Shown here: piece by piece, positions 1-48,018 of the stretch
How the letters are laid out: every line of letters starts with the position of its first letter
How positions within the stretch are numbered: position 1 is the first letter of the stretch
Virus record (IMG/VR): IMGVR_UViG_3300017697_003800
Span: 1 to 48,018 of that record
From: a virus
Direction: 5' to 3' (one strand)
Length of the DNA stretch: 48,018 bases
The notes under the pieces: generated by a model
Seen by the model: only the letters and a program-made list of their open reading frames with translations
Told to the model about the DNA's origin: nothing
The model's database searches: none
Translations under genes and position numbers: made by a program

Positions 1-1266
1 ATGCAATATGGCAGGACAGTCTTTACCATGCGTGTACGCCGCTGTGTATTGCATATAAGGGGTGTTTTTTACGCCTGTAGGGAGGGCAAAATAGTCGTTT
101 ACATCCTCTTCCAGTATGGCTGGAGCGAACGGTCTGAACTTCTGTCTCTTCTTGATTCCATTTACCAGATCCTTGATCTCCTCACCCCTGGGGTCTGCTA
201 GTAATGATCTATTACCAAGTGCCCTCGGTCCGAACTCTGCTTTACCATTTGCAACTCCCACCATTTTGTTTTCTTTCAATTCTTTAATTATTGCGTCCAC
301 AGGATACTCACCTTCGATGTTGTGTCCCAGGAACGGGCTCTTCCAGTTGATACGTGACTTTTGATGTGCGGCTATGCAACCCAAACTGGATCCTGCATCT
401 CCCGGATTTGGTATTATCCATATGTTGTCAAACAATCCTAGGTTTGCAAGTACCTTGTTGGCCGCACAGTTGAGTGCCACTCCGCCGGCATATACTAAAT
501 TACGTGATCCATACTTGCTGGCCCTGTGCCATAGATCTGCAAGGCATTCTTCAGTGACTGCCTGTATGCTGGCCGCTAGGTCCATTGGATCTGCTTCCGG
601 ATGCCATTCACTCAGTCCCCTGTGTAAATTTTTCTTGAGTTTGAAGGGTGACTGATGCACGAAGTCATTGTATATGTCTTCCTTGTATTTGGGTTCGCCA
701 TATGCGGCCATGCCCATTAAAATATATTCCTCTTCTGCGGGTTTGAGTCCACAACGATGTGTGAACGCACTGTAGAGTATTCCTATGCTATGTGGATATT
801 TGATTGTTTCTTTTCTCTCAATCCAAACTTTATCAGCAGTTGATATGGACACCGTATCCCATTCACCTATTGCGTCCACTGTGAGTATTGTGGCTTCTCT
901 GAAAGGTGATGTGAAATAACCTGCCGCGGCGTGTGAGTCATGGTGTTTCACATACTCATCTATCTTGATGTTGAAATGATCCAGGTGCCATTGTGGCATC
1001 TCCGTATAACTGAAAGCGTCTGCCCATTGTCCTGCGTACAGTTGTCTTGTTTTCTTCAGCAATGGTTTCTCATAGTACACAACCTTGTCAAATGGTCCAA
1101 ACGTGTTTGCTTCATTTACTATTGCCCAATTAAGGTAATGATCATTCTTTACCCTGGAATAACGTTCCGCATGTGCGGCCCATAGCACTTCACCTATACC
1201 TGAACTGTAATCTACGACACTCATAGATGCATCATGGTTCATGCAATTTATACCTAGTATCTTCAT
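1..1266 (-). CDS. NodU/CmcH-family O-carbamoyltransferase, C-terminus cut by window edge
   Basis: The frame is open from an ATG at 1266 to the window edge (422 codons, no stop), so the C-terminal part is missing; family members are usually about 550-600 residues. The N-terminus carries the Kae1-like domain: an HDAS motif at residues 11-14, HHDSHAA at 108-114 and an Asp at 131. The H108-x3-H112 and D131 spacing matches the metal site of the TobZ/NodU fold, and PGDAGSS at 288-294 supplies a further Asp. The C-terminal half has the family signatures AGGVALNC (260-267), FGPRALGNRSLLADPR (345-360) and FRPFAPAILEE (377-387). The family transfers a carbamoyl group from carbamoyl phosphate to a hydroxyl, classically on sugars or antibiotics; some phage members act on 5-hydroxymethylcytosine. 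The start overlaps the trxB stop (TAATG), which indicates translational coupling. The family call is secure; the substrate is unknown. Confidence 0.93.
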   Translation of the reverse strand, partial: MKILGINCMNHDASMSVVDYSSGIGEVLWAAHAERYSRVKNDHYLNWAIVNEANTFGPFDKVVYYEKPLLKKTRQLYAGQWADAFSYTEMPQWHLDHFNIKIDEYVKHHDSHAAAGYFTSPFREATILTVDAIGEWDTVSISTADKVWIERKETIKYPHSIGILYSAFTHRCGLKPAEEEYILMGMAAYGEPKYKEDIYNDFVHQSPFKLKKNLHRGLSEWHPEADPMDLAASIQAVTEECLADLWHRASKYGSRNLVYAGGVALNCAANKVLANLGLFDNIWIIPNPGDAGSSLGCIAAHQKSRINWKSPFLGHNIEGEYPVDAIIKELKENKMVGVANGKAEFGPRALGNRSLLADPRGEEIKDLVNGIKKRQKFRPFAPAILEEDVNDYFALPTGVKNTPYMQYTAAYTHGKDCPAILH

Positions 1267-2213
1267 TAGGATTCCTTTGCGGCTAGATATTTCTCGGCCT
1301 CTAGTGCGGCCATACAACCCATTCCTGCGGCTGTGACTGCCTGCCTGTAGGTTTTATCTTTCACATCGCCTGCGGCATACACACCAGGTATATTTGTTTC
1401 TGTACTATCTGGTCTAGTAATGATGTAGTTTTCATCGTCCATTTCTATCTGTCCTTTGAAAATTTGTGTTGCCGGGTCATGTCCTATTGCTATAAACACA
1501 CCATCAACATCTACAGTTGCAGTGCCTAAACCAAAATCATCTTTTGTATTTTTTAATTTTACGCCAGTCACATTGAGTGGATCGTCATTTCCAATCACTT
1601 CTTCTATTTGGCTATTCCATATGACTTGTACTTTTGGATTGCTAAACAACCTATCTTGTAATATTTTTTCTGCCCTTAGACTGTCTCTTCTGTGTACAAG
1701 GTAAACTTTACTAGCAATATTCGTCAAGTATAATGCTTCTTCAACAGCACTGTTACCGCCGCCTACCACTAATACTGTTTTGTCTTTGAAAAAGAATCCA
1801 TCACAGGTGGCACAGGCACTTACACCATAACCGTTAAATTTCTTTTCACTGTCGATGCCCAACCATCTTGCTTGGGCGCCTGTAGATATGATTACACTGT
1901 CTGCCGTGTATGTTTCCCCACTTTCTCCTATTGCTGTGAAAGGCCTTTGACTGAAGTCCACGGACTTGATCATGTCTGTGATGATATCCGTTCCAACACT
2001 CTTTGCCTGTTGTTGCATCTGTTCCATCAACCACGGACCTTGTATCACATCACCAAATCCTGGATAGTTTTCAACGTCTGTCGTGATCGTCAACTGACCA
2101 CCTGGTTGTGTGCCTTGAACCATCATTGGCTTCAGCATGGCCCTCGCTGTGTATATTGCCGCCGTGTATCCTGCGGGTCCTGATCCGATTATCAATACTT
2201 TCGAGTGTTTCAT
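1266..2213 (-). CDS. trxB: Thioredoxin reductase (NADPH, FAD)
   Basis: A 315-residue protein of normal length for bacterial low-molecular-weight thioredoxin reductase. It has the N-terminal FAD motif GSGPAG at 10-15, the redox-active CATC at 134-137, a second dinucleotide fold (VVGGGNSAVEEA) for NADPH just after, and the C-terminal GVYAAGDV FAD motif. It would reduce thioredoxin or a similar disulfide carrier with NADPH in the host cytoplasm. I chose the ATG at 2213, not the in-frame ATG at 2234, because a strong GGAGGA lies about 6 bases upstream, the FAD motif is at the usual distance, and the ATG overlaps the upstream stop as ATGA. No thioredoxin or glutaredoxin is visible in the window, so its partner is either host-encoded or elsewhere in the phage. 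It may supply electrons for ribonucleotide reduction or maintain the cysteine-rich radical SAM proteins of this operon; both are inferences. Confidence 0.95.
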   Translation of the reverse strand: MKHSKVLIIGSGPAGYTAAIYTARAMLKPMMVQGTQPGGQLTITTDVENYPGFGDVIQGPWLMEQMQQQAKSVGTDIITDMIKSVDFSQRPFTAIGESGETYTADSVIISTGAQARWLGIDSEKKFNGYGVSACATCDGFFFKDKTVLVVGGGNSAVEEALYLTNIASKVYLVHRRDSLRAEKILQDRLFSNPKVQVIWNSQIEEVIGNDDPLNVTGVKLKNTKDDFGLGTATVDVDGVFIAIGHDPATQIFKGQIEMDDENYIITRPDSTETNIPGVYAAGDVKDKTYRQAVTAAGMGCMAALEAEKYLAAKES

Positions 2214-2365
2214 TTTGTTTCCTCCTGATGCCATCCCATGTCCTCTATGTTCTTACTCTTGCACTTTGGACACACCCAACCTTCGTCTGTGTCAAAATCT
2301 TGTGCAAGATCTTGTGGTGCACCACGCCACTTGCAATCATAACAGTACCAGTTCCACCATGTCAT
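2210..2365 (-). CDS. 51-residue zinc-ribbon protein
   Basis: A small frame from ATG at 2365 to TGA at 2210. It carries two CxxC knuckles, YCYDCKW near residues 7-13 and WVCPKCKS near 30-37, separated by about 20 residues, the classic pattern of a zinc ribbon or rubredoxin-like metal site. It is coupled at both ends: its ATG overlaps the stop of the upstream GNAT-like gene (ATGA), and its stop overlaps the trxB start (ATGA). The lack of intergenic space and the metal-binding pattern make it a real gene rather than a chance frame. Possible roles are a zinc-binding adaptor or, less likely, a rubredoxin-type electron carrier for TrxB; the sequence does not decide. No specific function is known to me. 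Confidence 0.8.
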   Translation of the reverse strand: MTWWNWYCYDCKWRGAPQDLAQDFDTDEGWVCPKCKSKNIEDMGWHQEETK

Positions 2366-2919
2366 TTAATGTTGAACCAACCTTTTGCTCTATCCCTCAA
2401 TTTCTCCCACTGGTCCAATTCGATGTCATATTCAAAGTTCTGTGTTGTTAGATGTTTTCCCACCAACTTGGCTCCATTCTTCAAGTGGAACTTCTCCGCC
2501 ATTTCCGTTAGAGGTGAGAGCGTCACTAATCTGTTCAGGTGGTTGGATTCCTTTATCATCTTGTACACTTCATTGACTATGTGCTTTCCGCCACCCTTCT
2601 TCTTGGCCCACACTGTGTAGGCTATTGCAGTCGTGCCCTGCACTCCTGCCCTGTGTACTGCCTGCATGGCGGCGTCTCGGCTCATGGTGTCCATCTCCTC
2701 CACGCTCTTTGGTATTCCGTTTGTGAATGCGAAACACATGACAGCCGCTATGTCGCCTTCCTCGTCTTTGATCCCATATATCTTCCTACCATGTGTTTGC
2801 CTGAACTCTAGGCTTAATTCTGGTCGTACCGGATCTTCCGTGACATCTATGTACGGCAACTCTGTTAATTCAAACTTTGGCTTCTTCTCCAGTGCCTTTT
2901 TAATTTTTGCAAGTACCAT
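2362..2919 (-). CDS. GNAT-like acetyltransferase family protein (185 aa)
   Basis: A 185-residue protein with the layout of a GCN5-type N-acetyltransferase: beta strands around residues 46-66, a glycine-rich turn KKKGGGKHIV (106-115) at the place where GNAT enzymes bind the acetyl-CoA pyrophosphate, a following helix, then a strand and a segment (EMAEKFHLKNGAKLVG) like the C-terminal 'FYxxxGF' part of the fold. The catalytic identity and acceptor are unknown. It sits between a 34-residue gene and the zinc-ribbon gene, whose start overlaps its stop. In the context of neighbouring glycosyltransferase and carbamoyltransferase genes it could acylate an amino sugar, but that is inference. No clear Shine-Dalgarno is seen; translation may depend on coupling. 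Confidence 0.6.
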   Translation of the reverse strand: MVLAKIKKALEKKPKFELTELPYIDVTEDPVRPELSLEFRQTHGRKIYGIKDEEGDIAAVMCFAFTNGIPKSVEEMDTMSRDAAMQAVHRAGVQGTTAIAYTVWAKKKGGGKHIVNEVYKMIKESNHLNRLVTLSPLTEMAEKFHLKNGAKLVGKHLTTQNFEYDIELDQWEKLRDRAKGWFNIK

Positions 2920-2920
2920 T

Positions 2921-3025
2921 TTATTTGTATATGAATGGGTCTTTCTTTTTCAACTCTTTGAGTCTCTTCCTGTACTTGATCTCTTGTTTGATCTTGTTGA
3001 CCAGATTCTTTATCCAAGTAAACAT
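2921..3025 (-). CDS. Very small basic helical protein (34 aa)
   Basis: A 34-residue frame starting at ATG 3025 and ending with TAA at 2921. It has a good Shine-Dalgarno (TAGGAGA) 6-8 bases upstream, inside the end of the preceding gene, and its ATG overlaps that gene's stop (TAATG). The protein is strongly basic: 14 of 34 residues are Lys or Arg, beginning MFTWIKNLVNKIKQEIK. It is predicted to form one amphipathic helix, with a hydrophobic face at the N-terminus. Possible roles include a nucleic-acid- or membrane-associated peptide; I cannot assign one. The coupling and ribosome-binding site argue that it is translated. Confidence 0.65.
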   Translation of the reverse strand: MFTWIKNLVNKIKQEIKYRKRLKELKKKDPFIYK

Positions 3026-3816
3026 TATTTGTCTCCTATTAGTTTATTAAAAGTTGGTAACATTAATTGTACAGCATCTTGGTGGGCCTCGTCAAGTGGA
3101 TGTGTTGTTCCACGTGGATAATCCTCCAACATCGCCCATTGGTTGAACCCCATCATCCTCTCCCCAAATGAGAACCATTTGGTAAAATCTATTTCTTTAT
3201 GCAGAGCAGACAACAGGTTATCCTGGTCCTTGTGTTGCTTGAATTCGTCATAGAACAGAGTGTTGTCAGCCAGTGTGAACATGAATGGTATTTGTTTCTT
3301 TTCCAATATGTTCTGCAACCAGATGATGCTCTTCCAACTGAGGTAAGTCTCATGATATTGATTGGCCGCATGCTTGTAGATGGCCTCCGCGAACGGTTTC
3401 ACTCCCGTCTCCGCGAATGTGTCCCTCCTGGTTCTCCATTGCTCCTGCTGTGACTCAGAACCTGCTAGACTCCTAAATGCTTCCTCATTGCCGGTGTCTG
3501 TGTCCCACGGAGATATTGATGTCCACCTTGTGTTTTCCAAGGCCTGATGTCTGGGCATGGCCCAATCATATCTCGATAGGAAACTCCACATAACCACAAC
3601 ACCTCCCACATCTGTGTTGTTGGCCACTGCATTAAACACACGTCTGGCTATTCCACTGTTTCCAGTACCGGGGTATGCCGTACATACGTATTCGTGCTCC
3701 TGCGGTTTCAACCCATGAGCCCATGTTTTTTTGCTTGGTCTTTTACCCTCTTGGTCATCGCTGAGCTCGTGTCCGTATGTGAAACTGCAACCGCCTGCTA
3801 TAAATTTTTTAGTCAT
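3025..3816 (-). CDS. SGNH/GDSL-like hydrolase or acyltransferase homologue 1
   Basis: A 263-residue protein with a Gly-Cys-Ser-Phe-Thr motif at residues 9-13, in the position of block I (GDSxT) of SGNH hydrolases, with the putative nucleophile Ser11. A glycine/asparagine turn (GTGN) corresponds to block II, a MWS segment lies near block III, and a C-terminal HPLDEAH (239-245) keeps the Asp242-x2-His245 of block V. SGNH enzymes remove or transfer acyl groups on lipids, glycans and peptidoglycan. The Asp of GDS is replaced by Cys, typical of a marine-phage 'GCSFT' subgroup. It overlaps the stop of the upstream radical SAM gene by 8 bases, and the 34-residue gene starts on its stop. The fold call is fairly safe; activity and substrate are not known. 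Confidence 0.65.
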   Translation of the reverse strand: MTKKFIAGGCSFTYGHELSDDQEGKRPSKKTWAHGLKPQEHEYVCTAYPGTGNSGIARRVFNAVANNTDVGGVVVMWSFLSRYDWAMPRHQALENTRWTSISPWDTDTGNEEAFRSLAGSESQQEQWRTRRDTFAETGVKPFAEAIYKHAANQYHETYLSWKSIIWLQNILEKKQIPFMFTLADNTLFYDEFKQHKDQDNLLSALHKEIDFTKWFSFGERMMGFNQWAMLEDYPRGTTHPLDEAHQDAVQLMLPTFNKLIGDK

Positions 3817-4990
3817 ATATTTTTAATATGTTATTTAAAAGTGGAAACATATCTCCAAAATTTTCTTTCCTGTACTTGTCTGTCTGTAGTATCCTTGCCT
3901 TACGTTGTTCTCTGATCTCGGGTGTGTCCCTGTCAGCGGCGTTCATGAACCTTATGCTGGGTTGATAGTCTGTGAGCATGTGATACCTGTCCTGAACTAT
4001 GTCCTTGACCTGTCGTGGCAGTGTCTGTATATTAAACACATCTGGGTCAAAGCATGTATTGACATAGAAAAATTTAGGTTGGAACTGTGCTACCCATAGT
4101 GCCATCTTTGCCCAGTTGAACACGTTGAAAATAGACACCGTGGAACATATTTGGAAGTCCATGTTGGCTGTTTTACGTTCCTTAAACTTGACTAGATTTT
4201 GATTTACCTCTCGCCACTTGGCAGGATGCCTCTGGTACTCGAATGGTTCTCCCACGTCGTCTATGCTAAATGCTATCTCCACATGTTTGAAACAACTCCA
4301 TAGGTCAAATATCGCCTGTGGTGGTAACTGCGTGCCATTGGTGTTGTAGTGTATGTCTATGTTTTTGGCATATCCCTTCTCCACACAGTGCATCAAGATC
4401 TTGAAGTGGTCCTTGATCATGAACGGCTCGCCGCCTGTGAACTCAAAGTACTCCACGTGTTTTAGATCCTCCTTGAGGTCTTCAAAAAACTGTGGGTTAC
4501 GTTTTGGCCAGCCACCCTCCTTCAGTTGTTTTCTGGCAACAGGATTGTCTCCGCCCTTGGCCGTCTCATAATCTATCTCTTCCTGTGCCCACTTCGAGGA
4601 ACTCCATGATCCGCATATCCTACATTTTAAATTACACACGTTGCCCAACTTAAAGTCAATGAACTTGAGGGTTGGCTCGCTATTGGGGGTCCACTCTGTC
4701 AAACTTTTCTTCATCTTGTATATAGAGTTCTGTCTCTTAGAAGTCTTTTCAGCGTCCTCCTCCTGCCAACAGCTCTGACACCCTATAGGACGTTCACCGT
4801 TTCTAAACTGTGTTCTAAGATTGTCCATGTATTCTGTATCTTGTATAGATTTCAGACTTTGTTCGTACACTTTCACTCCAGGAATACTTCCCTTGTACAA
4901 ACAGCAAGGCGATGCGCCGCCATTTACATCAACTTCAAGGTGTGTCCAAGGTAATGGACAAATGTTTGATTTTATATACTTGTCCACCAC
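3809..4990 (-). CDS. Radical SAM protein A with N-terminal SPASM/twitch-like cysteine cluster
   Basis: A 393-residue protein. The radical SAM core has the cluster motif C119-x3-C123-x2-C126, followed by the SAM-binding GGEP at 185-188. Before the core, residues 11-74 hold C11-PLPW, PCC at 28-30 and C71-x2-C74-W, an arrangement that looks like a SPASM or twitch auxiliary-cluster segment, normally found C-terminal to the core. The C-terminus ends in a D-x2-R ... FP motif shared with paralogues C, D and E. SPASM/twitch enzymes typically modify peptides or small metabolites by radical chemistry; no substrate is evident here. The start is GTG at 4990, with AAGG about 7 bases upstream and a 19-base overlap with the upstream gene. 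A second GTG follows immediately and could also serve. Confidence 0.88.
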   Translation of the reverse strand: MVDKYIKSNICPLPWTHLEVDVNGGASPCCLYKGSIPGVKVYEQSLKSIQDTEYMDNLRTQFRNGERPIGCQSCWQEEDAEKTSKRQNSIYKMKKSLTEWTPNSEPTLKFIDFKLGNVCNLKCRICGSWSSSKWAQEEIDYETAKGGDNPVARKQLKEGGWPKRNPQFFEDLKEDLKHVEYFEFTGGEPFMIKDHFKILMHCVEKGYAKNIDIHYNTNGTQLPPQAIFDLWSCFKHVEIAFSIDDVGEPFEYQRHPAKWREVNQNLVKFKERKTANMDFQICSTVSIFNVFNWAKMALWVAQFQPKFFYVNTCFDPDVFNIQTLPRQVKDIVQDRYHMLTDYQPSIRFMNAADRDTPEIREQRKARILQTDKYRKENFGDMFPLLNNILKIYD

Positions 4991-6312
4991 TCTAATGCCT
5001 TTTTGTTTTTTGCTAATATTTTTCTGATATCTGTACCTCTGATCCTGTCTAAACGTTCAATTTCCGATTTGCCTTGTTCCTGTCCTTTTTTATATAATTT
5101 TTCATCATACACTAGCTCATTGTTTCTTTTTTGTTTCTGCATTTCGTCCAACTGTCCAAAAAAATTGTTTAGATTCGAATTTTTGTATTTGGTTGTTTTT
5201 TCTCGTACATCATCTATTATCTCACTCATTATATCGTATGGCATGAACAACGGTGCCATAGCATTGTCGTGTGAAAAATTAAAAACCTGCTTTGTTAGTA
5301 GTTCAACATTTAATTCATTGCTTAATTTGACCATGTTTTCTAGGTCAAACAATCCCGGTAGTGTGATAGTCAAATCCAACTGCATTCTTTTGTAAGCATG
5401 GGTGTTATCGCAAAATTTCAATCCGTATTTGATGTTCTCCAACCATTCATCATATTTCAGTCCGGTACGTATGTATTCTCCCACTTCTCCCGTGCCGTCT
5501 ATTGATGCACATATCTGAAACTTAGGGAAAAATTTTAATATGTCATCAAATAAATTCTTGCCATAAAAGTTGATACGACTCATGTTAGAATTGTATCTGG
5601 CTAGAACTTTATCAGCATATCCCAACTCCTTGATCCTCTCCATAGCCGTCCAATGTATCTTCCACATCAGGGGTTCTCCACCGCACCAATACAGTTCAGT
5701 TATGCGTTTTTCTTCAACTGCTTCTGTGAACTCTTTTACTACTTGTTGATCATGAAACTTTGCTAGTTGCTCTTTAATATCTTTTCTACCCCAGATTCTA
5801 TAATTTTCGTAATCACCTTTGCCATGTTTTTTATTTTCTGTTTCCCAGGTACTACTGAGCATGTCACCACACATCCTACAACTGAAATTGCACAGGTTAG
5901 AAAATCTATAATCAAAACTTTCTGTCTGCATTGTCGTGGCTCCTGTTTCGTCTGTGCTGTCATATGCTTCTTCTACTTTGTTTTTGTACAACCAATTGAA
6001 GTGCTGTCTATACACCTGTTCATTCAACAGTTTGTGATTGCACACAGCACACTGCGGAATCTCTTCGCCCGCTAACAATTTCAATCTCACGGCTTTCATG
6101 TAATCTGAATTCCAATGCTGTTGAAGTGTGGTGAGATGTAATTTATCAGTTTTTCCAGTTTGATCCACTGAGTCTATGTACTGTTTGAAGTTCTCTGGTG
6201 TTTCTCGTGAACTACAACACAACCTTCTTTCCATCTGAGGTGAAAGATACGTGTGCGTCCATGGTGCCATACAAAATGTTTTGTTGCCTTCGCTAGGTTT
6301 AATTCTTTTCAT
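4972..6312 (-). CDS. Radical SAM protein B with N-terminal SPASM/twitch-like cysteine cluster
   Basis: A 446-residue paralogue. The N-terminal cysteine segment is C14-MAPW, CC at 32-33 and C88-x2-C91; the core motif is C141-x3-C145-x2-C148; the SAM-binding GGEP is at 211-214. It is the most divergent of the set at the C-terminus: the LDRIRG part of the shared tail motif is kept, but the FP dipeptide is replaced. It is also Lys/Glu-rich there. The ATG at 6312 has AAGGA about 6 bases upstream and overlaps the end of paralogue C by 14 bases. It probably binds two iron-sulfur clusters. The target is unknown. Confidence 0.87.
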   Translation of the reverse strand: MKRIKPSEGNKTFCMAPWTHTYLSPQMERRLCCSSRETPENFKQYIDSVDQTGKTDKLHLTTLQQHWNSDYMKAVRLKLLAGEEIPQCAVCNHKLLNEQVYRQHFNWLYKNKVEEAYDSTDETGATTMQTESFDYRFSNLCNFSCRMCGDMLSSTWETENKKHGKGDYENYRIWGRKDIKEQLAKFHDQQVVKEFTEAVEEKRITELYWCGGEPLMWKIHWTAMERIKELGYADKVLARYNSNMSRINFYGKNLFDDILKFFPKFQICASIDGTGEVGEYIRTGLKYDEWLENIKYGLKFCDNTHAYKRMQLDLTITLPGLFDLENMVKLSNELNVELLTKQVFNFSHDNAMAPLFMPYDIMSEIIDDVREKTTKYKNSNLNNFFGQLDEMQKQKRNNELVYDEKLYKKGQEQGKSEIERLDRIRGTDIRKILAKNKKALEWWTSI

Positions 6313-7582
6313 ACAATTCCTTCAATTCAGGAAATGTTTCAAGGATATTTTCATCTCTGATCACGTCCATCTTTTTCATTGTGTCTTTGAACTGCTGTAT
6401 GTCCTTGTTGTTATCTCTCCTCATCATGTAATCGAGGCCAGATTCAAACCCTTTGGTTGCCCTAGTAAGATTATCCAAAGGACGCAACCATTCTAAGTGC
6501 TTGTCTATTTTTTCTTTTACTTTTTGTTTGTATGAGTCTGGCAATAGGTCTATCCGCTGTGCGTATGGATATTGCAACAAGTTGAAGTTGAAGTCCTGTG
6601 GTTTCAACAATCCTTGATCTACCCAGTTCCTGTGGAAGTCTGAAATGTGTAATGCATTTATCAACCCCACTGTGCTTGAAATGTAGAAGTCCACTTGCGG
6701 ACAAACTTCTAACATACGTTTCCTGTTTGCTACCACATCCTTCCACACTGTGCCTTTACGCATGTACTCTCCCCTGGCACCTTCGGCATCTAGACTTGCA
6801 CCTATCGATACGGAATCAAACTTGTTCCATAATTCCAAGACATCAATATCCTTGTACTTTGTTCTCGTGAAGTTTGTATTGTATATCAGTCTTACGTGAT
6901 ACATCTTACGCCTATCAAGTTCTTTCAATATCCTGTAGTGTTCTTCCATGATTATTGGTTCTCCACCTGCGAAGTAGAACTGTTCCACGTGTTCGAACTG
7001 TTCCAACATCTGTTCCCATATGTCATCACTGCTTCTACCAACCTTCATTATCTTTGCATGGTTGGGAGGGGAACCTGTTAATTTTTTATGATCCTCGTAC
7101 CAGTTTGAACTGAACCATGTGCCACAACTCCTGCAGGCCAGATTACATAGGTTACTGAATCTGATATCCCAGTACTTTATAACAAAGTCTGCTGAGCCGT
7201 CAGGCTGTGTGTTTTCTATCATTCCAATATTGTGTCCAAAGTGTTTGTTTGAACTTAGGCGCAGACTGAAAAATCCCGACTGTTCTTGATCATAACATTT
7301 TGTACAGTGTTTGCTTTTCTTATTAGATAACATGTTTTGTCTTATCTGTCGCATGTCTTTTCCATTGAACACCGTCTCCATAGAATCCTTGTTCAAGTCT
7401 CCGACTGGATATTTGTCCAATGCAAAACAGCAAGGATATGCCCTACCATCAGGAAATGCATGGATGTGTAACCAAGGCATCATACAGAATGATTCGCTGT
7501 CTAGCAACAACTCCTTCTCTTTAGGAGTCATGTCTTTAATTTTTAGTTTCTCGGGCTCTTTCGCCCCGTACTCATATGCCAC
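6299..7582 (-). CDS. Radical SAM protein C with N-terminal SPASM/twitch-like cysteine cluster
   Basis: A 427-residue paralogue with the clearest SPASM-like head: C33-MMPW, a DGRAYPCC stretch ending at C51-C52, and C93-x2-C96. The core is C146-x3-C150-x2-C153, followed by GGEP in a strand context (YFAGGEP). The C-terminal tail holds D-x2-R-x5-I-x3-FPELKELY, matching A, D and E. The start is GTG at 7582, with GGAGA about 9 bases upstream inside the end of paralogue D (11-base overlap). The in-sequence ATG nearby is out of frame, and the next in-frame ATG lacks a ribosome-binding site. It probably carries the SAM cluster plus an auxiliary cluster; the substrate is unknown. Confidence 0.88.
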   Translation of the reverse strand: MAYEYGAKEPEKLKIKDMTPKEKELLLDSESFCMMPWLHIHAFPDGRAYPCCFALDKYPVGDLNKDSMETVFNGKDMRQIRQNMLSNKKSKHCTKCYDQEQSGFFSLRLSSNKHFGHNIGMIENTQPDGSADFVIKYWDIRFSNLCNLACRSCGTWFSSNWYEDHKKLTGSPPNHAKIMKVGRSSDDIWEQMLEQFEHVEQFYFAGGEPIIMEEHYRILKELDRRKMYHVRLIYNTNFTRTKYKDIDVLELWNKFDSVSIGASLDAEGARGEYMRKGTVWKDVVANRKRMLEVCPQVDFYISSTVGLINALHISDFHRNWVDQGLLKPQDFNFNLLQYPYAQRIDLLPDSYKQKVKEKIDKHLEWLRPLDNLTRATKGFESGLDYMMRRDNNKDIQQFKDTMKKMDVIRDENILETFPELKELYEKN

Positions 7583-8915
7583 GGTACCATTCTCCTATTA
7601 TTGGGAAAGTCTTTTCAAAGTCCTTCCCTTGTCGTTTGTCGTATTGACTGTAAAATGCTTTGAAATCTTTCTGTAACTTGCTTTGTTCGGCCGCACCTGC
7701 GTGTGGTGTTTTAACGACATCTAGATAGTCAATTAGTCTCTGTGTTTGATTTATTTCCATGTGTTCTAAATGTTTTTCATTACTATTTAAAAATTTTACC
7801 AAGTCCAGTTTAAATTTATTTCTTAGCTCGTCTGGTAGTACAAGCGGTGATTGGAAACTCGGAAACCTGAGAATATTGAGTGTGAAGTTAACCTCTGGTC
7901 CATACACTTTACTTGCACTTTTAAACCATACCATCTTCTCTAACAGTTCGGGTAGTGACTCCAAGCACAATGCATTTATGGTGCACATATTGTGGATTGC
8001 ACGTGGAACTTTGTCCACCATCATGTGCAGGAAGTTGGAATGCCAATCTCCATATACTATTCCGTCTCTGATGTACTCTGCCTGTCCAAATGTTGCTTCG
8101 CAACTGGTGTACAATTCAAAGTTATCAAACTTTTTCAATTTTGTTTTAAATCTATCGATAATGCTCTGCTTTGCACCCAAGTTAGAATTTATTGCAAGAG
8201 TCATGTTAGGATTCATTTTATCACCTTGTGTTTCTATCCAATCCAACAGTCTCCACAGGTTAGGTGACATCATCGGCTCTCCGCCTGTTATCCTCAGTTC
8301 GTCTAGACTCTTGTGTAGGTCTGTTTCCCACCATTTGTAGAATGCTTCAACGTATGGATTTGTCTCATCCTTCTTGTACGGCTCTGCACTTTCGTGACTG
8401 TGTGTGAAATGATTCCGTCCATCAGTTACCATGTCTGTGTATGGTCCTTGCCTTTTAATATTGTTTGCCCATGTAGAACTAAATGCAGGATTACAATATG
8501 TACAAGCAAAGTTACAAGTCCTGTCAAATGCTATTTCTAATGTTTTAAGATTCCAGTCTGTGTTTGGATCTGACTTGTGTGCTTCATCTAATGCTTCATT
8601 TGAGAATATTTTTGATTTGTATACCCTGTCACTGATGTTATCTCTATTGATATCTTCTATCTTCCAGCAGTACTCACAACCTTTTGGTCTGTCTCCACAC
8701 TGCATCTGCTTACGTTCTGCTTTCTTCTGTACTGTGTTGTGTATTGCACTTGGATTTGTTTTTATTGCTTCTAGATCAATCTTGTGCGGAAGAGGGTGAT
8801 GGCAACTTGTGGTCATACCACTGCCCAACCATATAGTTGCGTTGTACCACTTGGCTCCGCAGAAACTTGCACTCTTTGGATCTAGTATTTGTTTCTTATA
8901 TTCAAGATCGTCCAT
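7572..8915 (-). CDS. Radical SAM protein D (CxHP subtype)
   Basis: A 447-residue paralogue closest to E. The head has C19-GAKW, then SCHHP at 37-41 in place of the PCC of A-C, and C80-x2-C83-W followed by KIED. The core is C134-x3-C138-x2-C141, then ITGGEPMM. The tail motif is YDKRQG ... FEKTFPIIGEWY. Replacing the Cys-Cys pair by Cys-His-His suggests altered ligation of the auxiliary cluster or a different metal. The ATG at 8915 has an AAAGGAAAAG leader and overlaps the upstream SGNH-like gene by 14 bases. The substrate is unknown. Confidence 0.87.
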   Translation of the reverse strand: MDDLEYKKQILDPKSASFCGAKWYNATIWLGSGMTTSCHHPLPHKIDLEAIKTNPSAIHNTVQKKAERKQMQCGDRPKGCEYCWKIEDINRDNISDRVYKSKIFSNEALDEAHKSDPNTDWNLKTLEIAFDRTCNFACTYCNPAFSSTWANNIKRQGPYTDMVTDGRNHFTHSHESAEPYKKDETNPYVEAFYKWWETDLHKSLDELRITGGEPMMSPNLWRLLDWIETQGDKMNPNMTLAINSNLGAKQSIIDRFKTKLKKFDNFELYTSCEATFGQAEYIRDGIVYGDWHSNFLHMMVDKVPRAIHNMCTINALCLESLPELLEKMVWFKSASKVYGPEVNFTLNILRFPSFQSPLVLPDELRNKFKLDLVKFLNSNEKHLEHMEINQTQRLIDYLDVVKTPHAGAAEQSKLQKDFKAFYSQYDKRQGKDFEKTFPIIGEWYRGI

Positions 8916-9642
8916 CTTTTCCTTTAAAGTAATTTTTTAATTTGTTGTATTCGTCCTCCGGACACCTCACGTCACTCTCGAACATGATGTCCTTGACCCA
9001 GTGGTAGTGTGCTATGGGTGGTGGGTGTGATTCTCCCGGAATGTAGTATTCCTTGTAGTTGTCTTCCGCGAACTCCCACAATCCTTGCTTATCCTTGTAG
9101 AACAAGAATTTGGTCCAGTCGATTGTGTTGTACAATGCACGTTCGCCCTCACTGTAAGATTCGTCACGTAGAACATCCTTGTTGAATATCATCATTGTGT
9201 AAGGTATTGCTTTCTTGTCCAGAAACAACTGTGTCCTTATAATGTGTTCCAGCGTCCTGTAGTACTGGTGTTCTTCATCCCAGAAGTGTCTCCTGTAGTA
9301 TTCATGTTTGTCCTTTTCGGGGTGGCCTCCATACCAGGTGCTCCACTGTAAGTCATCGTCCCACACATAATATGTCACACGTCCTTTTACCTCATCTGCT
9401 CCTCTGTCTTTGGTTATCACTTCGTACCTGTCTGTTCCCGACCACATGATGTACATGTGATCTATCTGGGTGTGTTTCATAGCACTGTTTATCGCCGCAC
9501 GTGATATGGTCTCGTTTCCTGATCCTGACCTGCCCTTGTTCAACATTGTTATGCCACCATTGAACCATGGAACAAACTTGGGCCAGCATGGCCAGCCGTA
9601 CCTAGTGAAACTACATCCGTGTGCTATTGTTTTGTTATGCAT
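8902..9642 (-). CDS. SGNH/GDSL-like homologue 2, block V Asp lost
   Basis: A 246-residue relative of the protein at 3025-3816. It shares GCSFT at residues 9-13 (putative nucleophile Ser11), a GSGNETISRA turn at the block II position, and IMWSGTDRY around block III. The C-terminal motif is HPPPIAH (206-212), so the histidine is kept but the Asp three residues before it is replaced by Pro209. It may therefore use a dyad, or be non-catalytic and binding only. It is aromatic-rich (many Trp and Tyr), which would suit a glycan partner. It lies between radical SAM genes E and D and overlaps both (8 and 14 bases), so it is expressed with them. GGAGGG lies upstream of ATG 9642. Function is unassigned. 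Confidence 0.6.
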   Translation of the reverse strand: MHNKTIAHGCSFTRYGWPCWPKFVPWFNGGITMLNKGRSGSGNETISRAAINSAMKHTQIDHMYIMWSGTDRYEVITKDRGADEVKGRVTYYVWDDDLQWSTWYGGHPEKDKHEYYRRHFWDEEHQYYRTLEHIIRTQLFLDKKAIPYTMMIFNKDVLRDESYSEGERALYNTIDWTKFLFYKDKQGLWEFAEDNYKEYYIPGESHPPPIAHYHWVKDIMFESDVRCPEDEYNKLKNYFKGKDGRS

Positions 9643-11005
9643 TCATACACTCCCTCCAGAACTCTTCCATCTCAGGGAAGGTGTTAAGGAATCTTGTTAA
9701 TCGTCTTCGATCGTGCTCGTTAAAAAATGCGTAAAAATCTTTTTTATTTTGCTTACTTGCGTCCGCATTTTCTCGCCAATATACGAGATTGCGTTGCATC
9801 TTTTGAATCTCGAAATCCTTGAATATGTGTAACCCGTTTGACTCGCCGGAATTGTCCTGCATGTACTTGATGTTGTCCTCGTGTATGCTCTGGTACGACT
9901 CTGGTAGCATCGTTATCTGTTGCCATGCGGGTTGTCTCAGCAGTGGCACGTCGAACCATACCCTCTGGTAGGTCTTGCTGTACTTGGTACGCAGTTCCAA
10001 TATCTTTTGTAACAACTTGTCCATGCTTGTAATACTTAGATTGTTATAGGTGCATATGAATGTTATGGAGTTACGTCCCGGTATACGCTCCAGAAACTCC
10101 TCCACGTTGTCCATCATGTAGTCGAAGTCCAATCCATTACGTATGTACTCCGCACGTTTGCCGAATGCGTCCACACTCACGAACTGCATCATGTGTTCCA
10201 CCTTGCCCTGCATACATATCTCCTGTGCCATGTTGAAGTACTTGGTCTTCAGTTTCTTGTCTGGTGGACACATATTGCTTGTGACGTTGAGATGTAGGTC
10301 CTGTTTGGGATTGTCAATTATGTACTGGAACACCTTGTAAGTGTTCACATCCATCATGGGTTCACCACCGGTCATACGGAAGTGCTTTAGATTCTTGTAC
10401 AGTGTGGGCCACCATTTCCAGAAAGCGGTCACATATGGATTCTCCTCCCTGTTGGGTATGGGCTTACGTCTGCCCTGGAAGTGTTCGGGGGCATTGTGTG
10501 GGGTCGCTGTGGGATATGCCCCATACCTATCCGTTTCTTTACCCCAGGCAGTGGAGAACTGTGGCGAACAGTAACTACACTTGAAATTACAAGCGTTGTT
10601 GAAGTTTACCTCCACGTACCTGGGTGTCCAACTTGTGGTCATTGGATTCTGTCTAATCTGCTCGAAGTCCTGCATGGCCCATGGCTCACCTGAACGATAG
10701 TGCCTGTCTGACATCTCACCTGTGTCCTCTAGTTTCCAGCAGTATGAACATCCATCCGGACGTTCGCCTTTGAGCATTTGTGATCTCTGTTCCAGTTTCT
10801 CTGCTGTGTTATGCAGTGCGGCAGGATTTTCCTTCACTGCTTCTGCGTCCATCTTGTGCAGGGGCGGGTGGTAGCATGAATTTGTGAGTCCTGTGGGCAG
10901 GTGCAGTGATGTCTGGTTCCACTTGGCCAGGCACATTGTGGGCGACACTTCTGCTAATTTGTCTTTGGCCTTCAGTGCGTCCTGTTTGTAATCACTGTTA
11001 CTCAT
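9635..11005 (-). CDS. Radical SAM protein E (CxHP subtype)
   Basis: A 456-residue paralogue of D. The head is C25-LAKW, SCYHP at 43-47 and C86-x2-C89-W followed by KLED; the core is C139-x3-C143-x2-C146; then MTGGEPMMD. The tail motif is HDRRRL ... FLNTFPEMEEFW. I place the start at ATG 11005. The frame stays open for 22 more codons upstream, but that extension lies inside the preceding glycosyltransferase gene and has no resemblance to the family. The chosen ATG overlaps the preceding stop by 8 bases and has GGAG/AGGA upstream. D and E probably arose by duplication; SGNH-like gene 2 now sits between them. Confidence 0.87.
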   Translation of the reverse strand: MSNSDYKQDALKAKDKLAEVSPTMCLAKWNQTSLHLPTGLTNSCYHPPLHKMDAEAVKENPAALHNTAEKLEQRSQMLKGERPDGCSYCWKLEDTGEMSDRHYRSGEPWAMQDFEQIRQNPMTTSWTPRYVEVNFNNACNFKCSYCSPQFSTAWGKETDRYGAYPTATPHNAPEHFQGRRKPIPNREENPYVTAFWKWWPTLYKNLKHFRMTGGEPMMDVNTYKVFQYIIDNPKQDLHLNVTSNMCPPDKKLKTKYFNMAQEICMQGKVEHMMQFVSVDAFGKRAEYIRNGLDFDYMMDNVEEFLERIPGRNSITFICTYNNLSITSMDKLLQKILELRTKYSKTYQRVWFDVPLLRQPAWQQITMLPESYQSIHEDNIKYMQDNSGESNGLHIFKDFEIQKMQRNLVYWRENADASKQNKKDFYAFFNEHDRRRLTRFLNTFPEMEEFWRECMNA

Positions 11006-11894
11006 GATCCTGCACTCCATGGTTCCTGTGCTGGGGTTTGACGAATCTGTAGAACCTGCTTTGATCGGCATCCAACTCTGCTATGGGCATATCTAACCGC
11101 TGTCTAAGACTGTTGCCGAACATCGCCAGTTGCTCGTCTATGTCGTTCCTATCCATGACCCCTTTGAAATACTCTATCATCGAGTCAAGGTCACGAACCA
11201 TGTATAACTTTTTATTGTAGTTCTCTAAAACTGTGTAGAAACACCCCATCCTTGCACCCAACATTGCATACTTGCCATTTTCAACATCGGCCCCGACCGT
11301 ACACCAAGTGCTGAGTCTCTTTAAATTCTCTGGCCAAATATTTTTGAAGTTTTCTGCTTTGAAAGGCTTGCCTTTTTCTGTACTCATTTTTACACCTTCT
11401 CTGTATCCTGCCACAAAACACTGTTCCTCACTGCCATTGATAATTGTCTCTGAATAACAGTTGTGTAGATTTTCATGTGGAACACCCCAACAGAAATCTA
11501 TTTGGTTCTCTTCGGAGTCCGCATTCTCGTGTGTCTTCATATTCAAGCAAGTATTTTTTGGCCACCCTACTACACCCCCGTTGCCGTAGATCAAACCATT
11601 TACATTGTTCTTGGCTTTCCAACGATGCACTGCCTTGGGATTGGTCTTGGTCCAATCCAGTGTTTGAAGTAGAAAACTTTCATCTATTATGTTATCACCG
11701 TCAACACTGATGAAGAAATCTGTTTCTGCCTTCTCCGCCGCGGCCTTGTGTGCGGAATCGAATCCAACAACACCGTCCACACGTTTTGCCCATGGCACTT
11801 TGTTCTTGAGGTCGGCCCAGTTCTGTTCCTTGTTGGGCTCCTTGAAGGAGATGTACACGAAATCTAGATCGCTTACTCTTGTTCTATCTGCCAT
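10998..11894 (-). CDS. GT-A-like glycosyltransferase 3
   Basis: A 298-residue protein with a glycosyltransferase GT-A layout: a Rossmann-like N-terminal half leading to FFISVDGDNIID, where D65-G-D67-N is a classic DxD metal/nucleotide-sugar site at the end of a strand. A CWGVPHE segment and a Trp/Cys-rich middle follow. The start, ATG 11894, has a near-perfect AAGGAGG about 6 bases upstream and overlaps the end of the 100-residue gene by 22 bases. It would transfer a sugar from an NDP-sugar, or bind one; the acceptor is unknown. It is the third such gene in a row, directly followed by the radical SAM series. Confidence 0.65.
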   Translation of the reverse strand: MADRTRVSDLDFVYISFKEPNKEQNWADLKNKVPWAKRVDGVVGFDSAHKAAAEKAETDFFISVDGDNIIDESFLLQTLDWTKTNPKAVHRWKAKNNVNGLIYGNGGVVGWPKNTCLNMKTHENADSEENQIDFCWGVPHENLHNCYSETIINGSEEQCFVAGYREGVKMSTEKGKPFKAENFKNIWPENLKRLSTWCTVGADVENGKYAMLGARMGCFYTVLENYNKKLYMVRDLDSMIEYFKGVMDRNDIDEQLAMFGNSLRQRLDMPIAELDADQSRFYRFVKPQHRNHGVQDHE

Positions 11895-12175
11895 GTCTCG
11901 CCTCCTTCTACTACTGCGTTTGGCCAGTGTATGTCGCTGTCCTGGAATGTATATCCTTTTGATGCTTTCTTCAATATGCTGTATCTTGTTTTTGGCGTTG
12001 GTTTAGGTTTTAACACTATCTCACCACCCCTCAACATCAGGTTCTTTTCACCGTACTGTTGTGCCCATTTGAACTTTTCCAATGTGACTTCGTGTTCCGT
12101 ACCTTGTACCGTTATGAAGAACCTCTTTGGCTCTCTCTTAGGCATTTTGGCCAGTGCTTCAAATAATCCTGGCAT
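11873..12175 (-). CDS. Unknown protein (100 aa) inside glycosyltransferase cluster
   Basis: A 100-residue frame with ATG 12175 preceded by AAGGAG at 4 bases. A longer frame of 113 codons exists, but its extra N-terminus lies inside the upstream gene and lacks a ribosome-binding site. The sequence is basic in the first half and acidic at the end (GGETWQIEQE), with beta-prone segments (RFFITVQGTEHEVTLEKF). I recognise no domain. It overlaps the upstream glycosyltransferase by 17 bases and the downstream one by 22, so it is translated as part of the same coupled set and may assist those enzymes. Confidence 0.65.
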   Translation of the reverse strand: MPGLFEALAKMPKREPKRFFITVQGTEHEVTLEKFKWAQQYGEKNLMLRGGEIVLKPKPTPKTRYSILKKASKGYTFQDSDIHWPNAVVEGGETWQIEQE

Positions 12176-12953
12176 GTAACTCCTTGTCGTGGTAGTGCCA
12201 TACCCTGCTGACACGTGTCTCTCCTATGTACACGGCATCTCCCGTCTTGTTTGGGTATAGATATTCGTTTTGATCCTTGGTCCTCACAGTGCCGTTGACA
12301 CCTGGCTTGTGATGTATAAATTTGAACCAATCGTAATCTATCAATCCCTGTAATGTGGGATCCATTATACGATATGCCAACGCAAACACAACATCAGTAC
12401 TGGGATATTCGTCATGACAGTTTATTAGCATAGTCTCTTTTACATCATTCCAGTTTGTTGCTATGTCTCTTGCTATGTTGTAAAACTGTTGTGACTTGTT
12501 GCTCCTCCTAAAATACATCAATCCGTTGTAGATATTTGGCAACAGGTTGCGTTTGAATAATTTCCTATATGGTGTTTCTTTTATAATGTTATTTCTGTAG
12601 TCAAAGCAGTCAACACTGAATACAAGATCATGTTGCCACAAGTGATACCACCACCAATCTGTGTTGGTAGTCCACAACATGTCTGCCTCAAGTTTGATAG
12701 TATGAGTGAATGGGGTCATGGAAAAAGCCTTGTGTTCATTTGCCCATTTTATTTCATGCTCTGCACTGTCATCTTGCCTAATTACTTTGACCATGTCAAC
12801 GTGTTCACTCTCAAACTTGCTTTTATCATCTGTTATCACGCACACCTGGTTGTGTTTATTCCAACGTTTAATGCTCTTGGCCAAGGTTATCGATAACTCC
12901 ACGTAATCCGTCTTGCTGTTGTTCTGTGCGAACCATAGGAATCCCCTAGACAT
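12159..12953 (-). CDS. GT-A-like glycosyltransferase 2
   Basis: A 264-residue protein. The segment FTHTIKLEADMLW (82-94) places E89-A-D91, a DxD-type variant, at the end of a strand as in GT-A enzymes. An SVDCFDYRN segment and a C-terminal HHKPGVNG stretch follow; a late His can be the second metal ligand in such enzymes. I use ATG 12953: it overlaps the upstream stop by 8 bases and has AAGGAG just upstream. A 25-codon extension, reading within the upstream gene, is rejected. It is the middle of three consecutive glycosyltransferase-like genes. The donor and acceptor are unknown. Confidence 0.65.
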   Translation of the reverse strand: MSRGFLWFAQNNSKTDYVELSITLAKSIKRWNKHNQVCVITDDKSKFESEHVDMVKVIRQDDSAEHEIKWANEHKAFSMTPFTHTIKLEADMLWTTNTDWWWYHLWQHDLVFSVDCFDYRNNIIKETPYRKLFKRNLLPNIYNGLMYFRRSNKSQQFYNIARDIATNWNDVKETMLINCHDEYPSTDVVFALAYRIMDPTLQGLIDYDWFKFIHHKPGVNGTVRTKDQNEYLYPNKTGDAVYIGETRVSRVWHYHDKELHARII

Positions 12954-13695
12954 TGGCCATCTCCTTGTTAAGCACATGTACATCCTGATCTTCCACGTAC
13001 GATATTTGATCTCTATATTTCCATGCAAGTCCGTTGTCTGTGATTTTTACAACCTCGCAGTCCGGTGGTAAGGTTGGCAGTGCCAATGGCAACTTGTTAT
13101 ATCCTGTGAATCCATTTATCTGTTGCAACGCCATGGCGAACAGGTAATCATTACGTAGATTTTTTGAATATACCCTGTACATGTCAGTGAAGTAGGAATA
13201 ATACTGTTTGATGTATTTTACAGTTTCAAATATTTTTCTCACTTTGTGATTCTTCTTGAATACCAACACAGTTGCCCACACCATAGGTATCATGCTCCAC
13301 CTCCGTTGGTCAAAAGTGTTCCTTCCTGTTAGGTCATACGCAGTGTCTGGTACCAGGAAGTCGTAGTCGGTGTCAAGGAACTGTGCGAGATTGTCTGTGA
13401 AACAGAAGTAATCTATGTCCATGACCAGTGTGCTGTCGTAGGGAGAGAGTTCGTAGGCCATATGCCTGTCAACATTGTTCCATTCTTTGCCCAACTTGGT
13501 GTTGCCTGATTCTGGTTCAATGAATTTGTAATTTATGAACCCCATTGGTTTCATTTTTTTGAAAGTTTTGAAGTTCGTCACAACCGTAATTGGCAATTTT
13601 AAATTTTTCTTGACAAGCCTGACGCAACGCTCCAGTATGCTGTGATATTTGGTGTCTGCTGTGTCAAAGCAGAACAATAACACACCCTTAGTCAT
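12946..13695 (-). CDS. GT-A-like glycosyltransferase 1
   Basis: A 249-residue protein. The N-terminal KGVLLFCFDTADTKYHSIL strand-loop-helix and the STLVMDIDYFCF segment (D93-I-D95) give the GT-A nucleotide-sugar site. Further aromatic and basic residues follow, with a conserved-looking NDYLFAMAL helix and a C-terminal strand. The ATG at 13695 overlaps the end of the preceding gene by 8 bases and has GAGAAGA upstream; the longer in-frame start at 13707 is less well placed. Together with genes 2 and 3 it suggests a chain of sugar transfers, or modification of one glycan by several enzymes. The exact activity is not visible. Confidence 0.65.
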   Translation of the reverse strand: MTKGVLLFCFDTADTKYHSILERCVRLVKKNLKLPITVVTNFKTFKKMKPMGFINYKFIEPESGNTKLGKEWNNVDRHMAYELSPYDSTLVMDIDYFCFTDNLAQFLDTDYDFLVPDTAYDLTGRNTFDQRRWSMIPMVWATVLVFKKNHKVRKIFETVKYIKQYYSYFTDMYRVYSKNLRNDYLFAMALQQINGFTGYNKLPLALPTLPPDCEVVKITDNGLAWKYRDQISYVEDQDVHVLNKEMANV

Positions 13696-14008
13696 TTTTC
13701 TTCTCAAATGTTTTTGACATCTGATGATATGAACTAATGGCCTCCTGGTTTCTTTGTACTAGTACCTGCAAGAATTTAGATGGGTCAGAAATTTCTACGG
13801 GATTTTTGTTGGAATCTAGGATATAGAACGATGATGTATGCACTTCCATCAGATTCTTGACTAGATTTATTGTTTCGGGGTCAGCACAAAAGATGTGTTC
13901 GTCGTAGACGACAATCATTCGTGAAGTCGCTTTCTCCAGAGCGTTGCGTTTGGCAATCGCTATGTCGTAAGAAAGGTCTGATTGTTTTTTTAGTTCGCCA
14001 ATGTCCAT
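13688..14008 (-). CDS. Unknown protein (106 aa), first gene of the accessory cassette
   Basis: A 106-residue protein starting MDIGELKK from ATG 14008. An N-terminal helix (residues 1-30, Lys/Glu/Asp-rich) is followed by a strand (RMIVVYDEHIFCADPE), a helix, a strand (SSFYILDSNKNPVEI) and a C-terminal helix. I recognise no family. An in-frame TTG at 14023 would extend it by five residues, but it lies within the promoter described at 14015-14043. There is no Shine-Dalgarno before the ATG, and the predicted transcription start falls at or next to it, so translation may be leaderless. Glycosyltransferase 1 starts within its last codons. Confidence 0.7.
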   Translation of the reverse strand: MDIGELKKQSDLSYDIAIAKRNALEKATSRMIVVYDEHIFCADPETINLVKNLMEVHTSSFYILDSNKNPVEISDPSKFLQVLVQRNQEAISSYHQMSKTFEKKND

Positions 14009-14009
14009 A

Positions 14010-14035
14010 CCACAATTATACAATAATTATGGTGG
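14010..14035. repeat. Inverted repeat overlapping the cassette promoter
   Basis: Reading the minus strand, CCAC-(CAT)-AATTAT-TGT-ATAATT-GTGG forms a 10-bp stem with a 3-base bulge and 3-base loop. It covers the -10 box and most of the spacer of the TTGATT/TATAAT promoter. No U-tract follows, so it is not a terminator; an operator-like site or a hairpin in read-through RNA is more likely. Confidence 0.4.
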
Positions 14036-14043
14036 AAAATCAA
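14015..14043 (-). promoter_or_regulatory. Sigma70-like promoter TTGATT-N17-TATAAT before the accessory cassette
   Basis: On the minus strand TTGATT (14043-14038) and a perfect TATAAT (14020-14015) are separated by 17 bases, the optimal spacing for host sigma70 RNA polymerase. The predicted start of transcription, about 7 bases downstream, falls at the ATG of the 106-residue gene. It would let the cassette be expressed by unmodified host polymerase, apart from the late tail genes upstream. It overlaps a 10-bp inverted repeat (14010-14035). Confidence 0.6.
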
Positions 14044-14056
14044 CCTGGTAAAATTA

Positions 14057-15010
14057 TTACGACTGTGAGTTGCTGACTTGTGCGTTTGAGCTATACTGTA
14101 TCGCCGACGCCAATCCTTGTGCCGCTGTTGGCTCCCTGGCCACCAAGTTTAGTGACATGGCAGGTGCCTCATTGGGGTTTGCCGGCACACCTGATGTGTT
14201 GGGCGAGGTGTAAGTCGTGTCCGCCGCTGGGTCCGATGCCACAAGTTTGACAGTTAAGACTGTCGCTGATGACACTGCCGCGTTAATCTTGACGAATACT
14301 TCTAACGTGTCGGAAGTGTAACCCGAGTTGTTTGAAGTCAATTTCAATAACGTTACGTAACTGTCTGATGAGAGATCATGGAAACCAGTTCCACTGTTGA
14401 AAGTGGTCTGTGTCTCACCTGATCCTGATCTTGTTGTTGCGTGTGCTTTGAATTCTACTGTTCCCATGGCAGATTCCAGTTCTGAGAACACCGTGTCCTT
14501 GTTACCGTCCGTTGAACCTGATGTGCCTGGGTTAATCTTGATTGAGCCACCTGCATTGAAGAAGGCCCTCATAGTCGCGTTGTTGGCGAATGTGATCGAT
14601 CTCTCAATAGTGGATGTTGAATTCCATGTACCTGAGTTTGTGCTTGTACCTGCGTCCCTGTCTGCTAGTGCTGTCGCACCTGTTGATCCTGCCGCCACAG
14701 CCGCCGCCAAGTTGGCAAGGTCTGTGATCAATGCTGATCTGATCGCTACAGTGTCTCCCGCTGATACTGATGATGCTGTGATAGAGACGTTTGTGTGGTT
14801 GGCAATGTTGTCCAACCCTGTGAATAGACTGTTCCACTGTGATGCCTGTACTGTGCCACCCGCTGAAACTGTTGAAATTGAACTTTGATTTAATCCGTAT
14901 ATTGTTGCCCCTGTTCCTGCGAAATGGTTGTATCCGTATGGACTTGAACTGTTGCCTACGAAAGCGTTGTACTCGTCGTCTAAAATTGTATCACCTGCAC
15001 TGTATGCCAT
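14057..15010 (-). CDS. Virion/tail structural protein (317 aa), Ala/Thr/Ser-rich
   Basis: A 317-residue, low-complexity acidic protein rich in Ala, Ser, Thr and Gly. It begins MAYSAGDTILDDEYNAFV, a start like those of the neighbouring fibre-like proteins (MAYxI), and has a mid-section of beta-prone Ser/Thr repeats. It lies at the downstream end of the tail-fibre block, 6 bases after the 548-residue fibre gene. No enzymatic motif is present. Composition and position indicate a fibre or fibre-associated virion component. GGAG occurs about 14 bases before the ATG, a weak ribosome-binding site. It is the last gene before the cassette promoter; I see no terminator in the 48 bases that follow. Confidence 0.7.
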   Translation of the reverse strand: MAYSAGDTILDDEYNAFVGNSSSPYGYNHFAGTGATIYGLNQSSISTVSAGGTVQASQWNSLFTGLDNIANHTNVSITASSVSAGDTVAIRSALITDLANLAAAVAAGSTGATALADRDAGTSTNSGTWNSTSTIERSITFANNATMRAFFNAGGSIKINPGTSGSTDGNKDTVFSELESAMGTVEFKAHATTRSGSGETQTTFNSGTGFHDLSSDSYVTLLKLTSNNSGYTSDTLEVFVKINAAVSSATVLTVKLVASDPAADTTYTSPNTSGVPANPNEAPAMSLNLVAREPTAAQGLASAIQYSSNAQVSNSQS

Positions 15011-15016
15011 AATTTT

Positions 15017-16663
15017 TTATTTCACTCCTATCACGCACTCTGTGAGTGCTGTTTCTTCGTTGTATTTATCCTTGATCAGTCTACCCAGGGTGTTAAAAGC
15101 GGTACATTCCTCTAGTTCTGCCACCCGGGCCTCACCATTGCCTGCTGATACCACACGATCCCCTGCCTTGCCTGAGCCCGTTAATTTAACCATAACACGT
15201 CCCTTCAATGCCACCATGGGGTGTGAGTCGTTGTTTCCGGCCTGTGCATTCATTAGGAACGCTGGTGATTCTGATATCACGCCAAAAACGGCGTCTGACA
15301 GCTCGTCCTTGCACTTGGTTATCTCTGCATGGCCACCTAAAATCACTACATCTCCCACCTCCGTGTCGCAATCTGCTTCATATCTCTCGGCCAAGTCAGC
15401 GTACATGGCACTAGTAGTGGTCGCATGTACCACGTTTGCTCTGATGTCCACAAGTGTTGGTGCTTCCATTTCTGTATCTGTTTGTGCAGACTTGAATGCT
15501 GTCCAGGCACCTCCTGCATTTCCGTATGTTGTTGATCCGTCGTCCGCGAACGTTTCATCCCAAACCCAATAAAGGTCCTGTTCTGTCGCACTTGACGTCT
15601 GACCCCTGTTGACTTTTAATCCTGTGTGATTAGGCATGCCAGCGTTGCTAGATATATTCCTGTTCAGTTCTATAATGTTGTCTTCAACTGAAAGGGTTGA
15701 TGTGTTTAATATTGTCTGTGTTCCGTCTACCGTTAAATTTCCTTTTACCCTGATGTCTCCCACTGAAGGAAGTTCTAGTAATCCTGATGAACCATCCATG
15801 GTCATCATTGTTGTTGTGACTCCACCGTCATTGACAGTAAAGATAATGTCTTTGTTTATTGTAGTCTGAGCTATTGTGAAATCATCACTTGATAACGACA
15901 TTGTAATATCTGAACCAGCACCTAATATTATACCTGTATCATTTAAAATACTAAACGAACTCGTTGTTGAATCATTTTGGTCTGATCTCAGATAGTTGGC
16001 CGCGGCCACTCCGCCCAGTGATTCTGAATCTGTTGCAGTTCCTCTGAACTTGGCTGATGACACACTTGTTGAAAGTTGTATACCTTGTGCCACCGTGGCA
16101 AATCCTGCTGATACTAATGCGGCTCCTAATGTTTCTGTAGAACTTGGCGTGAATGCAACGTTGGATATTACACCAACTACCGTGTCATTGGTTACCAGTT
16201 TCAATATAGATTGTTTTACCCCTGTGTTGTCTTCCGGTAATTCCGTTATGACCTGTGTCACACCTGATCCTGCAACTGTTGTTGGCCCAATTAGGGTCCA
16301 TGCTGATCCTGTGTAAACGTAAAGTTGTGTGTTAGTGGTGTCGAACCACAAGTCACCCTGCACTGCGTTGGTCGGTGCTGTTCCCGAATTGGTGGTCGAA
16401 CCAACTGGTTTCCATTTTGATCCTGTGTAAACATTAATTTGGTTGTTTGTCTTGTCATACCACATCTGTCCCTGCACTTTATTAGATGGTGCTGTGGTGT
16501 TGTTGAAATTCTCTAGGAGTTTGACTAGGTTCTCGTTTAACTTCTCGCCGAAACCCGCATAACCTTTTCCTATCAGTGTAAGGTCAGTGGTTGCGACATC
16601 AATTGTGCCGTCTGCCAGTGTGACCAATAAGGTCCCGAATGTGTTGTTAATCTTGTATGCCAT
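15017..16663 (-). CDS. Tail-fibre-like protein with C-terminal G2-type domain (548 aa)
   Basis: The N-terminal ~125 residues contain a module shared with the proteins at 19461-20858 and 20869-22377: IGKGYAGFGEKLNEN, a LLENFNNTTAPSN turn and repeated 'G-x-LWFDTTNxQLYVYTGSAW' hairpins. The central part is beta-rich repeats. The last 128 residues start at YADLAERYEAD (421) and continue GVISESPAFLMN and ALKGRVMVKLTG. This resembles the Peptidase_G2-like C-terminal domain of phage fibres, which folds the fibre and is then cleaved off in some phages. It is probably a host-recognition or decoration protein of the tail. The start ATG 16663 follows directly after the stop of the 60-residue gene. Confidence 0.78.
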   Translation of the reverse strand: MAYKINNTFGTLLVTLADGTIDVATTDLTLIGKGYAGFGEKLNENLVKLLENFNNTTAPSNKVQGQMWYDKTNNQINVYTGSKWKPVGSTTNSGTAPTNAVQGDLWFDTTNTQLYVYTGSAWTLIGPTTVAGSGVTQVITELPEDNTGVKQSILKLVTNDTVVGVISNVAFTPSSTETLGAALVSAGFATVAQGIQLSTSVSSAKFRGTATDSESLGGVAAANYLRSDQNDSTTSSFSILNDTGIILGAGSDITMSLSSDDFTIAQTTINKDIIFTVNDGGVTTTMMTMDGSSGLLELPSVGDIRVKGNLTVDGTQTILNTSTLSVEDNIIELNRNISSNAGMPNHTGLKVNRGQTSSATEQDLYWVWDETFADDGSTTYGNAGGAWTAFKSAQTDTEMEAPTLVDIRANVVHATTTSAMYADLAERYEADCDTEVGDVVILGGHAEITKCKDELSDAVFGVISESPAFLMNAQAGNNDSHPMVALKGRVMVKLTGSGKAGDRVVSAGNGEARVAELEECTAFNTLGRLIKDKYNEETALTECVIGVK

Positions 16664-16666
16664 CTA

Positions 16667-16849
16667 CTATTCTCTTGGCAGGTTGTCTCTGATCTCTACA
16701 AGCCAACTTACATCACCAACAATTTTAATTAATATACTTGCGAGTTTAGGATCTATTCTTTCCTGGACATATGCATTTTCGTCCCATGTCAGTTCGTCCT
16801 CCATCTCGAAGTTGTTGATATAATCTGCTACTTCTTGTTTTGTCGCCAT
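16667..16849 (-). CDS. Unknown acidic protein (60 aa) in tail block
   Basis: A 60-residue acidic protein (MATKQEVADYINNFEMEDEL...) with two predicted helices, one around residues 3-20 and one around 34-55. AAGGAG stands 9 bases before ATG 16849, a strong ribosome-binding site, and it is packed between the GNAT-like gene (18 bases away) and a fibre gene (3 bases away). An AATAAATA late-promoter-like octamer lies at 16869-16876, upstream. It may be a small chaperone or tail component; nothing in the sequence fixes its role. Confidence 0.75.
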   Translation of the reverse strand: MATKQEVADYINNFEMEDELTWDENAYVQERIDPKLASILIKIVGDVSWLVEIRDNLPRE

Positions 16850-16867
16850 TTTTGATACTCCTTATGC

Positions 16868-17356
16868 TTATTTATTAGTCTTCTTGTGGCTTTTTGATTT
16901 GAGATATTCGTTTGATTCATCATCACTTATCCAAGCCAAATCTTCGTATTTTTCTTCGTTTAGATTCATAATGTACTGATTCACATTCTTTTCAACTAAT
17001 TTCATATCTCCGTGCCTAGTATACAATTTTTCTAGGGCTTTTTCTGCCGTATGGGTAATTATTAATTCTACGCCTGCAGTCTTGGCCACTTCTCTCACTC
17101 CTTGCAGGATCATTTTCATGGCCTTGAATAATTTTATTTTACCTGTTGCTGGATTGGAGAATATACCATACATATATCCGAATTTTACCTCTGGGTTTAA
17201 GTATAAACCTAATGCACAAATAGGTTCTTCGTCTTCAACCATGATACCCTGTGGTGGTAACATTTCTTTTGGCATTACACTATCAAATTCATGTTCTTTG
17301 CACCATTTTTCCAGAATTGGATAGTCCTGGTCTAAATCCCATACTCTATGTTTCAT
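16868..17356 (-). CDS. GNAT-like protein (162 aa) in tail block
   Basis: A 162-residue protein with a GNAT-like order: an N-terminal KHRVWDLDQDYPILEKWCKEH, a central pair of strands (PICALGLYLNPEVKFGYMYGIFSNP), a long helix (KLFKAMKMILQGVREVAKTA), then VELIITHTAEKALEKLYTRHGDMKLVE, which resembles the C-terminal GNAT 'aLYxxxGF' region. It is marginally like the acetyltransferase at 2362-2919. The basic tail KSKSHKKTNK may be disordered. A location between a Hint-containing tail protein and fibres is usual for marine T4-like phages, where it may modify a virion protein; this is inference. No good ribosome-binding site is seen before ATG 17356. Confidence 0.55.
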   Translation of the reverse strand: MKHRVWDLDQDYPILEKWCKEHEFDSVMPKEMLPPQGIMVEDEEPICALGLYLNPEVKFGYMYGIFSNPATGKIKLFKAMKMILQGVREVAKTAGVELIITHTAEKALEKLYTRHGDMKLVEKNVNQYIMNLNEEKYEDLAWISDDESNEYLKSKSHKKTNK

Positions 17357-17374
17357 ATATGTACTATTGTATTA

Positions 17375-19456
17375 TTATTTGCCGGTAAAGTCAACTATTT
17401 GCTTGTCTACCAAGCCAATGCTGTTCTGAGCGTGTTCTCTCCACTGCCCAAAGTAGTTTTCGCCTAATGTTTCAAGTCCTTGTTGCTCAAAACCATCGAA
17501 GTAGTCTGTGAATAATGTGTCTTTGATCAGTATTCTTCTGTTCTCTGTTCCAAATACATAAACTTTTACTTCATCATCACCTAATGGCTTACCATGTTTA
17601 GTATCTCTGACTCTCATCCAAGTGCCATCTTCTTTCACCATGTGTGAGCCCGAAACTTTGATTCCTTTGTAATCATGTAAATCGCTGGTTAGAAATTTAC
17701 CAGTTCCAAACACAATTCCGCCCACTGCAACTTCATCGCCTAGATCAACTTGCTCTACTGGCTTAATAGTTCCATCCGCCATTGTTATTGGCGTGCCTGC
17801 TAGGAAACATTTGTTGTGTACAACATAGTTGTCAGCAATATATGATTTGTCATTTGAAATATGGAAGTTGTATAAAGGCAACTCGGGTTGATTTATTTCT
17901 TTTGATTTAATTTTTGTAATCTCAAACAATCCATCCCCTGTGATAATCTTGTCTCCAACTTGTAATGCACCTTTCAATTCTTCATAAAGTTCTACACCAT
18001 CACGTTCTTTTGTTTTCTCTGGTTTGACTGATTTCCAACCTTCTGTAGTCATAAACGGGTGTTCTGATGTAAAGAAATAATGTTCACTGTCATTGAATGT
18101 GTACAACTTCCTGTCACCCAAAAGCACCCAATCTAATTTTACTACCGTGTTATTTCCGTTGTGTCCTCTCACTTCCTCACCGACCACGACATCTTCAATA
18201 TTTTTAAGTGTGCCGTCAGCCATTGAGATTTTAGTGCCTGCAACAAAACAACTGGTACCACCTCCTATGGGTGCTCCATATTTAGATGTGGACGTGGATG
18301 CTAGACTGTATCCACTCGCCGTGTGCGGATTGTGTCTCACCGCTGGCTTTGATACTGGTGCAACGAATCCTCTGCCTCCGCCATCACCTTGGCCGCCACC
18401 TGACTGTGGTGGAATGTTCGCGATGGTTGGAATACCTCCCGAGCCTTCCGTGCCCGATGTCGCGCCTCCTATTGCGTTTCCGAACTGTGCTGAATTTCCA
18501 TTGAACAGTATGTCACTGGAGAATATTGATTTCCATACTCCTCCTACCTTAACGAAACCTGAGTTAATGTGTTTCCATGTGTCTGACACTTTGACATAAA
18601 TCTCATCAAATGATTTATATGTGCCACTTACCTTGACTTTGCTGTCTGATGGTACATTAAATATTAATACGGCTTTTCCAGCACCTCCGGCCGCACTGCC
18701 GCTACCACCTTTGGCTATACCTGATGAATAGTGGGCACTGCCTGATCCTCCCGGTAAGATACCTGATCCATCATCTGCAGATCCTCCTGAGGGTACCAAA
18801 TTTGATCCGGATTTTCCACCGAATCCTCCTGCGTCACCTGTTGCTCCTGAACCACCTGTTCCCCCATCGGCTCCTCCACCTCCGGCACCTCCACCACCAC
18901 CGTCTCCGGAGTGGCCCGCACCGTTCTCTCCCAGTGTGCCTGGTGTATTACCTGTTGCTGAATTTGTGTTTATTCCTACTCCACCACGTGACGAGTATCC
19001 TGTTCCGCCGCCGCCGCCACCGCCGCCTGCAATGGCTAATTTAATTGTGTCCGCCGCTTGGCCATTTTCGAATAACGTTACTGTGGTCGCTCCACCACCT
19101 CCGCCACCAGAACCTGATGATCCGACCGGTCCTGAACTTCCGCCCTGGCCTCCCGAATAACCTGTCAAACTTTTTCCGTTTCTACCGCCGTCGGTCTCTC
19201 CACCTGATCCTCCTGCTTCTGCACCACCACCAACCGCAACACCAATTAACTTGGCTCCTGCGTATGCTGATATATCTAAATCTGTTACAGTCACATAGTG
19301 TCCAGCGGCACCGCCCGCGACACTACCTTGAGAATCCATTCCTCCAGGGCCGCCACCTCCGCCCCACAAGTGCATGGTTAGGGTAGTTGTTCCTGCTGGT
19401 AACTCTGCTATTTGAAATTGACCCGTGTAATTGAAAGTCTTTGTAATTAATGGCAT
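17375..19456 (-). CDS. Glycine-rich tail protein with two tandem C-terminal Hint domains (693 aa)
   Basis: Residues 1-30 are a beta-rich cap. Residues 32-265 are glycine-rich tracts (many runs of 3-8 Gly), comparable with the polyglycine-helix sandwich of T4-like gp38-type adhesins. Residues 275-400 include two short repeated hairpins (KVSDTWKHI, KVGGVWKSI). Then two Hint modules follow: C403 to N548, with CFVAGTKISMADG, a TSEHPF block and an ending VVHN (547-548); and C550 to about 655, with CFLAGTPITMADG and VSGSHMV but no terminal HN. Hint domains catalyse N-S acyl shift and self-cleavage or splicing. It starts at ATG 19456 with GGGAGG 9 bases upstream. Its role is probably receptor-binding or adhesin maturation. 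Confidence 0.82.
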   Translation of the reverse strand: MPLITKTFNYTGQFQIAELPAGTTTLTMHLWGGGGGPGGMDSQGSVAGGAAGHYVTVTDLDISAYAGAKLIGVAVGGGAEAGGSGGETDGGRNGKSLTGYSGGQGGSSGPVGSSGSGGGGGGATTVTLFENGQAADTIKLAIAGGGGGGGGTGYSSRGGVGINTNSATGNTPGTLGENGAGHSGDGGGGGAGGGGADGGTGGSGATGDAGGFGGKSGSNLVPSGGSADDGSGILPGGSGSAHYSSGIAKGGSGSAAGGAGKAVLIFNVPSDSKVKVSGTYKSFDEIYVKVSDTWKHINSGFVKVGGVWKSIFSSDILFNGNSAQFGNAIGGATSGTEGSGGIPTIANIPPQSGGGQGDGGGRGFVAPVSKPAVRHNPHTASGYSLASTSTSKYGAPIGGGTSCFVAGTKISMADGTLKNIEDVVVGEEVRGHNGNNTVVKLDWVLLGDRKLYTFNDSEHYFFTSEHPFMTTEGWKSVKPEKTKERDGVELYEELKGALQVGDKIITGDGLFEITKIKSKEINQPELPLYNFHISNDKSYIADNYVVHNKCFLAGTPITMADGTIKPVEQVDLGDEVAVGGIVFGTGKFLTSDLHDYKGIKVSGSHMVKEDGTWMRVRDTKHGKPLGDDEVKVYVFGTENRRILIKDTLFTDYFDGFEQQGLETLGENYFGQWREHAQNSIGLVDKQIVDFTGK
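17492..18250 (-). other. Tandem Hint (intein-like) domains
   Basis: Hint 1 spans residues 403-548 (18250-17813): N-terminal Cys403, a TxxH-like block B (T-S-E-H at 463-466) and a C-terminal His547-Asn548. The next residue is Lys549, not Cys/Ser/Thr, so canonical protein splicing is not expected; cleavage as in bacterial intein-like domains is. Hint 2 starts at Cys550, two residues later, and keeps block A and block B but lacks the C-terminal HN, as in hedgehog-type Hint domains. Confidence 0.8.
18662..19369 (-). repeat. Glycine-rich coding repeats
   Basis: Codons for residues 30-265 of the Hint protein are dominated by Gly (cc(t/a/g/c) on the plus strand), with about ten clusters of three or more glycines. 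This suggests packed polyglycine II helices as in phage receptor-binding tips. It is also the most GC-rich stretch of the window by eye. Confidence 0.75.
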
Positions 19457-19460
19457 GGGA

Positions 19461-20858
19461 TTAAGCCTCCCTTACAAACCAAAAGTCTCCGTCGGCACCA
19501 TCACTGCCTGTGGGCTGGGCAGTCGAAACTGTTTTTGCCGCTCCGCCCCACTCATTGCTTAAGGTAGCAACTGCACCAATCGTTGGTACATTAGTGTTTG
19601 CTGTGTCTGTGTATGTGATGGCTGTCACTGCACCTAGTGTCATTGACGTTGCTTTGACGTTACCGCCCGCTGTTGTTTTTAAAACTTTTCCCTTGTTGGC
19701 ATTGCCATCCTCTGTCGCATCTGCCAATCTTATCACTTGTGAGTAACTCTGGTTTTGACCTGCTGACCAATGGTTCTCTGATACATCATAGAACATCCTA
19801 GCGTCGTCTGTGTCAGATGTCTCAACTATAAGTCCTGCATCTGCTTCTGAGTTGCCTGTGTTTACTTTAATGAAAGCATCATCATAGGTTGAAATATTTG
19901 ATACTGAGCTGTTGTATTCACCTGTGATGTTCAGGTTACCGTTTATCGTTATATCTCCTGTTGATCCATCCATGGTCATTATAGACTTTGGAGTACCGCC
20001 ATTGTTGACAGAAAATATTAAATCTTTATCTTCTGACGCTTGTGCAACTGTTACATTGTTGCTGGAAACTGTTATTGATAGTTCTTGTGCATCACCAATT
20101 ATTATACCTGAATCGGTGTCTACTGTAAGTGCACCTGTTGTGGTATCCGCCGCATCTGATCTTAGGAAGTTACCGCCTGCAATTACTGTGCCTGAAGTAT
20201 TTGTTGTGCTGGAAACATCTATTGCTGATGCCTGTGAACTTGAACCTTCAAATGCCGCACCTAGTGTAGAGTTAAGTGTTATACCTGCTTTGATTGATGC
20301 AAACCCTGTCTGAGTGGCACTTGGCGTGAATGTTTCTTTTGAAAGTATTGCGACTCTTGTTGCTCCTGCGTACATTGATGAAACTACCTTGTTACCACCT
20401 GAACTTGCTAGAGTCTCTATCTTCCAACCTGATTCTGTCTGTCCAGCAGTGAATGCCGGTCCAATCAATTCCCATTCGTCGTTAATTTGATGTGTTCTAG
20501 AATCACCAGTGTAAACAAAAACTTGATCGTTTGTTGGATCTAACCATAAATCACCTGCTGATGGTGATGTTGGCAGTGATGAGCTGGCTTTTGCTCCGCC
20601 TGTTGGCTTGAAGCTCGTGCCGTCGTACACTTTGATCTGATTTGTTGTTGTGTCAAACCACAGTTCACCCTTTAGAGGTGCAGTGGGTGCCGATGTCGAA
20701 GCGGCATTTTCTAGCAGTTTGACGAAATTCTCGTTTAGGCCTTCACCAAACCCTGAAAAACTCTTACCAAATAACTGTAACGAAGTGGTGTTATCACTTG
20801 TTCCGTCCGTGATTGTTGTTACTACTGTTCCGTCTGTTTTGTTAATTGTGTACGCCAT
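19461..20858 (-). CDS. Tail-fibre-like protein (465 aa), paralogue without G2-type domain
   Basis: A 465-residue protein starting MAYTINKTDG from ATG 20858. The frame is open 10 codons further upstream, but that part runs into the previous gene. It shares the N-terminal fibre module (FGKSFSGFGEGLNENFVKLLENA, then LWFDTTTNQIKVYDGTSF) with two neighbours. Several beta-rich repeats follow (SIMTMDGSTGDITINGNLNITG), ending in a short tail with PTGSDGADGDFWFVREA. Unlike its two paralogues it has no YADLAE/G2-type C-terminal domain, so it may be truncated or need the folding domain of a partner. Its last codons carry the GGGAGG ribosome-binding site of the Hint protein gene. Confidence 0.75.
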   Translation of the reverse strand: MAYTINKTDGTVVTTITDGTSDNTTSLQLFGKSFSGFGEGLNENFVKLLENAASTSAPTAPLKGELWFDTTTNQIKVYDGTSFKPTGGAKASSSLPTSPSAGDLWLDPTNDQVFVYTGDSRTHQINDEWELIGPAFTAGQTESGWKIETLASSGGNKVVSSMYAGATRVAILSKETFTPSATQTGFASIKAGITLNSTLGAAFEGSSSQASAIDVSSTTNTSGTVIAGGNFLRSDAADTTTGALTVDTDSGIIIGDAQELSITVSSNNVTVAQASEDKDLIFSVNNGGTPKSIMTMDGSTGDITINGNLNITGEYNSSVSNISTYDDAFIKVNTGNSEADAGLIVETSDTDDARMFYDVSENHWSAGQNQSYSQVIRLADATEDGNANKGKVLKTTAGGNVKATSMTLGAVTAITYTDTANTNVPTIGAVATLSNEWGGAAKTVSTAQPTGSDGADGDFWFVREA

Positions 20859-20868
20859 TTGCTTATAT

Positions 20869-22377
20869 TTATTGTCTTCCAGCCACAATATTAATCGTGC
20901 CTATTTCGGTTGAATTGTACTCTTCTAGTGCTTTTCCTACCACTGTTCCCACTTTTGGATCGTTTCCTTTTCTAGCAACACCCGGATGTTGTGAGTGTGT
21001 TACCAACATGTCACCTTTGTTAATAACTCCCACTACTTTACATGGTACTTTACCTTGCAACGCCACTGCTTGTCCTGTTGCTTCTGAATTCATTAAGTAT
21101 GCTGGATTTTCAGAGATGACTCCTGCCACTCTTGGGTCAGCACCCATGCTTGAAACTGTGATCTCTTTATCGCCACCAAATATGACAACCGTGCCCACTT
21201 CGTACTCCGAGTCGGACTCGTATATCTCAGCCAAGTCAGCGTATTGAGCCGACGTTGCTTTTGCATATACAGTGTTGTATTTCTTTAGAGATGTTCCTAT
21301 GTCGTATGTTGTATTTGTGTCTGGTGCGATTGCCTTTGAAGTTAGTGTACCACCCATCACCAATGTGCCCATGGTGTTTGCACCTGAGCTTGTTAAATTT
21401 CCTGTAACGTTTCCTGTAACGTTTCCTGCTACTGCTGTTTCAATTGACGTTGCTTTGATTACGCCATTAACATCAAGTGTTGTTGTTGGTGTTGCTGTTC
21501 CAATACCTACTCTAGCATCTGCACCATCTATGGTCATTACTGTGGTTGTTACACCACCATCATTAACTTTGAATGATATATCTGTGTTTGCAACTGTGTT
21601 AGAAATAATTGCGCCGCCGGCGTCAACTGTTAAGGTTAAATCCGAGTCAGCACCAACAATTAACCCACCATCGTTAGCAACTGATAAAGTTCCCGATGTT
21701 GCGTCGTTGGCATTTGATCTCAAATAGTTTGCCGCCGCTACACCACCCAGTGCATCTGCATCTGTGGCTGTGCCTTGGAATTTTGTATCTGCTATTGCTG
21801 TTGTCAGTGTTATACCTTTTTTGACAGTTGCGAAACCTGAAAGCGAAGCCTTTGGTGTGAACTCATCTTCCGAAATTACTGCGATGAGATTTCCATCATT
21901 GAACAATTTCGTAATGTTCTGACTGGCGTCTCCTGAATCTAGTATGGTGTCAAAGGTCAAACCACTGGTTGTACCTGTTGCACTAGGAGGCCCTACCAAA
22001 ATAGATTGTGTACCGTTGTAGAAATACATCTGTCCTGTGTCTGAATCTATCCAAATGTCTCCAGCACTCAAACCACTCGGTGCCGCAGATTGGTACGGTG
22101 CACTACCACCTGCAGTCTGGAACGCAGTTCCGTTGTACACTTGTAATTTGGCATTTGTTGAATCCCACCACAGTTGGCCTGGGATAGGTTTCGTGGGTGC
22201 TGATGTATTAGAAAAATTTTCTAACAAGTGCAGGAAATTCTCTGCTATGGATTCACCATATCCTGCATAACCTTTACCTATGAAACTTAGATCAGTCTGT
22301 GTGTTTATCACACCGTCCTGAACAGTGTACTGGTTTGGCGATGCCGAAGCGTTAGTCTTGTTTACAGTGTATGCCAT
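20869..22377 (-). CDS. Tail-fibre-like protein with C-terminal G2-type domain (502 aa)
   Basis: A 502-residue member of the same paralogous set: the N-terminal module has GKGYAGYGESIAENFLHLLEN, PGQLWWDSTNAKLQVYNG and GDIWIDSDTGQMYFYNG. The middle contains beta repeats and a tandem Gly-Asn-Val-Thr stretch. The C-terminal 124 residues begin at YADLAEIYESD (379), continue GVISENPAYLMNS and ALQGKVPCKVVG, and end in a GTVVGKALEEY segment, as in Peptidase_G2-like fibre domains. Adjacent genes indicate a tail/fibre function, likely host recognition. Its ATG lies directly against the preceding stop. Confidence 0.78.
   Translation of the reverse strand: MAYTVNKTNASASPNQYTVQDGVINTQTDLSFIGKGYAGYGESIAENFLHLLENFSNTSAPTKPIPGQLWWDSTNAKLQVYNGTAFQTAGGSAPYQSAAPSGLSAGDIWIDSDTGQMYFYNGTQSILVGPPSATGTTSGLTFDTILDSGDASQNITKLFNDGNLIAVISEDEFTPKASLSGFATVKKGITLTTAIADTKFQGTATDADALGGVAAANYLRSNANDATSGTLSVANDGGLIVGADSDLTLTVDAGGAIISNTVANTDISFKVNDGGVTTTVMTIDGADARVGIGTATPTTTLDVNGVIKATSIETAVAGNVTGNVTGNLTSSGANTMGTLVMGGTLTSKAIAPDTNTTYDIGTSLKKYNTVYAKATSAQYADLAEIYESDSEYEVGTVVIFGGDKEITVSSMGADPRVAGVISENPAYLMNSEATGQAVALQGKVPCKVVGVINKGDMLVTHSQHPGVARKGNDPKVGTVVGKALEEYNSTEIGTINIVAGRQ
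21398..21428. repeat. 12-bp tandem repeat (Gly-Asn-Val-Thr codons)
   Basis: The unit tttcctgtaacg occurs about 2.6 times in a row, coding on the minus strand for GNVT-GNVT-GNLT within the 502-residue fibre protein. It is a plausible slippage site altering fibre length. Confidence 0.7.
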
Positions 22378-23102
22378 TAGTATCCTGTGTTACCGCCTGA
22401 TGTGGTTCCACTCACTGTGTTTGATGTTGACAGTGCTGTAGAACTTGTTTCAGTGAAAGTTGTTAAACTCTGTATCCTTAGAGTGTAATCTATCTGTATA
22501 AGTCTGTTCAATGACTTCTGTACCGGGTGGAATATAACGTGTGTCAACAGTTTGTTGGTTGCTCCGTTCTCTGTTCCTTCCCATGATTTTAATCCTAATT
22601 CGTCGAACACATATGCACCGTTGAAATCTGTTGTGTTGTCAAACGCCGCCTGTCCTGTTGGCTCACCATAGTCCAGTGTGCAAGTCACAACAATGTCTGT
22701 GTATTTGTTTCCTGCCGTGTGTCTCACTTCCATCTTGTTCCTGGTTGTATCTTTGTTGGTTGCGGAGTTGTCATCCACCACTTTGTAATATGTTTGATTG
22801 TATAAAGAAGCATTTGTACCTGTTGAGTTTGGAGTAAGGTATGTGATTACCCCTGTTGGGTCAACGCTTGTACCGCCATTGCCCAGTGCAATCTCATGCA
22901 CAAACCCTGTAGACTTGTTTGCCAATGAATTGGCCAACGCCTGAGACATGTTCTCGTAATGTATCGCATTTCTCTTGTCTACGATAACCTCACCTGTTTC
23001 TGGGTCTGAAATCTTGATGTGCCCCGTCATCATAACACCCGTGTTATCCTGAGGCTTTTTGTTGTCTTCTTTTGATTCTGTTGGTTTGTTGTCCTGTGTC
23101 AT
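22377..23102 (-). CDS. Virion structural protein (241 aa), possible baseplate wedge component (gp8 position)
   Basis: A 241-residue protein. A disordered, charged N-terminus (about 25 residues of Asp/Lys/Glu/Asn) is followed by MTGHIKISDPETGEVIVDKRNAIHYENMS, a motif familiar from marine T4-like structural proteins encoded just after the gp7-position gene. ALGNGGTSVDPTG and a C-terminal HVIFHPVQKSLNRLIQIDYTLRIQSL beta segment complete a beta-rich fold, ending in a Ser/Thr/Gly tail. By position it may correspond to T4 gp8, but I do not see direct sequence likeness to it. The start is ATG 23102, 9 bases after the giant gene; no clear ribosome-binding site is seen. Confidence 0.65.
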   Translation of the reverse strand: MTQDNKPTESKEDNKKPQDNTGVMMTGHIKISDPETGEVIVDKRNAIHYENMSQALANSLANKSTGFVHEIALGNGGTSVDPTGVITYLTPNSTGTNASLYNQTYYKVVDDNSATNKDTTRNKMEVRHTAGNKYTDIVVTCTLDYGEPTGQAAFDNTTDFNGAYVFDELGLKSWEGTENGATNKLLTHVIFHPVQKSLNRLIQIDYTLRIQSLTTFTETSSTALSTSNTVSGTTSGGNTGY

Positions 23103-23111
23103 CTAGTGTAT

Positions 23112-26100
23112 TTATTCAGGTGCGTTTGTAGGCTCATTAGCAATGAATTTAGCCTGTTGTGTGCTTGAAGCCTGTAATCCTTTACCATCTGCTGGATTAC
23201 CGTCTAATGCCGTGTACCAAACCTGTCCTTTCTTGTGTAATATTTTGATCTGTGTTCCTGAAGCGGGTGCTGTGCTTAAAGTTACGGCAGTTGTGCTTCC
23301 ATCCACAGAATAGTTGATAGTTGATCCATCCTCGCTAGTAAGCAACAATCGTTGGCCACCAATGAATATGTCTAACTCACTAGCGGATGATGGTGTTTGT
23401 GATAGTGCGAATGTAAGTGTACTGCCGTCACCTGTGAAGGTGTTGGTGTACACTGTGTCCGCATAAGGGATGGTTTGAGTACCAGACGTATCTACCACTT
23501 CCGTGCCTGATCCATGCTCCTTAATTCCTGTACCAAGTGTTCCACGTCTTAGTTGTCCCAACGTGTTACTTGATTTTGTAAAATATTCTATTCTCTCTTT
23601 ATCTATGAATATGACTCCTGGAGTATTGCTTGCCACGTCCGGTGTTGGCAACACAGTTGCATCTGCCACTGTGATTGTTTGTGTGCCTTCTGTCATATCT
23701 ATTGTTAATTTTGTAGTCGCATTTTTTGAAATACGTTTGTAGAACGTTCTGTTCATCATGTCTTTGAATATCCTGAATCCCGTGGCATTTACCGCTGAAT
23801 CCACTGCGAAGTACATTACGTCAAGCCTATCCGATGATGTAATTGTTCTACCATTGATTGTTATTGTGTTTCCGCTGACTGTGTAATCTGCACCTTGTAC
23901 CAATTGTTCACCATTCAACCACACATAAGTGTAACCTGCGTTTAGAGTGTCAAATCTCAATTTGAATACACCGCTCGGTCTGCCTTCTAACACTTCCCTC
24001 CTCTGTTTCATGCCAAGGGCATTGTTAAATGTTGTCACAGAGAGTACATTACTGGCGCTTAAACTGTAAGGCGATGTAATAGCACTTGGTATCAAAATAA
24101 TATCGGTCCCTTCATTGTAGTACTGATGATCGACAAGTGTTGATATACAAATCACATCAGTAGAAGTCGGCACAGACGCTGTGACAAATTCAATGTTTTG
24201 ATTTCCTATGTCAACCGTGTAGTCGGTATTCAAATCTTTTTTGGTTCCATTCACATACACTTCTACTTGCGAAGCGGCAGTGATCGTCTTAGCAGGATCG
24301 ACTGTCGAGTCATCTGCAAGTCCCGATACAACTCCGTAGGTGTAAGTGCTTCCGTCACCAACATAATAAGTGTTGTCTGGTCCACGTAGCACCCTGCCAT
24401 TGACCTCTACTGTTGTGAGACCAGAGAACGGTCCTATCGCACCAGGTGGATATGTTAACGTGTATCTGTTTGTCGATCCATCATATGTTATGGCTTGGTT
24501 TCTCACACTTGCATAACTTCTTGTAGATGTTGCTGACTTGTTGAACCCGGCTATCTGTATATAAGAACTTGCCGCCGGCGCCGAACTAAACACAACTGTG
24601 ATTGTGTTTGCTGTCGTACTAGTTGTGTACGCTGAGGTTGGCACGCCATCTACTGTAACATAAATGTCAGAAGATGTTGAATCTAGATTAAACTCGCCTC
24701 TCGTCGAAGTAAAGAATGAAGTAGTACTACCGTCTCCTGTGAATGAGTTCAACACTCTGTAATTTTCTCCTGATATAGCAAACACTTTAGTTGAAATCTG
24801 TGAGTAATTTGCAGGTGCAGTGTCAAATGTAATTGTTTTGTTTGCAATGTCAATAGTATAATCAGACACTGTTGAATCTAATGCACTGCCTTTCTGAACC
24901 ACACCGTCCACTGCAACAGTCACTGATCCAAGTGTCCCTGGATAATCACCGATGCTGTATGTGGTTGTACTTCCGTTTCCTTTGTAATTTTTCTCACTTA
25001 TAAACGGTACACCTGACTCTGGTGATGTGTAAACTTTAATATCTAGAGTGTCAAATATTTGGCCTGGCACAGTTTCTTCTGGTGCATAACTTGTATCAGG
25101 TGTTACAAAACCGTCACCTTCTAATACAATATCGCTAGGTGCGTGACCTAATGCCGAAGTGAACAGTCCACCTTTGATAATTGAATCTAAAGTCCTATCA
25201 TCTGTTGGTGTAAGCACACCATCATCATCGAAAGGAATGAACTCAACCAATGCGTTGATTTCAGGTACCTCACTTATGGTGAAACTTACAGTAGATCCAT
25301 CTCCTCGGATCACATCTGATAGTTTTTTACGTGTGCTGTCATCCTGCGTTAGGTAAACCTGGTAAACTTCAGTTGATGCTGGTGCAGTATCAAAAGTGTA
25401 TGCCGCTGTTGATCCATCGGCTGTGAACGCTTTAATTCTTGACTCTCCGTAGTTGTCCCATGGGAAGTCATACCAACCCGCTTTGTCCCAACTTTGGTCT
25501 TGTGAGAACAACAATCCTGTTACCATTGTTCCGCCGTAGTCAACACCGGTCATCACTTGGTCTAATTCATTGCCTGGCATTCCAGATCCTGGAGTGTAGA
25601 AACCTTTTGTCCTGTCCGCCGCTGTGAGACCTGTCTCGTTGCCTAATACTTTGTACACACTTCCTATGTTGTCATCAAAGTCTGTGCTTGATGTGAATGC
25701 GTTTGTTACTTTGTACAATTGATTGTTGTATCTCAATAGGTCATTGTATGCGTATGCAGTAGATGCCGTCCAATCCACTACCCTGGATGTGCTTGACACC
25801 CTATCAAATTTTATCGTTGTGTCAAAGTCCCTTACTAGATCGTTATTCAAGTTTGCGTAGGCCTTGGCTGTGTCTGTTGGTGTGGTACCATCTGTCTTAC
25901 CGCCTGACAGTACAATAGTTGGTGTTGTTGTGTAGTTTGCACCGATGCCTGTCACATTAACTTTTGTTACTGCACCATTTTGTATGATTGCTGTGGCAGT
26001 TGCCGCAGTGGTAGTAGGTGCAACATATATCTTGAAAGAACCAGATTTATCACTCTGTGCTTCATTAACCGATGTTGTTGGGCCATAGAACGTTCCAGTC

Positions 26101-29100
26101 ACCCCATCAAAGGTGTATGACTTGGCTGTTCCTGCTCCTGCATTCTGCTTGTCGTATATCTCCGCCTGTTTCTCACTAGTGAACAACGGATAGAAGTATC
26201 CAAACTGTCCGCTTGATGCACCCAATGAGCTTGTGTCTTGTATTTGGAATGGGCCTGTTGATCCTGTAGTACCTCCTAGTATTGTCACGGTAGGTGCTAC
26301 CTCGTATCCTGAACCTCCTGCCGTGACTGTGATCGACTGCACATACTTCTTGTGATAGTCGTACCACATCTGGTATGGAAACTCTGTTAATTTTTCTGTG
26401 TCTGATTCAATGTCAAGACTTCTGATCTTCCCTGTTACGGTATCATAGAAAGTTGGGTTATCAAAGTCTGAATAGATACCATCTTGTGTCTCTGTCTTGT
26501 CATATCCCAGTCTGTACTCTCTGAGTTTTGTGTGAAAAGGTTTGACCTCATTTATGTAGTTTTCTATCCATGAATCCGTTCCTGTCGTGTAGGTCTTTCT
26601 CTGGTCTAGTTGTCTCACACTGTTCTTAGCATTTATAAAAGATGTCTTGAACATCCAGTCCACGTATGTCTGTTCAGACAACACTTTTCTGAGTCCTGTG
26701 AAGAACAAGGTGTTATATTCTCCGGCTAAGTCATTAATGAAAAGGTCGTCCCTCAATGCCGTCAACACTTTCCTTGTCTCAATACTTGGCTCTTGATCAA
26801 AGAAGTTGTCATCGAAAGTGTCCTCACCAGCAAAACCTGTTGCCTCCTGAGAGTAATCATAAAGTTTAGTGCTTAATCTTATTGTTCCATTTTCTGTCCC
26901 AACGTTTTGCCAACCGTCTGCTGTTTTCATAAACAACTTCCACCCGCCGGTGTCTGCGTTTGTAACTTTGACATGTTTGCCTATCGCGAGGTCTAAAGTG
27001 TCTAACTCGTATTGAAACTTGACCTGCTTGTCAATTGGAGTGTTTTCGCTGTGGATCATTTCATGGACTGCAGGATCTGTGCCATACCAATCTGTGTAAC
27101 TCCAGTATGCGGAGGTATTATAGGTCTGAAGTTTAGTCCTAGACCACGTAGTGCCGTCCCAGTTGTATATTGCCCAAAAGTTGTCGGCCGTCTCGTCTGC
27201 TTTGACCAAGTAGTTTGTTGTTCCTGATATGTCTGCTGTGTTCAAATAGGTTAATTCTGCATAGGTGTCAACGGTAGCGTCCCATTCAAGGCTCTGTGCT
27301 GTAGGTTCTGGATCTTTCGAGTCTAAGTTCGATAGACTAATCTGTCCCACTAATTGATTTTTCTTCAACACTGTGTTTGCATAGTCTATAATCTCTTTCA
27401 ATGCGTCATACCTGTCAACATACCAACTCTGCCTTGGCCTGATATTGTTACCATATCTCTCATTCAATGGAAGATCTAGATCAGGTACAATGTCTCCTGT
27501 AGAATTATTTCCTATCAATGAGTCCCACCAACGTGTCTCTATTTGATTTCCGGGCCTATATTGTGGATCACCTTCCCTGGCCAATTTCCACACACTATGG
27601 GCATCACCCTCAAAGGTGTTGGTTCTGATGTCTATATTCAACACTATATCGTCTTTGTTCAAATTTTTTAAATTGTTTAATAAAAGTTTATTAGTGTCTG
27701 TAACACTGTAATACTTGTGTCCGAATGCTATAGGATTTTCAATTAGGTTGGCGACAAAGGCCACTGTGTTCTTCCTGTGTTGGTGTGCGTGTCTTTCACT
27801 GTCGGCTGTCTCTCTTGGCAGTGTAGTCTTTCCTTTTACCCAATAGTAATAGTAGTTTACGAAACTGTCTAGTCGTGAATCGTATTTTTGTACAACAGTG
27901 TACTGCGAGTCATCGCTATACAGTGCAGTTCCTAATTGCTGTTCGCTTGGTAAGAGCCTTGACTCAACCCATTCGTAAACATCTATGCTTGAACCAGGGA
28001 AGGTCTGGCCCCAGTGGTTGTGTTTGTATTCCTGTGTGTCCTGTTCGTACCAAAGCCATTTAACCGTTGATAGATCCCACCATACCTCACCTATGTGTTT
28101 CTCCTTCCATGGTGTCTTGACGTTAGCGTTTGGTCCAACGTTGTATGTCGCTGGATCCCAGGCAGTCTTGATGTTTATCTCTCTGTCAGCAACGCCTAAA
28201 ATCCTGCCCTTTATTGGATCATAAAGATCATAGTAGTCTCTTATTTGTTTTGATTTCTTGTCAAACTCAAAAACCTTGCCCAACTTATCTGTGTCCATCA
28301 GTGCTGTCTCTGTCACTAGATTCTTCCAAGCATACTCGCCATTGACTGTGAGGTCATAGCGAGATACTGTCCCGTCATTGACTATCTTGGTGCTACCGTC
28401 TGTTGCTGTGTTGCCGTCATCATTAGGTGCACCAACGAATACTGAATTATCTATCATGCAAACTCCACGACCAAAGTCATCCTCTGCTGACATGTTTCCT
28501 GACATCAGACGATCATCTATAATAAATTTTGTGTTGTACATAGTCGCCGTGAACGCACCGCCTGATCCTGTGTTGCTGTCAACTATGCCGGTGTCTTGCA
28601 AGTCAAACGTTGTCTCTCCTGAATCAAATTTCATATCTCTAGAACTTGCAAAGTTCTCCGCACCAATCACTATCCTGTTTCCCGAATGGTTTATATCTAA
28701 TGTTGTACCAAATTTCATGTTAATGTTTGAACTTGGAGCACTTATAGTTTGCTGTAAAGTGTACGTGTTGGTAGAACTATCAGCATTCCATTTGTAATAG
28801 TACACAGCACCTGCGTCTGTATTTTCCACACCATCAACTCCTGGTGCTCCTACTATCAACGTAGTTCCGTCTTTACTCATTGCTATTGAATCACCAAAGG
28901 CAGTGTTGATAGATGATCCATCACTGGTCACGCCTGTCAATGTCTGTGCCAATACGAATGAATTCTGTGTGCTTCCGTCATTGCTCTGTGATGTCTTGAT
29001 GAATATCTCTACCTTGCCAGCGTTGCCTGGTGCTACGGAACTTACAGCAAGTATGTCTCCGTTGTCGTTGGCCTGTATCCTGTGTCCAAATCGCTGTCCT

Positions 29101-32100
29101 GAACCACCTGCCGGTGCCTCTATGGTGTAGTCCTGTGTCCAACGATCATAAGTTGACCCGTCTGCACCCACTCCCCACGTGTACATGTACACTCGACCCC
29201 TGTCGTTGTCATGTCCTGGTGCCGAAACGAAAAGATACTTGTCTGCTGTTGATCTGATTGATGAGATTCCTGGTTCAGATATCTTGTGGGCCCAACCAAA
29301 ATTAGCATTTTCATTCAACGTTGATCCATCAGTTGGAGGACGTAGAGTTGATAACACTCCATACTTGAACGTCGACGAATCCCATACAAATATTTTTATC
29401 AAACCTGCATTCTGTTGTCTCGTGCTTCCGTCGGCATCTAATGTATTAGTGTAAGGGCCACCTGCTACCACAAAGTTTTCGTCTGTACTGATAGAAAGTG
29501 ATTCTCCAAGTCTGCCTGTGTTGTCGTCTCCTGCTGTGGTTGTGACTGTTGCCTGTGTCTGTAACTCTGTTCCTGCCTCAGTGGAAGACCTGAACAGGAA
29601 GGTTACCTGCCCTTGTCCCTTGCCTGGTGCTGATACGACAACTGTTCTTCCATCATTACGTGCCACGATCCTGTGTCCAAACTCCTGTTCCGCTGTGCTG
29701 GCATCTGGAGAAAGAACCAGCCCTCTGGTATATGGATCTTGTTTTTCGTACACACGCCACAGGCCTGATGTATCAGCATCTGCAAAAACTTTGTCGCCTA
29801 GTTGTTTAATTGCATCATTCTTGTCTATGTATTCATTGTGTTCTAGTAGGTCATTGACGTTATCCATAGATGCTAATCTAACCGATATGAATTTGTATAT
29901 ATTTCCGTAACTGTCCGCCGTTGACCCGTCCTCTAGTTCGGGGACGAATCCCACGTTACCGTCATAATCTATTATTACCGTCTTGTGGTCTGGTGTTGAA
30001 CTTACCTGGTACACCCCGTTCAGTGATATTTCTTGACTGTGAGATATTGCAAAATAATCTGCCTGTGTGGTTGTCGATCCTTCCGTCAAATTGTGAGAAC
30101 CTGTGAACGTGATCAGTAACTGTGTGGAATCATTGATTAATTGTAAGTTTGCTATCTTTATGCCGGCGCTCGTGATTCTTAACACGTCCCAATCGCTATT
30201 GCTTTTATTTGCTACCCATATCAAGTCATTGTTTGATATGGCATCAATATCTAAATTGAGGATTTCGTCTATTCTAAACGCAGTGTGTTGTACCTGTTGC
30301 AGTTGTGGATATCCTGCTGTCTTTAACACCTGTACCGTGTCTCTGTTTAAACTTTCCTTGGTATAGTCCAATCTCTTGAATGTCGTGGACGCAGTGTACT
30401 CTACCGGTTTATAGTAAAGATTATCTTTGACTATCGTATCTGATCTACTGTATTCAACTGTGTCATTTGATGTGTCTAATAATTCTATACTCTGTGGGTC
30501 TGCTGTTATCTCATTGTCCTTGAGAACAATTTGTATGTTCTCTATAGAATCTGTGTTACCGAATGCGCCGGTTCTGATCATCCATTCTGGATATAAATCA
30601 AGTGTGATGTCCTCTCCCTCGTACTTGGCTTTCAATATTCTGTCTATGGCATTCTGCGTGCCTTTCTCTCTGATGTATCCTTGGTAGAACTTGTACTGTG
30701 AAACATCATTGACAAAAAGATTCTCTAGGTAGTCCCTGCTTTGATAACCAGTTAATCTCTGTGCCAACTGTTGTTGTGATTCATCAAAATTGTTTGTCTC
30801 TAACTCATAAAAATCATTAAACTGTGATATCTTGTACTCGAAGTTGGGAATAAGTTGTGAGGCTGGCTTGTTGTCCTTAAGCGTCCAACTAGACTTTTCA
30901 AAAGTTGTACCGGAGTTGTGGTTAATTTTTGTAACATAGAACTTACCTTGGTACTCCACACTGTCACCAATCCTGTAATCTGTGTTTGCCGTCCAGTATG
31001 TGACCTGTGCGGCATCGAATACGAAGCCTGGTGCATAGTAGTCTCCGTTCCACCCTGCTGTCTTCCATCCAACTAATTTCAATCTCTGTTGTCTAAATCC
31101 TGAGAATGGTTCATATATTATGTCTGCAAACACTGTGCTGTTGTCAAACAACAACATATGTTCCTTCTGTACCGTGTTCAATGCTACGTGATATAGTCCT
31201 ACAGTATCAGATTTTATACCCAACTCAAATGTCTTTCCTATCCTCTTGGTCGATATCTCTTTGATGTCAATCTTCCTGCCACCTGAATCAAGTAACGAAT
31301 AGTCTCCTGCAAGATTTCTCAACTGTCCCACTACACTATTATTTGTATCTAACTCAAAGCCATCTGCGGCAGGTGACACAGTGATGGCCGAGCCTGGTGC
31401 CCATTCTTGTGTTGTCCAGAACAAAAATTCTCGAACAGCACTCGACCAGTTCAATACTTCTTTAATTTCTTTTGAAAATTTGTTGAACCTGAACCCTTGC
31501 TTTTCTAACCAGTGCCCGTAACCAAACAAGAAGTCTGCAACATCCTGTATTGTGTCGAACACATGGCCATAAGGTATGGTCTGTGTAGTTTCTTGGTATG
31601 ATGTATACTGTTCGACCACGTTCGAACCCTGAACAGATACTGCTTTTGTCGTTGTTGTTTTAACAGGATAGTTGAAATTGAAGTAAGGTTTAACAGTGCT
31701 GTAACCCAGTACTTTATATCCTCCTAACAGGGTCGATCCATCCTGACTGATATCTGTGTTCAACTCAATCAGCACACCCGAGTAATAGAAACTCTCTACA
31801 GGATTAGAAGTTCTGAATAATATCTTGTAGTTTTCATCCGGTATAAATTTTGATCCTGATGTTGATCCTGGTGATACACTGTCAGTTAAAATTTTTATAT
31901 TGTCTTTGTCTGTGAATCCACCTAATTTGTATGCTAACTGCACAGACAGATTCTTCATCTTGTCGTAGTAGAAGGCCTTGCTGTCTAGATTCCTTGATAT
32001 TAGATAATTTATCACAAACGGTTGATACCCCGCCGTTTGATATCTTGTTGTGATATCTGTTGCTAGATCTGTTTCTGTCTCCAAATGATACTTGGAAGTT

Positions 32101-35100
32101 GCTAAGGTTCTTCTTATGCCAGTCTCTGTGTATATTTGGTTTCCTGACGTGTTCGTTGTTAACCTAGATGGATCAAAAAGATTAGTAAAGAACTTGGCAG
32201 GTTTAGTCAATGCCAATGCTTTTGTCACTGTGAAAGGATAAGCACTGGATCTCCTCCATGACGTTTCCGCTGGTGCTTGATCTCCAAACTTCCAAGCATT
32301 CTGTCTTCCTGGTATGTCAAAGTTATCAACCAATCCTGCCGCTAATGGGTCTAGTAGGTTTCCTGATGCGTCGACTGGTAGATAGTTTTTAATTAATGGT
32401 TTCCCATATCTTCCGGGTTCTGTTGCTATTGCATTCCATAACACATCGTTGCCTGACGTGTATGGGGCGGTTCCATAGGTGGCGTCCCATGTGCTGGGTT
32501 TCTCTGAATGTCCTAGCATCTCCCATGGTCTCACATGAGGAGCGTCAGTGTCGTAGAAATATTTGTATATGCCTCTCCAATGTCCTGGCAGGTTTTCACC
32601 GATCAGTCTACCTTTTGATCTTGCGTAGTTGTACGTGAATGGCGATCCCTCTGAGAAACCCGTGTTGTTGATGTACTGCACATTATTACGTCCCGCCCAC
32701 TGATAGAAGTCTGGGCCCATCACACTATCTATTTCCTGTAGTGTGTATTCAGTTGACGTAAAAGCACTTGGCGACACATCATGTATGTCAATCAATGCTG
32801 AATCATATTCTACTTTTATGTTGTTGTAAATTCTTTTTTCAAGTTCTAAAATTAAATCATCACGCTCATCTCCATATGCCTTTATTATGGAACCATCGTG
32901 TTTCCTGATCACCGCTGTGTCGGTCAAATAAGTTGTGTCTGTGAATGCCTCAGGAGTAAACTTAGGATACATTCCTAGTTTGGTCGGTGATGGAGGCATG
33001 TAACTACCTGTAGTGTCTGCATAGTCCTTTATCAATATCTTGTCGCCTTCTGCCAGTGTCTTACTAATGCTAATACTGTCGTCTGTTGTGCTGAATGTGT
33101 AATCTGTTCCTAAAAGTAGTTGTACTCCATTGAGATAAACGTACACTGCCCTGTTGCTCAAAGTTTTTATATCGTGTTGTGAGTCTAGTGCATAGTCGGT
33201 CTGTGAGGATCCCATCACTGTATATGATCTTGTTGAAACATTCTCTCCCCAGCCCGCCATGTCTTCATAGTAGAACGGGAAAGTGCTGTTCCTGCCTGGT
33301 GTGATTGCTGTGATTATCTCATCGACTCTATCAGCGGCCACTCCCTCATATGCTGTTCCTGTTGCGTGTGTTAAGAATGCGTTATACCATTTCTCGTACT
33401 CCTGATTGACGTAGTCCGTTGCTGATATAAAGTTGGCTTGCTGATCAATAATGTTGAACACAGCAGGAAGCAATGGTCCCTCGTGCTGTTGTATACTACC
33501 ACCCCTCAATCTAGCATTTGGTTTGTCCCGTAGGTTCGATACGCCTGGTATAGAACCCGTAACGTCCTGGTTTTTGTCAAGTATATCTCGTACATGATTC
33601 AAAATCTGTCCAAACGTGAAAGTTCCCAACTGATTGTTGAGAGCGTTAGTAGACAGGTTTTCAGGTATTTCGTATATGCCTTTGTTGGCCAACTTGTCAG
33701 CACTACTGTGTGCCGCTATCCGTATCTGGTCATCAGTCTCCAGTGCTTTTACAAATTTTACATATTTGTTTTTTGTTCCTGTTTCCAGGGTGTAATCGGT
33801 ATTCAGTGTTTTCCTAGAACCATTAACCGATACTGATACTTCCAAATCTGTTAGGTCCGCTGAATCTTTATAAAAATCTATAGGGAATAACCGTTTCTCG
33901 GTTGGGTTTACTATGAAAGTCCTGATAACACGCTGTCTGCTTTCGATTTTTCTTTTTATCCAGGAACCCCTTGAGTTGTGTGTGCTTCTACCTGTCGTGT
34001 AGTGCAGGTGCCCTTCGGCTAAATTCTTTGTTATTGTTTTCGATCCACTCTTGAAAGTAAATGTGCCTGACGTATGATCAGATTCGAACACAATGTCTCC
34101 AACATTATTGATGGTGTTGTACTTTACCTTTATTCCCAGTACGGTGTCAGTTGTGGCCGTGTCTGATGTTGCAAAAGAGAAAACCTTCGCTCCGGTAAAA
34201 CTTGAATTGGGATATGTCGTAGCATCGTCGAAAGATGTGTGATCGTTGTCCCACATGCCAAACAACGGCTGTTGATTAACTCCTGTTTTCTGTTGTGCTT
34301 CAACGAAAGTCTCTGCGGTGCTGTTATAACGGAAAGTCTTGCCTTGGTTTATTGTTCCAAACTCTATGAATATAGAGTCTTGGTCTGCTGGTGTGGTATC
34401 AGACGCTTCTGTTAGATTTATAACCTGTGTGGAGTCTCCCGCTGTTACAAAGTTTACATCATATATCTTGTTCTTGACTGTAGGATCCGTGTCAGCCGCA
34501 AATACAACTCTCATTCCATCTGCTAGTGCTAGTCCGTCAATGATGTAACCTGTCTGTCTAACTACGTTGCTAAAAGCATCGGTAGTCACTGTGTCATACA
34601 GTGTTACTGATTTCTTTGCTACTGTGCCGTGATTGTAAAGTGCTAATCCAGAATCAAATTCTATTATGGGTCTTTTGGCTCTATCGTCCTCGTTTAGATC
34701 TGGCGTGAATCCGTTTACTTTTGCAGTCTCCTCTATGACGGACCTGTGAAACCATCTGTTGTATCTCGACCAGGCATTCTGATCACGTGAATCTCTTTTT
34801 ATTGTGATGTGGTCCTTTGCCTCAGGTAGGTAATATGCTTTTGCATATGGTCGCGAATCATACCCTGCTTGGTCATACAATATAGTTGTTTCTGTTGCAT
34901 AACTGCCCGGTGTCATTAGGTCTTCAACGTCGGTCAATGTTATCGCTTCGCCAACCCCTTCAACGTAATATTCTTTGTCTTGGTACGTTGTCGCCACCAA
35001 CGAGTTTGTAAATTTTATCTTCATGCCGTTGGATAGATCTAAAGTCCTTAGGCTGTAATTTTTTGCTCCAACTATGTCATCCTCAACATTGATCGCAGTT

Positions 35101-35978
35101 GTACTTGTTGCATCTTTGATTTGGAGAATGCCGTACATGGCGTCATGGTTACCACACTGGTAATATAAAGTGTCCGGTGCACCTGTCGTGGGCACTGTGA
35201 ATTTGATTGTTCCGTAGTCTGTACCATTATTCGTTACACCTGTGTCAAATATAGTTGACGTTGAGCCGTCTACAGATACCTTGCTCTTGTATGGTTCTGT
35301 CATTATGTATAACGGATGTCCTTTTGCATTTACATCGAACTTGTAGGTATTACCCCTGTAAAGCGTAAGGATAGGATTGTTCTCGTTCTCTCTGTGTGAG
35401 AAATTGTATGCACCTTTAGCCAAATTTTCAACTGCGTATTCTACCACTGCGTTTGGTCCTACTGCATCTATCTCAATAGAGCCAGGTCCTTCTGGTATCC
35501 AGTAGTATTCCCTGTAGTTGATCAACTTGTCGTAATCTATTGCCGGGTTCCAACTGTACACAGTCTCTTTGTTCAACCTATCATGGTTGTTGACTTTGCC
35601 ACCTAGATACTTGATCTGATTTATGTAGTCGTCATATGTTCCTGTGAATTTAACCTGGTCTTCTGGATTTACAGAAGTGGTGTCCTTGTCTGTGTATGTA
35701 ACTGTAGGCTCTAGTTGATATGCAAATCTATCTCTGCTAGTTGCACTGATATATCTGTCGTCAATTTTCCTTGTGTACGAATCCTGTTTTCCTATGAAAC
35801 CATCAAGCCTCTCCAGTGCACCTTTCTGTACCAATGGGTCCATTGTACTTGATAAAAATTTTTGATTGGCGTCTGTCCTATAAAAAGCAGGCAGGTGCTG
35901 AACTGTACGTCTGTACTCGTTCGTACCTTGTTTTACGACCTCGTTATTAGTCAGTGCGTTTGTTGGGTTGTCTGCCAT
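23112..35978 (-). CDS. Giant baseplate wedge/tail protein in gp7 position (4288 aa)
   Basis: One uninterrupted 4288-codon frame of roughly 470 kDa, about four times T4 gp7 (1032 aa). The N-terminus (AFYRTDANQKFLSSTMDPLVQKGALERLDGFIG) has the form seen in gp7-position proteins of marine T4-like phages. Then follow: a cupredoxin-like domain at about 200-290; long beta-rich stretches; a segment with repeated FG-GAP-like blades at about 2090-2515; two GGSGYExxPTVTI-type repeats at about 3215-3360; and a C-terminal series of 'GDGSTxxF' beta-sandwich repeats from about 3515 to 4235. It follows gp6 with TAATG coupling, as gp7 follows gp6 in T4. It is likely a baseplate wedge protein enlarged with fibre and binding domains. 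Confidence 0.75.
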   Translation of the reverse strand: MADNPTNALTNNEVVKQGTNEYRRTVQHLPAFYRTDANQKFLSSTMDPLVQKGALERLDGFIGKQDSYTRKIDDRYISATSRDRFAYQLEPTVTYTDKDTTSVNPEDQVKFTGTYDDYINQIKYLGGKVNNHDRLNKETVYSWNPAIDYDKLINYREYYWIPEGPGSIEIDAVGPNAVVEYAVENLAKGAYNFSHRENENNPILTLYRGNTYKFDVNAKGHPLYIMTEPYKSKVSVDGSTSTIFDTGVTNNGTDYGTIKFTVPTTGAPDTLYYQCGNHDAMYGILQIKDATSTTAINVEDDIVGAKNYSLRTLDLSNGMKIKFTNSLVATTYQDKEYYVEGVGEAITLTDVEDLMTPGSYATETTILYDQAGYDSRPYAKAYYLPEAKDHITIKRDSRDQNAWSRYNRWFHRSVIEETAKVNGFTPDLNEDDRAKRPIIEFDSGLALYNHGTVAKKSVTLYDTVTTDAFSNVVRQTGYIIDGLALADGMRVVFAADTDPTVKNKIYDVNFVTAGDSTQVINLTEASDTTPADQDSIFIEFGTINQGKTFRYNSTAETFVEAQQKTGVNQQPLFGMWDNDHTSFDDATTYPNSSFTGAKVFSFATSDTATTDTVLGIKVKYNTINNVGDIVFESDHTSGTFTFKSGSKTITKNLAEGHLHYTTGRSTHNSRGSWIKRKIESRQRVIRTFIVNPTEKRLFPIDFYKDSADLTDLEVSVSVNGSRKTLNTDYTLETGTKNKYVKFVKALETDDQIRIAAHSSADKLANKGIYEIPENLSTNALNNQLGTFTFGQILNHVRDILDKNQDVTGSIPGVSNLRDKPNARLRGGSIQQHEGPLLPAVFNIIDQQANFISATDYVNQEYEKWYNAFLTHATGTAYEGVAADRVDEIITAITPGRNSTFPFYYEDMAGWGENVSTRSYTVMGSSQTDYALDSQHDIKTLSNRAVYVYLNGVQLLLGTDYTFSTTDDSISISKTLAEGDKILIKDYADTTGSYMPPSPTKLGMYPKFTPEAFTDTTYLTDTAVIRKHDGSIIKAYGDERDDLILELEKRIYNNIKVEYDSALIDIHDVSPSAFTSTEYTLQEIDSVMGPDFYQWAGRNNVQYINNTGFSEGSPFTYNYARSKGRLIGENLPGHWRGIYKYFYDTDAPHVRPWEMLGHSEKPSTWDATYGTAPYTSGNDVLWNAIATEPGRYGKPLIKNYLPVDASGNLLDPLAAGLVDNFDIPGRQNAWKFGDQAPAETSWRRSSAYPFTVTKALALTKPAKFFTNLFDPSRLTTNTSGNQIYTETGIRRTLATSKYHLETETDLATDITTRYQTAGYQPFVINYLISRNLDSKAFYYDKMKNLSVQLAYKLGGFTDKDNIKILTDSVSPGSTSGSKFIPDENYKILFRTSNPVESFYYSGVLIELNTDISQDGSTLLGGYKVLGYSTVKPYFNFNYPVKTTTTKAVSVQGSNVVEQYTSYQETTQTIPYGHVFDTIQDVADFLFGYGHWLEKQGFRFNKFSKEIKEVLNWSSAVREFLFWTTQEWAPGSAITVSPAADGFELDTNNSVVGQLRNLAGDYSLLDSGGRKIDIKEISTKRIGKTFELGIKSDTVGLYHVALNTVQKEHMLLFDNSTVFADIIYEPFSGFRQQRLKLVGWKTAGWNGDYYAPGFVFDAAQVTYWTANTDYRIGDSVEYQGKFYVTKINHNSGTTFEKSSWTLKDNKPASQLIPNFEYKISQFNDFYELETNNFDESQQQLAQRLTGYQSRDYLENLFVNDVSQYKFYQGYIREKGTQNAIDRILKAKYEGEDITLDLYPEWMIRTGAFGNTDSIENIQIVLKDNEITADPQSIELLDTSNDTVEYSRSDTIVKDNLYYKPVEYTASTTFKRLDYTKESLNRDTVQVLKTAGYPQLQQVQHTAFRIDEILNLDIDAISNNDLIWVANKSNSDWDVLRITSAGIKIANLQLINDSTQLLITFTGSHNLTEGSTTTQADYFAISHSQEISLNGVYQVSSTPDHKTVIIDYDGNVGFVPELEDGSTADSYGNIYKFISVRLASMDNVNDLLEHNEYIDKNDAIKQLGDKVFADADTSGLWRVYEKQDPYTRGLVLSPDASTAEQEFGHRIVARNDGRTVVVSAPGKGQGQVTFLFRSSTEAGTELQTQATVTTTAGDDNTGRLGESLSISTDENFVVAGGPYTNTLDADGSTRQQNAGLIKIFVWDSSTFKYGVLSTLRPPTDGSTLNENANFGWAHKISEPGISSIRSTADKYLFVSAPGHDNDRGRVYMYTWGVGADGSTYDRWTQDYTIEAPAGGSGQRFGHRIQANDNGDILAVSSVAPGNAGKVEIFIKTSQSNDGSTQNSFVLAQTLTGVTSDGSSINTAFGDSIAMSKDGTTLIVGAPGVDGVENTDAGAVYYYKWNADSSTNTYTLQQTISAPSSNINMKFGTTLDINHSGNRIVIGAENFASSRDMKFDSGETTFDLQDTGIVDSNTGSGGAFTATMYNTKFIIDDRLMSGNMSAEDDFGRGVCMIDNSVFVGAPNDDGNTATDGSTKIVNDGTVSRYDLTVNGEYAWKNLVTETALMDTDKLGKVFEFDKKSKQIRDYYDLYDPIKGRILGVADREINIKTAWDPATYNVGPNANVKTPWKEKHIGEVWWDLSTVKWLWYEQDTQEYKHNHWGQTFPGSSIDVYEWVESRLLPSEQQLGTALYSDDSQYTVVQKYDSRLDSFVNYYYYWVKGKTTLPRETADSERHAHQHRKNTVAFVANLIENPIAFGHKYYSVTDTNKLLLNNLKNLNKDDIVLNIDIRTNTFEGDAHSVWKLAREGDPQYRPGNQIETRWWDSLIGNNSTGDIVPDLDLPLNERYGNNIRPRQSWYVDRYDALKEIIDYANTVLKKNQLVGQISLSNLDSKDPEPTAQSLEWDATVDTYAELTYLNTADISGTTNYLVKADETADNFWAIYNWDGTTWSRTKLQTYNTSAYWSYTDWYGTDPAVHEMIHSENTPIDKQVKFQYELDTLDLAIGKHVKVTNADTGGWKLFMKTADGWQNVGTENGTIRLSTKLYDYSQEATGFAGEDTFDDNFFDQEPSIETRKVLTALRDDLFINDLAGEYNTLFFTGLRKVLSEQTYVDWMFKTSFINAKNSVRQLDQRKTYTTGTDSWIENYINEVKPFHTKLREYRLGYDKTETQDGIYSDFDNPTFYDTVTGKIRSLDIESDTEKLTEFPYQMWYDYHKKYVQSITVTAGGSGYEVAPTVTILGGTTGSTGPFQIQDTSSLGASSGQFGYFYPLFTSEKQAEIYDKQNAGAGTAKSYTFDGVTGTFYGPTTSVNEAQSDKSGSFKIYVAPTTTAATATAIIQNGAVTKVNVTGIGANYTTTPTIVLSGGKTDGTTPTDTAKAYANLNNDLVRDFDTTIKFDRVSSTSRVVDWTASTAYAYNDLLRYNNQLYKVTNAFTSSTDFDDNIGSVYKVLGNETGLTAADRTKGFYTPGSGMPGNELDQVMTGVDYGGTMVTGLLFSQDQSWDKAGWYDFPWDNYGESRIKAFTADGSTAAYTFDTAPASTEVYQVYLTQDDSTRKKLSDVIRGDGSTVSFTISEVPEINALVEFIPFDDDGVLTPTDDRTLDSIIKGGLFTSALGHAPSDIVLEGDGFVTPDTSYAPEETVPGQIFDTLDIKVYTSPESGVPFISEKNYKGNGSTTTYSIGDYPGTLGSVTVAVDGVVQKGSALDSTVSDYTIDIANKTITFDTAPANYSQISTKVFAISGENYRVLNSFTGDGSTTSFFTSTRGEFNLDSTSSDIYVTVDGVPTSAYTTSTTANTITVVFSSAPAASSYIQIAGFNKSATSTRSYASVRNQAITYDGSTNRYTLTYPPGAIGPFSGLTTVEVNGRVLRGPDNTYYVGDGSTYTYGVVSGLADDSTVDPAKTITAASQVEVYVNGTKKDLNTDYTVDIGNQNIEFVTASVPTSTDVICISTLVDHQYYNEGTDIILIPSAITSPYSLSASNVLSVTTFNNALGMKQRREVLEGRPSGVFKLRFDTLNAGYTYVWLNGEQLVQGADYTVSGNTITINGRTITSSDRLDVMYFAVDSAVNATGFRIFKDMMNRTFYKRISKNATTKLTIDMTEGTQTITVADATVLPTPDVASNTPGVIFIDKERIEYFTKSSNTLGQLRRGTLGTGIKEHGSGTEVVDTSGTQTIPYADTVYTNTFTGDGSTLTFALSQTPSSASELDIFIGGQRLLLTSEDGSTINYSVDGSTTAVTLSTAPASGTQIKILHKKGQVWYTALDGNPADGKGLQASSTQQAKFIANEPTNAPE
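23270..25430 (-). repeat. C-terminal beta-sandwich repeats of the giant protein
   Basis: About seven imperfect repeats of 90-120 residues, each with a 'GDGSTxxF/Y' strand, a V-x-V-DG/NG turn, DYT and a 'TxxFxxAPA' strand. Examples of the first strand are TADGSTAAYTF, RGDGSTVSFTI, KGNGSTTTYSI, TGDGSTTSFFT, VGDGSTYTYGV and TGDGSTLTFAL. Such repeats are usual in phage fibre shafts and suggest an extended arm. Confidence 0.7.
28430..29710 (-). repeat. FG-GAP-like beta-propeller repeats inside the giant protein
   Basis: At least six repeats of the pattern FGHRI-x-NDGxxxxVSAPG-x-GxVxxF recur across about 430 residues, with variants FGWAHKI, FGHRIQA, FGDSIAM, FGTTLDI and FGRGVCM each followed by a VGAP- or VSAP-like strand. 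This is the integrin-alpha/FG-GAP blade signature and suggests a six- or seven-bladed propeller, commonly a ligand- or metal-binding module. Confidence 0.75.
35109..35381 (-). other. Cupredoxin-like domain inside the giant protein
   Basis: Residues about 200-290 read as a small beta-sandwich: LYRGNTYKFDV, GHPLYIMT, a TGVTNNG turn, GTIKFTVP, then LYYQCGNHDAMYG. His221, Cys275, His278 and Met281 form the H...C-x2-H-x2-M ligand set of a type 1 copper site, in the usual order. Similar segments are known from marine phage structural proteins; whether copper is bound is untested. Confidence 0.7.
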
Positions 35979-38900
35979 TAGTATCCTGACCCACTACTGC
36001 CGGTGCTTGAACCGGAACCTGTTGTAGTAGAGCCTGATACCGCTGATCCTGTTGTGGTGTTGTTTGTGGCAGTTGATGAGCTTGTTACAACAGTACCTGA
36101 AGCCGATAATTGGTTGGCTCCTAGTGCTGTGATAATCGAAACATCATTAACGGTGGCCCCACTAATAAAAATTTCATCCGCCGCAGAATCTATCTGGAAC
36201 AGAGATCCAAAACCTTGTCCTGACTGATTAGGTACAATTACAGCAGTCAGTAAATCTGGTGCTAGTTGATTGTGTATGTATGCGGCTAATTCTGTAAAAT
36301 AAAAACTGTCTCCAAAATCCCAGTTGTCCAGTGCAAAAAATTCGTTTATGGCGGCTATCACTCTAGTCTTGATCACTGCATCTGACACATTTGTTTTAGT
36401 ATTTTTGACAACTTTAAAAGTCGCTTGTAGTTGTTCCTCAGCATTTGATCCAAACAATATCTTGTATTTCACAGGATGGTATATAATCTGATCTGACAAT
36501 GATTTCAATGGATTAAGTACGCCTGAATAATTTATTCTCAACTGATCTGCTGTGGACACGGTCGGTTTTGTACCACCATCCTGCAACCAAATTCTAAACA
36601 GGTTGTCGTATGTTCTCTCTAATAGGTAAACATCAACTATGTTTGACACGCTAGGATCTATTCTAGTTTCCTGTCCTGCATGGTGTTTGTACTGAAAATT
36701 GATCGAACTTCTTCCTTTTCTTGCTCTATAATCTGTTGTTGTTGTGAGAGTATTTGTTGTAGAACTGTACTGTTTTACAACATCCTCTGCCGAGTCATAG
36801 AAATAAAATAGTTGTCCGTCTGTATATACTGTGGTGTTGAGATTAATATCTGTTTCATTTTGTGATACAACAAAATTACTTGCCGCATATGGTCTGAATC
36901 TTTCTATATTATCATATGATGTGTACTTCTCGAAGAATACGAATTTTGTTGATTCTGATAATGTAGGTTCTACAAATATGTCAAACAGTTCTGGGTTATC
37001 AACCACACCATCGTCATCTGCATCATAGAATCCAACCTTGACTTTTCTATTGTCTTGGAAGCCATCTACTTCTGTAACAACGTCAACCACCTGCCATGTA
37101 AGTGGATAGCCCACACTGTTTCCTGTTGAAATTACACTGTTGGTCTTTAATATTTTAACTGCGTCCTTGACACTCCTACCCGTAGTATAGTCGTAAATTT
37201 TTTCTTCCACATCATAGTGAAACTTGTTCTGTGACTCCGACTCAAAGATATATTCTAATTTTCTGTATTGCACTGTGTATGTGTTTCCGTCGTTTGTAAA
37301 CTTAAACCACCAACTGGCATCTGCATTTGTCCCCGCAGTAGATCCTGCACCCGATAGATCAAAAACTGTGCTAGTGCTTAGGTTAGTTGACGTGATAACT
37401 TTCCATGTTTCAGAATCTACATCATACCTCAGTCCAAACTCCTCATAAGCCGTTATCCTGTCCAATAGGTCTGTTTCCAATGTTTCAGAAAATGATGTTG
37501 TTAAATTTGGTATGATTGCATTTATGACCGAACCGTCTGGAACAATATTGTTAAGTGTGACTGGACCAACACCTGACTCCAGATTACCTGCTCCACTATT
37601 AGCACCATCTAGTACTACTGCACCTATTTTGGCCCATAACCTGTCCTCGGCCTCACCTGTTGTTGAAGAAACAAGTGTTCCGTTCTTAAATTTTCGAGTA
37701 TCTGGTGAAGTGAATTTTACCAATGCACCTGGTTTTGCAAACTTCATGTTGGAAGTTGCTGAATCACCTAAGGTCAATGCACCACCAGAAGTGAAAAAAC
37801 CCGTATTGGTATTAGTGGAAGTTGTGGTTGAATTCCATGTTGCTGATAGTGTGCTGGCGTCTTTTGTTCCATACTTCAAGTAGTAGAACTGTCTGGCATA
37901 TGCTTCTTTCAATTTGGCCTCGACAGATGTGTCTATGGTTGACTGTATATCACTCTTGTTGTTAAACGTGAACGTGAACCGTTGTAATGATTCTTCCCTG
38001 CAAAGTATCCCGTCTTCTGCGAACACATTTACATTAGAGTACTCACCTGTTGGATCCAGTATCTCCTTGGCTCTGCTTATTCCAGATGCTGACCTGTTTA
38101 CCGATCTAACTTTCACTATCTCCTGCGATACACTCAATGGCACCACTTGATAGTCTTCTGCTGTTATCATTCTGTTCTGTGAATAGTAAACCTGTGCCGC
38201 TTTCTCTTTTATGGAATCATTTGATTCCGTCGCCGCTGAGTTGTAAACACTTGCTTTCAAACTGACGCTCATTGACAATGACTGCTGTGCACCGTTGGCG
38301 TCTGTATATGGCACTGTCAACCGTATGCTCTGCATGTCTGCTGGTTGTATGGCGTACTTGGCGTTGTCACTAGTCCTGTAGTAGGTTCTAAAACTTCCTA
38401 GAGGTATGTTAGAGAAATTGCCATCTCCAAACACTAGGTCAATTGCATCATTGTTTTTTGTCACCACGTTGAATGTGTTTCTCTCTGCCTTTGATAATGA
38501 ATTGTATATTGCATTGTTGCCTGACAGTGATGGAACTTTCGTCCATGATTCTGATAATTGTCCAAACTGATCTAACTTGTATAACCAAACATCTGAGTTA
38601 TTGATATCAGATGTTGCGATGGGGTTGACATAATTTGTAATCGCTGTGTCTACCGTAAACTCCTGATTCTCCATCGTTCCTTGTTTGAACAAGAAGAAGA
38701 AACCTGTATTGTTACTACTGTCTCCGGACCCGTCTGATCTGTATGTGTACGTCAGTCCCGCTCCTGGTATTGGAGAAGATTCGTATATTGATTCAGAGTC
38801 ATTTATTGAGCTTGGGACTATCTCAAATGATCTCGTTGTTCCTCCAACCGACTTTTGAAATTTGAATATGGGCAGGTCCAATTGATTGGAACTTAGAGTG

Positions 38901-39460
38901 TAAACCTCTGTGGTTATTCCTCCTATGGATCCAGACTCCCTTGGGTTACCAAAAAGTTGTCCTGTCTGGTTTGCCGCGTTCAATATTGCAGTGAACTGTT
39001 CTCTGTAGTTGGAATTGGCCGAATCATTCCATATGACATTGCTGTTTGCTAGGTTTGTTCCTGTGCTGTCTCTGACGTCCTGTGTGGTCGACATTGAATC
39101 TATCTTCAATAATCCTGTGGCTGGCAAATTTCTCTTTGCATTGTAGTTGATTAATCTTGCCAATCTTAATACCGAATTCCTTCTCTCCGCTGTCTCTAGA
39201 AAATTTTCCCTTGCATTCAAGTCAACCCTGAATGAAAGTGCTTGTGAGATATATGCTATCAGATCTATAAGTGCAACGTACTCAGAACTCTCAACAAAAT
39301 CGTTAAAATCGTCTGGGTAATTTTCTTTGAGATAAGAAACCATGGTCCTTCTTAGGGTCTCGAAATCGTATGATTTGAAATCGGCCTGTTGAAAAGACTG
39401 GTAGATCTTTCTCCAATCTTCCGCTACTAATAATCTGTTCTGTCTATCTGTTGTGGCCAT
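35978..39460 (-). CDS. 6: Baseplate wedge protein gp6 (1160 aa)
   Basis: The N-terminal 120 residues carry the gp6 signature of T4-like phages: DFKSYDFETLRRTMVSYL, ENYPDDFNDFVESSEY and RVDLNARENFLETAERR. The C-terminal half contains the baseplate J-like core (FVFFEKYTSYDNI ... ALDNWDFGDSFYFTELAAYI). It is longer than T4 gp6 (660 aa), with added beta-rich sections and a Ser/Thr/Gly tail. gp6 dimers link the wedges of the baseplate ring and drive sheath contraction signalling. The order gp25-gp6-(gp7 position) is conserved. The ATG lies inside an 18-bp palindrome directly downstream of a late promoter octamer; the stop overlaps the giant gene's start. Confidence 0.9.
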   Translation of the reverse strand: MATTDRQNRLLVAEDWRKIYQSFQQADFKSYDFETLRRTMVSYLKENYPDDFNDFVESSEYVALIDLIAYISQALSFRVDLNARENFLETAERRNSVLRLARLINYNAKRNLPATGLLKIDSMSTTQDVRDSTGTNLANSNVIWNDSANSNYREQFTAILNAANQTGQLFGNPRESGSIGGITTEVYTLSSNQLDLPIFKFQKSVGGTTRSFEIVPSSINDSESIYESSPIPGAGLTYTYRSDGSGDSSNNTGFFFLFKQGTMENQEFTVDTAITNYVNPIATSDINNSDVWLYKLDQFGQLSESWTKVPSLSGNNAIYNSLSKAERNTFNVVTKNNDAIDLVFGDGNFSNIPLGSFRTYYRTSDNAKYAIQPADMQSIRLTVPYTDANGAQQSLSMSVSLKASVYNSAATESNDSIKEKAAQVYYSQNRMITAEDYQVVPLSVSQEIVKVRSVNRSASGISRAKEILDPTGEYSNVNVFAEDGILCREESLQRFTFTFNNKSDIQSTIDTSVEAKLKEAYARQFYYLKYGTKDASTLSATWNSTTTSTNTNTGFFTSGGALTLGDSATSNMKFAKPGALVKFTSPDTRKFKNGTLVSSTTGEAEDRLWAKIGAVVLDGANSGAGNLESGVGPVTLNNIVPDGSVINAIIPNLTTSFSETLETDLLDRITAYEEFGLRYDVDSETWKVITSTNLSTSTVFDLSGAGSTAGTNADASWWFKFTNDGNTYTVQYRKLEYIFESESQNKFHYDVEEKIYDYTTGRSVKDAVKILKTNSVISTGNSVGYPLTWQVVDVVTEVDGFQDNRKVKVGFYDADDDGVVDNPELFDIFVEPTLSESTKFVFFEKYTSYDNIERFRPYAASNFVVSQNETDINLNTTVYTDGQLFYFYDSAEDVVKQYSSTTNTLTTTTDYRARKGRSSINFQYKHHAGQETRIDPSVSNIVDVYLLERTYDNLFRIWLQDGGTKPTVSTADQLRINYSGVLNPLKSLSDQIIYHPVKYKILFGSNAEEQLQATFKVVKNTKTNVSDAVIKTRVIAAINEFFALDNWDFGDSFYFTELAAYIHNQLAPDLLTAVIVPNQSGQGFGSLFQIDSAADEIFISGATVNDVSIITALGANQLSASGTVVTSSSTATNNTTTGSAVSGSTTTGSGSSTGSSGSGY

Positions 39461-39474
39461 TGTAATTACAATGG
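39457..39474. repeat. Perfect 18-bp palindrome covering the gp6 start codon
   Basis: The sequence CCATTGTAATTACAATGG is identical on both strands, and its last bases include the gp6 ATG (39460-39458). It abuts the TATAAATA octamer at 39475-39482. In read-through RNA it can fold (7 bp, AAUU loop) and hide the start codon; RNA begun at the promoter would start inside it and could not fold. Confidence 0.8.
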
Positions 39475-39482
39475 TATTTATA
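39475..39482 (-). promoter_or_regulatory. T4-type late promoter TATAAATA before gp6
   Basis: An exact copy of the T4 late -10 octamer recognised by gp55-RNA polymerase, in the 42-base gap between the gp25 gene and gp6. The expected start is about 6-7 bases downstream, leaving a leader of under 10 bases and no Shine-Dalgarno. Confidence 0.65.
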
Positions 39483-39502
39483 TGTTAGGAAATGTGCGTA
39501 TA

Positions 39503-39913
39503 TTAAGATAGACGCATTAGTGAGTTCTCGTCAAAGTTGAAACTCAATTTCTCGGTAATATTCAACGGCACATATGTTATAGTTGCCTGTATGGCTATGC
39601 CCTTGTCTGCTTCTGTGACCAGTATCTCCTGTGTGCTGATACGTGGATCTGCATTCAAATTGGCGGTAATGTCCTCTACTATGGCTTCTTTTAATGCTTC
39701 CGTGAATGGCTCGAATATGGCATCGTATATTATTGTGCCAAATTCCGGGTTCTCAACTCTCTCGCCTTTACGGACACTCAATCTGTTTATTAGGTCTTGC
39801 TTTGCAACCTCGAAATCGTATAGTTTGAAGTTTCGCTTGTCCGCACGTGAACTGAAACCCTTGAAGGTCACTGACTTGTCTGATAATCCATTACCCGAAT
39901 CTCCGTATGCCAT
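39503..39913 (-). CDS. 25: Baseplate wedge protein gp25 (GPW/gp25 family)
   Basis: 136 residues, close to T4 gp25 (132). It has the family core: DFEVAKQDLINRLSVRKGER, NPEFGTIIYDAIFEPF and a C-terminal ITEKLSFNFDENS. gp25 forms part of the wedge core with gp6 and gp53 and seeds the sheath. ATG 39913 overlaps the gp5 stop (TAATG), with GGAGA 8 bases upstream. A 42-base gap with a late promoter follows it, one of the few gaps on this strand. Confidence 0.93.
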   Translation of the reverse strand: MAYGDSGNGLSDKSVTFKGFSSRADKRNFKLYDFEVAKQDLINRLSVRKGERVENPEFGTIIYDAIFEPFTEALKEAIVEDITANLNADPRISTQEILVTEADKGIAIQATITYVPLNITEKLSFNFDENSLMRLS

Positions 39914-42345
39914 TAATTCAATCTCCTAAATTCCACGTCAACCTTGCTGTAATCCACAGCATAATAACCAGTGTCGGTCATTGTTCTCGCCCATGGCACT
40001 TCCTGTGCCATTACTCCAATGTACCTGCCTGGTATCTGATAGTATTTAAACGAATAAATGTTAATACCCGAGGGCGACTTTCCAACTAGTCGAATGTCTT
40101 CCTTCAATCTCTGGTCGCTGAACTTGAACCCTCCAAAGAAGCTCTTGACCGCACCACCTATGTTTCCTATTTTTGCTCCAAGATTTTGTCCCACGTTCTG
40201 CAGGAACGACTGTCCGCCCAACTGTGCCGCACTGGAGTTGAACAGTCCTGCCTTGGTGGCCAGACTCCTGACCGATTGCATTCCTACTATATTTCCTCCA
40301 ATCACACTCTGGTAGTTTTGTGTGATGCTGGATAGATTGGCTATTGTTGCCGGAATGTTGCCTGCGGATAGATTTCCTGTTAGTCCTTTGACAGCATTCA
40401 GACCGCTGTTTGCTAAGTCGAAACCACCACCTATGCCTTCCATGGTCTTGCTTCCCAGAGTGAACAGTTCACCTGCACTGTTGACGAACACGTTGTCCTT
40501 GAACAATTCTGTGCTCTTGCCTGAGAATTTATCTATCACCTGTGAAGAGAGTGTGTTGGTTAGATTTTTAACATCTGTGTTAACGTCGAATCCTTTGAAT
40601 TTACTGGAAATGCTGTCCTTGATGTCGAACGACACACCTGCCTCTTTAGCGATGCCGTATAGTTTGTCGTACCCCGCGGCATATTCCGTTAAAATCTTCT
40701 TGGCCTTCTCAGGATTTGTGCTTGATCCCATCGCTTTTTTCAGTTTTACAGTTGCATCTTCCTGCCACTGGGCGAAACGGGCCTTACCTTTTCTGTTTCT
40801 CTGATTAATAAATTCTGGAGTACCTGGTGTGTTGGCCAATTTAAGCCACTTTTTCTTATCGACGGGGTTGTCAGGGATGATCGAGTCACCGGCTATTGCA
40901 GTTGCCCTGAACATGGGCTCGTGTGTCACAAACCTGTGTACTGTGGTCTTGGTCTGCCTGGTGAACGCTTTCAGAGGGCTGACACCTTTTTGAACTAATT
41001 CAACGTCACCCTCTTCACGCAGTTGCATGCCGGCCTTCTCCTGAGTAAGCCATGATGGCCCCCATTTGTCGCTGGCCTGTGTTGAGTTGAAATGTACCTG
41101 TTGGCCTGCAAGATGTATCTGTCCTCCTGCTCCATGCAGTTGCGTACCTTTGGTGAAAGAACTTAATCCATCTCTTGCGTAATCTCTAATTGCACCTTTT
41201 TGAGAACTGTTTAATATTCCTTTGGTTCCCAAATTCAACATAACATCTGCTGAATGTATCATCTCCTTGGCGGCGCTCATCCTGATCTGTCCGTTGGCAT
41301 GCATGTTGATGTTGGAGTCCGAGTGCAAGTTGAAGTCACCTTCCGTCCTCAAGTTGATTCCCCCAAAGCCAGAATACACATCTATCCTTCCATTCCTCTG
41401 CATCTCTATGTAGGCGTTACCGGAACCGTTGGCAATATACACCACTCCCTCCGTGTCGTGCATAAGCAGTTGGTGTCCTGATGCTGTCCTTAATCTTGTG
41501 AGTTGATTTGTTCCATCCACTGCACCATCGTCCATGACGAAAGTGTGTCCGGTCTTCCTAGTTACGAAATCCTTTGCTCCAGATTCTTTAGTTCCCACGT
41601 CCACCTTTGTCGTGGAACTATCTTTCCTACCCGGCGTGCTAATTCCAAAAACCTGACTAGGTGTTTCCCTACGTGCTGAACTGGAGGTGTTTCCCCTGAC
41701 GTCATCTGCACTCAACCCTTGTTTCAACAGCGTTTCTGCAAATGGGTGTATGGGTTTGGGTGTTGCTTCGTAGTTGCCGTTCTGCAACGCACCTTGTTTG
41801 TTCCTGTTGAGCTCTCCCGATGGCACATTTTTTGAACCATACTTGGATTGCTTATCATCCTGGAAGCCTGCGTCAGCACCCTCAAAGGTACCATCTAAAG
41901 CATCATTTGTATTGGTGCTTGATGCTATGCCTGGCATCATGTGATTGGTGTATGGCTCCAGCACACAACCCATCCAGTAGGCCTGCTCCATTTTGCCTTC
42001 AGCAAATATGACTAGAACCTTTGTCTCAAGGTCTGGCGGCACCATCCACATTCCGTATGAGTGTTGGGAATCTTCAAAAGATGTGCCTGCTCCTTTGGCA
42101 TACTTGCCTCCTTTGGCGCCATAGAATGGTGCCAGGTATTCACAGGTTATCAATTGATCTTCTCGTGGGTCTGTCGTCTTTGACAGACTAGGTATGTGTA
42201 CCTTCAATCTACCCATTCTAGCAGGGTCTAAATTACCTTTGACCGTGCCCAGGTATGGTCCAGGATTTCTTCCTGTCCATGACAGATCTTCGCCTGGTGC
42301 TTTCGATGTTGAAGCGTCTCCTTTAAGATAATTGTGTAATGACAT
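39913..42345 (-). CDS. 5: Baseplate central spike gp5-like protein with S74-type C-terminal chaperone (810 aa)
   Basis: The N-terminal OB-like part (YLGTVKGNLDPARMGRLKVHIPSL, WMVPPDLETKVLVIF) matches the gp5/VgrG family. The middle has a beta-helix needle with alternating short strands (LLMHDTEGVVYIANGSG, INLRTEGDFNLHSDSNINMHANGQI). I see no T4-type lysozyme domain between them, though T4 gp5 (575 aa) has one. An alpha-helical region follows at about 470-600. The last 68 residues, starting at SDQRLKEDI (743), are an endosialidase-type S74 intramolecular chaperone. It is the membrane-piercing spike at the baseplate centre. Its start overlaps the hub gene's stop (TAATG). Confidence 0.87.
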   Translation of the reverse strand: MSLHNYLKGDASTSKAPGEDLSWTGRNPGPYLGTVKGNLDPARMGRLKVHIPSLSKTTDPREDQLITCEYLAPFYGAKGGKYAKGAGTSFEDSQHSYGMWMVPPDLETKVLVIFAEGKMEQAYWMGCVLEPYTNHMMPGIASSTNTNDALDGTFEGADAGFQDDKQSKYGSKNVPSGELNRNKQGALQNGNYEATPKPIHPFAETLLKQGLSADDVRGNTSSSARRETPSQVFGISTPGRKDSSTTKVDVGTKESGAKDFVTRKTGHTFVMDDGAVDGTNQLTRLRTASGHQLLMHDTEGVVYIANGSGNAYIEMQRNGRIDVYSGFGGINLRTEGDFNLHSDSNINMHANGQIRMSAAKEMIHSADVMLNLGTKGILNSSQKGAIRDYARDGLSSFTKGTQLHGAGGQIHLAGQQVHFNSTQASDKWGPSWLTQEKAGMQLREEGDVELVQKGVSPLKAFTRQTKTTVHRFVTHEPMFRATAIAGDSIIPDNPVDKKKWLKLANTPGTPEFINQRNRKGKARFAQWQEDATVKLKKAMGSSTNPEKAKKILTEYAAGYDKLYGIAKEAGVSFDIKDSISSKFKGFDVNTDVKNLTNTLSSQVIDKFSGKSTELFKDNVFVNSAGELFTLGSKTMEGIGGGFDLANSGLNAVKGLTGNLSAGNIPATIANLSSITQNYQSVIGGNIVGMQSVRSLATKAGLFNSSAAQLGGQSFLQNVGQNLGAKIGNIGGAVKSFFGGFKFSDQRLKEDIRLVGKSPSGINIYSFKYYQIPGRYIGVMAQEVPWARTMTDTGYYAVDYSKVDVEFRRLN
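39916..40119 (-). other. S74-type intramolecular chaperone domain of gp5
   Basis: Codons 743-810 encode SDQRLKEDIRLVG, then INIYSFKY and YIGVMAQEVP, the recognisable order of the Peptidase_S74 (endosialidase chaperone) domain, including the SDxRLK start where self-cleavage occurs in that family. It is about 68 residues, short for the family but complete at the motifs. Confidence 0.75.
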
Positions 42346-44612
42346 TAACTTAAAAATCCTTTTATTTTATTTTTTACTTTATTTTTTATCCTACTAACAC
42401 CAGCAGACGCAAGATCAATAAATTTCTTGCCAATACTAGTTAAGTTCTCGTTGAGGTTGACGAAATTTTTATCTGCATAAAATTTAGTAAGTTCGCTTTT
42501 CAATACAACAAAAGATTCACCTTGTTTATCTACTACGACAGATGTAGGCACGGGATTGGAAATTGGCATTCCTTGATTGTTAAATCTGGTCATTTGCAAG
42601 ACGTTCGTGAACTTCCCATCCTCGAAATTATGCTCTACCTGTATTACCCTATACAATCCGCTGAATGCGGCTGACTGAGTCGTCTGTAATTCATATACCC
42701 CTGTCTGGTCGTTGAAATCGGTCGGCATACGGAAATTCAAGTTGATTATTGGTTCGGCCACATCTGTGTTGAAACATTGTAGATCTTCGTTCCATATCCT
42801 TCTCCTGTTGGCTCTCCAATAATCTATGTCTGGATCTGATCCGACTCCTGTGCCTGGTGCAAAGGCATCACCATTCAGTGGTATGAATTGGGACTGGCTG
42901 ATCCATGCAGGATCTCCAAGTATCTCCATCCTCACATTCACCATGTCTGCCATTGGATGGGTAAGTGCGTCTAGGAACGAGTCCAACTGTGTTGGTGTGC
43001 CACCCGTCTTTCCGGTGCCCCCTTGTTTGGCAGTGCCCGGACTAGACCTTAACAAAAAGTCTTGGTCAGTGAAATACTGTGTGGCGTTCTTTACGCCTCC
43101 CGTGGGTTTGTCTTTTGCATCTGAGATGACGTTGCCTTTTCCGTCTGTGGATTCGAGGTCTTTCAACCTACTCTGGAAGTACGCCACATTGTAGTTGATG
43201 TTGACATCTAAAACGTCAACATTATCACCAGTGAATATGTAGTTGTACTTCTTGAACACAAAGTTCTTGAAATTCTGTCCTGTGCTCACGCCGGGTATGG
43301 CCAGAGAATAGGCATGTACCTTGTATGGTTCCACATGGAAGGTGATGTGTTTCTGATTCATTGCACGTTCCCTGTCAAACTTTCCGGGTATCGGGACCAC
43401 GCTGGCCCTTATTTTGAAGTAGTCGAAAAAGTAATTCTGCGCCGCTTCTAGCACTTGCTTTGCTCCGCCCTTGAACTGTGCAATATTAAGTTGCCTTTTC
43501 ACTTTCTCCGTCCAGGCCTTGTATTTCTTGTCTGTGTATGCGGGATGGCCCTTCATGATATTTTCAAGTATCTGAGTTATGGCGTTGTTGGTGTTGATCT
43601 TCATGTAGTCGGGTGGTACAGAAATGGTGTTGGCTACATAAAATCCTCCATCAGCACCGGTGACACCCTGTGATGCCATGCCTGTTTGGTCTAGGTTAGG
43701 CATATCTAGTTCTACGTCTTCTATGCCGTCTGGAAGATTGTCAAATGCAATGGTGTATACGTCCGGAAACTCGACCTTTCCTTCTTTTTCTTCGTCCTGG
43801 TTCTGTTTGTTCAACAGTTTTTCTAAAGACACAAAAACGTCAGACAACTTCCTGCCTATTGGCTGTAATTGTCCCGCTGTCCTAGGAAAATTCATCCTGT
43901 TTACAAAACCAAATTCATTGTAGGGTATTGCTTTGACCGAATAGACTGTACCACCTTGATTCACGTCCATCTGCATGTCATTGATTTTTATAGGAATCAC
44001 ACGTTTCATGTTTTTTGCATCTTTGGCTGTGGCTGGATTGCCTAGTTCATCAAACCCTTGGAAATCGATTGTCAAAAGATAAGGTGCGTCTAAATGGTCT
44101 AGGTATCCGTTGTTGATGGCCGCCCCACGTATCCTCTCGATAAGTGTTATGCCGGCCGGTTCCACGATGTTTATCTCTATCTGCGTTACCGAAGTGAGCC
44201 TCCTCTTGTCGTTCAGTCCAGGCACGCTGTTCATGTTCACTGATTTTATATACAGGTCTCTGTTTCTTTGTAGAGTGTCTCTACTTTTCTCAATGCCGCC
44301 CTTTATACGAACACTTTCGTCGAGTATTTTTTTGTCTTCGGGTGTGAGTGGATTCCTGGTCTGATTCTCATTTGGCCCAATTCCTCCACTTCGTAAAATA
44401 ATGTCATGTGGTTTACTATCCAACAATGAGGTTGTGTTTACTAAATCATTCCTAGACAATGCACTCAATGTAAACAGTGACGTGTACGAAGCAAACTGAT
44501 GTAGGAGGTTTGGGGCATTTATAGTGGTAATAAATTGCTCATTGGTTTTATTGAGTGTTGATGGTCCCTCAATCGTTAAACCAAAATCGGGACCGTTATA
44601 ATCGTTAGCCAT
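42345..44612 (-). CDS. Probable baseplate hub protein (755 aa)
   Basis: A 755-residue protein between gp53 and gp5, the place of the hub protein that carries the gp5 spike. It contains long stretches with alternating hydrophobic and charged residues, a PEGIED/DNLPDGIEDVELDMPN stretch, two VEPAGITLIERIRG-like segments in the N-terminal third, and basic C-terminal helices ending KIKGFLS. I see no close likeness to T4 gp27 (391 aa). Coupling to gp5 through TAATG and an order shared with marine T4-like phages support the hub assignment. It would form the trimeric hub through which the spike passes. The assignment is by position rather than motif. Confidence 0.65.
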   Translation of the reverse strand: MANDYNGPDFGLTIEGPSTLNKTNEQFITTINAPNLLHQFASYTSLFTLSALSRNDLVNTTSLLDSKPHDIILRSGGIGPNENQTRNPLTPEDKKILDESVRIKGGIEKSRDTLQRNRDLYIKSVNMNSVPGLNDKRRLTSVTQIEINIVEPAGITLIERIRGAAINNGYLDHLDAPYLLTIDFQGFDELGNPATAKDAKNMKRVIPIKINDMQMDVNQGGTVYSVKAIPYNEFGFVNRMNFPRTAGQLQPIGRKLSDVFVSLEKLLNKQNQDEEKEGKVEFPDVYTIAFDNLPDGIEDVELDMPNLDQTGMASQGVTGADGGFYVANTISVPPDYMKINTNNAITQILENIMKGHPAYTDKKYKAWTEKVKRQLNIAQFKGGAKQVLEAAQNYFFDYFKIRASVVPIPGKFDRERAMNQKHITFHVEPYKVHAYSLAIPGVSTGQNFKNFVFKKYNYIFTGDNVDVLDVNINYNVAYFQSRLKDLESTDGKGNVISDAKDKPTGGVKNATQYFTDQDFLLRSSPGTAKQGGTGKTGGTPTQLDSFLDALTHPMADMVNVRMEILGDPAWISQSQFIPLNGDAFAPGTGVGSDPDIDYWRANRRRIWNEDLQCFNTDVAEPIINLNFRMPTDFNDQTGVYELQTTQSAAFSGLYRVIQVEHNFEDGKFTNVLQMTRFNNQGMPISNPVPTSVVVDKQGESFVVLKSELTKFYADKNFVNLNENLTSIGKKFIDLASAGVSRIKNKVKNKIKGFLS

Positions 44613-44615
44613 AGA

Positions 44616-44915
44616 TTATATCCCTAGGTCTTTGAGTAGGTTCTCTTTCTTTGGTAGTTGAACCGTCACTCCTGGTTTGAAGTCGTAGATGGGATCTTCT
44701 ATCTGGTTTGGATTACGCTGAGCAAACACCCACCACAGCCTCGGCGAACCGTAAAGGTCATATGCCAAAAGATCTGGTCTGTATGCATAAGTCCTTTCTA
44801 TTGTGTAACTTTGATCGTCTTGCTCCGCAGTGAGTGTCCTCGGAGTAAACACATCAAGATAGTCTGCCACTTGTCTTGTATCAAAATACGGTGACGTGTT
44901 TGAATATTTGGCCAT
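44616..44915 (-). CDS. 53: Baseplate wedge protein gp53-like (99 aa)
   Basis: A 99-residue protein. It has the gp53 signature of T4-like phages: RTYAYRPDLLAYDLYGSPRLWWVFAQRNPNQIEDPIYDFKPGVTVQLP, a LysM-like fold that staples wedge to hub. It is shorter than T4 gp53 (196 aa), lacking the longer C-terminal portion, as in marine relatives. Its ATG overlaps the stop of the gp48-like gene (TAATG), and the hub gene starts 3 bases after it. Confidence 0.85.
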   Translation of the reverse strand: MAKYSNTSPYFDTRQVADYLDVFTPRTLTAEQDDQSYTIERTYAYRPDLLAYDLYGSPRLWWVFAQRNPNQIEDPIYDFKPGVTVQLPKKENLLKDLGI

Positions 44916-45811
44916 TAGATGAATCCTACCTCGTTGCTTCCTTTACCATTTAGTTCACCACGAACGAATTTCTTCATTGAGAAGTTCTTGATAGACTCCC
45001 TGCTGTAGATCGGTGTCACTAGCACTGATATGTTTGACAGTGTTGGTGCCCACGTCTGTGATTCGTAATTACTGTCCACTTTTACATTGTTTACTGCGTC
45101 CATGTTTATTGGTCTGCCTGTGTATGGATCATAATTTAAACCGGAGTTAGCATAACCTTGTTGTTCTGCTATGTAGTTCTGTTTCATAAGATCACCTTTG
45201 CTTCCTTGCTTGGTAGAGATGTAGTCTATACCCTGTCTCAACTCAACGTTAAATGAATTTACTACCACAGGAACCTTGTTGAACATGTGATCTCCATATC
45301 CATAAAGATGCAGGATCGGTGGTGGATTACCTTTCAGGCCATCACCGTCATCATTACCAAAAAACATCTTGGTCGCTGTTCTTAGGAAATTAACCGTGGC
45401 CACCCAGTGCCTGGCATCGTCTTGATTCTGCACAGGAAATTCACCAATGATGTTCATTTGATCTATCTGAGAATTCTGGTATGCTTGGTGCGGAAAGTTG
45501 CTGTGCACCTGGTCCAATGCATTGTAGGCGGCCTGGTGTGCTATTTGCATAGTTGGAGTCAACGGCCAAAAGATTCCCTGTGCGTCTGCCAAAGGGGCCA
45601 TCAAAGGATTATTATCAAAATCAAAAAATTTCTTCAAAGGTCCGTCTGGCACTTGCAGTCTCACACGCCAGTCTGTTTTGTCGTTACGTCCAGACCACTT
45701 GGCCGTTGCTTGTACAATCCTCGAATCTGTGGAAATACCGGCACCTGTCAATCTGCCCAGGGTTCTGTTGAATATGCCCTGTCCTACGTTCTTGATTATT
45801 TTTCCCAACAT
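44915..45811 (-). CDS. Baseplate tail-tube cap protein (gp48/gp54-like)
   Basis: A 298-residue protein beginning MLGKIIKNVGQGIFNRTLG. It includes DWRVRLQVPDGPLKKFF, a tube-like strand pattern (MQIAHQAAYNALDQVHSNFPH, INIIGEFPVQNQDDARHWVATVNFLRTATKMFFG), then GNPPPILHLYGYGDHMFNKVPVVVNSF. These features match the tail-tube-like initiator/cap proteins of marine T4-like phages, usually annotated gp48 (T4 gp48 364 aa, gp54 320 aa); I cannot separate the two. It is the first gene of the baseplate operon, with AAAGGAAA upstream of ATG 45811 and a late promoter about 45 bases upstream. Confidence 0.75.
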   Translation of the reverse strand: MLGKIIKNVGQGIFNRTLGRLTGAGISTDSRIVQATAKWSGRNDKTDWRVRLQVPDGPLKKFFDFDNNPLMAPLADAQGIFWPLTPTMQIAHQAAYNALDQVHSNFPHQAYQNSQIDQMNIIGEFPVQNQDDARHWVATVNFLRTATKMFFGNDDGDGLKGNPPPILHLYGYGDHMFNKVPVVVNSFNVELRQGIDYISTKQGSKGDLMKQNYIAEQQGYANSGLNYDPYTGRPINMDAVNNVKVDSNYESQTWAPTLSNISVLVTPIYSRESIKNFSMKKFVRGELNGKGSNEVGFI

Positions 45812-45951
45812 AAATGGTTGCTTTCCTTTGTAAAATTTCGTATACTTTAACTATATTTATAGGCATTAATCTAGGCGCACTTAATTCACCATACGGCACG
45901 ATTCAACAGACCTGTTTGTGGTCACTTTTACACTAATAACATTGGAGAAAT
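45812..45951. other. Divergent intergenic region
   Basis: The largest non-coding stretch of the window. On the minus strand it holds a late promoter (45854-45861) and a ribosome-binding site. On the plus strand it ends with GGAG 5 bases before the gp55 ATG, but I could not find a convincing -35/-10 pair for gp55. Confidence 0.7.
45854..45861 (-). promoter_or_regulatory. T4-type late promoter CTATAAATA before the baseplate operon
   Basis: An exact TATAAATA octamer within CTATAAATATAG, 43 bases upstream of the gp48-like ATG, in the divergent intergenic region. The expected leader is about 36 bases and includes an AAAGGAAA ribosome-binding site. It would serve gp55-RNA polymerase for the whole baseplate and tail block. 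Confidence 0.7.
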
Positions 45952-46935
45952 ATGAAAAGAGTAAAGTACCTAAACAACAGAGATCTCCTGGCACAGATAC
46001 ACGCCAGCAAGAACACATACTGCTCGTATGTGGCACCTGAGGACGCACGGTTTGACCTCATAGTACCCAATCTCAAGAAAGTCAACGCCAGTGCAGTGGC
46101 ACAGGCCAGGAAGGCCAAAGCCAAAAGACTCACACAGGAAGCGTGGGAGGATGCCAAAGCGGCAGGACTTAAAAAAATAAAATTAGTGGACTACACAATG
46201 AGTCCGAGGAAGATAGAGAAAACGGATCTAGTATTCAGAGTAATGATGTTTGACCACGTGCCCATGGACGATCAAAGAAAGAAGAATCCAAAAACAACAG
46301 CAGATCACCATTCTAAAGTTAACTTCCCTCCATTCCAACACTACAAGTTTGACAAAAAAGGCAAACTAGTGTGTGTGGGGAAATCACACTGGGTAGGTGG
46401 TATGAGCAATGGACACTTCTCTGTAGATCACGGCAAGATGACCAATCAACTGGCAATGATGTACATGAAGTTGTGTGAAAGGTACGGTACCAGGGCCAAC
46501 TGGAGAGGGTACACCTACAACGATGAGATGCAATCACAAGCACTGATGCAACTGTCACAGATTGGATTGCAGTTTGACGAATCCAAGTCAGACAATCCTT
46601 TTGCATATTACACAGCGGCCATAACAAACAGTTTCACTAGGATATTAAATATTGAAAAAAAAAATCAAGCAATCAGAGACGACTTGTTAGAACTCAACGG
46701 AATGATGCCTAGTTTCACAAGACAGAATGAGAATGAGACTGCAGGACCATCATACCAGAAGAGAATGAAGACAGCACACGGCGATGTACATGCAGTAAAC
46801 AAAACAACCTTAGCAAAACTGAACAAGACCTTAAAGAAGAAAGGCAAACTAGATTCAGAGGATTTCGAAGATGTCAAGTTTAAGAACAAGATAGACATGG
46901 CCAATCACAAACCAATAGTAAAGAAGAGATGGTAA
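45952..46935 (+). CDS. 55: Late-transcription sigma factor gp55-like (327 aa)
   Basis: A 327-residue protein. Residues 6-16 (YLNNRDLLAQI) resemble the N-terminus of T4 gp55. Residues about 165-245 form the sigma region 2-like core (LAMMYMKLCERY, WRGYTYNDEMQSQALMQLSQIG, NPFAYYTAAITNSFTRILNIEKKN), which recognises the TATAAATA -10 element. T4 gp55 has 185 residues; here about 130 residues separate the N-terminal motif from the core and hold DHHSKVNFPPFQHYKF and SHWVGGMSNGHFSVDHG. A clear match to gp55's acidic sliding-clamp-binding tail is not evident; the end is basic. GGAG precedes ATG 45952. It is followed after 3 bases by the gp47 gene. Confidence 0.85.
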   Translation: MKRVKYLNNRDLLAQIHASKNTYCSYVAPEDARFDLIVPNLKKVNASAVAQARKAKAKRLTQEAWEDAKAAGLKKIKLVDYTMSPRKIEKTDLVFRVMMFDHVPMDDQRKKNPKTTADHHSKVNFPPFQHYKFDKKGKLVCVGKSHWVGGMSNGHFSVDHGKMTNQLAMMYMKLCERYGTRANWRGYTYNDEMQSQALMQLSQIGLQFDESKSDNPFAYYTAAITNSFTRILNIEKKNQAIRDDLLELNGMMPSFTRQNENETAGPSYQKRMKTAHGDVHAVNKTTLAKLNKTLKKKGKLDSEDFEDVKFKNKIDMANHKPIVKKRW

Positions 46936-46938
46936 CAC

Positions 46939-47961
46939 ATGGCATTTTTTAAAAAAGTAGCATGTTTCACAGACATACATTTTGGGTTGAAAGGCAACAG
47001 CCGTGTACATAACGACGACTGCGAGGACTTCGTGAGATGGTTCATAGAGCAGGCCAAGGCACAAGGCTGTGAGACCTGTATATTCCTAGGTGATTGGCAC
47101 CATCACAGATCAGCAACAAACGTTTCCACAATGAACTACACAGTTTCCAACATGGAACGACTGGGTGCGGCGTTTGAAAAAGTTTATGTTATCATGGGCA
47201 ACCATGATCTGTACTACAGAGACAAGAGAGAGATCAATTCCATGGAGTACATCAGGAATATACCAAACATACACATAGTGAATGAATGGTTAGTGGAAGA
47301 AGATGTCGCGATCATACCATGGGTTGTAGGAGACGAATGGAAAAAAATTGAAAAAATGAAACAGAAATATGTGTTTGGACATTTCGAACTGCCTTATTTC
47401 AAAATGAATGCAATGGTAGAAATGCCAGATGTTGGTGGAATACAGACAGATCATTTCGTAGGTTGTGAGAAAGTGTTCTCAGGACACTTCCACAAAAGAC
47501 AAATCATGAAGAACGTAACTTACATGGGCAATGCTTTCCCACACAACTATGCAGATGCATGGGATGACGATCGTGGCATGATGATATTGGAATATGGCAA
47601 TGAGCCCAAATATATCAACTGGCCTGATATGCCTAGATATATTACTATCAAAGTTTCAGAACTGTTAGAGGATCCAGACAAGTACCTAAAACCCAAGATG
47701 TATGTGAGAGTTACACTGGACATAAAGATCAGTTATGAAGAAGCAAACTTCGTCAGGGAAACATTCATAGACAAATATCAACTGAGAGAACTACAACTGA
47801 TCCCTGAACAGGTAGACAATGCACAGCAACCGTTGGTAGAAGTGCAAAAGTTTGATAGCGTGGATCAAATTGTAATCAAACAGTTACAAGGAGTGGATTC
47901 AGAAGTGTATGATAAAAATGTTCTAACAGCAATTTACAACGATCTAGATGTTACAAATTAG
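46939..47961 (+). CDS. 47: Recombination endonuclease subunit gp47 (Mre11/SbcD-like)
   Basis: 340 residues, matching T4 gp47 (339). It has the metallophosphoesterase motifs in order: FTDIHFG with D12 and H14, LGDWHHH with D52, GNHD at 87-90, VFGHFELP and FSGHFHKRQ. With gp46 (ABC-type ATPase) it forms the nuclease that resects ends for recombination-dependent replication and host DNA breakdown. It is directly behind the gp55 gene. The gp46 gene is not in the window. Confidence 0.95.
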   Translation: MAFFKKVACFTDIHFGLKGNSRVHNDDCEDFVRWFIEQAKAQGCETCIFLGDWHHHRSATNVSTMNYTVSNMERLGAAFEKVYVIMGNHDLYYRDKREINSMEYIRNIPNIHIVNEWLVEEDVAIIPWVVGDEWKKIEKMKQKYVFGHFELPYFKMNAMVEMPDVGGIQTDHFVGCEKVFSGHFHKRQIMKNVTYMGNAFPHNYADAWDDDRGMMILEYGNEPKYINWPDMPRYITIKVSELLEDPDKYLKPKMYVRVTLDIKISYEEANFVRETFIDKYQLRELQLIPEQVDNAQQPLVEVQKFDSVDQIVIKQLQGVDSEVYDKNVLTAIYNDLDVTN

Positions 47962-48018
47962 TAATATAAAAATTAAACTGTCTGACAAGGCCATATCTAA
48001 AGCATGGTTAAAACTTTA
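47948..48018 (+). CDS. Start of an unidentified reading frame, cut by window edge
   Basis: An ATG at 47948 inside the end of the gp47 gene (14-base overlap) opens a frame of 23 codons to the edge, starting MLQISNIKIKLSDK. Overlapping starts are the rule in this genome, but there is no Shine-Dalgarno. The start does not look like gp46. The assignment is tentative. Confidence 0.35.
   Translation, partial: MLQISNIKIKLSDKAISKAWLKL

Follow-up and report, generated by a model that had tools for sequence, protein, structure and literature searches.

A conserved array of five radical SAM genes with a predicted N-terminal twitch-type domain behind the tail-fibre genes of uncultured T4-like phages

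Reports of phage genomes with expanded sets of radical SAM genes date from 2010 and 2017 (PMC2853527; PMC5332604). The distantly T4-like Campylobacter phages CP220 and CPt10 carry 11 to 12 radical SAM genes per genome, and in CP220 a cluster of five of them is followed by nucleotide-sugar-transferase-like genes (PMC2853527). For marine phages, two sources describe radical SAM cassettes inside the host-recognition cluster, pelagimyophages included, and one T4-like environmental genome of 183 kb that encodes an A-type Fe-S carrier besides 12 radical SAM genes (PMC5332604; PMC7029224). At the level of single proteins, the N-terminal twitch architecture is already catalogued in the NCBIfam family NF033640 (N_Twi_rSAM), a named family for which we found no function.

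The window analysed here, a whole stretch of 48,018 nucleotides, corresponds to positions 1 to 48,018 of the IMG/VR virus record IMGVR_UViG_3300017697_003800. Five radical SAM ORFs lie on its minus strand between 3809 and 11005, packed head to tail and overlapping either each other or the intervening gene S2 (Table 1). An earlier note had described five genes with CxxxCxxC, GGEP and an N-terminal cysteine head, a description confirmed by profile search and by the alignment of relatives. The P5 ORF could also be read from an ATG at 11071, but orthologs and the 8 bases that it shares with the gene upstream favour the start at 11005 given in the note.

Table 1. Features of the array and its surroundings in the window, in order of transcription
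Feature	Position	Strand	Evidence
Two tail-fibre-like genes	14057-15010, 15017-16663	-	Upstream of array; synteny and tail-fibre-ascertained loci
G3, DUF5672-like putative glycosyltransferase	12946-13707	-	DUF5672 in 3/13 orthologs, best E=7e-4; D97 and D99, invariant D-x-D pair
G2, glycosyltransferase-8/glycogenin-like	12159-12950	-	Profile similar to glycogenin-1, E=0.0016; Nucleotid_trans E=0.0012, below that model's cut-off; ORF open from 13028
G1, glycosyltransferase-2-like, directly upstream of array	10998-11894	-	Weak Pfam GT2 in 6/14 orthologs, best E=0.012; conserved D-x-DN; synteny
P5, radical SAM (N-terminal twitch-type domain and core, predicted)	9635-11005	-	NF033640 E=5.3e-97, 325.4 bits; first of array in transcription order
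S2, SGNH-like, optional array member	8902-9642	-	Alignment motifs GCSFT, GSGN, HPP-x2-H; insertion pattern
P4, radical SAM, sister group of P5 (tree)	7572-8915	-	NF033640 E=9e-86, 288.4 bits
P3, radical SAM	6299-7582	-	NF033640 E=1.5e-124, 416.1 bits; top of the five for NF033640 and Pfam SPASM
P2, radical SAM	4972-6312	-	NF033640 E=2e-92, 310.3 bits
P1, radical SAM, last of array here	3809-4990	-	NF033640 E=4.3e-108, 361.9 bits
S1, SGNH-like, after array	3025-3816	-	Alignment motifs and synteny

All five proteins are full-length members of NF033640, with 288 to 416 bits against a curated cut-off of 170 bits, and chance is excluded as the source of these matches. Each carries a head of about 64 to 78 residues (longest in P2) with C-x3-W, a further C and C-x2-C before CxxxCxxC and GGEP; the second head cysteine sits in LCC in P2, and in PC or SC in the other array proteins. 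In the alignment of 214 relatives, each of the five groups retains the four head cysteines and the three of the core at 98 to 100%, and the signatures of the radical SAM superfamily are found nearly throughout (CxxxCxxC in 214 of 214, GGEP in 211). Only four invariant cysteines lie outside the core triplet, rather than the seven of a SPASM domain with two auxiliary clusters. The twitch motif, C-x(9-15)-G-x4-C gap C-x2-C, is the first half of the SPASM motif (PMC6231123). Counted with the spacer widened to 9-16, it is present in the orthologs of P1 (43/44), P3 (42/42), P4 (36/36) and P5 (47/48); those of P2 keep the cysteines, but just 3 of 44 have the glycine-containing motif. Pfam SPASM matches residues 11-75 of P1, ahead of a radical SAM core match at 115-249, and residues 33-97 of P3 (E=9.9e-12), ahead of a core match at 141-292. 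P5 gave no Pfam SPASM match, its four twitch cysteines being conserved nonetheless. Two other identities were rejected, namely prokaryotic viperin (NF038283, best score 29.7 bits against a cut-off of 180 bits) and QueE, for which the score fell far under the model cut-off.

When the head profile was compared with solved structures, the C-terminal twitch domain of BtrN gave the sole convincing E-value, with the four cysteines in register. This match, the Pfam SPASM matches in 76 of 109 relatives and the name of the NCBI family support the assignment of the head as a twitch-type auxiliary-cluster domain preceding the core, as the earlier note had suggested. The canonical SPASM/twitch order, with the auxiliary domain C-terminal to the core, is reversed in P1 to P5. 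We strongly infer that each of the five would hold two clusters, the second of them in the head. The AlphaFold models are confident (pLDDT 94-95; P3 94.4, P5 94.8). No PDB entry matched over the full length in Foldseek (TM normalised by query <=0.37), and no solved structure with the rearranged, auxiliary-domain-first twitch architecture was found. The nearest folds of the cores include CteB, anSME, SkfB and SuiB, all of them peptide-modifying enzymes, and also viperin and the sugar-acid enzyme BlsE.

The carriers are a lineage of uncultured T4-like phages from ocean and lake, infecting bacteria. Of 82 dereplicated loci, 60 contain all of P1 to P5, and the order in these complete arrays is 5-4-3-2-1 in 43 and 5-4-3-1-2 in 17, the latter a distant clade with P1 and P2 swapped; the median intergenic gap is -11 bases, and the genes mostly overlap. 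The tree resolves five orthologous groups, for each of which one origin suffices (the P5 group is well supported only once one long row is left out). P1, P2, P4 and P5 are about 20-27% identical to P3, and dN/dS values of about 0.03-0.07 on the array genes indicate strong purifying selection on each. The earlier note had spoken of an auxiliary cluster amplified five times in a virus. A recent amplification was rejected, since tree and synteny reveal five old, deeply diverged groups kept in nearly fixed order across many phages. An exchangeable cassette was also rejected: N_Twi genes are present at the site in 37 of 38 loci that were ascertained via the tail-fibre gene and had sufficient downstream sequence, the lone exception being a partial tail-fibre match. 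The genome collection was scanned with single proteins, a profile of the five alone being too diverse, and its five matches appear to be contigs of phages that were binned into MAGs.

G1 to G3 lie upstream of the array in 52 of 53 cases, while S1 is present in 50 and S2 in 12 of the 60 complete arrays. PDB profile searches with G1, G3 and the SGNH-like proteins gave nothing informative, and no profile confirmed the latter. Neither the SGNH-like gene inside the array nor the flanking glycosyltransferase-like genes had figured in the earlier note. The tail-fibre-like genes have a Peptidase_G2-like end (E=6e-4), and their isolate relatives include one annotated as baseplate wedge/tail pin. Genes for A-type Fe-S carriers were found in 7 of 12 large relatives; the search for a ferredoxin or IscU accompanying the array was negative among the records searched, all of which are possibly fragments.

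Large relatives encode still further radical SAM enzymes elsewhere in their genomes. Outside the array, N_Twi genes stand beside glycosyltransferases in Vibrio phage K566, in a glycan cluster on a Methylomagnum plasmid and on a Bacteroidota contig, and families such as nucleotide-sugar epimerase, cytidylyltransferase and phosphomannomutase occur next to off-array copies. Many other neighbours are unrelated to sugars, some copies lying near genes of the IMP dehydrogenase and GTP cyclohydrolase kind, and the surroundings of one gammaproteobacterial copy lack glycan genes. Cellular homologs were rare in the sampled genomes: beyond the MAG on which each search was centred, there was one in the class of a Betaproteobacteria-labelled MAG, one in the phylum of a Flavobacterium MAG and none in the class of a Pelagibacter MAG.

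In the mechanism we propose, the core [4Fe-4S] cluster would cleave S-adenosylmethionine to a 5'-deoxyadenosyl radical that abstracts hydrogen from the substrate, and the four-cysteine head cluster would most likely take up the leftover electron; if it does, the chemistry is probably oxidative, like that of BtrN. Each array enzyme would then catalyse a different step or act upon a different position, and the array, G1 to G3 and the SGNH-like proteins would most likely serve to assemble or modify a glycan, carried either by the phage tail fibres or by the host surface. Successive oxidative tailoring by five non-redundant twitch enzymes, most likely of a glycan that the neighbouring transferases help to make, is in our judgement evenly balanced between true and false, and our confidence in the oxidation, the glycan substrate and the target is moderate to low. 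That five copies mean five substrates or steps, as first proposed from the copy number, is still a reasonable reading, strengthened because all five are retained under purifying selection. Against the glycan stand the cores' closest folds, which are peptide-modifying (CteB, anSME, SkfB) or belong to viperin and BlsE, the weak recognition of G1 and G3 as glycosyltransferases, the gammaproteobacterial copy that has no glycan genes around it, and the many off-array neighbours unrelated to sugars. Adjacency to glycosyltransferases is itself weak evidence, since phage host-recognition regions are rich in them in any case (PMC7029224).

The same folds (with SuiB), the position directly behind tail-fibre genes in nearly all loci and the resemblance of G2 to glycogenin, a protein-glucosylating enzyme, point instead to modification of amino-acid side chains of tail-fibre or baseplate proteins, in a RiPP-like or sulfatase-maturase-like manner, with the glycosyltransferases independent or acting on the modified residues. 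We consider this rather unlikely: the Pfam search of 109 relatives found no RRE or PqqD-type peptide-binding domain, the overlapping genes leave no space for a precursor peptide in the array interior, so that the array has neither the RRE nor, within its own limits, the adjacent precursor of a RiPP maturase, and the cellular and Vibrio phage copies adjoin glycosyltransferases, not peptide genes. It is unlikely that the five are auxiliary metabolic genes that redirect the host's metabolism during infection, with a nucleotide, cofactor or small metabolite as substrate and no link to virion or cell surface. Viperin-like cores do appear among the fold and profile matches, other N_Twi copies are scattered among genes such as those for IMP dehydrogenase and GTP cyclohydrolase, and phage radical SAM genes were termed metabolic by earlier authors (PMC2853527; PMC5332604). 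However, the viperin and QueE models score far under their cut-offs, and the fixed site behind the tail-fibre genes and the linkage to G1-G3 persist across deep divergence. That the five are largely interchangeable, persisting by chance or to raise gene dosage, would suit the single family to which all belong, but such redundancy is highly improbable and already contradicted by the low identity to P3, the five orthologous groups in near-constant order, the retention of all catalytic cysteines and the strong purifying selection on each gene.

Returning to the glycan, we raise as a tentative possibility that the lineage encodes a dedicated pathway of five radical-enzyme steps, all using the rearranged twitch architecture, which together with glycosyltransferases of its own and, in many members, a virus-encoded Fe-S carrier would yield a virus-specific sugar or a surface structure needed for attachment or for the exclusion of competitors. 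Radical SAM enzymes are sensitive to oxygen and come at a cost, yet five distinct ones are retained under strong selection at a fixed site behind the tail fibres, which predicts an important virus-made chemical modification. The five orthologous groups make a functionally unassigned enzyme family testable, and the array offers a target for a structure, the first of its kind, of a radical SAM enzyme whose auxiliary cluster domain precedes the core.

The conserved five-gene array appears to be undescribed, and we found no report of such an array in the literature. The earlier note's view of an undescribed system appears to hold for the array, and NF033640 has no function that we could find; it does not extend to the family, which is named, nor to the phage radical SAM expansions of 2010 and 2017. 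The note had also accepted that membership in a common, characterised family of known function would count against it; the profile search it proposed placed all five proteins above the cut-off of NF033640. The Campylobacter phage module comes with an amidinotransferase and can be exchanged between two phages that are nearly identical (PMC2853527); the marine array, in contrast, is missing from hardly any locus. In the stretch of CP220 examined, the radical SAM proteins are shorter than P1 to P5 and none matches the N_Twi profile over its full length, and identity with that module was rejected. The passages of PMC5332604 and PMC7029224 on marine phages, which may or may not concern the same genes as P1 to P5, do not mention twitch placement, five groups or their order. 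In Vibrio phages K566/K567 (OZ196521, OZ196593), the K566 stretch encodes five N_Twi proteins, three of them clustered with a glycosyltransferase family 8 gene; they are about 21-27% identical to P1 to P5 and form a different array. BtrN (2-deoxy-scyllo-inosamine dehydrogenase, PDB 4M7S/4M7T) has its twitch domain at the C-terminal end, in contrast to the N-terminal position in P1 to P5, and shows no full-length similarity to them. NF033640 shares the order of head before core, but it is defined protein by protein, whereas the phages described here maintain an ordered five-member array together with glycosyltransferase-like genes.

The five open reading frames described in the earlier note as radical SAM genes (P1-P5) are all present, packed head to tail in the order P5, P4, P3, P2, P1. 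In alignment, the related genes S1 and S2 show motifs typical of SGNH-type enzymes (GCSFT, G-x-GN and HP...H), an identity that profile search did not confirm. Upstream of the array are three glycosyltransferase-like genes (G1-G3), two tail-fibre-like genes and, beyond these, more large virion genes, including baseplate wedge and baseplate hub. One virion structural gene alone takes up over a quarter of the window, whose source is a 48-kb virus record. The thioredoxin-reductase-like gene has orthologs (84-98% identity) in the same place in several relatives.

Features of the window, with the array genes first
Feature	Position	Strand	Description
P5	9635-11005	minus	Radical SAM, first in array order
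P4	7572-8915	minus	Radical SAM, second
P3	6299-7582	minus	Radical SAM, third
P2	4972-6312	minus	Radical SAM, fourth
P1	3809-4990	minus	Radical SAM, fifth
S2	8902-9642		Sixth gene, between P5 and P4; SGNH-type motifs
S1	3025-3816		After P1; SGNH-type motifs
Thioredoxin-reductase-like	1266-2234		Close to downstream end of array
Two conserved proteins	11873-12214, 13688-14023		About 110 aa each, without recognisable family; among G genes and adjoining tail-fibre genes
Virion structural protein	23112-35978		4288 aa (phrog_10938)
Calcineurin-like phosphoesterase	46939-47961	opposite	Far end

The proposal that one gene had been amplified five times is ruled out by low identity, phylogeny and conserved gene order. 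P1, P2, P4 and P5 are only about 20-27% identical to P3. A tree built from 103 proteins recovers each of P1, P2, P3 and P4 as one group (99% support); P5 is also recovered as one group, with low support in the full tree and 99% when one long row is set aside. P4 and P5 are nearest neighbors. Loci retrieved via P1, P3 and P5 were dereplicated into 82 groups, 60 with all five genes, either in the order of the window (43) or with P1 and P2 swapped (17). Neighboring array genes overlap in 79% of cases, and G1-G3 lie upstream in 52 of the 53 loci with enough sequence. Since these loci had been retrieved through the radical SAM genes themselves, the search was repeated via the tail-fibre gene. Of the 38 loci that extended 7 kb or more downstream, a set not fully independent of the first, 37 carried downstream genes of the NCBIfam family N_Twi_rSAM (N_Twi, NF033640). 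Median dN/dS against orthologs is 0.03-0.07 for each of P1-P5, and synonymous sites have diverged strongly. In this phage lineage the array is a core component. P1 and P2 are swapped in a distant clade, in which the loci L125-L130, L177, L179, L182, L183, L192 and L193 also have one or two further N_Twi genes of high divergence inside the array.

P1-P5 match N_Twi over their whole length (E 9e-86 to 1.5e-124, far over the cut-off); therefore, the N-terminal twitch order noticed in the earlier note stands but was already catalogued, in a named family. No SPASM or twitch domain at the N-terminus was described in the literature searched by text. Pfam SPASM matched the N-terminal cysteine segment (head) of P1 and P3 over the cut-off and of P2 under it, and was found in 76 of 109 relatives. 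A profile of 29 heads run against all PDB sequences gave a sole convincing match, BtrN (E 4.6e-5; 4M7S residues 163-237, its C-terminal twitch). The four invariant head cysteines align with BtrN C169, C187, C232 and C235 (counted along the profile alignment), which we take to be those holding the auxiliary cluster. Four cysteines hold this cluster in BtrN (PMC9012708), and the published motif C-x(9-15)-G-x4-C...C-x2-C (PMC6231123) is kept in four of the five groups, P2 orthologs retaining the cysteines and mostly lacking the glycine. We read the head as a putative twitch domain shifted to the front of the chain. P3 and P5 gave AlphaFold models of high confidence along the whole chain, and Foldseek matched them to many radical SAM cores in the PDB, none among the matches listed having a query-normalised TM above 0.37. 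Near full-length matches were only predicted viral proteins, mostly from uncultured phages; one from phage KVP40 was weaker.

No tool used named a substrate, and there seems to be an even chance that P1-P5 tailor a glycan. G2 has a match to glycogenin and a weak one to a nucleotide-sugar transferase family (glycosyltransferase matches of G1 and G3 are weaker); N_Twi copies in a Vibrio phage, Methylomagnum and Bacteroidota adjoin glycosyltransferases; nucleotide-sugar enzymes neighbor off-array phage copies; and the nearest solved relative of the head is part of a cyclitol dehydrogenase. A peptide substrate would suit the position of the array behind tail-fibre genes and the resemblance of the core fold to CteB, anSME and SkfB, but Pfam found no RRE domain in the 109 relatives and the array leaves no space inside for a precursor gene. 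The four cysteines of the head predict, by analogy with BtrN, PqqE and SuiB (PMC9012708), a cluster that accepts electrons and a reaction that is oxidative. Of 12 large relatives, 7 have a gene for an A-type Fe-S carrier, which fits a phage needing to load many clusters, a link pointed out earlier for marine T4-like genomes (PMC5332604).

Searched in their entirety, twelve viral contigs and a MAG contain 6-14 N_Twi matches each, weak ones counted. Cultured phages gave very few, with three records for P3 and P1 and none for P5; the stretch examined of Vibrio phage K566 encodes five N_Twi proteins, three of them clustered with a GT8 gene. Among sampled bacteria (E <1e-30, centre MAGs excluded), N_Twi occurs in 1/368, 1/344 and 0/288 genomes of three groups, and a Methylomagnum plasmid has one gene. 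Array contigs were also binned into MAGs labelled Pelagibacter, Verrucomicrobia, Betaproteobacteria, Rickettsiales and Flavobacterium (L196-L200); one phage module across hosts this diverse suggests that viral sequence has contaminated the MAGs.

An exchangeable module with five radical SAM genes occurs in Campylobacter phages CP220 and CPt10, which have 11-12 such genes in all (PMC2853527). Sugar-transferase-like genes follow the CP220 module; the proteins in the CP220 stretch examined do not match N_Twi over their full length. Two further papers report 12 radical SAM genes in one marine T4-like genome (2017; PMC5332604) and, within the host-recognition clusters of pelagimyophages, cassettes of radical SAM genes (2020; PMC7029224). 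Against the literature searched, five old N-terminal-twitch orthologous groups that form an ordered and almost invariably present unit together with G1-G3 appear to be new. The array, whose function is testable, is a new arrangement of a known family of predicted radical SAM enzymes.
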